Of a DNA stretch of 64,000 bases, positions 1 to 64,000 are shown one piece after another. The notes under the pieces were generated by a model. That model saw only the letters and a list, made by a program, of their open reading frames with translations, did not search any database and was not told the DNA's origin. The stretch is from Astropecten irregularis (Eukaryota; Echinodermata; Asteroidea; Paxillosida; Astropectinidae), in contig OZ020250.1 of assembly GCA_963971285.1 (NCBI GenBank), positions 7,610,499-7,674,498 on the forward strand. The letters are read 5' to 3'. A program made the position numbers and the translations under genes. Every line of letters begins with the position of its first letter. Within the stretch, counting starts at the first letter, position 1.

Positions 1-2493
1 ATAGCGATACTATTCGCTCTTTTGCACCGGATATTGAGGCTATGGACTGGAGTGAAGTATTTGAATGTCAGCAAGCTGATCCTGCTTATGATACATTTCT
101 TTCTCTTTTTTCGCGTATTTACAATCTTCATTTTCCTCTCACTCTTGCACATACTCACAAAACCAAATCCAAACAACCTTGGATGACACCAGGTATTGCC
201 AACTCCTGCAACCGCAAAAATAAATTGTATCGGCGTTATCTCCGCAATCCTTCTGTTGACAACAAGGTACTTTACACCAACTACCGGAACCGCTTAACGT
301 CCATTATTCGGAGAGCCAAGAAAGCCCATTATGCTCGCAAGTTTGACAATTGTAAAAACGATACCAAAAACACCTGGCGTGAAATAAATAAGATCCCGGG
401 CAAAGGGAAAAAAGCATCTCTCCCCAACAATTACTGTATTGACAACCAAGCGGTTTCTGATCCAGTTATTGTTGCTAACTCTTTCAACTCTTATTTCACT
501 AACATTGGCTCTACACTTGCTAACAAAGTCCCACGTACTAACGCTCAATTTACGGACTACCTTCATAATACTAACCCCTCTTCTCTCTTTTTACTACCGA
601 CTAGCTGTTCCGAGATAATACAGATCAGTACAAATCTGAATAGCAGTACAAGTCCTGGCTTTGATGATCTTCGCTCATCGGTTATTAAAGCTGTTATTTC
701 CTTCATATCTTCACCTCTTGCTCATATCTTTAACTTATCTCTTTCTTCTGGAACTATTCCCTTAAACCTGAAGATCGCAAAGATCACTCCAGTCTTTAAA
801 TCTGGCGACCCTCGGGACATCTGTAATTACCGTCCAATTTCTGTTCTTCCTATTTTCTCTAAAATACTCGAGAGGATTGTCTATAATAGGCTCTTCAAAT
901 TTATCTCAAACTCTGACATTCTCTCTAACCAGCAATTTGGTTTTCGCCCTGGTTGCTCGACAGACATGGCTCTTATTCACCTTACAGACTCTATCTCTAG
1001 CTCTCTATCCAACAAATTGTGTACAGCAGGTGTCTTCATGGACTTATCAAAGGCCTTTGATACCATTGACCATGACATCCTTACTTCTAAACTTTCTTTC
1101 TATGGAGTCAGAGGATGCGCACTTTATTGGTTTGAAAATTATCTTTCCGACAGGCAACAGTATACCGTTGTCAATAATTGCCCTTCAGCTCGAGGAGTAA
1201 TTACTCATGGCGTTCCTCAAGGTTCCATTCTTGGTCCTCTTCTCTTCTTGATCTACATTAATGACCTTCAAAATTCTTCTCCCTTGTTATCCTTTCATTT
1301 ATTTGCTGATGATACTACAATTATTCACACAGGTTCATCTATTCAGACTCTCACTCTATCTCTTAACTCTGAACTCACTAAAGTTTCCTCTTGGTTCAAG
1401 TCCAATAAATTATCACTCAACCCTGGAAAAACTAAATGCATCCTGTTTAGGAAATCCTCTGGTCCTGGTCATACCCTCTCTATTAATATCGACAATACTC
1501 CCATCACACAGGTGCAATCTACAAAGTTCCTTGGTGTCGTCGTTAATGAGAAACTTAAGTGGAATGACCAAGTCTCTTCTGTTTCCAAGACTATTTCTAG
1601 AAATATAGGTGTCCTCTCTAAACTCCGTACTTTTCTTCCTGCATTCACCTTGTTTTCCCTATATAATACTTTAATTCTTCCTTATCTCAGTTACTGTAAT
1701 ATTATCTGGGCGTCATGTACCTATAATCAACTCCATCCTCTGATAATACTCCAGAAACGAGCCATCAGAGTTTGTACACTTTCACATCCTCGGGACCATA
1801 CCGCACCTCTCTTTTTCAGGCTGCACACTTTACCACTCACGGACATTAACACATTTCACGTTGGAATACTTATGTTTACGTATATAAACAAACTTCTTCC
1901 CAATACCTTTTCTTCTTACTTTTCAGCAGTTCACGAAACTCACGGGTATAACACACGGGCCTCACACAATCTTTATATTCCCTTCACCCGCACATCATAT
2001 AATATTCGCACTCTCAGATTTCAAGGACCAAGGCTGTGGAACGGTCTGGACAATACAATTAAAGGTTTGCCGTCTGTGGGTCGATTCAAGGCATCTTTCA
2101 AAACCTCATTGCTTGCCAAATACTCTGCTTGATTACATCTGTTTAATGTTCACATTTCTGCTCGTCATATTGGCTTCATTATTGTCATTGTCCTCTTTTC
2201 AAACCTTCCTTATAATTGTTCACGTATCTCTCCATAATCTATATTATATTACTCGTTGTTGTTGCTGTAGTGTGTTTTTGTCCGTATGTTTTTGTTAATG
2301 GGCATTTCTTTACAAGCCTTTTCTTGGCTTCTGAAAATGCCCCCATATTGGTTCTATATCTTTCTCATTGTATTATTTGTAAATCTCCTGATATCTGGTT
2401 TTTGATTTTGCTTTAAACTTCATTTATATTATTTTTCTGTGTCAATATTTACCAATGTGGAAATAAATGTTACATTGTTGTTGTTGTTGTTGT
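1..2493 (+). mobile_element. LINE (non-LTR retrotransposon, CR1/Jockey-like group), 3' half, cut by window edge
   Basis: The reading frame is open from the first bases of the window, so the element starts to the left and its endonuclease half is not visible. The visible part is a complete reverse transcriptase with its C-terminal region, then a 3' untranslated region of about 360 bases. That region has an AATAAA at 2462-2467 and ends in a (TTG)n run at 2475-2493. A short microsatellite 3' tail in place of poly(A) is typical of CR1/L2-type LINEs. No stop interrupts the visible frame, so this copy is probably young. The exact clade within the CR1/Jockey group is not assigned. Confidence 0.9.
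3..2132 (+). CDS. LINE ORF2, reverse transcriptase part (5' partial)
   Basis: Encodes the reverse transcriptase that copies LINE RNA into DNA at the target site. The frame is open from base 3 without an initiating ATG; the first in-frame ATG, at 42, is internal. Visible landmarks are a palm motif GVPQGS at 1209-1226, followed by ILGPLLFLIYINDL, and the catalytic FADD at 1302-1313. Downstream is the C-terminal region of this LINE group, with a tyrosine/histidine-rich stretch, an FQGPRLWNGL motif near 2022-2050 and a SVGRFKASFK motif near the end. The stop is TGA at 2130-2132. The upstream part is basic (KNKLYRRYLRN), consistent with the linker between endonuclease and RT. The endonuclease domain must lie outside the window. 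Confidence 0.92.
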   Translation, partial: SDTIRSFAPDIEAMDWSEVFECQQADPAYDTFLSLFSRIYNLHFPLTLAHTHKTKSKQPWMTPGIANSCNRKNKLYRRYLRNPSVDNKVLYTNYRNRLTSIIRRAKKAHYARKFDNCKNDTKNTWREINKIPGKGKKASLPNNYCIDNQAVSDPVIVANSFNSYFTNIGSTLANKVPRTNAQFTDYLHNTNPSSLFLLPTSCSEIIQISTNLNSSTSPGFDDLRSSVIKAVISFISSPLAHIFNLSLSSGTIPLNLKIAKITPVFKSGDPRDICNYRPISVLPIFSKILERIVYNRLFKFISNSDILSNQQFGFRPGCSTDMALIHLTDSISSSLSNKLCTAGVFMDLSKAFDTIDHDILTSKLSFYGVRGCALYWFENYLSDRQQYTVVNNCPSARGVITHGVPQGSILGPLLFLIYINDLQNSSPLLSFHLFADDTTIIHTGSSIQTLTLSLNSELTKVSSWFKSNKLSLNPGKTKCILFRKSSGPGHTLSINIDNTPITQVQSTKFLGVVVNEKLKWNDQVSSVSKTISRNIGVLSKLRTFLPAFTLFSLYNTLILPYLSYCNIIWASCTYNQLHPLIILQKRAIRVCTLSHPRDHTAPLFFRLHTLPLTDINTFHVGILMFTYINKLLPNTFSSYFSAVHETHGYNTRASHNLYIPFTRTSYNIRTLRFQGPRLWNGLDNTIKGLPSVGRFKASFKTSLLAKYSA

Positions 2494-3068
2494 AGCGTGT
2501 CCTGGAGATAAGGACTCCAACAAATAGTTGTTCATAATATTCTCTAAACATTCACGTGCGTCTACGTACATGTACACTAACCTACTGGACCCCATGATCA
2601 TTACATTGCATTTAATGTGTTAAGAGTATGGTAACAATGGGTTTTTTTTCTGAAAATATTGTGTAGAGCAATGGTCCACTGCTTCTTTAGAGTTTTGTTC
2701 ATATATTTAAGGGACACTATACTCATGAAGCATTTTTTTTTATACTAGTGAGTTAATTCCGGTAGCCTTTCTGATTTTCAGGTCAGAACATCCGTAAATA
2801 ATAATGGTTTTATTAACTGTCATTCAAAAACAGTGATCGGTTTTGAATTGAGAGGTTTATATTCCACATGTAGCATGTATGGTTTCAACTAGCAATTCAA
2901 CATATAATATTATTTTGATCAGATTGGTCCATTCTAAAGGACAAACATTTACAGCCAGTGACTTGCCATTGGTTTCGCCTCAGATGAACAGAAGGTATTA
3001 TATAACACCTTAGTAGATCCTTGTCATTTGATTGGAGGATTGTATGTCACGTGATATTTGATAAATAG
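2494..3068. other. Intergenic, nothing recognised
   Basis: AT-rich unique-looking sequence after the LINE tail. I see no exon, repeat copy or RNA gene. Confidence 0.5.
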
Positions 3069-3190
3069 GGTTGCAATATGCTTCCCACGAAAGACAAGAA
3101 GGTCATAAAAACACAACATTGTTGATATCTCAGAGTGTTCAAAACATCGGTTCATTGGGCCTAAAGTGGCTCAATTTAACTATATTATGA
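3069..3190 (+). repeat. Dispersed repeat, copy 1 of 2
   Basis: This stretch closely matches 21697-21825 in the same orientation. Both begin gggttgcaatatgcttccca, both contain gttgatatctcagagtgt, and both end around a gctcaa...ctatattgaca block. No coding capacity or terminal structure is visible, so it is probably a fragment of a larger unnamed element. Confidence 0.75.
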
Positions 3191-3276
3191 CATTAAAAAC
3201 TTTCATTAGCTTTTTGAGGATATTGCCATGCACTCACTGTGGAAATAAATGGCATTGAATTGAAATTGACCATTAA

Positions 3277-3473
3277 GGTTAAGTACAGGATTGGTAACAT
3301 ATACCCAAACAGAAATGTCCACAGATTTACGTATAACTTCCAGAAGACGGTGCTGGTAGTAACTTACCGTTAAAATATTCCGCATGAAATACTGTATTTA
3401 TGCAGAAATTAGTAGAACAAAGACAGAAACCAGTATACTCTTCTGTTACCTTTACCAATCATGTATTATACCT
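3277..3473. mobile_element. TTAA-flanked non-autonomous DNA element (piggyBac-like MITE)
   Basis: The stretch is flanked by TTAA at 3273-3276 and 3474-3477. Its 5' end (tacaggattggtaacata, acccaaacagaaatgt) is the reverse complement of the right end of the element at 35503-35875, where the TTAA duplication is proven by an empty sister site. It also resembles the two outer parts of the nest at 11601-15815. No transposase is present. The superfamily assignment rests on the TTAA target and on termini beginning AGGTA. Confidence 0.65.
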
Positions 3474-3477
3474 TTAA

Positions 3478-4269
3478 GGCGATTTGTCAGACAGTCGGCT
3501 AGTTAAAATGCATTTGTTGAAACATAATTATGCTAAATAACACAAAAAGGGAATCACACAGATATTACAATGATAATGACAGACTGGTTGAAGGGATTAT
3601 TTCAATTGCTGCATTCAATATTTTAATTTATTTATTTCAATACACAGCAATACCCAGCTAAATAGATTATGTGCATATTATGAATAACATAATAAGCTTG
3701 TAATGGAGGCTTGCTGCACTTGTGAGCTTATGCATTTCACTGAGAGAAAATATTGTCAGATCGTTCTCCCGTGGTCAGATTAAGTTGTATTGGAATTATC
3801 GAATGAATACGCCTAGGCCCTAACGATTGCAGATTGCAAAACTACAGAGCCCTTATAAAGAGACAGGCTAAAACAAAATTGGGGAACAGAAAAATTTGGA
3901 AATAAAGATTTTTTCATTTTACTTAAGTTAAATTTCGACCAAAAAACTACCAAGCCGTGTAATCTATGTTCATGTTCGATGCTTACGTTTTAACATTTTC
4001 CAACGAAATCACTAAATTGTTTTTTTCTTTGCGAAAGATTGGAGCAACCGTCCGCAATTTAGTTTTTCAGGGAAAAATAAATTCATGATTGTTTTTGTTG
4101 TTCGGACATTGGTTTTCGTTTCTTTCCTTGCAAACAAATTATATATCAAACAAATGAATAGGAAACACCACGAGCTACGCTTAATAGGTCAGAAATATGC
4201 ATTTTTGATTGGCTGCACCACTTCTGTCCGTTCAATTATTATTTATATTCATTCAATCAAACAAGCCGG
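3478..4269. other. Intergenic, nothing recognised
   Basis: AT-rich sequence without a supported gene, RNA or repeat. Confidence 0.5.
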
Positions 4270-4445
4270 AAAGTTGAAAGGTGAACAAAGAGAGGGATTC
4301 GAACCGGCGACCTCTTGAATACCGTACATGCGCTCCATCAACTGAGCTATCCAGCCCTACGTTGGTGGTGTCCCTAATAGTCAATATTATCTTTGTCCTG
4401 AAATTGTCTTTGTCATAGACGTCAATTGAGTCCAGTATCTGGCCA
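4270..4445 (-). repeat. tRNA-derived SINE fragment
   Basis: On the minus strand a tRNA-like head is readable: gggctggatagctcagttga (A-box region) and, about 35 bases on, ggttcgaatccc (B-box, complement of 4291-4302). These are the internal Pol III promoter boxes. The same head recurs at 50590-50735 (-), 50966-51055 (+) and 60985-61045 (-). The shared tail with tattatctttgt beyond the head argues for a SINE and against a functional tRNA gene. Confidence 0.7.
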
Positions 4446-4822
4446 GACACAAAATAACACAGCTAGAAAAAAATGGTTGTTCATTATTTTAGCAAAACTC
4501 ATTGTAATGGTAATAAAGGTACAAATGCTTGCGGATGTTCCTTTAATTGCATGGGACCTGAAATCAAGCGAAAACTTAACGTAACGTACCATACCTGACA
4601 GAACCTGTAATAATGAAATATGAAATATTATCATTAGCTGCAAAGATTTTGGGATTTGAATGATTTTTTGTTTGTTTTTTCTTCTCTTATATTCCATGTT
4701 TGTACTATACTTCGAGTATGACCAAAACTGCCAAGGAAAATCTATTTTCTTTTATATAAAATACATGCATTGTAGTTTTCTTTGTATTACAAATTAATTG
4801 GAAAAGCACTTCGGCCCACTAC

Positions 4823-5269
4823 AGGCACGTTCTCAAACACCAAAACACGCAACTATTTGGGTCGCACTCCAAATCGCTACCCAAATAGTCGCGACCCAAA
4901 TCGTACCGGTGCGATTTCTATCAAACTGCACGTACGCAGTGAAGCGTGAAGTTGGCATGCATCCTGTGCTAAACTCGCGGGCCCGCCTTGTATGATGGGA
5001 TATACAAAACCGGTATTTTTTGGTACACCGTTCACACAGCAAATAATCGCGACTATTTGCAAAAAGACGCACAATAGTCACGTTCTCACACACCAAGAAA
5101 GCGCCACTATTTGGGTCGCGATTTGCAGCCCGACCAAAATAGTCGCGCTTATTTGTGTGGGGACACACGATTATTTGTGTACCAACACATATAAGCGCGA
5201 CTATTTGGGTCGCGCTCCAAATCGCGACCCAAATAGTCGGGCTTTTTTGGTGGGTGTGTGAACGTGCCT
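4823..5269. mobile_element. Inverted-repeat MITE, about 450 bases, with palindromic ends
   Basis: The left end (aggcacgttctcaaacacc) and right end (ggtgggtgtgtgaacgtgcct) are inverted copies. The match continues inward for roughly 80 bases through repeated actatttgggtcgc and gcgacccaaatagt blocks, which are themselves inverted repeats. Each terminus can therefore fold on its own. Related but shorter pieces occur at 8930-8992, 53820-53990 and 54360-54540, with the same aacgggcct-type end. No transposase is present and the superfamily is not assigned. Confidence 0.8.
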
Positions 5270-7768
5270 ATTTCTAAAACAAAGTATGCTGAAAGAACGT
5301 TTGTTTATCAAACAAAACCGTGCATAATTGGAAAACCTCTCTTTGTAATATAACATCATGCTCTGTTTTTGAAAATGGCAACATGACATCACACGGTTAA
5401 AGGTTTAAATCTGATTGCAAAGAGCTGTGATGACTAAGGTTTTAGCCTTTGCTAGTTTGTTGAGGACAATATTGAAATTGCTGTCACAGAAAATTGTTGT
5501 ATTCATTTGGGGTGGGGGTACCAATATAAATAGTCTTTTTTATAGTAGCTCCGGTTAGGATACCTTATTGTCTTTTTCAAAAAAGAAATTTAAGAATATA
5601 TCAATTTATTTGGACAAAGTTCGAACATAAGTACGAAATTGAATAAACTGTGTAAATGTTAACTTGGCATTAATTCGATTGCAGAATGTTGTGTCACATA
5701 ATTATACAGAAAACCTTAATATTTGATTGTTCTGTCCTTTCTGTCTGTCCCTTCAAATGCGTTTGGTTATTGCAGTAATTTCTGAAGTTGTCGTATTTTT
5801 TTTCTTAAAGAAAATACAGGCATACCTCGTACAGGCATCATTAATTATACGGAATAAAATATTATTTCGAGAAAAGAACAAAACGATTCTGATTTTTTCC
5901 CTCTCAAGATTTTTGGCCCGTCCACGGTCCCCTAGGGGTTGCGTATCCGTATTTGAGCGGGGTTTTCCCCAGATAAATTATGCACGGTGTGTTATAAGTA
6001 TTATTTGTAAGCATTAAAGGGAACAAAAACTTGGAACTTCATTAAGGGGCCGTCAAATATCGAAAACGGTGCTCGAGCGACGGACGGTGTTTGGGGGCTT
6101 CGCCGCGATTTTGAGGGCCCGACCGACGTTTGCGTCGCATCCAATTCAGCTAATGTTCAGTGGCGAATTGTAGGGACGCAGATCTCGTAAACAGATCCTC
6201 GGATTTCGCCCCGGCTTCGGCCAAAATTCGAATGTCATTCGGGCAGCAATCCGACGATTTTAGAATTGAGGAGGTCGGGGAGTTGTGTGGCCGCTGCATG
6301 GGCTTTCTACGATACTAAAAAGACTCCCTCCTGTCAGTGGCGCACCCAAGGGTGGCAAGGGGGGGGGGGGGCTTGAGTGATGATGACATCATCACTTATA
6401 TATATATTTTTTTGGAATATTTAATTTTGACCAATCACTGGGAAAATTTTCCGGCCAATAGCCTAATTCACTCTTCATCAAAGTTACACGACGCGAAGAT
6501 CATATAGCATAATTGTATCAACTAATTTTGCAAAAAAGCCATTTTGCAAGGTTCCAAATTGTTATGTTTGACTATAAAATATGTTTACAAATTATGCACT
6601 GTGCGAATATTGTGTACATTGTCTGGAACCTAACAGTCTAGAAAATCAAGCAATTTCCACAGCCCATATGCACAACCTTACACATGCGCACTGGCCTGTA
6701 ATACATTCAACAATGTATGGGTTTATCATATACAAGTATGTTTTTTTACATGTATCATTGGACCAGTGACAACGCTCCGGACGATTATTTACGGCAATTA
6801 AGACACAACTGATTTGTATTTTCCTGTACTGGGCCAATTGTGTCATAATTCACGGAGCATGATGAGCTAGAAAATTAAACATGTCTTTGTTTCCTACAAC
6901 ATAGGCCAATAATCAGACCGAAACAGCTCCGTGTTTGTTCAAATACAATTTTTTTTGGGGGGGTCCTTCGCATATTTGCACCCCCTAACAAGTACCGCCT
7001 GGGCACTTGACCCCCACCCACACCCCATCCCCTCCCTAGTTATGTCACTGGTTGGATGGCTTGTACGTCTGTTGGAGCAGCCCATCCGAGCGTCGCCCGG
7101 GTGTCGGGCGGGCTTCGATAGACCAACTGACCGTCGACCGAAACTCGGACGGCGCCTGTCGTTATTATAGACCGATCAGACGGTGCAGATGGTATATCGT
7201 ACGGAAGCCCGTTTGTGCCAGGGGTTAATAGTTTTTTGACATGGGGGGTGAATGTTTTTTTTTCGCGATTGCGTGAGAATTTGTCTTGCACATGGGGTGT
7301 GAATGTTTTTGGGGTTTTTTTTGTAGCAGTTATCTTGCGGCTGACATATATTTCTTCGGTTTCTTTTGTTTTACGAAAAACTCAATGTCTCAATGAATGA
7401 AGAATTTCATTTATACTTTGGGTCAAATGTTTCGTCTATAACAGGTTTTTCTTGTGTTCGTTTTTACAATTAGTTTTTACTGTGCAAAATAATACGATGT
7501 CATGTAAACACTGTGAGGCAGTGTTCTGAAGCAAGGAACTGTACATGTACGTGCGCAGCAGTACAATGTTAAATTTACATGGGATGTTATTATCATCATG
7601 TTGCCAGTGTAATGTACAGGGTGTCTTAAAAAGACAACAACTTGACACTTTTGAAATTATTAAGCCACCGCCCCCGCCCCCCTGACAATTTTTTTTTTTT
7701 TTTCGTGATTTAAAAACCCATCGTACAAGGCGCGCCATATACGAACTTCCTGTCACACCGCGTTGATT
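5270..7768. other. Intergenic with minor features
   Basis: No gene supported. Two things stand out. The first is a GC-rich patch at about 6050-6320, rich in CG dinucleotides, unlike its AT-rich surroundings. The second is a hAT-type terminus read on the minus strand (cagtgacataactaggg, complement of 7034-7050), followed by a G-rich stretch to about 6950; its partner end was not found. A run of G at 6359-6372 follows a cagtggcgcaccc remnant of the hAT-like family seen at 59666. The short reading frames here look random. Confidence 0.5.
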
Positions 7769-8339
7769 GTAGTCTGGTTCCCTGCCCAAAGATTCCCTGA
7801 CGACTCTTATTAAAAATCTTAGGACAGGTATCAGCTACGGTTAAAAATAGAACATGACACAGCTGTCATGTCTGCGCAGGCGCGGAAGCTACTTTTAGAG
7901 TTTGGCTAGATTCCATTTAAGCGTTCATTGTTGCACTTTTGTAAGCACATGCAATTTTATCTGGGGAGAATAAGAGTTCAAAGAGTGGGAAAAAAACATA
8001 CAACAAACTCCTCAAAAGTGCATAATAGGAAGAGTGCTCTGTTGTATGTTGACAATATTTATGCTCTATTTTTGCTAACTGTAGCACGGAATTAAACATA
8101 TTTACATGACGTGTCTTTCCCTGACGTACATGACCTCGCGTGACCTGTCGGAAATAGCCGACAGTCAACGTAACTATCCGAAGTTGGACGGAAACGAGTT
8201 TGTAATGTTTCGGATTTTTCCGTAAACACTCAAAAAAATTCTTGTTTTGGTCACGTGCTCCTCCAGTTCATGTAGCCGGACAGGACCCTATATTTGACAG
8301 ACAATAGTCGGGAGCTTCTGGGGCCCGGGACCCAGACTA
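7769..8339. mobile_element. Non-autonomous hAT-like DNA element, full-length copy
   Basis: The termini are inverted: left gtagtctggttccctgccc, right end complement tagtctgggtcccgggcc. The flanks cgttgatt (7761-7768) and cattgatt (8340-8347) look like an 8-base target duplication with one change, which points to the hAT superfamily. A second full-length copy lies at 34371-34806 and a 5' fragment at 28137-28405. All three share gacgactcttatta and catgacacagctgtcatgtc, the latter an internal palindrome. No transposase is encoded. Confidence 0.78.
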
Positions 8340-8356
8340 CATTGATTATTGAGTGT

Positions 8357-8672
8357 ATACACGGGTTTACACTTCCAAAAGTGCGCATGCGTGATAGTGC
8401 CTCGTTTCGAAGTCGCGATAAAAACCGCAGAAGTGTAAACACGTGTATTGTCTTCGACAATGGACGGGCTTACACTTCGAAAAGTGCGCATGCGTAGAAG
8501 TGCCTCGTTTTGAAGTTGCGATATAATCCAAGATGGCCTCCGAAGTGTAAACCCGTGTATTAAACTGTACAATACACGGGTTTATACCATGGCGGCCATC
8601 TTAGATTTTGATCGCAACTTCGAAACGAGGCACTTCCACGCAAGCGCACTTTTCGAAGTGTAAACCCGTGTA
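8357..8672. repeat. Three palindromic units of about 100 bases (two direct, one inverted)
   Basis: Units at 8357-8448, 8463-8561 and 8571-8672 each begin and end with copies of acacgggtttacacttc or its complement. Each carries gtgcgcatgcgt and gcctcgtttcgaagt inside. The third unit is in the opposite orientation to the first two, so units 2 and 3 form a long hairpin around a short spacer at 8562-8570. They look like a short inverted-repeat element that inserted or amplified next to itself. Confidence 0.8.
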
Positions 8673-8785
8673 TATCGATTCAGTTCTTCGCGCTCATGGC
8701 GCAGGATGTCGGATTCAAATTCAGGTCAAACATCGAGAATCGCGCATGAGCAGTTTGATTAAGAAATCGAACCGGTTGATTTTTA

Positions 8786-8904
8786 GGGCCTGGTTGTTTA
8801 ACGCACGAGATCCCAGAGTTGCGGATCCACGTCATATTCAGGGAAAGCTAAAATGGGATCCGGATCAGTAGAATCCGTGATCATGTGCGTTAAGCAAACA
8901 GGCC
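8786..8904. mobile_element. Short TIR element, about 120 bases, copy 1
   Basis: The ends gggcctggttgtttaacgca and gtgcgttaagcaaacaggcc are inverted copies. The middle holds paired ggatcc and agaatccgtgatc blocks. A second copy is at 23474-23595. It is too short to encode anything and the family is unknown. Just upstream (8693-8765) is a fragment with caggtcaaacatcgagaatc that matches 53870-53930 in inverted orientation. Confidence 0.7.
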
Positions 8905-9616
8905 AAGGGTCACATCTGTTTGGCCTGTTTGGACACGCCAGAAAATAATCGCGATTAAAAATCGCGCATTTTCTGCGTGTGTGTGAACGGGTCTACATTA
9001 TGCTCTCCAGACTGAAGACCGATCCTTAAAACAACAGCTCTCTTTTTTAAAGTCTTCAATAAAAAATCCCTAGAATCCTGAAAAACAACGAAGACGCAAT
9101 GAAAGAAATTCGGAACTTGAATTCAGGCCCGTGTTAAATTCCCGTTTTGCTTTTGTTTATTTGAAACAGACTATATGTATGACATTTTCTGTAGCATGTT
9201 TGAACGACCATGAAGCGTTAACCATATGAATATTCGAAATGCATCTAAATTGCACGTATTCAGAAAGCATAGCAGCTTAATCCTCACACACGCTGAGCCC
9301 CGTTCTTACCAAGCCGATGTGTGGTCGGAACAGAAGACTTCAGGTTGGCATTTAAAGGTATCCGGACCTCTCACGGAATCAATCGAAGCGGTTACTGCAA
9401 ACGGAAGTAGCGATCGGTTGCTGCGGGATTTCTACAGCGCCCTAATTTGTAGCTAGATGATGTAAACAGGAACACCCGAGAAATTCTTCACATGGTGGAA
9501 ATTGAAGTAATTTGTAAGGCCCTGAGCGGCAAAGAACTCTTCAGTTAGTGAACCAATGCCGTGTGTATAGTACCGTGTGGTGATGAAGCATGTCAGACCT
9601 TTATCTGCACTATATC
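8905..9616. other. Intergenic; one hairpin
   Basis: At 8930-8992 ataatcgcgattaaaaatcgcg forms a local palindrome next to a gtgtgtgaacgggtct end, related to the MITE at 4823-5269. Otherwise no gene is recognised. The 76-codon frame at 9226-9456 has no family resemblance that I can see. Confidence 0.45.
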
Positions 9617-9620
9617 TTAA

Positions 9621-9890
9621 AGGTAAATACATGACTGGTAAAGGTCACAGGACAGCACTCATACTTTGTCTGATCAAACATGTACATGAAATAATAAACC
9701 TGTGAACATTTGACTCAATTTTTCTTATAAAACATGAAGAATGGTTTTGATCTTACCTCGAGATCAAAACTGTTTTTGGTCTTTGTTTTACTAATTTCTG
9801 GATAAATACAGCTTTTCAGGTGGAAATATTTTAACAGTAGGCCCCCTATGTTTCTATCAGCACCATCTTCATACCCTGAGTGAAAGGGGA
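9621..9890. mobile_element. TTAA-type MITE, right end lost
   Basis: Starts with TTAA (9617-9620) then AGGTA and runs in parallel with 35503-35875: ctggtaaaggtcacaggaca, gaagaatggttttgatct, gatcaaaactgtttttggtc. The similarity stops near the caccatcttcataccctgag block, so the right terminus is missing or too diverged to recognise. Confidence 0.7.
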
Positions 9891-11134
9891 TAACTAGAAC
9901 AACTCAAATGTCCTTTATGTTTGTTCCAAAAATCGTCCGGACGAACGATCTTTTGTTGCACTGTTGCACTAAACTGTACATGTTTTGTTGTTAACAAAAT
10001 AATATTGTTCATCTGATTTTCCTTTGTTTTCGTCCATTTCAAGGATATCGCGACAGAGTCCTTCTGCGATTTTCTTTACTAAAAACAACAGAGCTTGTCC
10101 ATTTTTTTTTTTTTCCGTGAGCGACCAATGACCAATGAGCGACCAATTTTGTTTGAGGGTTTGTCGTTATGGGCTATTATTTTTTATCAGAGATAGAGAA
10201 TATATTTTAGGGCTAAGAATATATTTTTCACCAAGACTAGTATAAGGTGCCAGTTTCTCTGCGACCAGCATTATTTTCTGCCAGAAGAATGAATCCCCGG
10301 TTGAGGAGGAATTTTTCCTAGACTCTGGTACCATTTTATCTACGACCCGCATTATGATTTGTCAGCGACTCTACAAGGTATCGCTTCCTCTGCTAAAGAA
10401 AACGATATGAACATACATGTAAACTGTACTTGTACAACCCAAGATTTGCTTTCTCTGTAACAACCACAAAACCCCCAAACTGGCTTGGCTTATCAGTACC
10501 ACTAGCTATCAGATATCACTGGTCTGGTCACATTACAATCTAGTGGGTCTGCCTGGGCAGTCAACTGTTTAATCCTGTTAACAAAATAAACAATCTACTC
10601 CAGCCCACAAAAGCACTCAAACCGATAACCAGTGTGAAAAGATAGAGGATTATTTCCATTCTCTGAACTGCGTATGGGGTGGTTTGAACCAACACCCAAC
10701 CGATGGGAATTTTGAGAAGGTGCCTTATTGGTATACTTTTTAAATATTTTTTTTAATATATAATTTTATAAGTTTTAATTAGATTTTTTTCAGGAATAAC
10801 CATTTGTTTGTTTGCTAGTTACCATAGCAATGAAATAAACCAAGAGTGATCGGTCAATACCGTAACCCTTCTCCATTGTGACATGGGAGTGGGTCTTTAC
10901 TTTAATAATCCGGATAATTCCTCGCCGTGCCAATTAGGTCTCTGGCCACTTTCAGGAAGTGTTCGACTTGCCTTTCCGATTTCCCGGTTTAACTCGGCTT
11001 CGATCGAGCCCTTTTATCCGGTGCACAGTTTTCAGGGCTACGGAATTGATTTTTGCGCTCAATTTAAATCTTTGTACCCGACAGCAAACGGATGCGCGCA
11101 TTGTATAAAGCCCGCCAACAGGCCCTATTTATCT
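9891..11134. other. Intergenic, nothing recognised
   Basis: Mixed unique sequence. The 150-codon frame starting at 10883 runs into the SINE at 11135 and is treated as chance. Confidence 0.45.
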
Positions 11135-11450
11135 GTATGTATATGCATTAGGCACGAGTGCGTAAGGCACTCGCCTCTCACCAATGCGGCCTGGGTTCGA
11201 TCCCAGCTTGGGTCATATGTGAGTAATGGCTCTGCGTTGGTTCCCTCCTTTGCTACGTGGGTTTTTCTCCGGGTTCTCCGGTTTTCCTCTCTCCACAAAA
11301 ATCACACACTTTCGATATCAGGCTGTGCTCCGTGATCATGGGTTGAATTGTGCTGGCAGCCAGGGGCGCCGCTGTCAACTCGATCACGTAGTAGCACCAT
11401 CCTTCGAAATTCAACATCCCAGCTGCCAGTAAGGATTATAATAGCCTCCA
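11135..11450 (+). repeat. tRNA-derived SINE with conserved ctccgg body
   Basis: The head resembles a tRNA: gcgtaaggcactcgcctctc, then the B-box ggttcgatccc about 35 bases later. The body contains gggtttttctccgggttctc and cggttttcctct, a block I know from dispersed SINE-like repeats of several marine invertebrates. The end lies in an AT-rich stretch near 11450. A related minus-strand head may lie at 49684-49745. Confidence 0.65.
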
Positions 11451-11689
11451 ACATTGTTATCATTTTTATCACTATGCGGTAGCTTGGAGGAGTAAAATAA
11501 TTACATTTTAATAACCATAATTAGAGCAGACTGCCAAACCAAAATTTTAAACAAAATTTCAAAAAACAAATCTCTGCAGTCAGAGCATCTGAGTGCTTAA
11601 AGGTACAGTACAGGGTTGGTAACATACCCATACAGACATGTACATAGATTTACGTATACATTTCATTATATAAAGATGGTAGTCCAGCG

Positions 11690-12306
11690 GATAAGGGTTA
11701 TATTAGGACAGAATCGTGCACTTTGTGGTAAAAGCATGAAACTTGGTACACATGTACTTTATACCAATACATGCAAGATATAGTGCCATCTCTGAATTGG
11801 CCTGTGGTGGCAAATTTTGATATAAAACTACATAACTCAGAAAGTAATAGTCCTAGCATCTTCATTCCAGTGGCTATGTGTATGTTTGCCAGGTCCAACA
11901 GTTCAATAAAAGCATTATTGAGTGTGTCAGACTTCTAGATCCGCCATTTTAAAAAATGGCGTCCTTGTTTTTAAAAATGGCCACCAATTCTGTTATAAAA
12001 CTACATAACTCGAAAAGTTAGAGGCCTAGAATCTTCAATCCAGTGACTTTGCATATGGTTGTGGAGTCAAACGGTTAAAAAACGGTTGAGTGTGTCAGAC
12101 CATTTTCCGCCATTTTCAAAATGTCGTCCTTGTTTTGTTTTGGTTTTTTTTCAAAATGGCCGCCAATACTGATATAAAACTACATAACTCGAAAAGTAAG
12201 AGTCCTAGGAATCTTCATTCCAGTGGCTATGTATATGTTTGCCAGGTCCAACAGTGCAATATAACCATTATTGAGTGTGTCAGACTCTTAGATCCGCCAT
12301 TTTCAA
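11690..12306. repeat. Left arm of fold-back element, tandem units of about 170 bases
   Basis: The units are recognised by repeated tataaaactacataactc, cttcattccagtggctatg, tttgccaggtccaacagt and gagtgtgtcagac, each ending in a ccgccattttcaaaatgg-type block. Unit boundaries fall near 11960 and 12130. The arm ends abruptly at the LTR-like start at 12307. Confidence 0.75.
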
Positions 12307-14790
12307 TGTGAGGGAGCACGGGGAAACGTGGGCAGTTTGTTTGAAGTCCGTTAGTTCGTTCAGAGTAGAGTTACAGTGTAGTTCGTTGTTCGAGTTTGTC
12401 ATTATAGCTGTTCAATTCAAAGTTACTGTCTAACAGTCAGCATGTAACAGCCCGTAACTTGTAAGTTAATAAAGTTGCATATTTTGACGGATAGTCCGGA
12501 GGATTATTTATAGTTGATGATTAGTGAGGCATTGTGGGAAGTGATTTATGGCCACACGTATTGTAGGACATCTAGGAAGGTGTCAGCACCTCATGAGGCC
12601 ATAGAGTTTATTGCACCTGTTGAGGAGGGCACCTGGGAAGGTATAACGCCTTGAACTTAGGGCCTTACAGGATGAGTACGCACGTGGTGAGAGGAGGGAA
12701 TAAAGAATATCAGTGACACCGAAGAAGCAGAGTCCCGTGTATAATTGAGAGGTACCCACACTGCTTATCCCTTGGAGTGTGCTGCTATGCGCGATAGGGT
12801 CCCCCTGCAAGATAAAGTTGTTTCCCCACTTAACCTGGCAGTAGACTGCCCCCAAACGGGCTGGCACTCTTGGCCTTCAGCAGTATAGACAGCTCGCTGG
12901 CGCCGGCTATGGTCGACTCGGGGTTGCTGTCGGCGCGACCACCACAAATGGTGTCAGAAGTGGGATTGGCATCGTGAGTATAGAACAACTGGAACTCAAC
13001 AATGGAGGACATCCCGATGGGTGCTAAAGGAGGACCTAGTGAGGAGGTTTGGCGAATGCAGGAAATGGTGCTGCAGCTGCAGGCAGAGATGCGTGAAATA
13101 TAGGGAAAGTTGGCTGTATCAGAGGGACGTAGGCGCGAGCACCTGCTTGTACCAGACACACCAAATGCATCGACAGTTACACACTGCGAAGGTCGAGAGG
13201 GACAATCTCGATCCACTCCAAAACCAACAACTAGACCTCGGACTAGATTCTACACAACAACGGCGGCACCAGTAAACACTCCGGAGACAAGGTCAACACT
13301 GGACGACTCATCCACTGTTGGGACCAACAGCTGGCAGCCGACTTCGGTTCGAGAGAGACCGACATGTGAATTGTCGGATTGTGGTGCTGAACAAGCTGTC
13401 GAGGGCAACATGGAAAACGTGGAAATGGACAAGCACGCTCCTGCCAAGGTGGAGACGAAGCGACCAAACGCCACACCGGACAGCTTCAACGGGAAAACAA
13501 CATGGCGTGATTTTCTCCAACACTTTGAGGCGTGTAAGCTGGCCAATGAGTGGTCGGATGGGCAGGCGAAGATTTTTCTGGCTGCGAGTCTGCAGGGAGT
13601 TGCATTTAAGGTGGAAGAACAAACTCGTGGGCTTTCAGCTGCAGGAGCGTTTTGGACCGGGACAGTTGGCCGAGAATCACCTGGTGGAATTGCGGCACAG
13701 GCGGCAGGGTGCAAATGAGTCACTGCAGGAGCTAGGACAGGCAATACGAGAGCTGTCGGGGCTAGCCTATTCTGAGCTGACGGACGAAGGGATGCCGTGG
13801 AGGATCAGGCTATCCACAAAGGGAGGTCCGTTCAAGGCCGAGCACCTTGGAGGAAGCAATCGGTGCGGCAATTTCTACTGAGGGATTCCTCAAGGTTGAG
13901 GAGCAGAGGGCTGACAGGAAAGTCGAGTAGGCTTATGCGAGGGTACTTGGCGACGAGTACGAGGCCACGATGTGGCAGAAGTTCCAGGCGGACATCATCC
14001 AGAGACAGAAGGAAATGGAGGAGGCCAGAGGCCAGAGGGAGTTTAAGGAGCTGGTGGAACAGATAGCAAATGCCGGAAAGGCATCTACGGTGAAGCAGGA
14101 GTGACCAATAGGCACATGTGGTACTTACCAGCGGGTAAGAAGGGAATCCACGTCAGGTGATGTCTGCTTTAGGTGCTCAGAGCCTTGGCATTTTGCACGG
14201 GATTGTAGGTGCCAGTATAGAGGTCGGAAAACGCATCGCAGCTTTCCCCGCGGCGGGCTGGTAGACGGACATCAGGGTCAAGATGTGAAGGGGTCGGACA
14301 GCCCCCAACAGTAGAGCAGGTGCCAGAGAAAGGATTTGGGGTGATTCGGATGATGCAGGCTACGAGTGGACTATTATTTTGTGCCAGTGACTGTCAGGGG
14401 CTATAAGGCGAGTTTGTTGGTGGAGACAGGCGCGAGCATCACATTTCTCTCCACAACCTTAGACTATCAGATGGCGCCTGGAGATTGACGACCTTTGGAC
14501 ACAAGGGGTCCGAGGGTTAAGAGTGCGGATGGTTTGAGGTTGAGGCACGAGTGGGAAGAACTACTCATCCTGTAGAAGCGACATTTGGCAAGCTTGACAC
14601 CTTAGAAGGTATTCTCGGGATAGATTTTTTGCTGGCAAATGGTGGGACTCTGAACTTCAAGGCGATGGAGCTGGTGATTGGTAGACCGCAAGACCAGAAT
14701 ACCACCAGGACAAGAGGGTTTCGGAATCATCGAGCAAGTTGAGGTGGCAAGCAATGGTGTTGTCAGGTTGTGATACAGAGTACCTAAATA
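12307..14790 (+). mobile_element. Broken Ty3/Gypsy LTR retrotransposon fossil
   Basis: An old, broken copy with several breaks, lying between the arms of the fold-back element. Recognisable parts in order are an LTR-like stretch (about 12307-12946, starting TG and ending CA, with an AATAAA near 12468), a primer-binding-site-like tggtgtcagaagtggg at 12949-12964, and a gag region (about 13000-14120). A CCHC zinc-knuckle region follows near 14160-14210 and an aspartic-protease region near 14400-14660. The order and the gag style place it in the Metaviridae. The right boundary is approximate. It is too degraded to be active. Confidence 0.75.
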
Positions 14791-14829
14791 TTGTTGAGTT
14801 CTTGAGTCTTGATATATGAAATGTTTTGC

Positions 14830-15665
14830 CATTGTAATAAGGACACTATTTTAAAAATGGTGTACCTAATAGTCTAACACACTCAATAGTGCGGGTTTTG
14901 TTTAAGTGTGAGACTCAGCAAACATATACAAAGTCATTGGAATGAAGATTCTAGCCCTCTATATAGTTTATCAGCTTTATATCAGTATATCAATTTTATA
15001 TCAGGTACATGTATAGTATTTGTGGCAATTAAGTTGAAAAAACAAGGACACCATTTTGAAAATGGCGGATCTAACAGATTAACACACTAAATAATGCTTT
15101 TATTCAACTATTGGACCTGGCAAACATATACTTAGACACTGGAATGAAGATTCTAGGACTCTTACTTTTCGAGTTATGTAGTGTTATCTCAGAATTGGCG
15201 GCCATTTAAAAAACAAAACACGCCATTTTGAAAATGGCGGATCTAAAAGTCTGATACACTCAATAATGATTAAATTGAACTGTTCGACTTGGTAAACATA
15301 TACATAGCCACTGGAATGAAGATTCTAGGACTCTTACTTTTCGAGTTATGTAGTGTTATCTCAGAATTGGCGGGCATTTTGAAAAACAAGGACGCCATTT
15401 TGAAAATGGCGGATCTAAAAGTCTGACACTCAATAATATTTGTAATGAACTGTTGGACCTGGCAAACATATACATATCCCCTGGAATGAAGATTCTAGGA
15501 CTCTTACTTTCTGAGTTATGTAGTTTTGTATCAGAATTTGCCACCACAGGCCAATTCAGAGATTGCATTATATCTAAAATTGCATGTGTTGGTATCAAGT
15601 ACATGTGTGCCAAGTTTCATGCTTTTACCACAAATTGCATGATTTCCCCCTTATCCGCTGGACTA
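14830..15665. repeat. Right arm of fold-back element
   Basis: About four units in inverted orientation relative to the left arm, with starts near 14836, 15060, 15235 and 15415. The outermost 190 bases, from cagaatttgccaccacaggc to the terminus, pair with 11690-11830 of the left arm, including the gtaaaagcatgaaacttggt block. Confidence 0.75.
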
Positions 15666-15815
15666 TAGTATCATGCTGGTAGCGTACCGAAACAAAAATC
15701 TTCACATATTTAGGCCTACATAACTTACAGGGTACAGAGATGGTGATGGTAGAAACATACCGTTAAAAGGTTTCTGCCTGAAATGTTGTATTCCTCCAGA
15801 AAGACTAAAACCAAT

Positions 15816-16209
15816 GACTATTTTTTAAAGAAAAAAGATTTTAAAAAAAATCGTGGCCGTTGTTCACTATTTTCTAAAAAACGTGGGCACCGTATGAGAG
15901 AATATTCACAGATGACTGTTACTGTATCTTCGTATCTTCCTTGATATTTTTGCCTATGAATCTGCATTTCTTTGACAAAATCCTTACGTACTGGTTTTGA
16001 CCATTGTTCCCTGCACAGATCCTGAGCTAACGCGAGATCTCTTGTGTGGATGTGGCGGTAGAACCATACAATCTGAAATGACAGGAGTTCCTTATCCGGA
16101 CTTACGAAATAAATCATGACAACCCAAAGCAAATTTTAACTCGCACACTGTTTAAATATGAACAATGTTCTTCCAAACTGATTGCTTCTTATTATGGTTT
16201 GCTCTAAAG
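15816..16209. other. Upstream sequence or intron of lectin gene 1; no exon found
   Basis: The first recognisable exon of gene 1 starts in phase 1, so an upstream signal-peptide exon is expected. I could not find one here or further left in the window. Confidence 0.4.
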
Positions 16210-16399
16210 ACTGTCCAGACCTTCGTGCAGATGGCTTTGGAAGCGCGGCTAAACCGGGCATGTGCTATTTCGTGACGGACCTGGAGCTTACCTGGGAATC
16301 GGCCGTCGACTATTGCCAGGGGGAAGGTTGGTCTCTGGTCGACGTTGAGGACGCCGCGGAGAATGCAATACTGGCTGCCAGGCACAAAGATTTCAAACC
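16210..16399 (+). CDS. CTLD A, exon 1 (N-terminal half)
   Basis: The exon starts after ctctaaag in phase 1 and ends at CC before gtgaga in phase 2. It encodes DCPDLRADGFGS, then KPGMCYFV, WESAVDYCQGEGW and SLVDVEDAAEN, which is the first helix and strand region of a CTLD with cysteines 1 to 3 of the long form. At the DNA level it is very close to 54941-55130 (CTLD D). The acceptor has a weak pyrimidine tract and appears shifted by about a dozen bases relative to CTLD D. The 5' boundary is therefore the least certain part. Confidence 0.82.
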
Positions 16400-18522
16400 G
16401 TGAGAAAACAAAACTACGTGTCTAAAATACCATTTGAATCCAGATTTCAAAGACACTTAAACAAAACACGATTTTCGGTATGACTTAAAGAAATTCAATG
16501 GCTCGTTTAGTTAAAGTGAGCTCGAGATTTTGAGTGTATACATTCTGCTCACTTCACTTCCCCCTACAATCCCCCTACAGACCTCTGTATGACTGAGGAT
16601 CATGTGGTGTATTATGAAATAAAGAAATAAAGAAGTAATTCTTCTCAAAATCCATCCTCTTAGTCTGCCCTTCACTACTCCACATGCCCAAATTTTACCA
16701 CCCATTATCGGACTCCTGTTCCCCACCTGCTTGCACTCTGGACACTTGAAACTCTTCCCCTCATCCCTTCGCTTATCACTCACCAGACAATCTCTGAAAG
16801 TGTAGTAAGCACACAAACCATCGCTTAGTAACCAACTTTCCACACTATGGCCTCACAGTTCTAACGACTACTACTGGGTTGGCCAGAACGATCGAGAGGT
16901 TGAAGGAACTTGGAAGTATACATCCAACGACACGCCATCTGGTGCCGAGGTGTTCCTGAACTGGAGACTGGGCCAACCAGACGGCGGTACGTCGGAGAAC
17001 TGCATCGTGATGGATCAGGGAGGCGAGTGGAAGGACAGAAGCTGTACCGTAGCTTACTTTGTCACTTGCAAGAAGCGAATCGGTAAGATGACAAGCTATG
17101 TGTATGATTATGTGCCCTCCTTTTGCGTGTGTGAATATTGAGAGCCAGATTACAGGGTGAGTCAACAAGAACTTTACCATAGAATTGGTGATGCTTTCCA
17201 AAGAAACAACTAGCACTCAAAACTTCAGTAAAACATTTGTAAGCATGCATTCTCTTGTGTATAATAGGAAAATAAGTAAAAACTACAAGAATGAAGGGAT
17301 GAAACAAATTAAAATCTTTTTACAGCACCTATGACTTTTCTCATGAAGGTACATGTACTCATTTTGCAAGCTGTTCATGGAATACTCAAACTTGATTCCA
17401 TGTGTTGGTGTTACCGCATATCCATTATTTTGATGTGTCAGCTTCATTATCTTTTACGTTGTCATTTTCTATAGCATGTACATAAACGCAAAATATGTGG
17501 TTGTTGACCGAAATGATACCAATTTGTGGTAATTTGTTATATTGTTATATTGTCAAAACGCGTGAAGTATTACAATGTTCTCTTCGATTATTTTTCCCTT
17601 CTTTATTTCAGAGCTAAAAAGGACATGCTTTAACAGTAAGTCCGTACATATTTATCTTTAATTATGTTTTGAATAGAAGCAAAGCGTCCAAAACTTAAAT
17701 ATTTTCTTATGTTTAATGCTTAAGATTTTATCGTTTAATTGTGTTCAATATGTAAATTAAACCGCAATTGGTTGAAATGTCGCGAGAGTTTGGAAATAAA
17801 TAAAATGAAATGCAATAAAGTAGGCAAATCAAGAGAATGAAACAATGCGTAACTAGGGGAAAATGTCAACATAAGCATTACTAACACGAACAAAATTCAA
17901 ATGCATTGCTCTTTGATTGGTGTAATCTAGTCCTTTTAATGACTATAGCGGGCTAGTCGAAACGTTGAGACCTAACGAGAAGTGCGACAAAATAAGAAGT
18001 GCGAAAGAGAACGAGCGAATATTAGGCCGTGTCCAAATTCTCTGGCTGTGGTTGGAAATTGCGCATGTATCTAAGGCAGCCACTAGCCAGTGACTGCAGC
18101 TATTTCCATAGAATTGTGTGTTATTTGCGGTCGCAGCCAGAGAATTGGGACAAAGCCTTACATAGATCCACATACCAATTGTGACCATGCAAAATCTCCA
18201 ATTAGTGAGCTGATCTATTCCTAATATAAACGATATGTTAAACTTTCACTTTTTTACATCAGATATGCAAGGACCAAGACCTCGTAAATTCCTGTTCCTC
18301 TCTGTGGACGCCACCTGTCGCCCAGAATACTTACTAACTCCCAGCTACCGTGTCAAGACCAGAGTTCAGTGCGCACAGGACTGCTCTATGGAGGCTGGCT
18401 GCCGGAGCTTCGGCTTCTTGACCTCTGGGAATGAGGATAACTGCGTGCTCTGTAGCAAGGTTCTGCAGATTAAGGATCTAGTGATGAAAAACGACAGTAT
18501 GATTTACATTGAATCACTGTAA
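16210..18522 (+). CDS. Lectin gene 1: CTLD-PAN protein (5' end missing)
   Basis: Four exons are proposed: 16210-16399, 16859-17082, 17612-17635 and 18263-18522. The product is one six-cysteine C-type lectin-like domain (CTLD A), an eight-residue hinge, and a PAN/Apple-like cysteine-rich tail, probably secreted. Intron phases are 2, 1, 1 and agree with the paralogous domains in gene 2. CTLDs of this kind bind sugars or other ligands with calcium; PAN domains bind proteins or sugars. The CTLD keeps a QPD-type motif, associated with galactose preference, and a WKD in place of WND. The start exon is not visible. The nearest signal-peptide exon (24487) lies downstream and belongs to gene 2. Confidence 0.8.
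16859..17082 (+). CDS. CTLD A, exon 2 (sugar-binding half)
   Basis: Acceptor cctcacag at 16851-16858, donor gtaaga at 17083. The exon encodes SNDYYWVGQND (the WIGL region), EVFLNWRLGQPDGG, SENCIVMD, GGEWKDRSC and FVTCKKRI, supplying cysteines 4 to 6. The QPD at about 16976-16984 is the triplet linked to galactose-type binding in known CTLDs. WKD replaces the usual WND. The exon starts in phase 2 and ends in phase 1. It is nearly identical in layout to 55430-55650. Confidence 0.92.
17612..17635 (+). CDS. 24-base micro-exon, hinge of lectin gene 1
   Basis: Between the acceptor ttctttatttcag and the donor gtaagt lie 24 bases in phase 1-1 that join CTLD A to the PAN exon in frame as ELKRTCFN. 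It carries one cysteine, as the linker exons of gene 2 do. Both splice signals are strong. Without this exon the frame would still stay open, because the phases are symmetric. Transcript evidence would settle it. Confidence 0.6.
18025..18157. mobile_element. Short Harbinger-like MITE in the last intron of gene 1
   Basis: Inverted termini ggccgtgtccaaattctctg and complement of cagagaattgggacaaagcc, flanked by TTA at 18022-18024 and 18158-18160. The three-base TTA target duplication and GGCCGTGTCC ends match the larger element at 39247-39760. PIF/Harbinger elements typically duplicate TWA. Confidence 0.8.
18263..18522 (+). CDS. Terminal exon: PAN/Apple-like domain of lectin gene 1
   Basis: Acceptor ttttttacatcag, phase 1, stop TAA at 18520-18522. 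It encodes FLFLSVDATCRPEY, VQCAQDCSMEAGCRSFGF, NCVLCSKV and a short hydrophilic tail. The cysteine spacing (C, then C-x3-C-x5-C-x-SF, then C-x2-C) and the pattern of the central helix with CRSFGF fit the PAN/Apple fold, which in other proteins binds proteins or carbohydrates. At about 86 residues it is a complete single domain. It ends the protein, so gene 1 carries its PAN domain at the C terminus. Confidence 0.82.
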
Positions 18523-20759
18523 GGCAGCGTTTCAGAAAAAAAAACAAATACGGAAAGCCACCACTTATGCCTTAGTACACAGAACTGGAAGTTTCATAGC
18601 CGTGCCAATACAGAACGTGAAATATTCTTTTGCAACTATCAAGTGTAAATTCGTGAGCAGGTTGTCTAAACGAATTTATAATTATAATATTGAGCTTGCT
18701 TTCATAATAATGAGTGGATTAGAGTGGCTAAAGAAATAGTCTCTCCATCACATAACGCTAGGCAAACATAAAGATTGAAAATCTGCACCCCATAACATAC
18801 TCTTTATGTGACACTAATTCGGCAGTCCGTTCGACTGTCATTCCCACTTAATGAATAACTTACTCACAACTTGTTTCGTTGATAAATCAACGTTAACCAA
18901 TGAAAGCAAGTTAACAATAAATATCGTAGCAAGCTTAATTCTCCTTGACTAAATTCTTATCTGCCAATCTCTGTTATGATATTAGCATTTTGACGAACAC
19001 AGGAGGAATTTATATCAAATGTCATAATGCTGCTGAGAAAAATACGCCGGATACGACATCGTATGGTATTTCGGATTTAATTATTTTACCTTCTTTATAA
19101 AATATTGTAAATTGTGAGATTCGTTGTATTTTGACGTTACCATGCATAACCTGATGATGTGTAATATAATATGCAACATTTTTGGACAAATGCGATTTCT
19201 TAAGATGAAGAAAGTGTCTTACTATATTTAATTTACATGGTATATTTATTCAATGAAGACCAACAACAGTTAACCACCACTTACATGCATCATAAAACAT
19301 TTAAACGGAATAAAATGATCAATTACATATAAACATTAATACTTGATTAAACAATTCATTAAAATTCGGTAAACTTCCCTAGAGACCTACATTCACCCTG
19401 ACGGTTAAAAGCACACCCCGCACACAAACAACAAACAACAAACAAATAAACATCCCATTAACAAACACGCATACACTAAAGTTCAAGATACAAATGAACC
19501 ATCATGAACACCATATAGATAAACACCACAACAAATAAAGAAACATGAAACCCAACAAACATACAATCATCTCCACAAAACAAACACCCCAACATCCAAC
19601 CCACAAACAAACGCTCACCCCTAAAAATCGATCAAATGGGTAAAATTAGTTAATAGTTATACTAGTTAAAATGTAATGCACGGGGGATGAAAGTAACATC
19701 TCTTTTAAAAAATACTAATCAGGTAAAATACATCTATAAATTTCAGTACGGAAGCAGTTGACAGTCAGAGATATTACAAGTCGTTTACAGCTTTCATATC
19801 TGCATATATAGATGACCATTGTGTTTAAAGTGCAATACTGCTAATTATGTGCCTTTATAAAATTTCGTGTGCAATAAAATTGTAATGTTCCTTTCGATCC
19901 ATGTAAGTTGTACCATACATGAAGTCTTTCACCAGTGTAATGCATTGTGGAGTAGTCATATTAACCTTTATAACCTTTGTTCTCTGCAATAAAGGTAAAC
20001 AAAATAAATAAAATTAAATTAAATTTGTGATAGCATGTGGAAAATAAGATAAATCAGTAATACTGTTGTTAAGTTTGTTGTTAAGATTCACGTATAGTGC
20101 ATCAACAAATATATGTAGAGAGTACAGCTTAAACTGACTATGGGCCTTTATGAATTGTATGTGGGTTGGGATATATTTTGCTATCTCCATGTTGTGTCCT
20201 AAGTCAAATAAGGGCTTGCGAACATGGCGAAGCTGCAGCCTTTGTTCGGTTTTCCTCATGTAGCTCAATCTCTTTATTTCGTTTTATGGGCCACAAATGT
20301 CGGTAGCGAACCCAGTCCCACGCCTAGTCCTAAGCTTGGTTTCGTAAAGGTCCTAAGTTCCACACATTCTTCAGAGAAGCTAAACTAGGCTCCAAAGGGT
20401 TAATTAGTTCATCTGACTGAACATGAAAAATAATTGAAAAAACGGACATTAATAAAGCAAATCAGCTCTTCGTGCTTGCCTCTCGTTTGTTTATATAATA
20501 GTATAATAATACTACTTTGGAGTGGTACATAATTATAGCAAAATTATTTATATTTATTATGTATGTTTATCAAAATATTTACTTGGCACTAACTTGTTTA
20601 TTAGTATTCGATGTATGAGATTTAAATTCAAAGATTTATTATAATTGTGTTCAGTATGATATCATTGCAAAAGTCGCTTTCTAAAGACCCTTGTTCTTTG
20701 TTAAATGATGATATATGGAAGTGTGTTTTAGGCTCATTGTCATAAAATTAACACCTCTC
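18523..20759. other. 3' region of gene 1 and intergenic, no gene recognised
   Basis: AATAAA at 18916-18921 is a possible polyadenylation signal for gene 1, about 400 bases after the stop. 19400-19620 is strongly A/C-rich with aacaaacaaacaacaaac-type runs. The rest is AT-rich without exons or recognised repeats. Confidence 0.4.
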
Positions 20760-21120
20760 TGTCTCCACCCATAGGACCAAAGAGAATATTGCATGCCTTA
20801 TGGTCATTTATATTATCTCTTGCAGGGTATGCAACATCCAGTATGTGGGGGAAACTAAGAACACCTTTAAGGAACGATTCTTTGGTCATAGGTCAACAGT
20901 CAAAACTCAGAAACTTGACAACCCAGTCGGTCTCCACTTCAATCTCCCTAACCACACAATGTCTTATATTATCTTTCAGGGCATTGAATCACCTGGCCAC
21001 CGCAGGGACTTGGTCCGGCTGAGCAGAGAGAAAGTTTTGAAAACATAAATTTATTACGAACTATTCAGCAACACGGACTTAACCTACTGGAAGGAAATGA
21101 CTAATATTCTTGTTTGGTTG
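20760..21120 (+). mobile_element. Penelope-like element remnant, GIY-YIG endonuclease end
   Basis: The frame at 20800-21048 encodes VIYIISCRVCNIQYVGET, then KERFFGHRS and PVGLHFNLPNH, which is the GIY-YIG nuclease found at the C terminus of Penelope-like retroelements. Its last segment (INLLRTIQQHGLN, about 21046-21084) is in another frame, so a frameshift near 21045 separates it. The reverse transcriptase is absent upstream, so this is a 5'-truncated dead copy. Its probable 3' region includes gaaacacgccaggccctcct near 21369, which reappears at about 51813-51850. Confidence 0.8.
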
Positions 21121-21696
21121 TCTCCTTTTCATTTATCAACAGGTACTCTCTAATTCCACCTGCTTTTCGTACTCCACTTATCCATCTTGATCTCTAATCC
21201 TCTAATTATCTCCTTTGTTAGTCCCTATTCCCACAGCCCCATTCCCCCACCTCTTTTCAATCTAGAACCTTTGATCTTGCTTATCTGACCCCTTTTTGTC
21301 TGACCAATCTCACCTAACCCAACCATCCAGCACGCCCTCCTTTTGTCCTGGTCATCTCATCCATTCATCGAAACACGCCAGGCCCTCCTAACTCCAAGCA
21401 TTTATTTCATGTCATTTTGGCAGTTGTGCAGTTTGCAGCAGATTATTACTTGTATTGAGCTTTTTAGTTATTGCTATTCATGTCTACTGTATTTATATTG
21501 TATTGATAATTTAATTATTATTGATAATTAATTTTTATTGCATGCCAAATGCTGTAACTTTAATTTTTTGTGTGCTCTTTTATTGGATTCAATATATTAT
21601 TCACTGTATATGGTTATTCAGTGTATTGTAGTTAGGCGAGCTGTATATGTATACGTAAACATGGGGTAACATGTTCAAAAAATTGGTCAGGTAAAG
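21121..21696. other. Probable 3' tail of the Penelope-like copy, then unassigned DNA
   Basis: 21340-21420 shares cctcctaactccaagcattt with 51834-51853. This suggests that both belong to the 3' or repeated end of the same retroelement family. The rest is AT-rich. Confidence 0.4.
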
Positions 21697-21825
21697 GGTT
21701 GCAATATGCTTCCCACGGAATACAATAAGGTCATGAAAGCCTGACAAGGTTGATATCTCAGAGTGTCCAAAATATTTCAGCTTAGTACACTGGCTCAACT
21801 ACAGTTCACTATATTGACATATGTA
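21697..21825 (+). repeat. Dispersed repeat, copy 2 of 2
   Basis: Matches 3069-3190 in the same orientation, beginning gggttgcaatatgcttccca and containing gttgatatctcagagtgt. Confidence 0.75.
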
Positions 21826-23473
21826 ACTTAATTTGTAATGCAGCATCACCCTAGGTGTATGGTCAGATTCTCATTATCAATTTCGAATTGCTAACAAAAT
21901 AATGTAATCTATAATGACATAACGTGGCGTAACGTTTGGATAACTATACATTGCCATACGTCAAGCTTCACACCACTGCGTTACGCTGTCATGTGTCATG
22001 TTACACGATATGTTGACGTCGCCTTACATTACGCTGCATTCATAACACAAGATGACTATTTTGATTTCATTTGGAAATGATTTACTCAGATTTTTGCCTT
22101 AGAGTTTGTCTTAATGAAACGGAAAGCAATAAAAGATCAGCTACCATATCTCACTTTGTTGCGTGGAATTTCTGTCTGGTTTTAGGTAAAGCAATATGAA
22201 ATGCTCGCTTTCGTTGGTGCTGTTGCTGCCGTGTAAGCTGTGTGTTTAGAAAAATAGAACATCATGGGCGGATTGCATTAAAAATGGTGTGCTTAAGGAT
22301 GCAGTCTGACGCTGACTTTCTCTCTAAGCCGGTCTTGGGTAAGACAACGGAGTCAGCCAACTGTAATAAGCCAGTCTTTGTCAACCCCTTGTGGAGTAAA
22401 ATAATGATTCACCAATGGTGACAAATTTCCACTGTCACCAGTGCATAACGTGTACAGTATGAACAGTGTGTGCACAAAATCACACGTGTTGCTAAACGGC
22501 TTTAATCTCAATCGAAATCCGAAAATTTAAACCCATTGAACTATAATTGGTATAGTTCATTATCATCATATTAAACATATGATTCAGTTTTTCCCCCATA
22601 AACCGCTCTATTGGCCTAAAAAGATATTGGTTTTAAATCTTCAACAATTAACAATTGCACAACCACATGGACAACACGAATTTTCACAATCTTGGAAGCA
22701 AGTAAAGGAAATTCCAAACAAAGAAAGTTTAAAGCAGGTTCTCATATAAGACCGGCTAGGCAGTGACACTGTTTCATTGAAATGGACAACCTTATAGACC
22801 AACTAGCTATAAGCCTTTTAAGACCGGCTAAAACACAAAGACAGCTTTAAGACCGCTTATTTCAATCCACCCCATTAATTAATTGTGTACTTTCTCGCAG
22901 GTCTATATTTTAAATAAAATCTAATTTACCAAAGTTGCAAAGGCAACACGACTCTGAGACAAGCAGCAGGACCCGTCTCTGCTGCTGTGATGAACGCTAT
23001 GCAGGGACAATGTACGAGCTTGGAATGTTAAAATATTTCTGAATTAAGTGCCAAAATATTTCTGTCATAGTATCAAATTGGAAACAAAGAGCCACTCGAG
23101 GGTCACAGGTCAGACTTGGCAGCCGGCCACAGCTTCAGTTCGACCGTGGTAGCCGCCAGGTGGACAATGGCACATACGCTGGAGATGGCAAAGATGGAAT
23201 GGAATCGTCTAAAAGTCCAGTTGCACTTCTTGTTAACTTGTCTAGAGTCAAGTTGTCCCGCGGCAGTCGACTTTCCAGCACTCCTATATGAGAATTGCAT
23301 AGTACTTGCTATGTATACAGCAATTGGGTATTAATATCTAAGATAAATACGTCATTTGGGGTTGGTTGTTTGGACTGCTCACAGTATTACTTTCAAGTTG
23401 CAGCGAAAAGCGGCGCGAGGCCGGTTTAGGATTTGCCATCATCCTTGCTTAGCGCCAAGGCAATGAATTCAAA
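21826..23473. other. Intergenic, nothing recognised
   Basis: No exon, RNA or repeat supported. Open frames on both strands at about 23103-23334 mirror each other and have no recognisable domain. Confidence 0.45.
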
Positions 23474-23595
23474 GGGCCTGTTTGTTTCATGCAAAGAATC
23501 CCATATTTAGGGATCCACTTCCTATGCAGGACACGCTAAAATGAGATTCGGATCCCGCAGAATCCGTGATCCTGTGCATTGAACAAACAAGAACC
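23474..23595. mobile_element. Short TIR element, copy 2
   Basis: The ends gggcctgtttgtttcatgca and gaacaaacaagaacc are inverted copies. The interior agaatccgtgatcctgtgca matches 8786-8904. Confidence 0.65.
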
Positions 23596-23609
23596 AATGA
23601 TACGCAAAC

Positions 23610-23935
23610 AGACATGGCACAAAAGGGTTCTACGTTGCAGCACTGAAAACAGTCTATGGTCCAAAGTCATCTTGGTCCTCTCCTCTACTCAATGCGGGCG
23701 GCTCAATTCTGCTCACTGACAAGAAGCAGAAACTTGAAAGATGTGCCGAACAATTCGAAAGAAGGCTCAACGACAAAGCAATCGCATGCTTAACACACAC
23801 TGCCGATCAACACAGAGCTGGATGCCCCCCCCCCCCCCCCTCGTACGCTAGGGTCAACCTAATAGAGCAGATTTCTATAGGGAAAGCTCCATGCCCTGAT
23901 ACCATCCCTGCAGAGGTGTACACATTGGGTGGCGT
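23610..23935 (+). mobile_element. LINE reverse transcriptase fragment
   Basis: Translates in pieces to ALKTVYGPKSSW, LLTDKKQKLERCAEQFERRLN and, after a run of C at 23826-23843, KAPCPDTIPAEVYTLGG. These are the linker and first RT motif of a non-LTR retrotransposon (compare KAPGPDGIPAE in active LINEs). The pieces lie in different frames and the 5' and 3' parts are missing. It is a decayed fragment of a family different from the LINE at the window start. Confidence 0.75.
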
Positions 23936-24486
23936 TTTTTTAAATGCATGGGTATCGATCCCGGGGGGATGGGGGACATCCCCCACGTTGTTTTTTTTTT
24001 CAGGTTGAAGGTAATTTAATACCGATACAATATCGAAAGTACCAATTAGAAAAAAAACACATTTTTGGGGGGTGTTTTCGCAGTGAATTTATGCTGATGT
24101 TTTTTTTTATGAATAAGACAACAAATCACCAATCATCCCCCCAATCGGGAAAAGAAATCGATACCTATGTATACAAGCGACCAACTACCACTAACGGGGT
24201 GCAGCGAAATTGCAAAACATTGTTCAGGCATGTCCTAAATACGCATCCGTAGTATGATGACGTGTCGGTTGGAGTGTTGCTGATCCCATCAGATCATATC
24301 ACAGTGCTGAGCGGTATCAGGCATGGTGGAGGTGTGTTAGATTTGATACCAGTGAAAAACGTGCTGATCAGGACAGGTTTAGGCCTTTTTTCTTTGACTT
24401 CAACAACAAAGTTTCCTATTTCCTGTGGTGGCAAAGGTGCCAACCTCTTTGTGTTCTGCATGGAGCTTTGCTTCAAACCACCACGG

Positions 24487-24580
24487 ATGATGAGGCTCAT
24501 GTGGGGTGCAGATGTGCGGTCATTCGGCTGGGTGGTTCTTGCCTTGTTTCTGATGGCAACACCAGGCAATACAGAGACGG
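24487..24580 (+). CDS. Lectin gene 2, exon 1: signal peptide
   Basis: Two adjacent ATGs (24487 and 24490) start MMRLMWGADVRSFGW, followed by the hydrophobic core VVLALFLMATPG and a polar NTET stretch. The exon ends at G before gtgagt (24581) in phase 1. A secretion signal with a phase-1 donor is the classic first exon of modular extracellular proteins and fits the phase-1 acceptors of all CTLD cassettes here. The frame is open upstream to 24262 but has no signal character there, so I choose the ATGs at 24487/24490. The assignment to the exons at 50 kb is inferred, since no intermediate exon was found. Confidence 0.7.
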
Positions 24581-27500
24581 GTGAGTTTTCATTCAAATTG
24601 ACATTTTTTGCTCTTTTCGAATACAGAAAGTTGATTGAAATACGTTGGGGGCTTAGGTGCAAATTCGAAGTAATGGTTTAAAATAGTTCTCAAATTATCT
24701 TTACCATTCAAAGAAATTCATTACTACAAATCAGTAACCCCTCCCAATTCGAATTTCGTATTTTCTTGAATTTTAATTGCAATTTTCACTGAGCAAATGA
24801 GTCACAATGTCGCCCGCTTTTGCTGCGACTCGGCTGTAAATGCATATGCGCCGTTAACTTTCAGTTATCTGGGGTGAGTTGGGTATTATTCGCCGTGTCC
24901 ATAACTCACCTCTTAATTTCCCCTAAAACTCAAAACACTGCACAATTGCAACAAATGTTAGCTTGCTGACATCAAAATGGACATCATTTAACACAAAGGT
25001 CTGATTCTCCTCTCGTATAGGAACGGAGGCTTTTGTGTTAAGCAATGCAATGATAATAATTAAAGAGGACTTATGTCTATTTCAATGAAGGTACGCGTTT
25101 TGCAAGCTGTCCTTAGAATACTTGACGAAATCCAATGTAAAGTATGCATTTTCGATGTGTACGTACCTAAAAAATGACTCTTAATACCCTTTCAGTTGTT
25201 TAGATTCAGTCAAGCATTAACATTATATATATATTTTTTTTCAAAATATGAATCTTTATTAAAATTGACATAATTCCTCTTAGGAATGATCAATTTGTTT
25301 CATTCCTTTTTTTAATAAGCAGGACAGAATGCTTGTTGAACAATTAAATGCTTGACTAAAATTGTCAGTGGCAATATTTTTTTGCTTTTAGAAAAACATC
25401 ACAATCCCGCTCAAGTTTTTTTTACTCGTATGCTGGTCCCAGTATTCAACATACTATGTATGTATAAACAATTGACCATATCCCATCTCTAGCTGGCGAT
25501 TTTTTGTCACAAGGTACACAATCACAGGATCAAGTCCGAGTCGAAGTCATTTGTTAATCTGACTCGAGTCCAAGTCAGAGTCACGGAACCCAGAAATCAA
25601 GACTCTAGTCGGACTTGACTTTGAGCCATTACTCATTACTCAAACAAGTCAAACTTACGCCAAATTAGATGCAAATGTTAAGGAGAGAAGTAATTCTACA
25701 GTAAAGTTGAATTTTGAAGTACGATCCTTTGTATCTGTTTTTATATAAATTTCTATATTTAAGGTATTTTACTTTGAAGACATTTAACTGCATGAATGCT
25801 TTATGGACTTGGCTGTGATAATGTTATCAAAATTCAGCTGAATGTTATTCAGAACATCTTCTCGTTTTTATATGTTGACCCTTTTTCCCATTCGGTAGAA
25901 ATCATCCGCAGTTAAATAAAATACACACTTTTTGACAACACAATTTTAAATTTGAACAAGACGCGGATTTTTCTTTTATTCTCAACTCTTACTTCTTACA
26001 CTTATTCCAAACTGGCGATTGAATTTGTAAAAGAAATGATTCGTGATAACATAAGAAAGTGGAATTTTGAAACTTTGCATGGCAGAAGTTGAAAGAGATA
26101 TAATGTTTGCAGATAAATTATGGACTTTTTTGTAGAAGTTTGGTTCTGAAAAGTACTCGACGTTTCGACCAATGTTCTGTGGTCTTCTCTCTTCTGAGGT
26201 TCCTTTCTAGATATGTATAGAAACTCTTACGTCTGTCTTCTTATAGCTCGTTTTAGAACCACACCATCTTACAAGTGAACATGGTACAACTACTGCAACA
26301 TATAAAGTGTATCGCCCTATACGAAGCAGAAATCGGGACAAAAATATTGGAACACATCACTGGGAATCTGATGTGTTCTTGAGAGGCTAACATGTATTTT
26401 GAATCTAATTTTTTGAAAAATCAAACATATTTTTTACTACTCGGATGCATTTCAAAAAACCTAATCAAATTTTACGACCGAACATCTACAAGTTTCGGAT
26501 GTTTTTGCGAATCCGATCATTTTTCAAAAAAAGAACATGTTTAAGATTTGGATGCAATACCCCCAAATTAATATGTTTTTCGATTCGATTGCATTATCCA
26601 TTTCCGAATTCCCACAAAACAGCCGTAGGCATAAAAGAGCAGTAGAGTTTGTGTTAGGTTTACGCATTTTCATCCGATATTTCATTTCATCCGATTCTAA
26701 AAAAGGATCCGAAACTTTTGACCCCCTTCGGGCTAGGTTTTCTCGGGTAACTGAGCCCAGAATTGATTTTCTTTGAACAAGTGACGTCGGGCAGGTCTTC
26801 CTTAAACCTTTGTCAAACAAAGTCGAACTGATGAACTGACTCGCCGGAGCAATACCGGAGCACACATTACTTGTACTACGATTAAACATCGGTAAGAACG
26901 GTTTCACATCGGTAAGAGCGGTTGTACATCGGTATGACATCGGCGACAATATTAGCAACGGCAGGAGACGGTAAACAGTTTTAAACATGTTAAAACAAAT
27001 GTCTGCGGATTCTCTGCCGGAGCGAGCAACGGTATTTGCAACGGTATGCATCGGCATTACAAAGGTATGGCTTCGTCAGTAGAGATCGGCGGAGCACCGG
27101 GTACCGCCCCGTTAATTGATCGGCGGCTCTATGGTGACCTCAATATGTGCCGCACTAGAACCGATGTGATACTGTACCAGCCAATGTGCTAAACATTTAT
27201 TACCGTTCTTAGCGATGTGAAACCGTAGAACTACTATACTAGTACCGATACCAGAAAATCGACAAACTTGTGCTCCTGTGTCGGTCCGAGGAGTTACATC
27301 GGCTACATGTAACAGGCTTTAATTATTCAAATGCTCCATGGAGCTCTACGGATTTTCTAGCCGTTGTTAATTCTGTGCTCCGGTTTAGCTCCGGCGAGCC
27401 ACATCGGTAGTGTGAGACAGAGCCTTTACAGCGCACAAAACGCAGCCACAATCCCGCATTATAAGCGTCACGTGATAGAGGACTGTCAAGAGCCAGTCTG

Positions 27501-30500
27501 TAGCTAGTTATAAGTGTTATGTCACTGCCATAGGTGGCAAAATATAATTATCAATGATTCAGAACGGACTCGCCACTTGGGGTTAACTGTGTCGCCATTT
27601 GTTCTGATCTATTATGTACTAAGATTATTAAGATCGAACGTGTAGTTTACAACAGTAAGCGCCAAAAGCTAGGTTGACAGTCTCGATCGGGGGGGGGGGG
27701 GAAATCTAGCTTTCAGAAAACACTGAGCTGATTGAAATGAATTTTGGGCGTATGGCCTCTGACAGCGCGGACATCCGGGTACTTTCATTCTCGTGAACTT
27801 GGCAACCGATGAAAACCAACAATATGGCTACGCGGAACAAAATCACGCACAGAAGAGAGCACACTGGCCGTCCCTCGTCTAGTCGCGATTCAGAATTGTT
27901 TTCAAATCATTTTCGTCAAGAAACAGATTTCTCTACGACTGCCATTGTCGAGTCATTGTTTGTCCTCAGACAATATCCCCCTGTAAGTGTCGTATTCTAA
28001 GAATAAACAATCCAGGGAGCTTATTGTCTTAAGAACAATGCAACTCGTCGCTTTGTTTTCACAGTGTCCCATGATGGGAGAGTTCGTATGACGCCACCTC
28101 GTGCTGATCTATTTCTTTGTTTAAAAAACAGCTAGAAAAGTCTGGTTTTCTGCCCAAAGATTCCGTGACGACTCTTATTAAAAATCTTTGGTCAGGTATC
28201 GGCTACGGTTAAAGATAGAACATGACCCAGCTGTCATGTCTGCGCAGGCGCGGAAGCTAGTTTTAGAGTTTAGCGAGATTAAATTTTAGCATTCATTTTT
28301 GCACTTTTGTAAGCACATGCAATTTTATCTGGACACAATAAGAAATCAAACAGTGGGAAAAAACCATACAACAAACTTCTCAAAAGTGCATAATAGGAGT
28401 TAAAAACATGTTACCTTCAAAACAATACATCCGACTCCATGTAATGTGTTCCGATCTTCTTGACCAGAATTATGCTTCGTAGCCCCATCTATAAAAAACT
28501 AACTTCAAAACTCCCAATCTAACTACATATAACTCCGCAGTAAGACAACAGCTAAACGATTTCTCAATACGAAATAAAGTATAATGCATGATTGGTAAAG
28601 GTCACAGAACAGCACTCACATTTTTGCCGGATCAAAATAATTATATTTATAAAAAAAAAAAAAAATGTGAACAATTGAGCTCAATCGGAAATCTGAGACA
28701 CTAGAAAATAGCGATAAGCCGACTCAACTTTTCTTATACAACATAAAGAATGGTTTTGCTCTAAACCTGATATCAAAACTGTTTCCGGTCTTTGTTAAAA
28801 AAAAGGCCGGAATACGTACAGCATTCCATTCGGTATGTTTCCACCAGCACCATCTTCAAAACCTCAAAGTCAAACGTACATCTGTGAACATTTCTGTTTG
28901 GGTATGTTATCAATCCTGTATTGTACCTTTAAAGCGAAATAAATGCGTTTGTAGACTAAATGTTTCAAGGGGGTATGTTTTGGCAATTCAGAGTTGGATA
29001 ATCTTATGGACCATATCCACAAAGGAAAGGAAAAATAAAAAAGGGGAGGGGAAAAGGTAGCCACCATCGCCAAATATTCACCCCCACGTTCAGTTGATTG
29101 GTCTGTTGGTTTATTTTCTCTTGGTGAATTTGTTATTTTTTCGGGTTATTTGCTTGAAGCTTGGTCTGGTGGTTGGTTTTCTTGTGATTAACTCTCTCCT
29201 TATGTTTACCCTGGTTGTGACCGAAGGAATCTGCTTTTGGTGCGAAAATAATGAAAAATTAAATTTTGACCTATTTATTATAACAAGCCTACTACTACTA
29301 CTACTGTAAATCATGTTTCAGGTTAATACTATACAGACAGACTCCAACGGTTTCCAGCGGCTTTGATACTCAGTAATTTAAAGCCCACCGCACACTATAC
29401 GATCCGACTACGACCCGACTGGTTTTTGGAAGGATCGCAAAGCATTCTGGGAGTCTTAACCGTGATTCGACAGTCGAATCTTGTCGACTGGCCATCAGAG
29501 TGGGTCTGCGACTGGGAACAATCACGGTTAAGACTCCCAGAATGCTTTGCGATCCTTTTAAAAACCAGTCGGGTCCTAGTCGGAATGTCGGATCGTATAG
29601 TGTGCGGTGGGCTTAAGTCACCTCGGTTGGTGCCGTAATATTGGACCATTTCTATATTTCTTTATGGTAGCTCTAGTCTTACATTTGGTTGGTTTAGAAT
29701 TATAATCCATACTGTACGGCCTCTTTGCTCTTTTGTCTGCGCGTGTTTTGTTTTTCAGTAACTGTCTTTGTAATTGTTCGATTTAATGACATGTGATGTG
29801 GAATATTGTAGTACATTCGTGGTGTTTTTTTTTTGCATATAGGTACGTATAGTGAGTTCTTACATAGATAGGCCTATACGACTTCTAAATGGCTTTTTCG
29901 CGCAAGCGACGGCAATTTGCATTTAAAAATCAAAATCTTAAAAAATCTAGAAAAAATCTACGGTTTGAGATTTTAAGTTCATTCTTTCACCAAAAGTGAA
30001 TGTTTGGCAGGGTCTTTATTTGTGACACATTGCTTGACCTCTGTGACCTCCACTTCCGGTCAAACAGGAAGTAGCTTCTCATTTAAAAGTGACAAGAGCT
30101 AGGATCATGTTTATTTCGCCAAAAGTTAATGTTAGTCGAGGTCTTTCCTTGCGAAACATTGCTTGACCCCTCTGACCTCTAATTCCGGTCAAGCAGCAAG
30201 TAGCTCCTAATTTAAAAGTGGTAAGAGCTATGATCATGATTCTTTCACCTAAACTCAACGTTTGGCAAGGTTTTTGTTTGTGACATATTGCTTGATCTCT
30301 GTGACCTCTACTTCCGGTCAAACAGGAAGTAGCTCCTCATTTAAATGTGGCAAGAGCTAGGATCACGTTTCTTTCGCCAAAAGTGAATGTTAGGCAAGGT
30401 CTTTCTTTGTGACACATTGATTGACCTTTGTGACCTCTACTTCCGGTCAAACAGGAAGTGGATCCTCATTTGAAGGTGGTTTGGGCTATGGTCATGATTT

Positions 30501-33500
30501 TTTCAACAAAAGTGAATTTTAGGCAAGGTTATTCTTTGTGACACAATTCTATTTGACAAGCGATTAATATCACATGCGAAAAAAATCACATGAGCTGTTT
30601 ACAACAGCCATTAATGTCTAGTTTCATTTTCATTCCTCTGCCTGTACACAAAATCGTTTGAATGGATTTTTGTCCCTGCATCCTTCGTTTAATTCCTTTG
30701 CAATGTTTCGCTTAACTCTCACTTTCCAGACATGCAAGGCATCTTGCCTAATAAAAGCTGTTTTGAATTGCACGAATGCTTAAGATCTCCATTCCCATGC
30801 CTCTGGTGATTTAAAATAATCGGCAGGTCTATCTGTACACGAAAAGCCGTATTCGTAAAAGAATGCTGTAGTAACGAAATGAGGTCTTTTCTTTTCATGT
30901 ATTTGTTTTTCCTTCGATTGCTCATATAAATTAACATTCATTAAAAACTATTTTAATGGAGCTTCGTGTCAGATTGAATACTTCTTTGCTAAAATTGGCC
31001 GATAAAACCTATACACGGGCAAATACGAGTGAGAAGCGCCCACGCATAATCATACGTATTACATGTGGTTGTTCTCCATAATATTGAACGGTTATAGGAT
31101 CTCCATACCCGGGTCTTTGACGATTAATGAACGGCAGTGCAATCTGATCACGAAGAGGCCGTATTCATGGACAGAACGCCTCCATAACGACATAGAACGA
31201 CTTCGTTTTATATTATTTGTTTGCACATATAAAAGAACCTTTGTTCTGAAACAAATTAAATGGAGTCTCGTGTCAGAGTGAATGCTTCTTTGCTAAAATT
31301 GGCCGGGAAATTCTCTATAATATTGCTTTATTCATTATCGCTTCGGTGGTATGATTTCCACCTGTACCTTCCACAGATAGAAGTCCTCGAAATACAAATA
31401 GACTCATAATATAAAGAGAGGTTTTTTTACTGATTTTACAACACATAGAAATATTACAATATGATTGTCGTGTCGCAATCCAATATAGATGGAACTAGGA
31501 GTTCTTGCTAAACCGATTGCAAATTGACACATTTTGAAGCCATTTTGCAATATTTTCAAATTCCGGGGAAATAAGTCGCGTCATTTCCCGAGCCAGGGTT
31601 TTAGTTTGACCTTCATAATTAGTCTGACGTTCTCCTGTGTTTGTTCATGTGAATCTAGTATTAGACAAAAAGATAAACTGCGAGAGAGCGACCTTATCGT
31701 TTGTAAAATGAAAATTATGAACGTACGCAATGTGGTTTCAGGAGTTGTTTCAAACGGCAATCCGTGTTGTCTGGAAAACGTTAACACCGATTTCAGTGAT
31801 CTTTTCGCAGGATATGCCTTCGTTTATGGATACGTGTATGATATCCATTTTGTAGACTTAATGACTGGAATATTTTGACAATCATGTGATAACCAAATGC
31901 ACTAAATAAATGTGATCCATATTTGAGTATACATCGAAAGGCTTGGATTTTTACACACGGATTAATTCAATCTTATCGTCATGCAGGTTATGCATTCCTC
32001 ATGAACAATTCAGGAGAGGCCACATTTAATAAAAATAACTGCGCATGTGCGTTGAACATGATTTCATTCCTTTTTCCAATAAGCAGGACAGAATGCTTGT
32101 TAAATAATTATATGGCAATGTTTTCATGTTTTTTGAAAAGCATCACAATCCCGATCAAGTTCTTTTTGATTCACCCTGTATGCTGATCCCAATAATAAAC
32201 ATACTATAAACCATGCACCATATCACATATCTAGCTGGCGAGTTGTAGTCACATATCACGCAAGTCGAGTTGGAGTCAGTTGAACCGAGTCCGATTCAAT
32301 TAATGATCTGACTCGTGTCCAAATCTGAGATAATTTACCGAGAAAATAAAAACTCGAGTCCGACTCGAATTTGTGCCATTACTCATACAAGTCTAACTTG
32401 TCCAAATTAGATGCAACCGTTAAGGAGTATAACATAAGTTATGCCTAAAGGTAATTTTACTGTAACGTTGAATTTTGAAGTACGATCCATGTTTGTATAT
32501 ACATTACAATATAAAACATATTTTACTTTGAAGACATTAACTGCATGAATGCTTTATGGACTTGGCTGTGATAATGTTATCAAAATTCAGCTCAATGTTA
32601 TTCAGAACATCTTCTCGTTTTTATATGTTGACCTTTTTTCCGATACGGTAGAAATCATCCGCTGTCAAATAAAATACACACTTTTTGACAACACAATTTT
32701 AATTTTGAACAAGACGCAGCTTTGTCTTTTATCCTTTCTCTCACCAAAACATTTTATGAAAAATAAATATTCGTAAAACTATAACATAACAAAATGGGAT
32801 CAAAATTAGAATCATAAAAAGTGTATCGCTCTATACGAAGCAGAAATCGGGACAAACATTTTAAAACACATCACATGGAGTCTGATGTATTCTCCAGAAT
32901 CTGACATGTTTTTCAACCTAATGTTTTGAAAAATCGAACATAATTTTTACGCTCGGATGCATTTCCAAAACCTAATCAAATTTAACGACCGAACATTTAC
33001 AAGTTTGGGATTGTTTTGTGAATCCGATTATTTTTCAAAAATCGAACATGTTTCAGATTTGGATGCAATACCAAAACATAACATGTATTTCGATTCGAAT
33101 GCATTCTTCATTAATTCCGAATTTCCCCAAAACAGCCGTAGGCACAGAACAGCTGTAGAGTTTGTGTTAGGTTTACGTATTTTCATCCGATTCTGAAAAA
33201 GCATCCGAAACTTCTGACCTCTTCGGGCCTGGTTTTCTCGAATACCCGAGTCGATAACTGATAGTCTTGGAGCAAGACATCGGGCAGGTCTTAAGCCCCT
33301 TTCACATCGGGCCTACGCAGAGTTGCGTAGTGGTGCGTATCGTGTACGCCGAAATAAGGCTGCGTACTCAAGGTGAGCCTGCGTATCTTGTGCAGAGGCA
33401 CCGCGTACCAACCAACATAATATGATTGGCGTACAGGGGCGTAGTATTGCGTATATCAGACGTAGTGTAGCGTACTATTGCGTAGGTATGGCGCACAGTA

Positions 33501-36500
33501 GCGTTGTGTTGCGTAGACTTGTGTACAAACTGGGGTACTTCTGGTGTCCAGTGCTGTACGCTAAGAGTACGCAAACGTACCGATACCAGAAAATCGACAA
33601 ATTTGTGCTCCTGTGTCGGTCCGAGGAGTTAGATCGGCTTTGTGTAACAGGCCTTATTTATTCAAATGCTCGACGGAGCTCTGCGGATTAGAAGCTTGGT
33701 CTAGTCGTGAGCTTTCTCATGATTAACATTCGCGTGGTGTTTTAATACCCTGCGTGGTTGTGACTGACGGGAAGCTGTTGGTGGGAAAAAAGTGGAAATA
33801 AAAAAGACAACAAAATGGTTCATTCTGACCTATATAACTAGCAAAGAACAGCCTACTGTAAATCACGTGCAGCTTAATACAATACACACTCGCGCCGTTT
33901 CCATCGAAAAAAATACTCAGTAATTTAAGTCACCTCGGTTGGTGCGATTATAATGGCCATTTTTTATATGATATGATATTTTATTTATTATTATTGCTTC
34001 ACTGGTCAGGTTTCCGGCAGTTACTGCGTTGGGGAGAAATCCTTGATATAAAAATAGGCTAATAATTATAGACTAATTGGCATTTGGCTGCGTGGGTTGA
34101 TATTAAAAGCAACCCCATTCACTGTGTGGTTTATGGTAGTTCTATAGTCTCACATTTAGATGGTTGAGAATTATATCCAATGCTGTACAGCATCTTTGGA
34201 GAGGGGTTCTCTTGGGGAGGTAAATAATTTCATATACAGATTGAAATGACCGCGTGTTAACGTTCTATTTCTTAAATATCCATCCAGGACCACACTCGAA
34301 TCTTTAAAACGTTAGTTTTTTCTGTCTTCTGACGATTGGGATATTCCAATTGAAAACCATGGACGCGTGTGGTCTGGTTCCCTGCCCAACGATTCCCTGA
34401 AGACTCTTATTAAATATATAAGGTCAGGTATAGGCTACGGTTAAAAATAAAACATGACACAGCTGTCATGTCTGCGCCTGCGCGGAATCTAGGTTAAGAG
34501 CCTGGCAAGTTTACATTTTAGCATTCAGTTTTACACTCTTGTAATCGCATTACACATCTTGTAATCACATCTTGTAATCTGGGCAATGTAAGAGTTCGGA
34601 AAAAGACGACAGTCAACGTAACTATCCGAAGTTGGACGGAAAAGAGTTCGTAATGTTTCGGATAAACTCGTAAAAAGTAAAAAAAAAATATATATATTCT
34701 TTATTGGTCACTAGACCCTCCTTTGAATTTAGCGGATACCGGACCCTACAAATGACCATAAATTGACGGACATTATTCGGAGATTCTTGGTCTGGGAACC
34801 AGACTAGGACGTGCGCAGGATGTTTTGTCTGCGCGTATTTGTTTGATTGTTTGTAAAATGTTCGATTTAAATCGTTTGAATGGTTTTGTGTCATTGCATC
34901 CTTTGCTCTGGCTATGCTGTCTGTGTTTAATTCCTCTACAATGTTCCGCCTAAAGCCTCTTTCACACCTGGCGTTACGTACAGTTGCGTTGCGTTGCCTA
35001 GGCTGCTCCTACGCTGTTTCTACGCTAGTCTACGCTCGTTTACGTAACAATTCGCCGAGTACGGAGAAGGAATACGCGACATGTACGCAAACAATGTAAC
35101 ATGTTTAATTTCTTCGCGTAGTCTTGGCGTAGAGCACTGGACAGTGGAAGTACGCAGTTTATACGCAAGTCTACGCTACACTACGCTACTGTGCGTCATG
35201 CCGGCGCAATAGTACGCTAACCTACGTCTGATATACGCAATACTACACGCCTGTACGCCGATCATATTATTCTGTAGGTACGCGGTGCCTCTGCACAGGG
35301 TACGCAACCATACGCCGTCACACTACGCACATTTACGCAGGTTCACCTTGACTACGCAGCCTTATTTCAGCGTACACGATACGCAACACTACGCAACTCT
35401 ACGTAGGGCCGGACCGGGTGTGAAAGGGGCTTAACTCATACTTTCCTGACGTGCAATGCATCTTGCCAAGTTAATGTTGGTTTGAATTTCTTGAAAGCTT
35501 AAAGGTATATGCATGATTTCATAATTCATGATTGGTAAAGGTCATGGAACATCACTCACACTTTTTCTGATCAAACATGTACATGACATGATAAACCTGT
35601 GAACATTTAGGCTCAATCGGACATCTACGTCTCGGGAAAGTAGCGAAAACCCGTCTCAAGTTTTCTTAAAGAATAATATAAAGAATGGTTTTGATCTGAT
35701 CTCGAAATCAAAACTGTTGTCGGTCTTTGTTTTACTGTTTTTCTGGATATACACCACTCCAGGAGGAAATATTTTAACGGTATTTTGTCTACAAGCACTA
35801 TCTTCATACCATGGGAGTTATAGGTAATCTGTGAACATTTCTGTTTGGGTATGTTACCAATGATGTAATTTACCTTTAAGATCTCAATTCCCAGGCCTCT
35901 GGTGATTTCAAATGAACGGCAAGGCTATCCGAGAGAGCTGAGGACGAAGAGCCGTATTCGTGAAAATAATGCTTCAGTAACGAAATTAGATCACTTCCTT
36001 TTGTTATTTTTTTATTGGATTGCCTATAGAAATGAACAATTGTTTCAAAACTAGATTAAGGGAGCCGCGACGTGTCAGAGTGAATGCTTCTTCTCTAAAA
36101 TTGGTCGAGAAAACCTATACACAGGCAAATACGAGTGAAAAGCGCCATCGTGTATAGCAATTAATTTCTATTGAGAAGTGTTACAGTTGCTTATTCACCA
36201 TAATATTGAATGGTTATCAGATCTCCATACCCGGGCCTTTGACGATTAATGGACGGCAGGGCAATCTGAAAACGAAGAGGCCGTATTCATGGATAGAATG
36301 CCTCAATATAACGTCATGGAGCAACTTCGTTTTGGATTGACCATTATAAAAGAACCTTCATTTTTGAATATTTGCTCAGAGAGAAGTCATCGAAGTACAA
36401 ATATACTCACACAGAGTGTTTTTAAATCAGTTTACAATACATATAAATATTACAGTATATGCAATCGTGTCGCAATCAACTTTATTTCCAAGGAATTATG

Positions 36501-39500
36501 AGTTTAAGCCATTTTGCAAAAAACTACAGTTCCGTGGAAATAATTCGCGTCATTTTATAACGCGCCCGTGTTTTAGTTTGACCTTTATAGTTAGTCTGAG
36601 GTTCTTCTTGTTTACGTTAATGTAAACGTGCATCTAGTGTGAGGAAATCAATAAACTACGAATGTGCGACTTTATGGTTTGTAAACGTACGTAAAGGTTG
36701 CAGGAATACCAAACGACTATTCGTATTGTATGGTAAACGTCAACAACTTCGTTAATGGATATGATATGCATTTTGTAGATTTGTTGATTGGGATGTTTTG
36801 ACAATCAGATGATAATAAATGCACTCTGCCTAAAGGAAGATGATCCATGTTTTTGTGTACATTGAAATGCTCGTTTTTCTGTACACACAGATGAATTCAA
36901 CCCTATCGTCATGGAGGTCCTGCATTCCTCATGAATAATTCATGAGAGGCCACACCTGCTAAAATAAACGCACTGCGCATGTGCGTTGAACATAAATATC
37001 AACGACGACATAACGTTAAAAAAAGTCAGCTTTAATAAAAAAATATTAACAATCAAGGTGCATGTTCATAATGTACACTATATGGTTTACTGGCTGATTT
37101 TGGATATGCTCCTGACCACCAAACTTTGGTAAACCGTTATTTGATTTCGTGTGGTTTTTAAACAACAGGGTATAAAAACATACCATTTTCGCAAGTGTAG
37201 CCCTGGAAACAATCCATACTACTTGTCCTATATTATTATTACATAAGTAATTTCCTTAAGAACAATAATCAAGAATGCACCACCATTAACCTAATGACAG
37301 GAAGCAAATAAGCAGGCAAATTTACTACCGTTCATTTTGTACTCGGGCAAGTCCCCGAACTCGACAAATATTGTACTTAGTGAACTCGATCCAAGTCGCG
37401 AGTACTCGAAAGAAAATTCGGATTTTTGTATATCAACTTTTCGATACTAAACTTACAAAAAATAATGATTAATATACTGCGTTATCAACTATATGTAGCG
37501 CATGCAGTAAGTCCCTGGTGCACATGTTTGTATCGTCCTATGTAGTGTTACATATATGAATAAACAAACAAAAAACATTGCAAACTTATTTCCAAGGGCT
37601 GCAATTGTGCATTCATTACACAGACCATTTTCTAAATGACAAGGCGAGGAAAGGTCGTGTGGGGGAGAGGTTGTCCACATCATATTCTCTAATGGGCGCA
37701 TTGCTCAATGTTTTAGTTATAACAAAATGTACGCGGGATGTACTAGATGTCTCTGTACTGGAACTTGGAACGTACTTGGACTCTGAAAAACTCGAAATCT
37801 GTTTTTTTTTTGCCCATGACTCGATTGAAAAGTACTAGGAATCGGCCTGTAGTATTGTCATGGAACAGGGGCGGGTCAGCTCCTGTCAGTTCAGCCAATA
37901 GTGCTATTCGGTAGTCTCACAATCCAGGGCCGGTAGGCTTTTAATACACACTTCTCATACAGCACGTCAATATGCAGCCATCAGTCAGATATAGTACATA
38001 TGAAGTGGGAAACCGGTCCGGTAGTAATTAAATATGACAACAGAAAAACAACCCCAAGCCAGCCAGCGTGCTCTCTTCACCCACTCAGTCAAAGCTTAAT
38101 ACTGCAATTACAATGTACAGTGAATACGAACATAACAGCATTGATCGTGCACGTTACACACATGTCATAAAGTTTCGAAAAATATGCCCAAAAAATACAC
38201 CGCTTTAACATGTTTAATTTATCACTCCACTCCACCCAAACTTCATCAACTAGGGCTAAAAGCCGTAAGCTTACCGTCGGTAGGTGGTTCAAACACCTAT
38301 CGTCCTTTTAAGGCGAGATTTGAAGCCAAATTCAACCAGCAATCATCATACGATGTGTCATTTAAGCAGTAGTAAAAGACGGAGAGAGAGTGTAAGCCTC
38401 GCTGCCAGCCCATGCAGTACCCGGACAGTGTTTACTATTAATCCGCGGACAAGTAACTTCTGACAATCAACTTAAAATAATTAAGTATACAATTAATACC
38501 TTAATAATACCTCAATAGATCCCAATATACCCTAAAGGGTGTTCATATGAATGAACAGCCACCATTGTGTAATTTAAAGTCATGCTGAAGAAGTAACATA
38601 AATGGCACTACTTTTAAGTCGGCGAACGTACGCTTTGTTTACAAGAGCAAAGAGCCAACTGCCCAGATACAGTAGACGCTGATTAAAAGGACCAACACAC
38701 TGTGTGACAGAACACGCTTCGTTCAGCCCTCATACACGCTCAAGGTATTATATTAAAGGGCAAAAATTCCGGCCATTCTTCCACGTACAGTATTATGGAA
38801 CTAAGTTCATTAATGTTTGAAACTAATTTGATGGAGCTGCCTGTCAGAGTGAATGCTTCTCATTTGCTAAAATTGGCCAGGAAAACCAACAGGTAATTTA
38901 TCATTATCGCTTTTGTAATGGGGCGCCTTTTACTCGTATTTGCCTTTGTATAGGTCAGTGGCGTCACCAGACTTTTGAGTCTGGGGGGGGGCACAAGGGG
39001 GGGCACTAGCAATTGTTGGGGGGGGGCACTACAATAATATATATTATAGTTTTGTATACCTACCCAAATCTCAAATGGGGGGGGGGGGGCACGCGGGGGG
39101 GCACGAGGTTTTCCAGAAATAGGGGAGGGGAGTAGAAAACCTAGCTCCCAATGCCCCAAAGATTCAGGCTTATATTTAGTTTATTGGTTTGTTGATAACT
39201 TATTGGTGAACTTGTTAATTTGTTAGGGTTTTTTGCTTGGAGCTTAGGCCGTGTCCGAAACGACTGTCTAGAGCTAGGTCTACGGCTATTGTCTACGGCG
39301 GCCATTTTGAAGCGCTGTCCGAAATGCTGTCTACAGCTAGAGCTACGGCTACAACGTCATCAAAATCTAGCCGTAAGAAGTGTTGTCTTGATCCGCGCAA
39401 ACAAAATGGCGACTGATCATGCTGAGTTTTTCGGGGTCAACGGAAACACACAACTGTGAGCTGTTGTTCGGTTCTGGTTTAACTGTCAGACTTACTGTTC

Positions 39501-42500
39501 TTGGAAAGAGTTCTTCATATCATTATCCATCCTGATTAAGTCGATCGCCAGTTGTAAACAAACATTTGCTCAACGCGGACCCGTAACGATCGAGCAGACG
39601 ATAATGCGATGACGTCAGAAAAATTAACTTAAAATATCACTTGAGGGCGTAATACGTAGCCGAAGCTGCTTCCGAATTCCAATGGCTAAAGCGCTTCCGT
39701 AGACGTAGCTGTAGCTGTAGACCTAGACTATAGCTCTAGACAACAATTTCGGACACGGCCTTAGTCTGGTCGTGGGTTTTCTCGTAATTAACTAGAAGGA
39801 AAAGAGGTTCTTTTTTACCTCTATACATGTATAACTAGCCATAAAGAGACTATATATCACGTGCAGCTTAATACAATACAGACTCCCACCGTTTCCGGCG
39901 ACTTTATAATACTTGATAATTGAAGTCACCTCGGTTGGAGCCATATATTGGCCATTTTCTATATGATATTATATCTTATTTATCATAATTGCTTCATTGG
40001 TCTGGTTTGCGGTACTGGTAACTGCGTTGGAGAGAAATCCTTGACATTACATCAGGGTAATAATATTATAGACTAATTGTATTTGGCTGGGTGTTTTGAT
40101 TTTAAAAGCTACCCCATTTTCTGTGTGGTTTATGGTAGCTTTACAGTCCTATATATTTGGTTGGTTTGAGAATTATATTCCATTCTCTACAGCATCTTTT
40201 GCGAGGGACTCTCTTGAGGAGGTTATTTGAACTTATTACATACACAGATTGGGTTCACGATTTCTTTTTATTGTGAATAGGCATCCACACTTTCACCTTA
40301 CAAACGTTCTCTTTTGTTTCTGACGATTTGGACACTCAAATTGAGAGCCATGGACGCATGCAGGGTCTTTTGTCTGCGCGTGTTTGTTTGTTTTTCAGTG
40401 ACTGTCTTTCTAAATATTCCATTTAATGAGATGTGAGGTGGATTACTTTAGTACATTTGTGGTTTTTCTACAACATTTGTGGTGTTTTCTGGCATAGGCA
40501 TGTATCGTGAGTTCTTACATTGATAAACCTACACGACCTTAATTTCATTGTCATTCATCTTGACTGTACACGAAATTGAAATAGTTTGAAAGGTTTTTAG
40601 TCAAGGAGAAAAGTTCTGAAAACCCTCTTATTAAAGAGTTAGCTCAACACCCACTACAAAGGTTGACTTCATAAAATGGAATTTTATACCATTAACAGAT
40701 TTGCTAGGAAGTATGTGACTTCAAATTATGGTATCAATTTGGAGAAAATGTGGTATCATTTGATGATCAACAAAAACAAGATTAACTGTCCCACAATGCA
40801 ACCGAATAAATGGGCTTGGTCGTATTTTCTGCCCCCCCCCCCCAAGTCCTTGATATGTATTGTGGTGAATGATGATGTGATTATATAATTCATAATCCAT
40901 TCACAGAGAAATAACATTTACAAAATAAGTCAGAAGCAAGAGCTTAAACTCATTTGTTGAATTTTCTTTTGTTTTTCTTATTTTTTTTTTGGGGGGGAAA
41001 TATTAAAATTTATTTTGTGATATTACACAAAAGTGCTACCACAATTTGAGGCCACATAGTACCTAGAAATGTTCCCTGATGTCTGATCCATCAATTTCTT
41101 AAGTCAGACCTTAGATGTGGTCGGGGTTGACAACTCCAATTTTTTCAAGGTCCGTGCTCCTTTACTATTTATGTCCCTGCATTCTTTGTTCAGGCTCCTT
41201 ACTGTCTGTGTTTAATTCATTCCTCTACAATGTTCCGCTTAACTCTCACTTTCCTGACGTGCAAGGCATCTTGCCAAGTTAATGTTGTTTTGAATTGCTC
41301 GAATGCTTATTAAAGATCTCCATTCCCATGCCTCTGGTGATTTAAAATAATCGGCAGGGCTATCAGTACACGAAAAGCCATATTCGTTAAAAGAATGCTG
41401 TAGTAACGAAATGAGGTCTTTTCCTTTTATTTATTAGGTGTTCGGGTTCAAGCCGAACACCTATTGTTTGGTGTTCGGGTTCAAGCCGAACACGTATTGT
41501 TATTGTTCGAGTTTTTTTGGCTTTTTCGTGCACGCGAAAAGCCTTTATTTCTGTTCTGTTTTGTTTTCCTTCCTCTTTCTCTTCCTGTCGCTTGAGTTAC
41601 CATAGACTTTTTCTAGGTGGCACTTTTGATACTTTTAAACTGCCGATTTTAACCAAACTTGGTCTGAAGGAAGCCCTTATAGAGTCACGTGACAGTGCCT
41701 TAAATGGGCAAACGTCAGACATCAATTATGGACGAACCATAAGTCCGATTGAATTGAAACTTGGTATGTATCTACGCTGGGAAGTGTGATATCGAAACAT
41801 TGCAATGACGTCATCATGATATCATCCTCTGATTTTTTATGATTAATTGAAATTTTTGGTTAAAGTTCTTTTAACGATATCTATTAAACGAAAAAGATAT
41901 CTTTGAATTTCTTTTTGATATTTCCTAAGCATACACCATAGATGAACACTGCAAAGACACAAATACTGTGACGTCATCGTGACGTCATAAAAAATGCGAG
42001 AGTTCGGAGATTGTAATTATGAAGTTAAGTCACGACGACGTCATTACTTGATTTTTTAATGATTTGTTTAACTTTTTTTACGCTAGCCCAATGACTTGTA
42101 CAGAGATATGTACAGAGATAAAAGCACGGTGCGCGACGGTTGATTGCCTGCATAATATATGCCGTATTCTCCTTCATTTTCTTATCATAGTTGCCTGCAC
42201 GCTCAGCAATCTACTCAGACCATCGTATACGTACGTGTTAATATTAGTCCCTGCCATGCCAGGGCGCTTTGTTGTCTGTAAGCAGTGTTTACCCGCTTGT
42301 AATTTTAATAACACATGACGGCCGATCGCCTCGAAAATTGGTAGGTTTGGTAAAAAAAGGTTGGAGATTGTAATTATAAAGTAACGTCATGACAACTTCA
42401 TCACTTAATTGTTTTTATACATTTTTTTATCTTTCTCACGCTACCCGATTGACATGCAAATAATGGTCATAGTAAAACATACGATGTTTGACTCAATTTT

Positions 42501-45500
42501 CCAATTACATGTGTAAAACATTGTATGTTAAACTTACATGTTCATTGTCGAATCCGTATGTCTGTTGACTTTTCATAATCATTCACAAAATGTTTTTGAG
42601 TTGACGTAATGTTTGGATGTTAACGCAATGTTTGCAAGTTGATTTCGAGGCTTTCCCGCTCCTACGGGGTGCGTGGACCGTACTGGTTAACACGGGCCCA
42701 TGCCTCGTGTTGAATGCGTCGCAAGCCCCCATGCGCTGTGTCTCCAGAGGTGGTAGGGCACCCGCCGCCCGCAGTTACTGGCATGTTTTTTTTATTTGGC
42801 ATGTAAATGTTACTTCATCGCGTTGGAAATTCTTAATTTTAAAAAGGAAATACTCAGGTCGAACAGTTAAGCTTTGGTTAAAAACAAAAAAGCAGCGATT
42901 AAACTAAAAGTCATACTCAATTTTGTATAGTGAAAAAAAAAAGCTTTTGAACGACTGGAAGTGAAACTAACACATGATCGCGTGGGTTTTCTTAGTCAAA
43001 CATTTGACTCAGAAAACCCACGTGACTTACGGTTTTCCGTGTCTATCATGAAAACGGCTAAATTATACCGTTTATTTGTGTAAAAATGTTCTATTCTACT
43101 TTTGAAAGACCTTTCCAGTCATGATAAAGGCATGTATTGCAGCCAAAAAGCGCAAAAAATCGCCAAACGAGGCCGGCGTGTAACTGGCTTATATAGATGG
43201 GAAGAGTTGTGCATGAAAAAAAAACTGCAATGATCCACGGACTTCGTACACGTATTTTGTTTGTGAACAAAGTTTTGTACGATTTGGTCATTTGTAAAAC
43301 ACACGATGCCTTATTGAATCAATTCCCATATACACAACATGTACGTCTTTTCCCTGTGAAAACATATTATGATGACTTGTGATGTCCGATTGATTCAAAA
43401 CTTCGTACATGCATAGGGCCTACACTAACCGAAATGCTATCGATGTAGGCCGTGGGAATATTATATTGTATGAAACAAATTGCAATGATCCACAGACTTC
43501 GTACATTTAAACAGCCGATTTTAACTTGGTCTGAAGTAGTGCCTATAGGGTTCTTGTCTCCCGAAACTTTTCGTCATCATGACGTCATCAGGTGTCAAAT
43601 TACAAGCGATTTGAATTTAATAATCAAAATAAAAAAAAATTAAAAAACAAAAATCAACGGTTTGAGATAGTAAGTTGAATCTTTCACCAAAAGTGAATTT
43701 GAATATTAGGCAGGGTCTTTCTGCCTAATTGACCTCTGTGACCTCTATTTCCGGCCAAACAGGAAGTAGCTCTAGCTCATTCAAAATTGGTAAGAACTAG
43801 GATCACGATTTTGTTTGCATTTGTCAATTTGAGGGATCCGTTTCTTTGTATAACATTTTGTAATACCAATTTATAATATCGTATGCGGAAAAGCCTTATG
43901 TGCTGTTTTCAACAGCCATAAACTCTAGTTGGCTTTTCCGTGTTCAACGGAAAAGGTGTTGTTTTGTTCAAATTTTTCTTCTTCTTCTTCTTCTTCTTCT
44001 TCTTTTTACCAGCGATTTGAATTCAATAATCAAAATCTTTAAAAATCAACAAAAAATCAACGGTTTGAGATATTAAGTTGATTCTTTCACCAAAAGTGAT
44101 TGTTAGACAGGGTCTTTCTTTGTGAAACATTGCTTGACCTTTGTGACCTCTACTTCCGGTCAAACAGGAAGTAGCTCCTCATTCAAAGGTGGTAAGAGCT
44201 AGGATCATGATTCGTTCACCAAATGTGAATGTTAGGCAAGGTCTTTCATTGTGACACATTACTTGACCTCTGTGATCTCTACTTCCGGTCAAACAGGAAG
44301 TAAGTCTTCATTTAAAAGTGGTAAGAGCTAAGATCATAATATATTTTACCAAAAGGACATTTTAGGGAAGGTCGTTGTAATTGACCAAATTCTTATTGAT
44401 AAGCAATTTATATCATATGCGGAAAAGTCTTATGTGCTGTTTTCAACAGCCATAAACTCTAGTTTTTTTTTTACTTTTGGGTCAAAACTGAGTACTTGCA
44501 TACACATTTATATAATCTTTAATTTTGCATTAAGCAATTATTTTAAAGCACTTTCATCCTTTTCCAAAATGTGATTACAGTTATCAACATTGATTATGAT
44601 CAAATCATTTATTGATGATGTTAAAGAAACAATACAGATTTTTGAAAATAATAACAAAGTCGGAACACTCTTTTAATATTAACAGACCATTTTTATTGGT
44701 CTAACAGATCTAACGTATTAATGAACGAGTCGCAATTTGTAGGTTAATCTGATTGGTCAACAGAAGAAACACAATGATGCATATTTAATATGTTGCTTTA
44801 TGCATTACGAATGACGACATGAAGCGCTGTGTGGGGTCTCAGGGCAGATGGGAATGTCATTAAAGAGCTGATGTGAAGGTGAAGTCGCAACATAAACAGA
44901 CATGGATTAAAGTACGAATGTCCGACATGGTTTAAGTGTAATAGCTATATTTCAACTTCAATTGGACTATGGGAGCGGGCTGTCGATAGAGGGCAGCAAA
45001 CTACAGTTCTCCAGAAACCGTTTGTACAAAGACGCAAGGAAATGATGTGAACATTAAATTCAGGCAATTGACAAACAATTAGTAGATTGACATTGCCGCC
45101 CACCCCAATTGTAATGCCCGAAAACACAAAGTGAGGTGAAATTCGTAATGTTTGGCGAGGAGTAACGTGCTAGATCTCGCTTGCTTAAGATGATGATCTT
45201 TTGTAAATCGCCCTTTTGTTGGTCAATCTCCACATATTCTGTATTTGTTTGTTCTTGTGGAACTCATGCCCTCCCCTGCCAGCACAACCGGACACTGCTT
45301 AGTATATACCAGGCATTGTTATGCACTTATTTTACGCCGGTCGTGTTTACGACAAATATTCGTACACAAAAGCAATGGCAACAAAATCAACACACTTGTC
45401 GAGAGACTGGTGAATCGCGCCCTCTTGAGATTTACAATGGTTAATCAAAAGTCTCCCATTCAAGTCACTGGTGGTAAAGTAGTCGGGTCAAGTCTTATCA

Positions 45501-48500
45501 GAATGGAGCACAATTGGAATCGAGTCCGGGTCAGCGACTTGATTCAAGACTGGTCGAGATTTACATAAGATACACTTTAACCCAGGGGTCAAACAATGTC
45601 GATTAATATTGGCGATTCACAATAATGTGCCACAATGCGCGAAATTATTTTTGTCTACAAACTGCGCATGTGGAAAGATGCGCAGTTTGTCAACAAATTG
45701 GCTAACGCGTTGCAAACTCATGGTGGCGCACTATTGTGAAACGCCTGTACTGCACCGTGTTCCATACGTTTCAAATTACTTTTTCGCACTCCTTTTTGAG
45801 AGGCAACGAAAAATACTGCAGCAATAACGTGTATAAACACTCGAAATTCGGTACGTCCTTGCTCGGAGCAGATTTAGTGAGTGGTTTGGAGACGTTGGCG
45901 GAATCAAGCCACTGGGGCTAAACTGAGGGAGTGGCATGTAGGCCTACACAGGGGCAAAACAATATTTATCTTGTCCGGCCCGAGAGCAGTTTGGGTTTCA
46001 GTGTACAGGCAAAAGGAAGCATTTTGCCACACTGCCTGTCCAGCAGGCCAGGGAATATGTTTTCAAATATCTGCATAGATGCAGCTTTCGAAACGCCTTG
46101 TTCATCCTCGCCACTTCCTTCAGCTTGCTCGGCTCAGGCGGCCAACTTCATCCTGCCTTTGGATGCCTCGTCCGGCCAGGGTGATATGGACGTCATCGTG
46201 GAACCGCCCCGACTCCAACAGCACCAATAGATGTAGGCAGCTGGCCATTTTTTTCAGATCCTCCTTGACCATAACGGAGACAATCCTCGACCCATATACA
46301 TATAATGTCCGACATTTTACTAAACGCACTTATTCCCTTGACTATGTCCAATGCTACATACTGCGTAGATATTTCGTCAGCGTACTGCCGAAGCGGGGCT
46401 TCCGAGCCTTGGCAGATGACTTCTTTGATGCACATGTGCATGTGTCAGGCAATGTGTTGCATGTTTGCATCACATTGCCTGACAAACGACCTCACTTCTG
46501 CTCCCATCCAATGCCAGGAGAACCTTTTCCGTATCTTTGTCATTGTTTTCGCCTATATAAGGTGTCCTCCCTACTACCTCCTTTCGGTAGACTTAGGGTA
46601 CGATTAGCTCGAACTTCAATTGTCTACCATTCTCTGACTTCCATCTCCTGCAGAGAGTGTCTACTTTATCTCTAGTTGGTACAACTTTACTTATCCAGGT
46701 GCTGTCACCTCTGACCACTCAGAACAACTTCAGGGGATTTTAGTTCATCCTGCACTATCCCTGTCTGTCGCACAGATAGCCCAGAACGGTTTTTCCCCCA
46801 TATGGCTTTATCAGCCGCTCGAACGTCGATGGTGCTCTGCAAATCCAAATGGAATGACGCGCGAGAAAAACAAACCACGTATCACCACGAATGCTAAGTT
46901 CTGTTTATGTTCTCGGTCCAGATGCACCTGCCAGTACACTGTTCAAAGATCCAGCTTGGAAAACAAGTTCGAGCCCGTTAATGTGTCCGACAAGTCGTCG
47001 GTCGTAGGTATTCTGATATGTCTCCTTCAACCTCAACCCATCGAGGCGACGGTAGTCAATATGAAGTCACTTCTACTCATCCTATTTCTTTTCCTTAGAG
47101 CTGCTCGCTTGCTCGATGCTATCATCCCTCAACTGGCCCTGTACTTGACGACTTATATGTACCTAATCGTCTTTGTCTCTCCCTGATGGGGCTTCCGTCA
47201 CCGTGTTGAGGCTGTGTGCTTCATCCAGTCTGTGCGCCCGATGTCGCTGTCGTTCTTAGAAAACACGTCGCACTGTAACTTTCCTATTCAGTCACGACGT
47301 CCGGCGTACCTCTTCTTCGCTCCTCCTTTATAGAGTTATAGACCAGCAAGGTGGTCCCGGACTTTATTTTGGTGTAACGTGTTTTGAATTATCTATTTGC
47401 CATCATTGATGCTTTGTAGTGTGCATCCGTCGTACCTTCCTTCACCACACACTTTCGCTTTCCCGTATTGAACAAGAAATAGGATCGGAAGATCATCGGT
47501 CTTCAACAGCGTGCACGATACAAGCCTGGCAACTTCACTGTTATCCACTGTCTCAACGACACAGTTTATCACACGAGCCAATCAACTCATGACCAGATGT
47601 GATTTTAATTGTGTGCCTCAATTCTGGTACAGAACTCCAATCACTTTGTGGCAATTCAATTGGCCTTGTTTATGGAGAGGTCCAGTGTGGGGAAACCGAA
47701 GCTTCCGCTTGTAGGCAGCAAAATATCCACCCCTAAAGAATACCTTCTTAGTTATCAAGTTTACCAAATGTTGCAACAACTTGCAAAAGGGGATGACCAA
47801 AAACAAAGCACGGGCAGTTGCACACAAAACCCACTCTCATTCTGGTAGCGCTTTGTTTGTCGACGAGTTGTCAATGACAAACCCTTTCTCCAGCTGACCC
47901 ACCAGTTCCGTATAAACTTAAGGTTCTTTCCAGCCCCGAACTCTCTGTTGTACCTTGCAAGCGACTAGCGGCTACGAACAACCACCATACTCGGCTCTCC
48001 ACCCAACGATTCTCAAGCCTTCATGCTTAAAATTGTTGTCGTTATATTTCCCGCCAAAGCGTCGTTTTTTAGCCGGTCACAGGGGCGGATCCAGGGGAGA
48101 GGGGCGTGGGGGGCGCACGACCTCCCTTTCTTAAAGGGGGAACAAAGGAAGAAAATAACATTAGATAGAGAGGGAGAAATACTCGAAATCGCCCGAAATG
48201 CATCCGTCGCTATTGAATCGGCTAATTTTATTCCCCCTTTTGGAAAATCCTGGACCCGCTCCTGGGTCAGGAATTATATTAAGACACCTTGTTGAATGAC
48301 CCTCTATAATCCTCTAAACTCTTTTACGAGCGTCTTTTACGATCAAATCTCCCAGAGGAGTCCAACCCAGCACCCTATTATCCAATTCTCATCTCAATGT
48401 TGCTCGGAGTTGCCGACTCAATAATTGCTGATGCAATTTTCCTTCTCGGTTTTGGGGTTGGACTGTCTGATAATAATGGAGTAGGTGTTCCAGACCGTCA

Positions 48501-51500
48501 GATGTGAACACCATTGACACCGCAAAACATTGTAACCATCGACGCCCCCTGTTCACTTGACTGTTACATGTCGTCTTCTCGTCCTCGTCCCGGAGGAGCG
48601 ACTCTATCCCGCCCTCCACGTTAAACAATAGGAAGATTTAGATTTTCACGTTGACTACGTTGACTGATACATGATTGCGTCATGCCGAGTCTTTGCGCAT
48701 GGGTCAAGTCATCACCAATGTTGTCTGAGTGAGTTGAGGATAGTTTGGACGTTCAGCACGACGTTCTCGCGTTTGTGGTCGACGCGAACGAGGTCCACGT
48801 TCACACCAATCTAAAGCTCCCTAGTACTGTGGTGACCGTGGTACATTTTGGAGTTACCTATAGTGTCCTTACAAATTGTTGTGGCCGTCATGAAACATTA
48901 CATTATGGGCGAATCTCAACCATTAACTGCATACTGTCATTGCGCTTTTCGAGACAGTTAGCGGCTGTTTAATAACTGTTTGTGTACATTTCACTTGATT
49001 TCTGATTATCGTAAACTAAACCGTCAAAGATTATTCAGAAAAAAATCATTTCACTATAAAAACACACAAAGAAAAATTTGGGATGAACGATGTATCGTTA
49101 TACGACATTATAATGCATTTGCAAACATCGCATGACAAAACTGCGCAGATATTTGTGAATTTGTGATATACGATCTATTAAACATCACAAATATTTGGGA
49201 AGATATTTCTGATGTTCGATGTTCCTCCTGCGCCACCTTTCTTTGCCGTCTTGCGCATGAAATACATAGTTATTTCCACACTGTGAATAATGTAATGCGC
49301 GCTCCTAGTGTCATGTGTCATGGCGACCACCGCGTCTCGCACTGGATACGAAAACACACTATATGTGCTCCTATAGGTGTAGGTGATCTCTAGTGGTAAA
49401 GCAATCATTGCTCCTATGCGACCTCAGACACTTATTGGTGGCGGTTTTTACCGATGCGACCCGGAGTCGTCCTTGACAGTCTACCAATATTATAATTATC
49501 GGATGACCTATACAGTTCGGGCACCTGTGGAGTACAGCAAGGATTATCAAAGAGTATCAAGGAGTACAACCAAAGATCGAACTGTGTTTGAGCTTTGTGG
49601 AAGGTGGAAAACCAGGTTAACTGGAGAAAAAAAAACATCTTTAGCGTAGTAGAGAATCAACGCACAGCAGGCTCGACTGGCATGTGACCCGAGCCGGGAT
49701 CGAACCAAGCCAGGCCACTCATTGGGTTGGGAGTTCAGTGCCTAAATGCACTTGCCACCTATTATTCCCGAATAACCACGGTAGCACCCTGCTACCACCC
49801 TCTAAATTGTTATTGCGCTGCAATATTTCCGACAAGACAACGATACAATGTTTACAAGGAAGCTCTGGATGGAAGATGAAGTTAGACGATGACGTAGTTG
49901 GTCGACATTTAAATTAAAATTTTTGACAAGTTTGCAACCTTGCGGCCTCTTGGCTTGGCCACTTTCCCGCGTGGTATTATACTACACAAGAATATACAAT
50001 CTATTAAGCTATTAAATCAACACAGGCCTTGACGAAAGGCTATAGCCAACACGACTACCCCGCGCAGTCCTTTTCGAGTTGTACTACTAGTACTGCTGTC
50101 AGCTCATTCTTCCTCCTAATTGTCTTCCCTTAATAGCATTACCGCCAAACAATGATTACCACGCCGTGTCTTGCAGTGATATCCACGACCAAGCATTCGG
50201 TAACCAGACCCTCAAACCCGGAGTTTGCTACTTGGCGATTGACAAGTGGGGAGTATTCCTTAATGCTAGGACCTTCTGTCAGGGACTCGGAGACAACATA
50301 GGATGGGATGTTGCTGACATAGAAGATGCGGTGGAGCTCCAGCTCATCCAAGACGCAATAAAAGAATTAAAGGAGAATGAAGAATTGTAAGTTTAAAGGC
50401 ACATTTTTCATGTCAATAAGGTTATTGTAATGTAAAATGCAAAACCAAAGTATTAATACATTACCTATGCTGGGACTACCTGGAGTCCAACTGAATTGTC
50501 TGTTGTCCTACACATTGTTTAAAAAAAAACCCAGAATGTCCTTATCTCACATCTTATGTCAGCACTGTATCCATGAAGACCACATCTATTACGTCCTTCA
50601 ACAACTCTACCAACTGAGCTATCCAGCCCTACGTTGGTTATTTGATGATTCAATTTTAAGTTATTAAAATGTGAACAAAGACAAATTGACAGGAGCGGGA
50701 TTCGAAACCGCAACCTCCTGAAAACCAGTGAACACTGGTGACCAGTCAGTCAGTTTCCCTTGTGCTTATTTGAGGATTATTTTAATTAAAGCTGTATCCT
50801 CTTTGAGTCACCCCCCATGCATGTACTGTTCTCAAGTTGTAGCATTGCTGCGTGTATCGATGAACATGATCCCTGGGATATAGCAGACTAAGTACGTGGT
50901 GTCATGGCTTCTGACTGCCAAACGAAAAAAAAAATAATTAACTATCAGGAGAACCACCAAAGAAGGGCTGGATGGCTCAGTTGGTAGAGCGCCTGCACGG
51001 TGTTCAGGAGGTTGCTGGTTCGTATCCCGCTCCAGTCAAATCTTCTTTGTTCACATTTTAATGATTAACATTATTATAAGCACAGAGATTGTTGTTTGCT
51101 TCTGCAGGGAGGCGTCTTATTTCTGGATTGGCCAGAATGACATGAAGATCGAAAATGTTTTGAGATATGTGAACGATAGCTCCAACAAGTGTAACCGCAC
51201 AGTGTATCTCAACTGGATATCAGGCCAGCCTAACGGAGGCCGCAGAGAAAACTGCGTAATTTACAACTACGATGGTGGGGTTTTTCTTGATGGATGCTGT
51301 GATAGCAACTACAACTACTTATGCAAAGTGAAAATCACATCTGGTATGTCTAGCAATAAAGTTCAATATTTTATTGGATTGTTAATATCTAGCATTACGA
51401 CACGATTACCTTTTGTATTGACTTGTATCATGAAATATCTGGTTTTGTAACAGAAACAGTACCTTCATGTCCTGGTTTCCCTCCTACTCCTACGGATGTT

Positions 51501-54500
51501 TATGATGGTAAGCATTAAAAATCACGATTCCGTTCAATATTTTGCATATCACTTGTTCACCATTTGTCTGATGGAGAGACAATGAAAATGTTCTGGAGGC
51601 TGTAATGCATTTCATTTATGTGGTTATTTCAGTTTGTTTTAATATGTATATTACATTTAATATTTTTTTAAATATAAATTTTTAGTAATAAACTACTGCA
51701 TACAATCAGCCAAATTAACCACGTGAAATGTATAGAATACTTGGAATAATGAGATCCTGACGCGTTTCTATCCTAGCAGGATCGTTAGATGTATAGATGC
51801 TGTTGCTAGGATCGAAATGCGTCAGTCCCTCCTAATTCCAAGCATTTTGTTTAATTGGTTAATTATTGTATTCGGATCTTTGCTCATCTCGCCCTACATT
51901 GTAAATCAGCCTAGTCGCTCTATTTTCTTACAACTATAAGCCGATTGCATCTTACATGCTTAGTAATACTGGATTGCCGAACCTGGTTGAACAAGGAATT
52001 CATAATAAAAACTATTTTCTTAAGGATTTGTTTATTTAACGTTTTTATAGTGTAATCCGTTGTTTCCTTACCAGATTGCCGTGACATCTTGCCGTCCGCC
52101 TTCAGTAATCCCTTGGTGCCTGGGGTTTGTTACGCCAGCGCCATCAACCAGAGGCTTTCCTTCCAGGCGGCTGTGGATTTTTGCCGGTCTATTCCCGGTG
52201 GTTCCTGGTCGGTGGTTGACATCGAGGACGCCGAGGAGAATCTGTTCCTCGAAGTATGGAACAGAGACAACTTTCCGTAAGTTCTGGCTTTCGAAACATA
52301 ACTTAAGTAAAATGATTAGAAAAAAAATTGCACTACACATAAAGTATCTTATATTTCAGAAAAAAACACCAACATATTCTATGGGAGGTTACTGATCTAA
52401 CCCCGCCCCTCCGATTTTTCCAATGAACATTGTATCCAAACTTTGCACTAAGCCTTATATTAACGATTTTTGATAATAATAATTATTAATTTATAACGCG
52501 CACACATCTTTTCAAAAAGACACTCGTGGTGCACAAAACAAAGAACGAAAACAAAATAACAATTTCAAAAACATTTACAAAGGGCATAGCCTTAAATGCA
52601 GCTACAAACAATGACACATGAATAATTAAATTAAATAATTGTTTCAAGTTACAAAGCGCGGGCTACAACGTAATCAGATTGATTAAACCTAAACAACGAA
52701 AACAATATGATGGACTACTGAACCAGGTACTAAGATACTAAAATGCATCATCAACTAAGAGAATGATTTATTGATAAGGTGAGTTTATAGGTTAGATTTA
52801 AAAGAGGATAAGGAACCGGTATGTTGTTGAAGATTATATGGGATGCTGTTCCATAGGCGTGGAGCAGCTATACAGAGAAAGCTCTATCGCCCCATGATCT
52901 TTTTGTCCAAAGAACAGTTAACTTGGGTGCAGATGATGGTCGTAAGCCGGTTCTCCCAGGGGTATGCTAAAATCATTGATGTAGTCAGGGGCCAATCCAG
53001 TGAGTGATTTATAAGTAAGGAGATATATTTTGAATTCAATTATTTGTGCAACTGGTAGCCAGTGGAGTTTTTTTAGAGCCGGGGTGATGTGTTCAGACCT
53101 ACAGGTGTTTGTAATGATGTGAGCAGCTGCTGTATTGTTTCTTTTTTCGAAGATAATTAATTTGGCATTGGGGTAACCCTAAGAGGGAAGCATTATAAAT
53201 CTAATGATTTAATCATTTGAAGAGAGACCGGGATGGCTACTGACTTAAACATCATTGATATACAGATCTTAATTCGTCAGAAAAAAAATCCCATGTAATC
53301 GCTTAAGTTTTCTTCTTCTTTTTTCCTCAATGTACACGCAGTAAAAACAATGATTACTGGATAGGTCAAAATGATCGGGAGCTAGAAGGCGATTACCGGT
53401 ATACCTCCAGCGGGTAGTGTCCGGTGTATCTCAACTGGGCCAGTGGTGAACCGAACGGGGCAGGGTATTCGAACTGTCTATTCATGGGGAAAAGAAGCAA
53501 CGGACGCTTTCATGGTGCACCTTGCCACGGACACTTCTTTACTCTGTGCAAACTAAGAACCGGTGGGTTTAAGCATAGAGCTAGGAAGTTCTTCCTTTAT
53601 AACTGTTTTAACAATTATATATCCAATTTTGCCCGACGTAGGCCTACTGGTCAATCTTAACAACGCATCTCCTGACCTAAGTGTTTACCCGATTTTTACA
53701 ACACTGTACGTTAATAAGCATTTTTTTCATGTAAGATTTGAGGCTTTGCATGGTGACAATTGGTATGTGGATCGGTTTTCTGAAACACAATGGAAGAATC
53801 GTTCGTACTCGCGATTCATTTTGGTCGTGTTCACACAGGTAAAAAAAAAAGCGCGACCCGAATAGATTTTTGTGATCAAACCGCTCATGCGCGATTCTCG
53901 AAGTTTGACCTGAAGTTGACCTGCATCCGGCACTACGCTTTGCGACGAACTGAATCGCTGAGTTTATTATCATTGGTCTATATTAATAATGTAACAAGGA
54001 GGTCGGTTGTTTGGACCACGCTCCTGCCAATTTTTTTCTGTTCATCTTTCAATGACTTATGAATTATATGAAGTTCCCTTGTGTTTTTTTTTTGTAAGAC
54101 TTGAAGCTATGCATGGTGGAATTACTAAAAGAAGATAAATTTGCGGTGACACCATGTAATCTCTTCTGTGAGAGTGTGTGGTTCTGAGAAGAACCGTTGG
54201 TATTATTTCGACGTTCCGAACAGTGTGCTCTGTTCGTCCTCAGGAGAGTGACTGGTTATTTTATGATTATATATGGTAGTTAAACGCAAAATGCTGGGAC
54301 AATAAATTCATATAGCACGCGCCTTGCATGGTGGGATTAAAAAAAATGGGGGGGGGGTTGCACCGTTCAAATAGCAAATGATTGCGAGTATTTGCAAACA
54401 GATCCATTATATTAGTACGATAATTTGTGTCCACACACGAAAAAAAAAACCGACAAAAAAACAACGGTTTTTGAATCGCGATTAAAATCGCGACGCACAA

Positions 54501-57500
54501 AATCGCTGTTATTCGGGTGTGGGTGAACGGGCCTATTTGGTTTCAATGGAAATTACCAAAATTACATGCCGCTAGTTTACACAATACTTTATAGAAAAAA
54601 ATTACAAGTGGTTACCGATGACTTTTGGCATATTACATCTACACTTGAACCCATATGAAACAATAATTTTCATTCCATAATTTCATGGATCAATAATTAT
54701 GCTTGATAAGGTGACCGAAGCTGCCTTCATATATTTGGTTTCAGATCCAGAGCCAACCCGAGATCCCATGACGAGGTGTGATGGCAGTACTCTACCACCT
54801 GAAGTCACAGGTAACTTCTTCAAATATACAAAGGAAGTAAATCAAAACTTGAAGATGGTAGATATCTCATCGCACATAGCGCCCATTGATTTTAGATATC
54901 AATGTTATTTTCCCCTTTTTTTTCTGGCTTTGTCTTTCAGCTTGCTCTAACCTCCGTAAGGATGCCTTTGGTAACGTGGCTAAACCGGGCATATGCTACT
55001 TCCTATCGGACCAGAAGCTTCCCTGGGAATCGGCCGTCGAGTATTGCCAGGGGGAAGGTTGGTCTCTGGTCGACGTTGAGGACGCCACGGAGAATACAAT
55101 AGTGACTGCCAGACACAGGGATTTCACATCGTAAGGCAGATTGTTGTCTGTAGTCATATCACATCGCAAAACAATCCAGATATATTAATTACCAGATTAT
55201 GCCTACAATACACGAATTGGTACTGGTTGTCGGACTGGTACTACAAGCCTCTTGCTAATAAACAGTAATTGTTTGTTTTGTACCAATCCTGTAGAGACGA
55301 TATGAAACTATGGTCCTCATGATAGCCTTTTTTTTTTAATCCCGTCCTAGAGATTAGCGTACACAATTACATGTCTTCAAGCTGGTAATCTTACAAGGTT
55401 AGCAAATACATAATGCCTTACATCCACAGCTCGAGCTACTACTGGGTTAGTCAGAACGATCGGGAGGTTGAAGGAACATGGAAGTATGCATCCAACGACA
55501 CGCCGTCTGATGCCGAGGTGTTCCTGAACTGGAGAGTAGGCCAACCAAACGGCCGCATTTGGGAGAACTGCATCGGGGTGGACTTGACAGGCAAATGGTC
55601 GGATTTAAGATGCAACACGGCCTATTTCTTCATCTGCAAGAAACGCATAGGTCAGGTTTATCTCGAAAAGTTTATTTTGTGATTTTATTTTACGTAAAAG
55701 CATTTAATTAAGGTAATTAGTCGAGGTGAACTTTGTTCAAATTTGGATTGTCACATATAATGTTGCCTTATTCTTTTCGAATTTTAGATGAATAATATAT
55801 CTCATTAATATATATTAATCCTGGATTGTTGGATACAAGTACCAATTCCAAAAATAAGATATGAAAATAAAAAAATAAACGACGTTGACGAAGAAAGAGA
55901 CGACATTCAATCGAAGAATCCACAAAAATCCACTTGTTCTCGTGAATGAAGGCTTTGAAAATAATCTTGATCATTACTGGAAATTATAATTATCATTTGA
56001 ATAGGCCTATACGTTTCATTGTTTACACAATAAACGGTGATTTGCGGTGAAATGTGGTGATAGTGTGGGCAACAATAGTCTATGTTATTTGATACACGCA
56101 CTCGTAGTTATTCAACTATGAATAAGTACTCAACTTTACACCGCTAGAACAAGTGACTCGACAGTAACATTCCATGGACCGTTGTGCAGCATCGTTATGT
56201 ATAACAACTCAAAGCAAGGCTTCCTTCAAGGAAAAAAGACAACTTCAAATTTCGCGGGCCGGCAGCTATACGAATGTACGTGTGTCGACGCGTGTGGTAA
56301 CACTTTTTGTTTAACCCCAAATTACCCAGTGTCCTTTGCGCGCGCGCGCGCGCAGTGCCGAAAACAGGCTATCTTCGATAAGGTCCATACCATTGATCTC
56401 CATTATACACTGGATAGGACACGCGTATTCCTTTTGTACAGCGCTTCCTGTAAAAACGCGCAGTCCCGTTTAGGAGGGTTGCGCATGCGCTGATGAATGC
56501 CATCATGATAGTTCACAGTAGTTATTTATAGATAAAATAAGGCTAACTTAATACAATATCGTTGAGTTGACGAGTTTTGTTTGCTCCAAATTAAAAAAAT
56601 GTATCGCCAAACTGCCAAATAAGTTACCGGCAAACTACAACTTACTGCGATCGTTCAAAAAAAGGCAAATGAAATAAGGATTATAGAATTCTTTTCAAAT
56701 AAAGTTATAATTATTCCCACACACTTAAACTTATTGTTCTGCAGACTAAAACGCTTACTTATGGAATCAAATCCCTCTTTTTGTGTCATCCGTGCACCCG
56801 GCATTCGTAGGCCTACATCCATAAACGCATAACACATCCTATAATCCATAGTAAGGTATTTCCTCCAAAAGTTTAATTCTAAACCACTCGAAAATCAGCA
56901 AAATATATGGCAAATTTATTGCCCCAACCCCCAAACTTCATTTGTTTGTGTTGCGTACGGTCTCTGCGCCGACCCGCGCTTGAAGTTTCTAAACCCTCCT
57001 GAGCAAACGCACGCGTTATACAAGATGGCGCGCGATGTCCTATCCAGTGTATTATGGAGATCAATGGTCCATACCATTGATCTCCATAATACACTGGATA
57101 GGACACGCGTATTCTTTTTGTTCAGCGCTTCCTGTAAAAACGCGCGGCATCGTTTAGGAGGGTTTCGCATGCGCTGATGAATGCCAACATGATAGTTAAC
57201 GGTAATAATAACATAGATAAAACAAGGCTAACTTCCGCTGATTTGATTAGTTTTGTTGCTCCAAATAAAACAAATTTATCGCCACCCTGCCAAGTTACCG
57301 GCAAACTACAGCTAACTGCGATCATTCAAAAAAAGGCAAATGAAATAAGGATTTTAGAATTATTTTCAAATAAATGTATAATTATTCCCACACACTTAAA
57401 CTTATTGTTATGCAGACTAAAACGCTTACTTATGGAACAAAATCCCTCTTTTTCTGTCATCCGTGCACCCGGCATCCGTAGGCCTGCATCCACAAACGCA

Positions 57501-60500
57501 TAACACATCCTATAATCCATAGTAAGGTATTTCCTCCGAAGTTTTAATTCTAAACCACTCGGAAAACAGCAAAATATATTGCAAATGTATTGCCCCAATC
57601 CCCAAACTTCATTTGTTTGTGTTGCGTACGGTCTATGCGCCGACCTGCGTTTGAAGTTTCAAAACCCTCCTGAGCAAACGCGCGCGTTGCTGAAGATGGC
57701 ACGGGATGTCCTATCCAGTGTATAGACCTTTCTTTTGCAACGTCACAGACCGAGTTGTTGCCAACCAGCATGGCGGAAAGTATGGCGAGCCATCAAAGCC
57801 AGGCATAAACAATTACCACATATTTTACGCAATTTGTACACAACGTTTCATAAACTGCTGAATGTTGCTGAATGTAATGGAAACAGTTTTCAAAAATGTT
57901 GAATGTGGTCACACCGTCTTTCGAGAAGACGAAATTATTTGCAACATTTGGCCGCCCATGCCAACCAGCAACCAATGTTTATAAACAAAAGAAAGGTCTA
58001 TTATGGAGATCAATGGTCCATATTGGATAGGACACCGCACGTTGCTTGTGTACAAAATGCGCGGCAGAACAATGGCGGCGCGCTACCCTCCTCGTCAACC
58101 TATTCTCGTCGTGAATTAGTTTATGTATTAAGGTGCCGAAAACATTTAAATTTTTCCTTTTTTCACACATCCTCTTCGGCAAACCATTTAGTTACTCTGG
58201 TGTTTTAAAATAGCCCAGTAGGAGGAGGCAACCGTCAACTGATATTATTGATGCGCTTACAATAATTTTTGTTTTTAGACATTTCATTTCTTAAATTAAT
58301 TATGATTTGATTCTATTCAATTCCGAGTTATAGAAATTAATCAGCCCATCGAACCTACTTTTGAATCCGCTATATCTACATTCTGGTTCTCTTTATCCTA
58401 ACATTGATGACCAACTTTTAATGAAAAAACACTGTCTCAGAGAAACATATTTGCATTCATACAATTACGCTGGTACATTTATTGCAAACTGAGAAAAACA
58501 AAGCAAATTGTTTGAAGACAAAAAGAAGGTAAAACACGTCAACAAGAACGTCTAGGAAAAACAGGAATAAATGACGTGAAGGAACGAAATTTATGACTGA
58601 AACCTGTAAAACGTTGTACTGTGGTGGAAAGTTTTGTTATGGGAGTCAACTTTGGATTAATGATGATAGAATGGAGCTATGGGCCTATAAGTAAGTAGCA
58701 CGTATATTGTACATGTACTTAGGGCCTGAGTAACTGTTGATGAAACCGGATATGCCGTTCTTTCTTCCACTATTTTTAATGTGGTGGGTTTTCGTCAGTA
58801 GAATTAAGTAGGCCTATTCATATTCTTATAAGGAGGTAAAAAAGTTTGATAGAACAAAACTGGTCTTTATTCTTATTGATATTGTTTTGCAATTGATTAG
58901 TCATCTTCAATTCTTTCATTTGTGATTTCATTCAGTGGGAATAACGTAAGTTGGTTCTGCTCCTCGCTTCAATTTCCCTATTTTCCTCCGTCGTGGAAAG
59001 ACTCTGGCTCAAGATGATTGGAGCACACAATTAGTTGTACTTCGATCGTTGTCCGTAGCTTTTTAGTTTAGGGTTGACGCGTCGGACAAGCCCGAGTCAT
59101 TTTCTTTCGTAGAGACTTTTCTTCGAGAAACCTGGAGAAAAAAAACACGGGAGGAAGACCCAGTCAGTATCATTATTTAGAGAGATGACCACTACGCACA
59201 GGAACAAGTTTGAACAACACATAAGACACTACAAAAACATAAGACACTACGTAAGACGTCATAAATTAATTTTAAAAAAAAGTAGCACTGTAGCAGTACA
59301 CAGAATGCAGTACGATAAAGCCAACAACTTACCTCTGAAAAGTTATTCCTTTCTCACGTCTCAGTTTTTCATCCCTCTCCGGGCAATTTATGGATGCGCA
59401 CACCTTGACCATTATTGTTTAAGAAATTACCAAATTCATTCACATCATGACATTTTTTGGCAAAAGCAGACCATTTGAAGAAGAAAATGATCTCCATTTC
59501 TTTGAAACGTCCATTCAAATGTGTGCGCACAGAAAAACCAAACGTTCGTTTCCTACCCGTCTTACAAAACGCACACGCAGACGCTCATTGGAGGCAGTGT
59601 CCTATCCAGTATTATATGGAGATCAATGGTCCATACCGTTTGGCGAGCGCCGCGCGTCTATCACGCAGTGGCGTCACCAGACTTTTGAGTCCGGGGGGGG
59701 GGCACAAGGGGGGCACTAGCAGTTGTTGGGGGGGCACTACAATATATATTATATTTTTTTTCACCAACCCAAATCTCAAATGGGGGTGCACAAGGGGGGG
59801 CACGAGGTTTTCCAGGGGGGGGCACGTGCCCCCCCCCCCCCCCTTGGCGACGCCACTGCTATCACGTAGATAGCTGCTGGCGCGCGGACGCGCGAAATTG
59901 ACCAATCAGCATCCTCCGTCACGATTCTGACGGAAATGTTCTCAAAAGAGATCTGATTGGCTGATGTGCCTCGTTGCATACAATTTGCATGCAGGCATGT
60001 ATCAGACGTTCGTACGTAGTGGCACGGAATAGAATGGGTGATACTCAGACTAGGCAACACTCGGGGAACACACAAATTCCACACTCTCTGGAGATCCTAT
60101 CACTTTAATTAAAACAAGAAGAAATCAAATTAGAAAAGTACAAATAAGAGGGAAAGTCACTTCCGTTCGGTTTTGTAAGGAATGACGTGTTTTCATTCAA
60201 ATTTAGTTTAGCAACTCAACATCTTTGTATTTTTAGAAAACTGTGTTTCTAGAAGTGACCGTTGACAATTTTCTGCCCCTCAAAAAATCGTACATTTTTC
60301 TTCATAAATTTGGAGGTCAAATTTTTGAAATCTAGTTTTCGGTTAATCGAATATAAAATGTTCGATCATCATGAACGTGTAAACGTTGAGGCGTTAATTT
60401 TGATCCATCAATTTCATTTGGAAACTTACTCAAGAATAGTACGAAACTTTTATCATAACAATATTTTGAATGACTTGCTCTTGACACGTGAAATGTGTCA

Positions 60501-63500
60501 AGAGCAAGAAAAAACGTACATAATTTTCATTTAACAAATTAATATCAATAATTTGTTGTCAAAATTAATTGGCGTATTCATTCTCAAGTCTGTATTTGTA
60601 TTTACCGGATTTATCCATGACCAGCTGCGCCCTCCATCGAGCCCCCTACGGGACCCTGTACCAGCATCTACGGTGAAACATTCAGTGACGAGACCCTCAA
60701 ACCCGGAGTCTGCTACCTGGCGACCAATAATCGGAATGGAGTATTCCTTGATGCTAGGACCTTCTGTCAGGGACTCGGAGACAACATAGGATGGGATGTC
60801 GCTGACATAGAAGATGCGGTGGAGAACCAGCTCATCCAAGATGCAATAACTGCACTGAGAAATGACGGCTTATTGTAAGTTGTGAACAAAAATGAGTTAG
60901 ATATTAATACAAAAATACGACATGGGATTAATTAATATAAGTCTTTAGTAGTGATTCGAAACAGTGAATATCGCACGAGCACTCTCCTCTGAGCTATCCA
61001 GCCCTGTGCTGTCGGTGTACCTAATGGTCAATTATCTTTGTTCGTGTGCCAGTCAGAATCCATGAAACCACTCGCATTCCGCACATTTCAATGATCATTG
61101 AAGATATGAGCAACATTACCAATGTTGCAACCTCAGATAAGGTCAATGGGAGATCCCTCTAAGAGGATGCTGCTTCTTAATCAATATAGTTAACAATGAA
61201 AAAGAGTGAACAAAGAAAATAAAACTTATTTCAGAGGTCGCTTATTCCGGAGTTCCGTTCCAATCATGTTTTTGTTTGTTCACTATTCATTTACTTACAA
61301 TTATCAGTTTCCCTTGTGGTTATTTGATAACAATGGTCAAACAGGAACTTGCTCCTCATTTAAAAGTGGTAAGAGCTATATGATCCTGATTCTTTCACCA
61401 AAGGTCACTTTTAGGCAAAGCCTTTCTTTGTGACGCATTGCTTGACCTCTGTGACCTCTGCTTCCGGTCAAAAAGGAAGTAGCTTGTCATTCAAAAGTTG
61501 TGATATTTCCAATCATGATTCTTTCGCAGGAAGTAAAATTTAGGCAATGTTTTTCTTTGTGACACAAACATGACCAAGTCTCTTGACTTAAGATTAAAGG
61601 TGAACTCTTCAAAAGTGTCTTTGTCTGTATAAAGTTATGATGATTTATTTGTTGTATATTATAATACAGAAAAGCCCTGTGTTCTGTTTTCAACAGACAC
61701 AACCTCTAGTTTTTGTTTTTCCAATGTTATCTTCCCAAACTTGTCAGCAGGACTTCTCGATGACAGTTACAATTACAGTTACATGACCTACAATTCTGAT
61801 ATTTACATAATGTTACTCAACGTGTAAATCTCAACAATGAATATAGTGTTGTGCAAAAATTACGTTCACTTCCGATGTTACTGGAAAATGAAGTTTGACT
61901 CAAAATCACTTAAAAAATATATATTGACAATGACATCGTACGGGCTGTACAGCGCCCTCTACGGTTGATTAAAGATATACAGTGATTACGTGCTCCCAAA
62001 GTGTACAATGGATTTCCACTAAATGTGGTTAGTGTGCAGCACCAGGGTATCTCCACATGTCTGTGAAGTTTCACAGCGGTGACGTCATTCAACCGGAAGT
62101 TATGCTCATTTGAAGATAAAATGACTTAATTTTTCAAGTACCATTTACTCGGTAATTGCATGACGTACATGAATGAAAATTGCAAAATATTTACATCCTA
62201 CGCAAATGACCTCTGTCATTTTTCAGTTGTTTGTGATGAACTAACTGGAAGTTATCGTCATCGCAATATTGCATATATTTAAATGAGACACATTTTGTAC
62301 AACACGTGTCCCACTGCAAAAATCACATTACATCTATTCCACACTATTAGTCAGTGCACGCATACAACAATCAGCGACTGCCATTGTCATTGTATAAGGG
62401 ACGATTTATCACGTGTGTAACATTTCCATTACGAAATGAGACCCAAACACCAAGTGGTTGTTCCCACAACCGCATGTCTAGTTTTAAATTGTGGACGTTA
62501 TTCGATTTCCAAGAATTCTTTATGAATAAAATGCTTTAGATTATTCGAATATACATTGAAGCTTCGTTCGAAAAACCTGCAAAACGAAGCACAGCGATAA
62601 TTGCGTCAACCAAAACGCTCTCCACATCGCAATTTGCATGAAATATATGAACCTGGCTTAATACGCCTTTAATGCAAAATCATGCATTAAATCCTGCGTT
62701 TATTGATATTTTAAACACTGTTTTTACAGGAGTGCTACAGGATTCTGGATCGGCCAGAATGACATGAAGACCGAGAATGTTTGGAGATATGCGAACGATA
62801 GCTCCAACAAGTGTAACAGCACAACGTATCTCAACTGGGTGTCGGGCCACACTAACGGGGGCCGTAGAGAAAACTGCGTAATATACAACTATAGGGTCGG
62901 CGGGGATTTCCTTGATGCATTCTGTGATAGCACCTATAACTACTTATGTAAAATTAAAATCACATCTGGTGAGTAACTTGGAGAAGTGGAACATGTTTGG
63001 CAGAAACGTTTCCAGTGGCAATTATTATTATTATTATTTTGTATGAATTTCATTTTGTTTACGTTTAATAAATTAACCTAACTTAATAATTTAAATATTT
63101 CTTGGGGAGTGTCAATCAGACAGGTTCCAAGACATTTCCGATAATAAGGACGTCATTCTAAATCATTTCTGGTGCCCACATTTTCCCTTGTCATCTTTGC
63201 GAAATAAAAAACCCTGACATAATATAATTTATTATTGTGATTCCAACTCAATTTATCGCTTCCCAACCTTGGCAATAATTACATTATACTCTAAGCGACC
63301 GAATTCCATAATGAAGTGGAAAATTAATAACTGCGAAGATATTTAGCACGTCATTCTCCCATTATTTGGGACTATTGATAGTATTGATAATCGTTGAATC
63401 TGTTAGTACTATAGATGTATAATTAGGGCCATGGAATATCACTTACCTATAAGTAGGCCTACTTAGTGATGTGCACATCTTTGTTTTGCAGAAGCAGCAG

Positions 63501-63536
63501 TATCATCTTGTCCCATAACCAAGGAGACACCTGATA
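24487..63536 (+). CDS. Lectin gene 2: signal peptide plus four CTLDs (3' end beyond window)
   Basis: Proposed exons: 24487-24580, 50137-50386, 51108-51343, 51454-51507, 52075-52276, 53342-53562, 54745-54810, 54941-55130, 55430-55650, 60625-60874, 62730-62968 and 63492-63536. Order: signal, CTLD B, linker, CTLD C, linker, CTLD D, CTLD E, linker, then more to the right. Every junction keeps frame (1-2-1 within each CTLD cassette, 1-1 for linkers). The TAG in C exon 2 would end the protein unless that cassette is skipped. The product is likely a secreted, multivalent lectin. Parts could belong to separate neighbouring genes, because the first intron is about 25.5 kb and no linker was found between D and E. 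Confidence 0.6.
24587..25249. other. Start of the large intron, nothing recognised
   Basis: AT-rich intronic sequence. No exon or repeat is supported. Confidence 0.45.
28137..28405. mobile_element. hAT-like element fragment, same family as 7769-8339
   Basis: Begins agtctggttttctgcccaaa and follows 7771-8035 closely to the caaaagtgcataatagg block, then stops. The right half and terminus are gone. Confidence 0.75.
28570..28928. mobile_element. TTAA-type MITE
   Basis: Parallels 35503-35875: tgattggtaaaggtcacaga, aaagaatggttttgctc, aacatttctgtttgggtatg. It ends ttgtacct before TTAA at 28929-28932. The left TTAA is blurred. An A-run near 28650 interrupts the similarity. Confidence 0.7.
29382..29613. 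mobile_element. Near-perfect palindromic MITE with TAA target duplication
   Basis: Termini agcccaccgcacactatacg and its complement. The arms match for about 85 bases on each side around a central spacer with cgactggccatcagagtg. The flanks are TAA at 29379-29381 and 29614-29616. The sister unit B at 33919-33935 reads cagtaatttaagtcacc without the insert, which proves the exact 232-base insertion and the three-base duplication. A PIF/Harbinger-like target. Confidence 0.9.
29884..30621 (+). mobile_element. Helitron-like non-autonomous element with five 128-base internal repeats
   Basis: The sequence is absent from the matching place in unit C (about 40535-40550). It starts tctaaatggctttttcgcgc and ends with a hairpin (gctgtttacaacagc) ten bases before CTAG at 30618-30621, followed by TTT. 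Internal direct repeats begin near 29985, 30110, 30238, 30366 and 30496. Each carries ttgacctctgtgacctc and acttccggtcaaacaggaag. A 3' hairpin, CTAG end and core tandem repeats are the layout of Helentron-related elements such as the bivalve Pearl and insect DINE-1 families. Confidence 0.75.
33294..33577 (-). mobile_element. Truncated copy of the gcgta-rich Harbinger-like MITE
   Basis: Starts after TTA with agcccctttcacatcgggcc and follows the reverse complement of 34954-35431 through repeated gcgta blocks to about 33577. It stops before the far terminus and abuts ccgataccagaaaatcgac. Confidence 0.75.
34371..34806. mobile_element. hAT-like non-autonomous element, second full-length copy
   Basis: Ends gtctggttccctgcccaac and the complement of ggtctgggaaccagacta, as in 7769-8339, with gacagtcaacgtaactatcc and gaagttggacggaaa shared. 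The sister site in unit C (about 40348-40372, ccatggacgcatgcaggg) is empty. The flanks ggacgcgt and ggacgtgc suggest an 8-base target duplication that has since drifted. Confidence 0.8.
34954..35431. mobile_element. gcgta-rich Harbinger-like MITE, complete
   Basis: Ends agcctctttcacacctggcg and the complement of gggtgtgaaaggggct, flanked by TAA (34951-34953, 35432-35434). The empty sister site in unit D reads ttccgcttaactctcac (41230-41246). The interior is a string of tacgcta/gcgta-type short repeats in opposite orientations in the two halves, so the whole element can fold. Confidence 0.88.
35503..35875. mobile_element. TTAA-flanked piggyBac-like MITE, complete
   Basis: TTAA at 35499-35502 and 35876-35879. 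Element ends aggtata and tacct. The sister units read cttaagatctcc (30779) and cttattaaagatctcc (41307) with no insert, which fixes the 373-base size and the four-base duplication. This is the reference copy for the pieces at 3277, 9621, 11601 and 28570. Confidence 0.88.
38956..39117. mobile_element. hAT-like G-rich MITE, right end missing
   Basis: Starts cagtggcgtcaccagacttt and parallels 59666-59820, with three long G runs and aacccaaatctcaaatgg (plus variants). The matching cgccactg end is absent. Confidence 0.75.
39247..39760. mobile_element. Harbinger-like MITE, 514 bases, TTA target duplication
   Basis: Inverted ends ggccgtgtccgaaacgactg and the complement of caatttcggacacggcc, flanked by TTA (39244-39246 and 39761-39763). 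The sister units read aagcttggtctgg (29157) and aagcttggtctag (33693) at this place, so the insertion is exact. The interior has tctagagctaggtctacgg-type blocks in inverted pairs. Same family as 18025-18157. Confidence 0.88.
41437..43928 (+). mobile_element. Composite Helitron-like insertion
   Basis: Interrupts the fourth tandem unit. Opens with two copies of ggtgttcgggttcaagccga, each a near-perfect palindrome, then tggctttttcgtgcacgcga, a 5' hairpin like those at 29889 and 43931. Related phrases occur twice inside: aaactgccgattttaaccaa near 41638 and aacagccgattttaacttgg near 43511. The 3' part has one core repeat (acttccggtcaa-like near 43748) and ends gctgttttcaacagc plus CTAG at 43925-43928. 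A long hairpin at 42980-43022 (cgtgggttttct and complement) lies inside. No helicase gene is recognised. Confidence 0.55.
43929..44463 (+). mobile_element. Helitron-like non-autonomous element, head-to-tail with the previous one
   Basis: Begins tggcttttccgtgttcaacg directly after the CTAG of the upstream element. It has a (TTC)n microsatellite at about 43977-44004, then core repeats starting near 44079, 44208 and 44338 (about 129-base period), and ends with hairpin gctgttttcaacagc and CTAG at 44460-44463. The order 5' hairpin, microsatellite, core repeats, 3' hairpin is that of Pearl/DINE-1-type Helentron relatives. Confidence 0.75.
44464..45899. other. Intronic, nothing recognised
   Basis: AT-rich to mixed sequence. 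No exon with CTLD, PAN or linker character and no repeat copy found. Confidence 0.45.
45900..48660 (-). mobile_element. Broken Ty3/Gypsy element, minus strand
   Basis: An old copy with many breaks. On the minus strand, parts recognised are a reverse-transcriptase region around 46800-47000 (PFG-type palm segment preceded by a VYWQVHLD-like stretch) and an integrase zinc-binding region around 46430-46540. Boundaries and LTRs are not resolved and the limits given are approximate. It sits in the large intron of gene 2 and is itself interrupted by a small hAT-like element. Family: Metaviridae. It is not functional. Confidence 0.65.
48080..48264. mobile_element. hAT-like MITE with caggggcggatccagg ends
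   Basis: Left caggggcggatccagg and right cctggacccgctcctg are inverted copies. Direct flanks ggtca occur at 48075-48079 and 48265-48269. This type of end (CAGGGGCGGATCC) is common in non-autonomous hAT elements of animals. It is inserted in the minus-strand Gypsy fossil and is therefore younger. Confidence 0.75.
48661..50136. other. End of the large intron; one tRNA-like head
   Basis: At 49684-49745 the minus strand reads ggttcgatcccggctcgggt with upstream A-box-like sequence, probably a SINE head related to 11135. Nothing else is recognised. The last 30 bases (cttcctcctaattgtcttcc and ttaatag) form the acceptor of the next exon. Confidence 0.45.
50137..50386 (+). CDS. CTLD B, exon 1
   Basis: Phase-1 acceptor after cttcccttaatag, donor gtaagt at 50387 in phase 2. 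The exon opens with ALPPNNDYHAVSC, then SDIHDQAFGN, LKPGVCYLAID, FLNARTFCQGLGDN and GWDVADIEDAVE. A nearer AG at 50173-50174 would drop the first cysteine and shift the phase, so the upstream site with its long pyrimidine tract is preferred. Compared with CTLD A and D the exon has about eleven extra N-terminal residues, which act as a built-in linker. E exon 1 is its closest relative. Confidence 0.85.
50590..50735 (-). repeat. tRNA-derived SINE, split head
   Basis: Minus strand: gggctggatagctcagttgg (A-box part, near 50602-50628) and ggtttcgaatcccgctcctg (B-box part, near 50692-50711), separated by a longer gap than in the other copies because of inserted sequence. Lies in the intron between CTLD B exons. 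Confidence 0.65.
50966..51055 (+). repeat. tRNA-derived SINE head
   Basis: gggctggatggctcagttgg, then tagagcgcctgcac, then ggttcgtatcccgctcc, followed by ttctttgttcacatttt. Same family as 4270-4445 in the opposite orientation. The B-box has one change from GGTTCGAATCC. Together with 50590-50735 it forms an inverted pair inside one intron. Confidence 0.7.
51108..51343 (+). CDS. CTLD B, exon 2
   Basis: Acceptor gtttgcttctgcag, donor gtatgt at 51344. Encodes EASYFWIGQNDMK, VNDSSNKCNRTVYLNW, ISGQPNGGRRENC, then FLDGCCDSNYNYLCKVKITSG. The sugar-site triplet is QPN, and the usual WND is replaced by FLD, so calcium-dependent binding is uncertain. Extra cysteines (NKC and CC) beyond the six canonical ones suggest an additional disulphide or pairing with another chain. 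A potential N-glycosylation site, NRT, follows the NKC. Confidence 0.92.
51454..51507 (+). CDS. Linker exon B-C, 18 residues
   Basis: Acceptor ggttttgtaacag, donor gtaagc, phase 1-1. Encodes ETVPSCPGFPPTPTDVYD, a proline/threonine-rich hinge with one cysteine. It keeps frame between CTLD B and CTLD C. Similar in style to 54745-54810 and 63492-63536. Confidence 0.7.
51757..51825. repeat. Long hairpin with flank matching the Penelope-like tail
   Basis: ctgacgcgtttctatcctag and ttgctaggatcgaaatgcgt plus cag are inverted copies (about 23 bases with few mismatches) around a 23-base loop. The sequence following the right arm (cctcctaattccaagcattt) matches that near the Penelope-like remnant at about 21380. 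It is probably a detached end of that retroelement family. Confidence 0.6.
52075..52276 (+). CDS. CTLD C, exon 1
   Basis: Acceptor gtttccttaccag, donor gtaagt, phases 1 to 2. Encodes DCRDILPSAFSN, VPGVCYASAI, FQAAVDFCRSIPGG and SWSVVDIEDAEEN. All three expected cysteines are present. The most diverged of the five CTLDs. Confidence 0.88.
52465..53165 (-). mobile_element. LINE 3' end (CR1/L2-like), minus strand
   Basis: On the minus strand 53150-52990 encodes RNNTAAAHIITNTCRSEHIT, then PALKKLHWLPVAQIIEFKIY and LLTYKSLTGLAPDYINDF, the C-terminal region of CR1/L2-type reverse transcriptases. After decayed sequence it reaches a 3' tail gcgcgttataaattaataat followed by attattatc, the short repeat tail of this group. 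It is heavily 5'-truncated and old, and it lies in the intron between the two CTLD C exons. Confidence 0.8.
53342..53562 (+). CDS. CTLD C, exon 2, with an in-frame TAG
   Basis: Acceptor caatgtacacgcag, donor gtgggt at 53563, phases 2 to 1. Encodes KNNDYWIGQNDRELEGDYRY, then TSSG, a TAG stop at 53415-53417, then CPVYLNWASGEPNGAG, SNCLFMG, HGAPCHGHFFTLCKLRT. Both sides of the stop are well-conserved CTLD in the same frame. EPN is the triplet linked to mannose-type binding, found only here among the five domains. The WND position is not conserved. Either this domain is dead, or the cassette is skipped, or the base is a polymorphism or error. Confidence 0.85.
53716..54540. repeat. Short duplicated segment and MITE pieces in intron
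   Basis: 53721-53755 (catgtaagatttgaggcttt, gcatggtg) recurs at 54091-54119 (gtaagacttgaagctatgca). 53820-53990 and 54360-54540 carry pieces of the 4823-5269-type MITE (gttcacacaggt, tcgcgattaaaatcgcgac, gtgaacgggcct). Near 54206 tttcgacgttccgaacagtg resembles 26158-26180, possibly Penelope-type tails. Confidence 0.5.
54745..54810 (+). CDS. Linker exon C-D, 22 residues
   Basis: Acceptor tatttggtttcag, donor gtaact, phase 1-1. Encodes DPEPTRDPMTRC followed by DGSTLPPEVT: hydrophilic, proline-rich, one cysteine. Keeps frame from CTLD C (or B, if C is skipped) into CTLD D. Confidence 0.65.
54941..55130 (+). CDS. CTLD D, exon 1
   Basis: Acceptor tttgtctttcag with a long pyrimidine tract, donor gtaagg, phases 1 to 2. 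Encodes ACSNLRKDAFGN, AKPGICYFLSD, WESAVEYCQGEGW and SLVDVEDATEN. Closest relative is 16210-16399 (CTLD A), with long identical DNA stretches such as ggtctctggtcgacgttgag, so the duplication is recent. Confidence 0.92.
55430..55650 (+). CDS. CTLD D, exon 2
   Basis: Acceptor ttacatccacag, donor gtcagg (weak). Encodes SSYYWVSQNDREVEGTWKYA, EVFLNWRVGQPNGR, ENCIGVDLTGKWSDLRC, FFICKKRI. Near copy of CTLD A exon 2, but the sugar triplet is QPN here and QPD there, and WSD replaces WKD. One base (A versus G) changes Asp to Asn at the binding site. Six-cysteine pattern complete. Confidence 0.92.
55651..56385. other. Intron, nothing recognised except a (CG)n run
   Basis: 56338-56353 is an alternating CG run of 16 bases, a potential Z-DNA former. 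No linker exon was found between CTLD D and E. Confidence 0.45.
56386..58030. mobile_element. Two tandem copies of an inverted-repeat element, the second with a nested insert
   Basis: Copy 1 (about 56386-57070) and copy 2 (about 57070-58030) share ends ccattgatctccat followed by atacactggataggac, and their complements, plus long internal identity (cgcttcctgtaaaaacgcgc, gggttgcgcatgcgctgatg, cacacacttaaacttattgt). The inner ends abut at 57048-57095 as a perfect hairpin. Copy 2 is interrupted at 57722-57998 by an element with tagacctttcttttg ends. A fragment of the same end occurs at 59603-59635. No transposase. Confidence 0.8.
57722..57998. mobile_element. Nested TIR element with tagacctttctttt ends
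   Basis: Left end tagacctttcttttgcaacg, right end the complement (aaaagaaaggtcta at 57985-57998). The host sequence gtgta/ttatggagatc continues on both sides, as in the intact junction at 57048-57062, so the insert is exact. Confidence 0.8.
58031..59592. other. Intron, nothing recognised
   Basis: Unique-looking sequence. A 33-codon cysteine-bearing frame at 58593-58694 ends near a good donor (gtaagt at 58691) but lacks a believable acceptor. Confidence 0.4.
59666..59858. mobile_element. hAT-like MITE, complete, 8-base target duplication
   Basis: Ends cagtggcgtcaccagac and ttggcgacgccactg are inverted. Flanking direct repeats ctatcacg at 59658-59665 and 59859-59866 are perfect. G- and C-runs fill the interior. 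Eight-base duplication and CAGTGGCG ends place it in the hAT superfamily. Perfect duplications suggest a recent insertion. A truncated relative is at 38956. Confidence 0.9.
59867..60624. other. Intron before CTLD E, nothing recognised
   Basis: Contains a short inverted repeat ttgctcttgacacg/tgtcaagagcaag near 60477-60509. No exon seen. Confidence 0.45.
60625..60874 (+). CDS. CTLD E, exon 1
   Basis: Acceptor ggatttatccatgaccag, donor gtaagt at 60875, phases 1 to 2. Encodes APSIEPPTGPCTSIYGETF, then LKPGVCYLATN, FLDARTFCQGLGDN, GWDVADIEDAVENQL. Strongly similar to B exon 1, including the built-in N-terminal linker, but the linker sequence itself differs and is proline-rich. Three cysteines in place. 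Confidence 0.87.
60985..61045 (-). repeat. tRNA-derived SINE remnant
   Basis: Minus strand gggctggatagctcagagga with the tail ctaatggtcaattatctttg (plus strand), matching the distal part of 4270-4445. Sits in the B/E-type intron at a place comparable to 50590, so it may predate the B/E duplication. Confidence 0.55.
61336..61709 (+). mobile_element. Helitron-like element, 5'-truncated, with two core repeats
   Basis: Starts inside a core repeat (ggtcaaacaggaac), has repeat starts near 61389 and 61518, and ends with ctgttttcaacag and CTAG at 61706-61709. Same family as 29884-30621 and 43929-44463. Confidence 0.65.
61710..62729. other. Intron; possible second Helitron-like end at 62478
   Basis: ggttgttcccacaacc forms a hairpin about eight bases before CTAG at 62478-62481 followed by TTTT, the same terminal layout as the Helitron-like copies but with a different sequence. 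The 5' limit is unknown. The last 20 bases give the acceptor of CTLD E exon 2. Confidence 0.4.
62730..62968 (+). CDS. CTLD E, exon 2
   Basis: Acceptor actgtttttacag, donor gtgagt at 62969, phases 2 to 1. Encodes SATGFWIGQNDMK, ANDSSNKCNSTTYLNW, VSGHTNGGRRENC, FLDAFCDSTYNYLCKIKITSG. Close copy of B exon 2, but the sugar triplet is HTN, which is not a known EPN/QPD-type motif, so canonical sugar binding is probably lost or altered. The NST after NKC keeps a potential N-glycosylation site. Confidence 0.92.
63018..63040. repeat. (ATT)n microsatellite
   Basis: attattattattattatttt in the intron after CTLD E. It could be the tail of a lost LINE copy, but no body is recognisable. Confidence 0.7.
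63492..63536 (+). CDS. Linker exon after CTLD E, 15 residues
   Basis: Acceptor ctttgttttgcag, donor gtaagt, phase 1-1. Encodes EAAVSSCPITKETPD, again with a single cysteine and a CP step like the B-C linker (SCPGF). It implies that another domain follows to the right of the window. Confidence 0.72.
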
Positions 63537-64000
63537 GTAAGTATTGCAACTCGTCAGCTGAAGAACAGATCGAATAAATCATATAATACAATCTATTATT
63601 GGTGCGTGCTTTGTCCGTGTAATACGAAATTTACACGCGAAACCAGCTAATGGAACGCTTTGCAGTTATTACGCGCCATTCTTGACAAGTTCAGGGTGTT
63701 GTGGCGAGATTTGGGTGTGTAATCATTTGTAATCATTGAGCGACAAAGCATGAATTACAATGTTCATACTTTGCATATATTTACCATCAGTGTTCAGGAA
63801 ATACACATCCTTCTCACAATAATTTTATTTCTTAAAAAAAATATCAATCTTTACGTTGTAATCGGTATCGCGTTCAACTTATCCGTGTTTGATGTGTGCC
63901 TGGTCTGCAGCTGCTGCTGCAGCAGTATATCAAAACAATAGAACCGGCCAGAGGCTTTCTAGGGCAGTGGTGGCTTACACATAACACTGGGGTAGACACG
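63537..64000. other. Intron to window end, nothing recognised
   Basis: No acceptor with CTLD sequence is reached before base 64000. Confidence 0.5.

Follow-up and report, generated by a model that had tools for sequence, protein, structure and literature searches.

Symmetrical phase 1-2-1 exon pairs predicted at a multi-CTLD lectin-like locus of Astropecten irregularis

The 64,000-nucleotide stretch of Astropecten irregularis DNA analysed here (contig OZ020250.1, positions 7,610,499 to 7,674,498; hereafter the window) contains five CTLDs, and the locus may extend past the window. Four of the CTLDs (A, B, C and D, spanning 50137-62968) lie together with three linker exons (L1, L2 and L3) in an 11-exon stretch at 50137-63536, which is referred to as gene 2, although D may be part of a different gene; the fifth, C', belongs to gene 1 at 16-18.5 kb, and the exons of both are on the + strand. 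Each of these four CTLDs is split over two exons, with predicted phases 1-2-1, the first exon carrying the first half of the domain from phase 1 to phase 2 and the second exon the second half from phase 2 to phase 1. Cassette A consists of A1 (50137..50386) and A2 (51108..51343) and is followed by L1 (51454..51507). Next come cassette B, with B1 (52075..52276) and B2 (53342..53562), L2 (54745..54810), and cassette C, with C1 (54941..55130) and C2 (55430..55650). Cassette D, which is of the A type, is formed by D1 (60625..60874) and D2 (62730..62968) and is followed by L3 (63492..63536). The linkers are phase 1-1 exons with one cysteine each. The lengths of the cassettes (486, 423, 411 and 489 nt for A, B, C and D) and of the linkers (54, 66 and 45 nt for L1, L2 and L3) are all multiples of three.

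All 11 of these exons have a GT donor, and all 11 have an AG acceptor. In the located exons, and in translations of the joined modules, the outer boundaries are all of phase 1 and the inner boundaries all of phase 2; at the left ends of A and D the phase is read from the splice-site consensus alone. The proposal of the sequence-only reading that the CTLDs of gene 2 are phase 1-2-1 pairs joined by 1-1 linkers was borne out, in that all boundaries fit, those at the left edges of A and D by consensus. Phase-1 flanks, as in symmetrical class 1-1 modules, are predicted for the four cassettes, the three linkers, C' and the micro-exon of gene 1. The symmetric phase 1-1 anatomy of the modules is a well supported prediction. 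Other features within the introns of this stretch are a tRNA-Thr (GGT) or tRNA-derived repeat at 50966-51038 (+) in cassette A, a match to the Rfam histone 3' UTR stem-loop (RF00032, E 3e-7) at 54156-54200 (-) between B2 and L2, and, in the cassette D intron at 61378-61566 (+), a stretch related (79%) to the 129-bp tandem repeats that form arrays on the + strand at 29982-30545 and 44079-44337.

The splice sites differ in strength. By the scoring matrix applied, four of the 14 scored GT donors are below 2 bits (C'1, B1, C1 and C2). The C2 donor, GTCAGG, reaches 1.6 bits, which by itself says little because C'1, B1 and C1 have even weaker donors; read-through past it meets a stop after ten codons, and an AATAAA lies at 55866. 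Of 16 acceptors scored, that of D1 is the lowest, at the 79th percentile of 3206 AGs. At the other end of the gene, a sequence scan for signal-peptide exons of the window gave two candidates on the + strand and none on the - strand, against a mean of 0.65 per window in 20 block shuffles. The better candidate, at 24487..24580 (+), has a phase-1 end, a GTGAGT donor and a good predicted signal peptide, and gene 2 may start with this exon; A1 is 25.5 kb away, so that such a start would imply a 25-kb intron. Several imperfect direct repeats, 68-89% identical and mostly 5-7 kb apart (one 10.5 kb), are found at 25298-41443 (+).

In front of gene 1's cassette C' lies a linker-like exon, L2' (16019..16084), which has GA in place of the donor GT. 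Gene 1 itself comprises the two halves of C' (C'1, 16210..16399, phase 1 to 2; C'2, 16859..17082, phase 2 to 1), a 24-nt micro-exon of phase 1-1 with one cysteine (17612..17635) and, 0.6 kb behind the micro-exon, a PAN-domain exon (18263..18522) that starts in phase 1 and ends with a stop codon. The PAN exon, which is absent from the sequence-only reading, matches PF00024 with E 1.3e-6 and 28.5 bits against a cut-off of 21.4; the Pfam input comprised ten chosen ORFs besides the cassettes. With C', micro-exon and PAN as a single query, 124 candidates gave no score of E 0.1 or better, and this domain order was therefore not seen elsewhere among them. The claim that each linker carries exactly one cysteine applies to four of the five (L1, L2, L3 and the micro-exon) and fails for L2', which has two. 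The window also holds a fragment of a GIY-YIG domain at 20752-21045 (+; PF01541, E 6e-5), possibly from a Penelope-like element, and an open reverse transcriptase ORF of 709 residues at 3-2129 (+; PF00078, E 4.1e-36), with no preceding stop, at the window start.

The identity of the cassettes is clear from Pfam, where all five including C' pass the Lectin_C (PF00059) cut-off of 22.6 bits with scores of 38.2-67.0 bits, cassette B having been submitted with an X at the position of its in-frame stop, which is discussed below. When the six-frame stop-to-stop ORFs of at least 18 residues in the window were scanned with half-cassette models, only A, B, C, D and C' reached E < 1. A possible CTLD relic at 49178-49249 was rejected (E 0.61; E 20 with the half model; no Lectin_C in Pfam). 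The alignment of the five cassettes has six invariant cysteine columns in register, the pattern of the long form of the CTLD. The total numbers of cysteines are 8 in A, 7 in B, 6 in C, 7 in D and 6 in C'. In addition to the shared six, A, B and D each contain a cysteine in the loop that precedes the YLNW motif, and there is yet another in A. Our guess is that this loop cysteine of A, B and D could pair with the linker cysteine. Calcium and sugar sites of CTLDs are marked by the motifs EPN or QPD and WND. By eye, C' has QPD and WKD, C has QPN and WSD, A has QPN and D has HTN, while in cassette B the alignment has EPN, with the later acidic residues absent. From these motifs, the predicted sugar site would be closest to intact in C', with its QPD, and in C, and would be eroded in A, B and D. 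Binding of extracellular ligands would be the most likely role.

The exon boundaries fall at common places in the domain. In B, C and C' the left boundary is one residue before the first cysteine; in A it lies 11 residues earlier and in D 10. The inner boundary is in all five a few residues before the WIG motif, and the right boundary lies behind the last cysteine. These common places indicate descent from one cassette, and the many phase-1 boundaries are therefore not independent of each other: they are not due to chance, and they represent few events.

Two pairs of cassettes are close relatives, A and D with 73% identity and C and C' with 69-70%. The remaining pairs among A, B, C and D share 31-38%, C' shares 35-41% with A, B and D, and dS is saturated at these distances; as their sequences show, types A, B and C are deeply diverged. 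In the whole-cassette tree A and D are grouped with a support of 0.998. The dS values for A/D (0.51, 0.33-0.79) and C/C' (0.46, 0.27-0.69) are similar, and the two duplications are thus possibly of one age. With dN/dS of 0.36 (0.21-0.56) for A/D and 0.37 (0.21-0.66) for C/C', both pairs have on average been under purifying selection. The linkers add to this history. L2 and L2', which lie beside C and C', respectively, are 71% alike in DNA, and L3 follows D as L1 follows A, with an L1/L3 match only at E 4. The joint copying of L2 with C and the placing of L3 and D like L1 and A favour block copying, with D as candidate first cassette of a further copy. A single block event is not proven by this, since alignment of the A and D introns yields a single 24-nt match, L1 and L3 match at E 4 and the dS intervals are wide.

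Cassette B of gene 2 contains an in-frame TAG stop codon in B2 (53415..53417, +), on which the sequence-only reading is silent. The frame of B is open on both sides of the TAG and its splice sites are present, but in the assembled sequence the TAG prevents translation of the complete cassette. Use of another acceptor, at the stop, was considered on visual inspection only and rejected because the reading frame would shift. We infer that the stop is a null mutation of recent origin, an allele that is still segregating, or an error of the assembly. That an assembly or sequencing error is hiding an intact B is a possibility we would put somewhat below even: the TAG is the sole interruption of a 423-nt cassette that is open elsewhere and has its splice sites, and the first half of the B type is conserved in the protein fragment P0004, whereas the window shows no sign of error at the TAG. 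Rather less probable is that the whole locus is decaying and the A-B-C gene is turning into a pseudogene. Besides the TAG, the GTCAGG of the C2 donor, the GA at the adjacent L2' donor and a terminal exon of A-B-C that was not found by similarity could be signs of such decay, but save for the one stop the frames are all open, the 11 splice-site pairs at 50137-63536 are all GT-AG, and a dN/dS of about 0.36 for A/D and C/C', though averaged over the copies' whole history, points to constraint. Both an error at the TAG and a decaying locus are compatible with the interpretation preferred below. If the stop is real, a transcript containing B2 would be truncated, while joint skipping of B1 and B2 would keep the frame.

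How freely exons could be skipped at this locus is set by their phases. The ten CTLD exons all have lengths that are not divisible by three, and the exons whose individual loss keeps the frame are L1, L2, L3 and the micro-exon alone. The idea that any cassette or linker can be skipped in frame thus applies to the linkers and to whole pairs and breaks down for CTLD exons taken singly. Among the eight exons from A1 to C2, nine of the 21 contiguous internal skips keep the frame, and six of these nine remove B2. As the inner boundary is of phase 2 at the same place in every cassette, joining B1 to C2 (B2, L2 and C1 skipped) or A1 to C2 (A2 to C1 skipped) gives a complete chimeric CTLD that is in frame and stop-free, and an A1-B2 joint is likewise in frame and retains the TAG. 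It would nevertheless be very surprising if half-cassettes were interchangeable in the sense that splicing yields hybrid lectin domains, with the B2 stop favouring them. That the locus may give many isoforms is a hypothesis which the sequence analysis neither supports nor excludes. The further suggestion of a gene built for domain shuffling gains no support from the findings. The types are deeply diverged and L2-C and L2'-C' were copied together, which is better explained by block copying than by free shuffling of single cassettes.

Another reading of the locus is a single gene that starts with a signal exon near 24.5 kb, includes all of A, B, C and D, and produces many isoforms by variable splicing of its cassettes and linkers. 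Its start could be the signal-exon candidate at 24487-24580, and between C and D there are no signal-exon candidates at a donor score of at least 3 bits and no PAN-like terminal exons. In addition, skips of whole cassettes and linkers stay in frame, and those six frame-keeping skips would drop the B2 stop. Behind C, moreover, a copy of the PAN exon or micro-exon was not found, the best PAN match having E 1.3. This match, at 56284-56358 and 0.6 kb behind C2 (46% identity over 26 residues), was considered as a PAN relic and is taken as chance; the ORF around it has no match to a Pfam family up to E 0.1. Because neither a PAN or micro-exon copy behind C nor a signal-exon candidate between C and D was detected, a single gene from C into D is possible. 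Against such a gene are the acceptor of D1, the weakest of those scored, and the weak C2 donor, the need to skip two exons together for each CTLD removed, and the joint copying of linker and cassette in one of the two copy pairs. On balance we regard the one-gene model as unlikely.

We consider it probable that the locus is part of a family of extracellular multi-CTLD lectin-like genes that was copied in blocks and is made of textbook symmetrical modules. The basic module is the two-exon CTLD, with predicted phase-1 flanking introns and a phase-2 intron just before WIG; short 1-1 exons serve as spacers, and these linkers would be stalk-like. Duplication of a cassette block would have given C' (16 kb), A-B-C (50-56 kb) and D (from 60 kb onwards), with D as the opening cassette of either a further or a fused copy. 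The ligands of the products would be glycans or other extracellular molecules. 

Relatives of the cassettes were found as short proteins. A profile of the five cassettes detected nine of these among 693 candidates, of which eight are by best match of the A/D type (seven first halves and one second half) and one, P0004, is of the B type and 71% identical to B1; C-type fragments were not present among the nine. Of the eight first-half proteins, four (P0003, P0004, P0005 and P0007) end, as judged by eye on the protein alignment, where read-through of the window exon into its phase-2 GTAA would stop. P0006 and P0009 run two residues past this point, P0010 falls one residue short of it and P0008 four. 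These ends are evidence for the inner boundary that comes from outside the window. In the first-half tree B1 groups with P0004 (0.971) and C1 with C'1 (0.925), and the order within the A type is poorly supported in places (lowest 0.25). The joined A-B-C model had one weak match in 2426 candidates, P0001 (455 residues, 27% identity), in which three CTLD-like stretches can be seen by eye. Among solved structures, to which C and D were compared, the best matches were the PLA2 receptor for C (1.9e-18) and the mannose receptor for D (1.5e-11). Group VI receptors, such as the macrophage mannose receptor, the PLA2 receptor and DEC-205, likewise have several CTLDs in a row per protein. These receptors have cysteine-rich and FnII domains and 8-10 CTLDs, while the locus described here differs, as far as the window shows it, in having 3-4 CTLDs, separate linker exons and a PAN domain in gene 1. 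No title among the literature matches listed names this gene family, which carries little weight since most subscription journals were outside the coverage.

The cassettes can also be compared with other CTLD genes with regard to their introns. As in the fish antifreeze-like and EMBP CTLDs treated in PMC514892, the domain is split by introns at positions fixed within the family. The CTLD introns reported there lie upstream of C1, between C2 and C3 and downstream of WIGL, whereas the present cassettes have a single internal intron just upstream of WIG. From the symmetrical (class 1-1) modules known from exon shuffling in metazoans (Patthy), the present module differs in being an exon pair and not a single exon, and its copies fit block copying better than free shuffling. 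In PMC6335736 the author argues that symmetrical modules were the material from which most metazoan-specific multidomain proteins were put together, and frame-keeping exon skipping is presented as a reflection of such modules; a reviewer's view given there is that skipped exons mostly avoid domains. On this author's view a phase 1-1 layout is thus common (PMC6335736).

The locus is of an ordinary kind, and its anatomy is confirmed. Its interest is that of a clean example in which a two-exon domain has been kept as a 1-2-1 cassette across a long divergence, and it illustrates that symmetric phases by themselves need not mean free shuffling. Given a genuine stop in cassette B and expression of the gene, the locus would in addition provide a small natural test of whether a gene made of symmetric modules can tolerate a broken domain.
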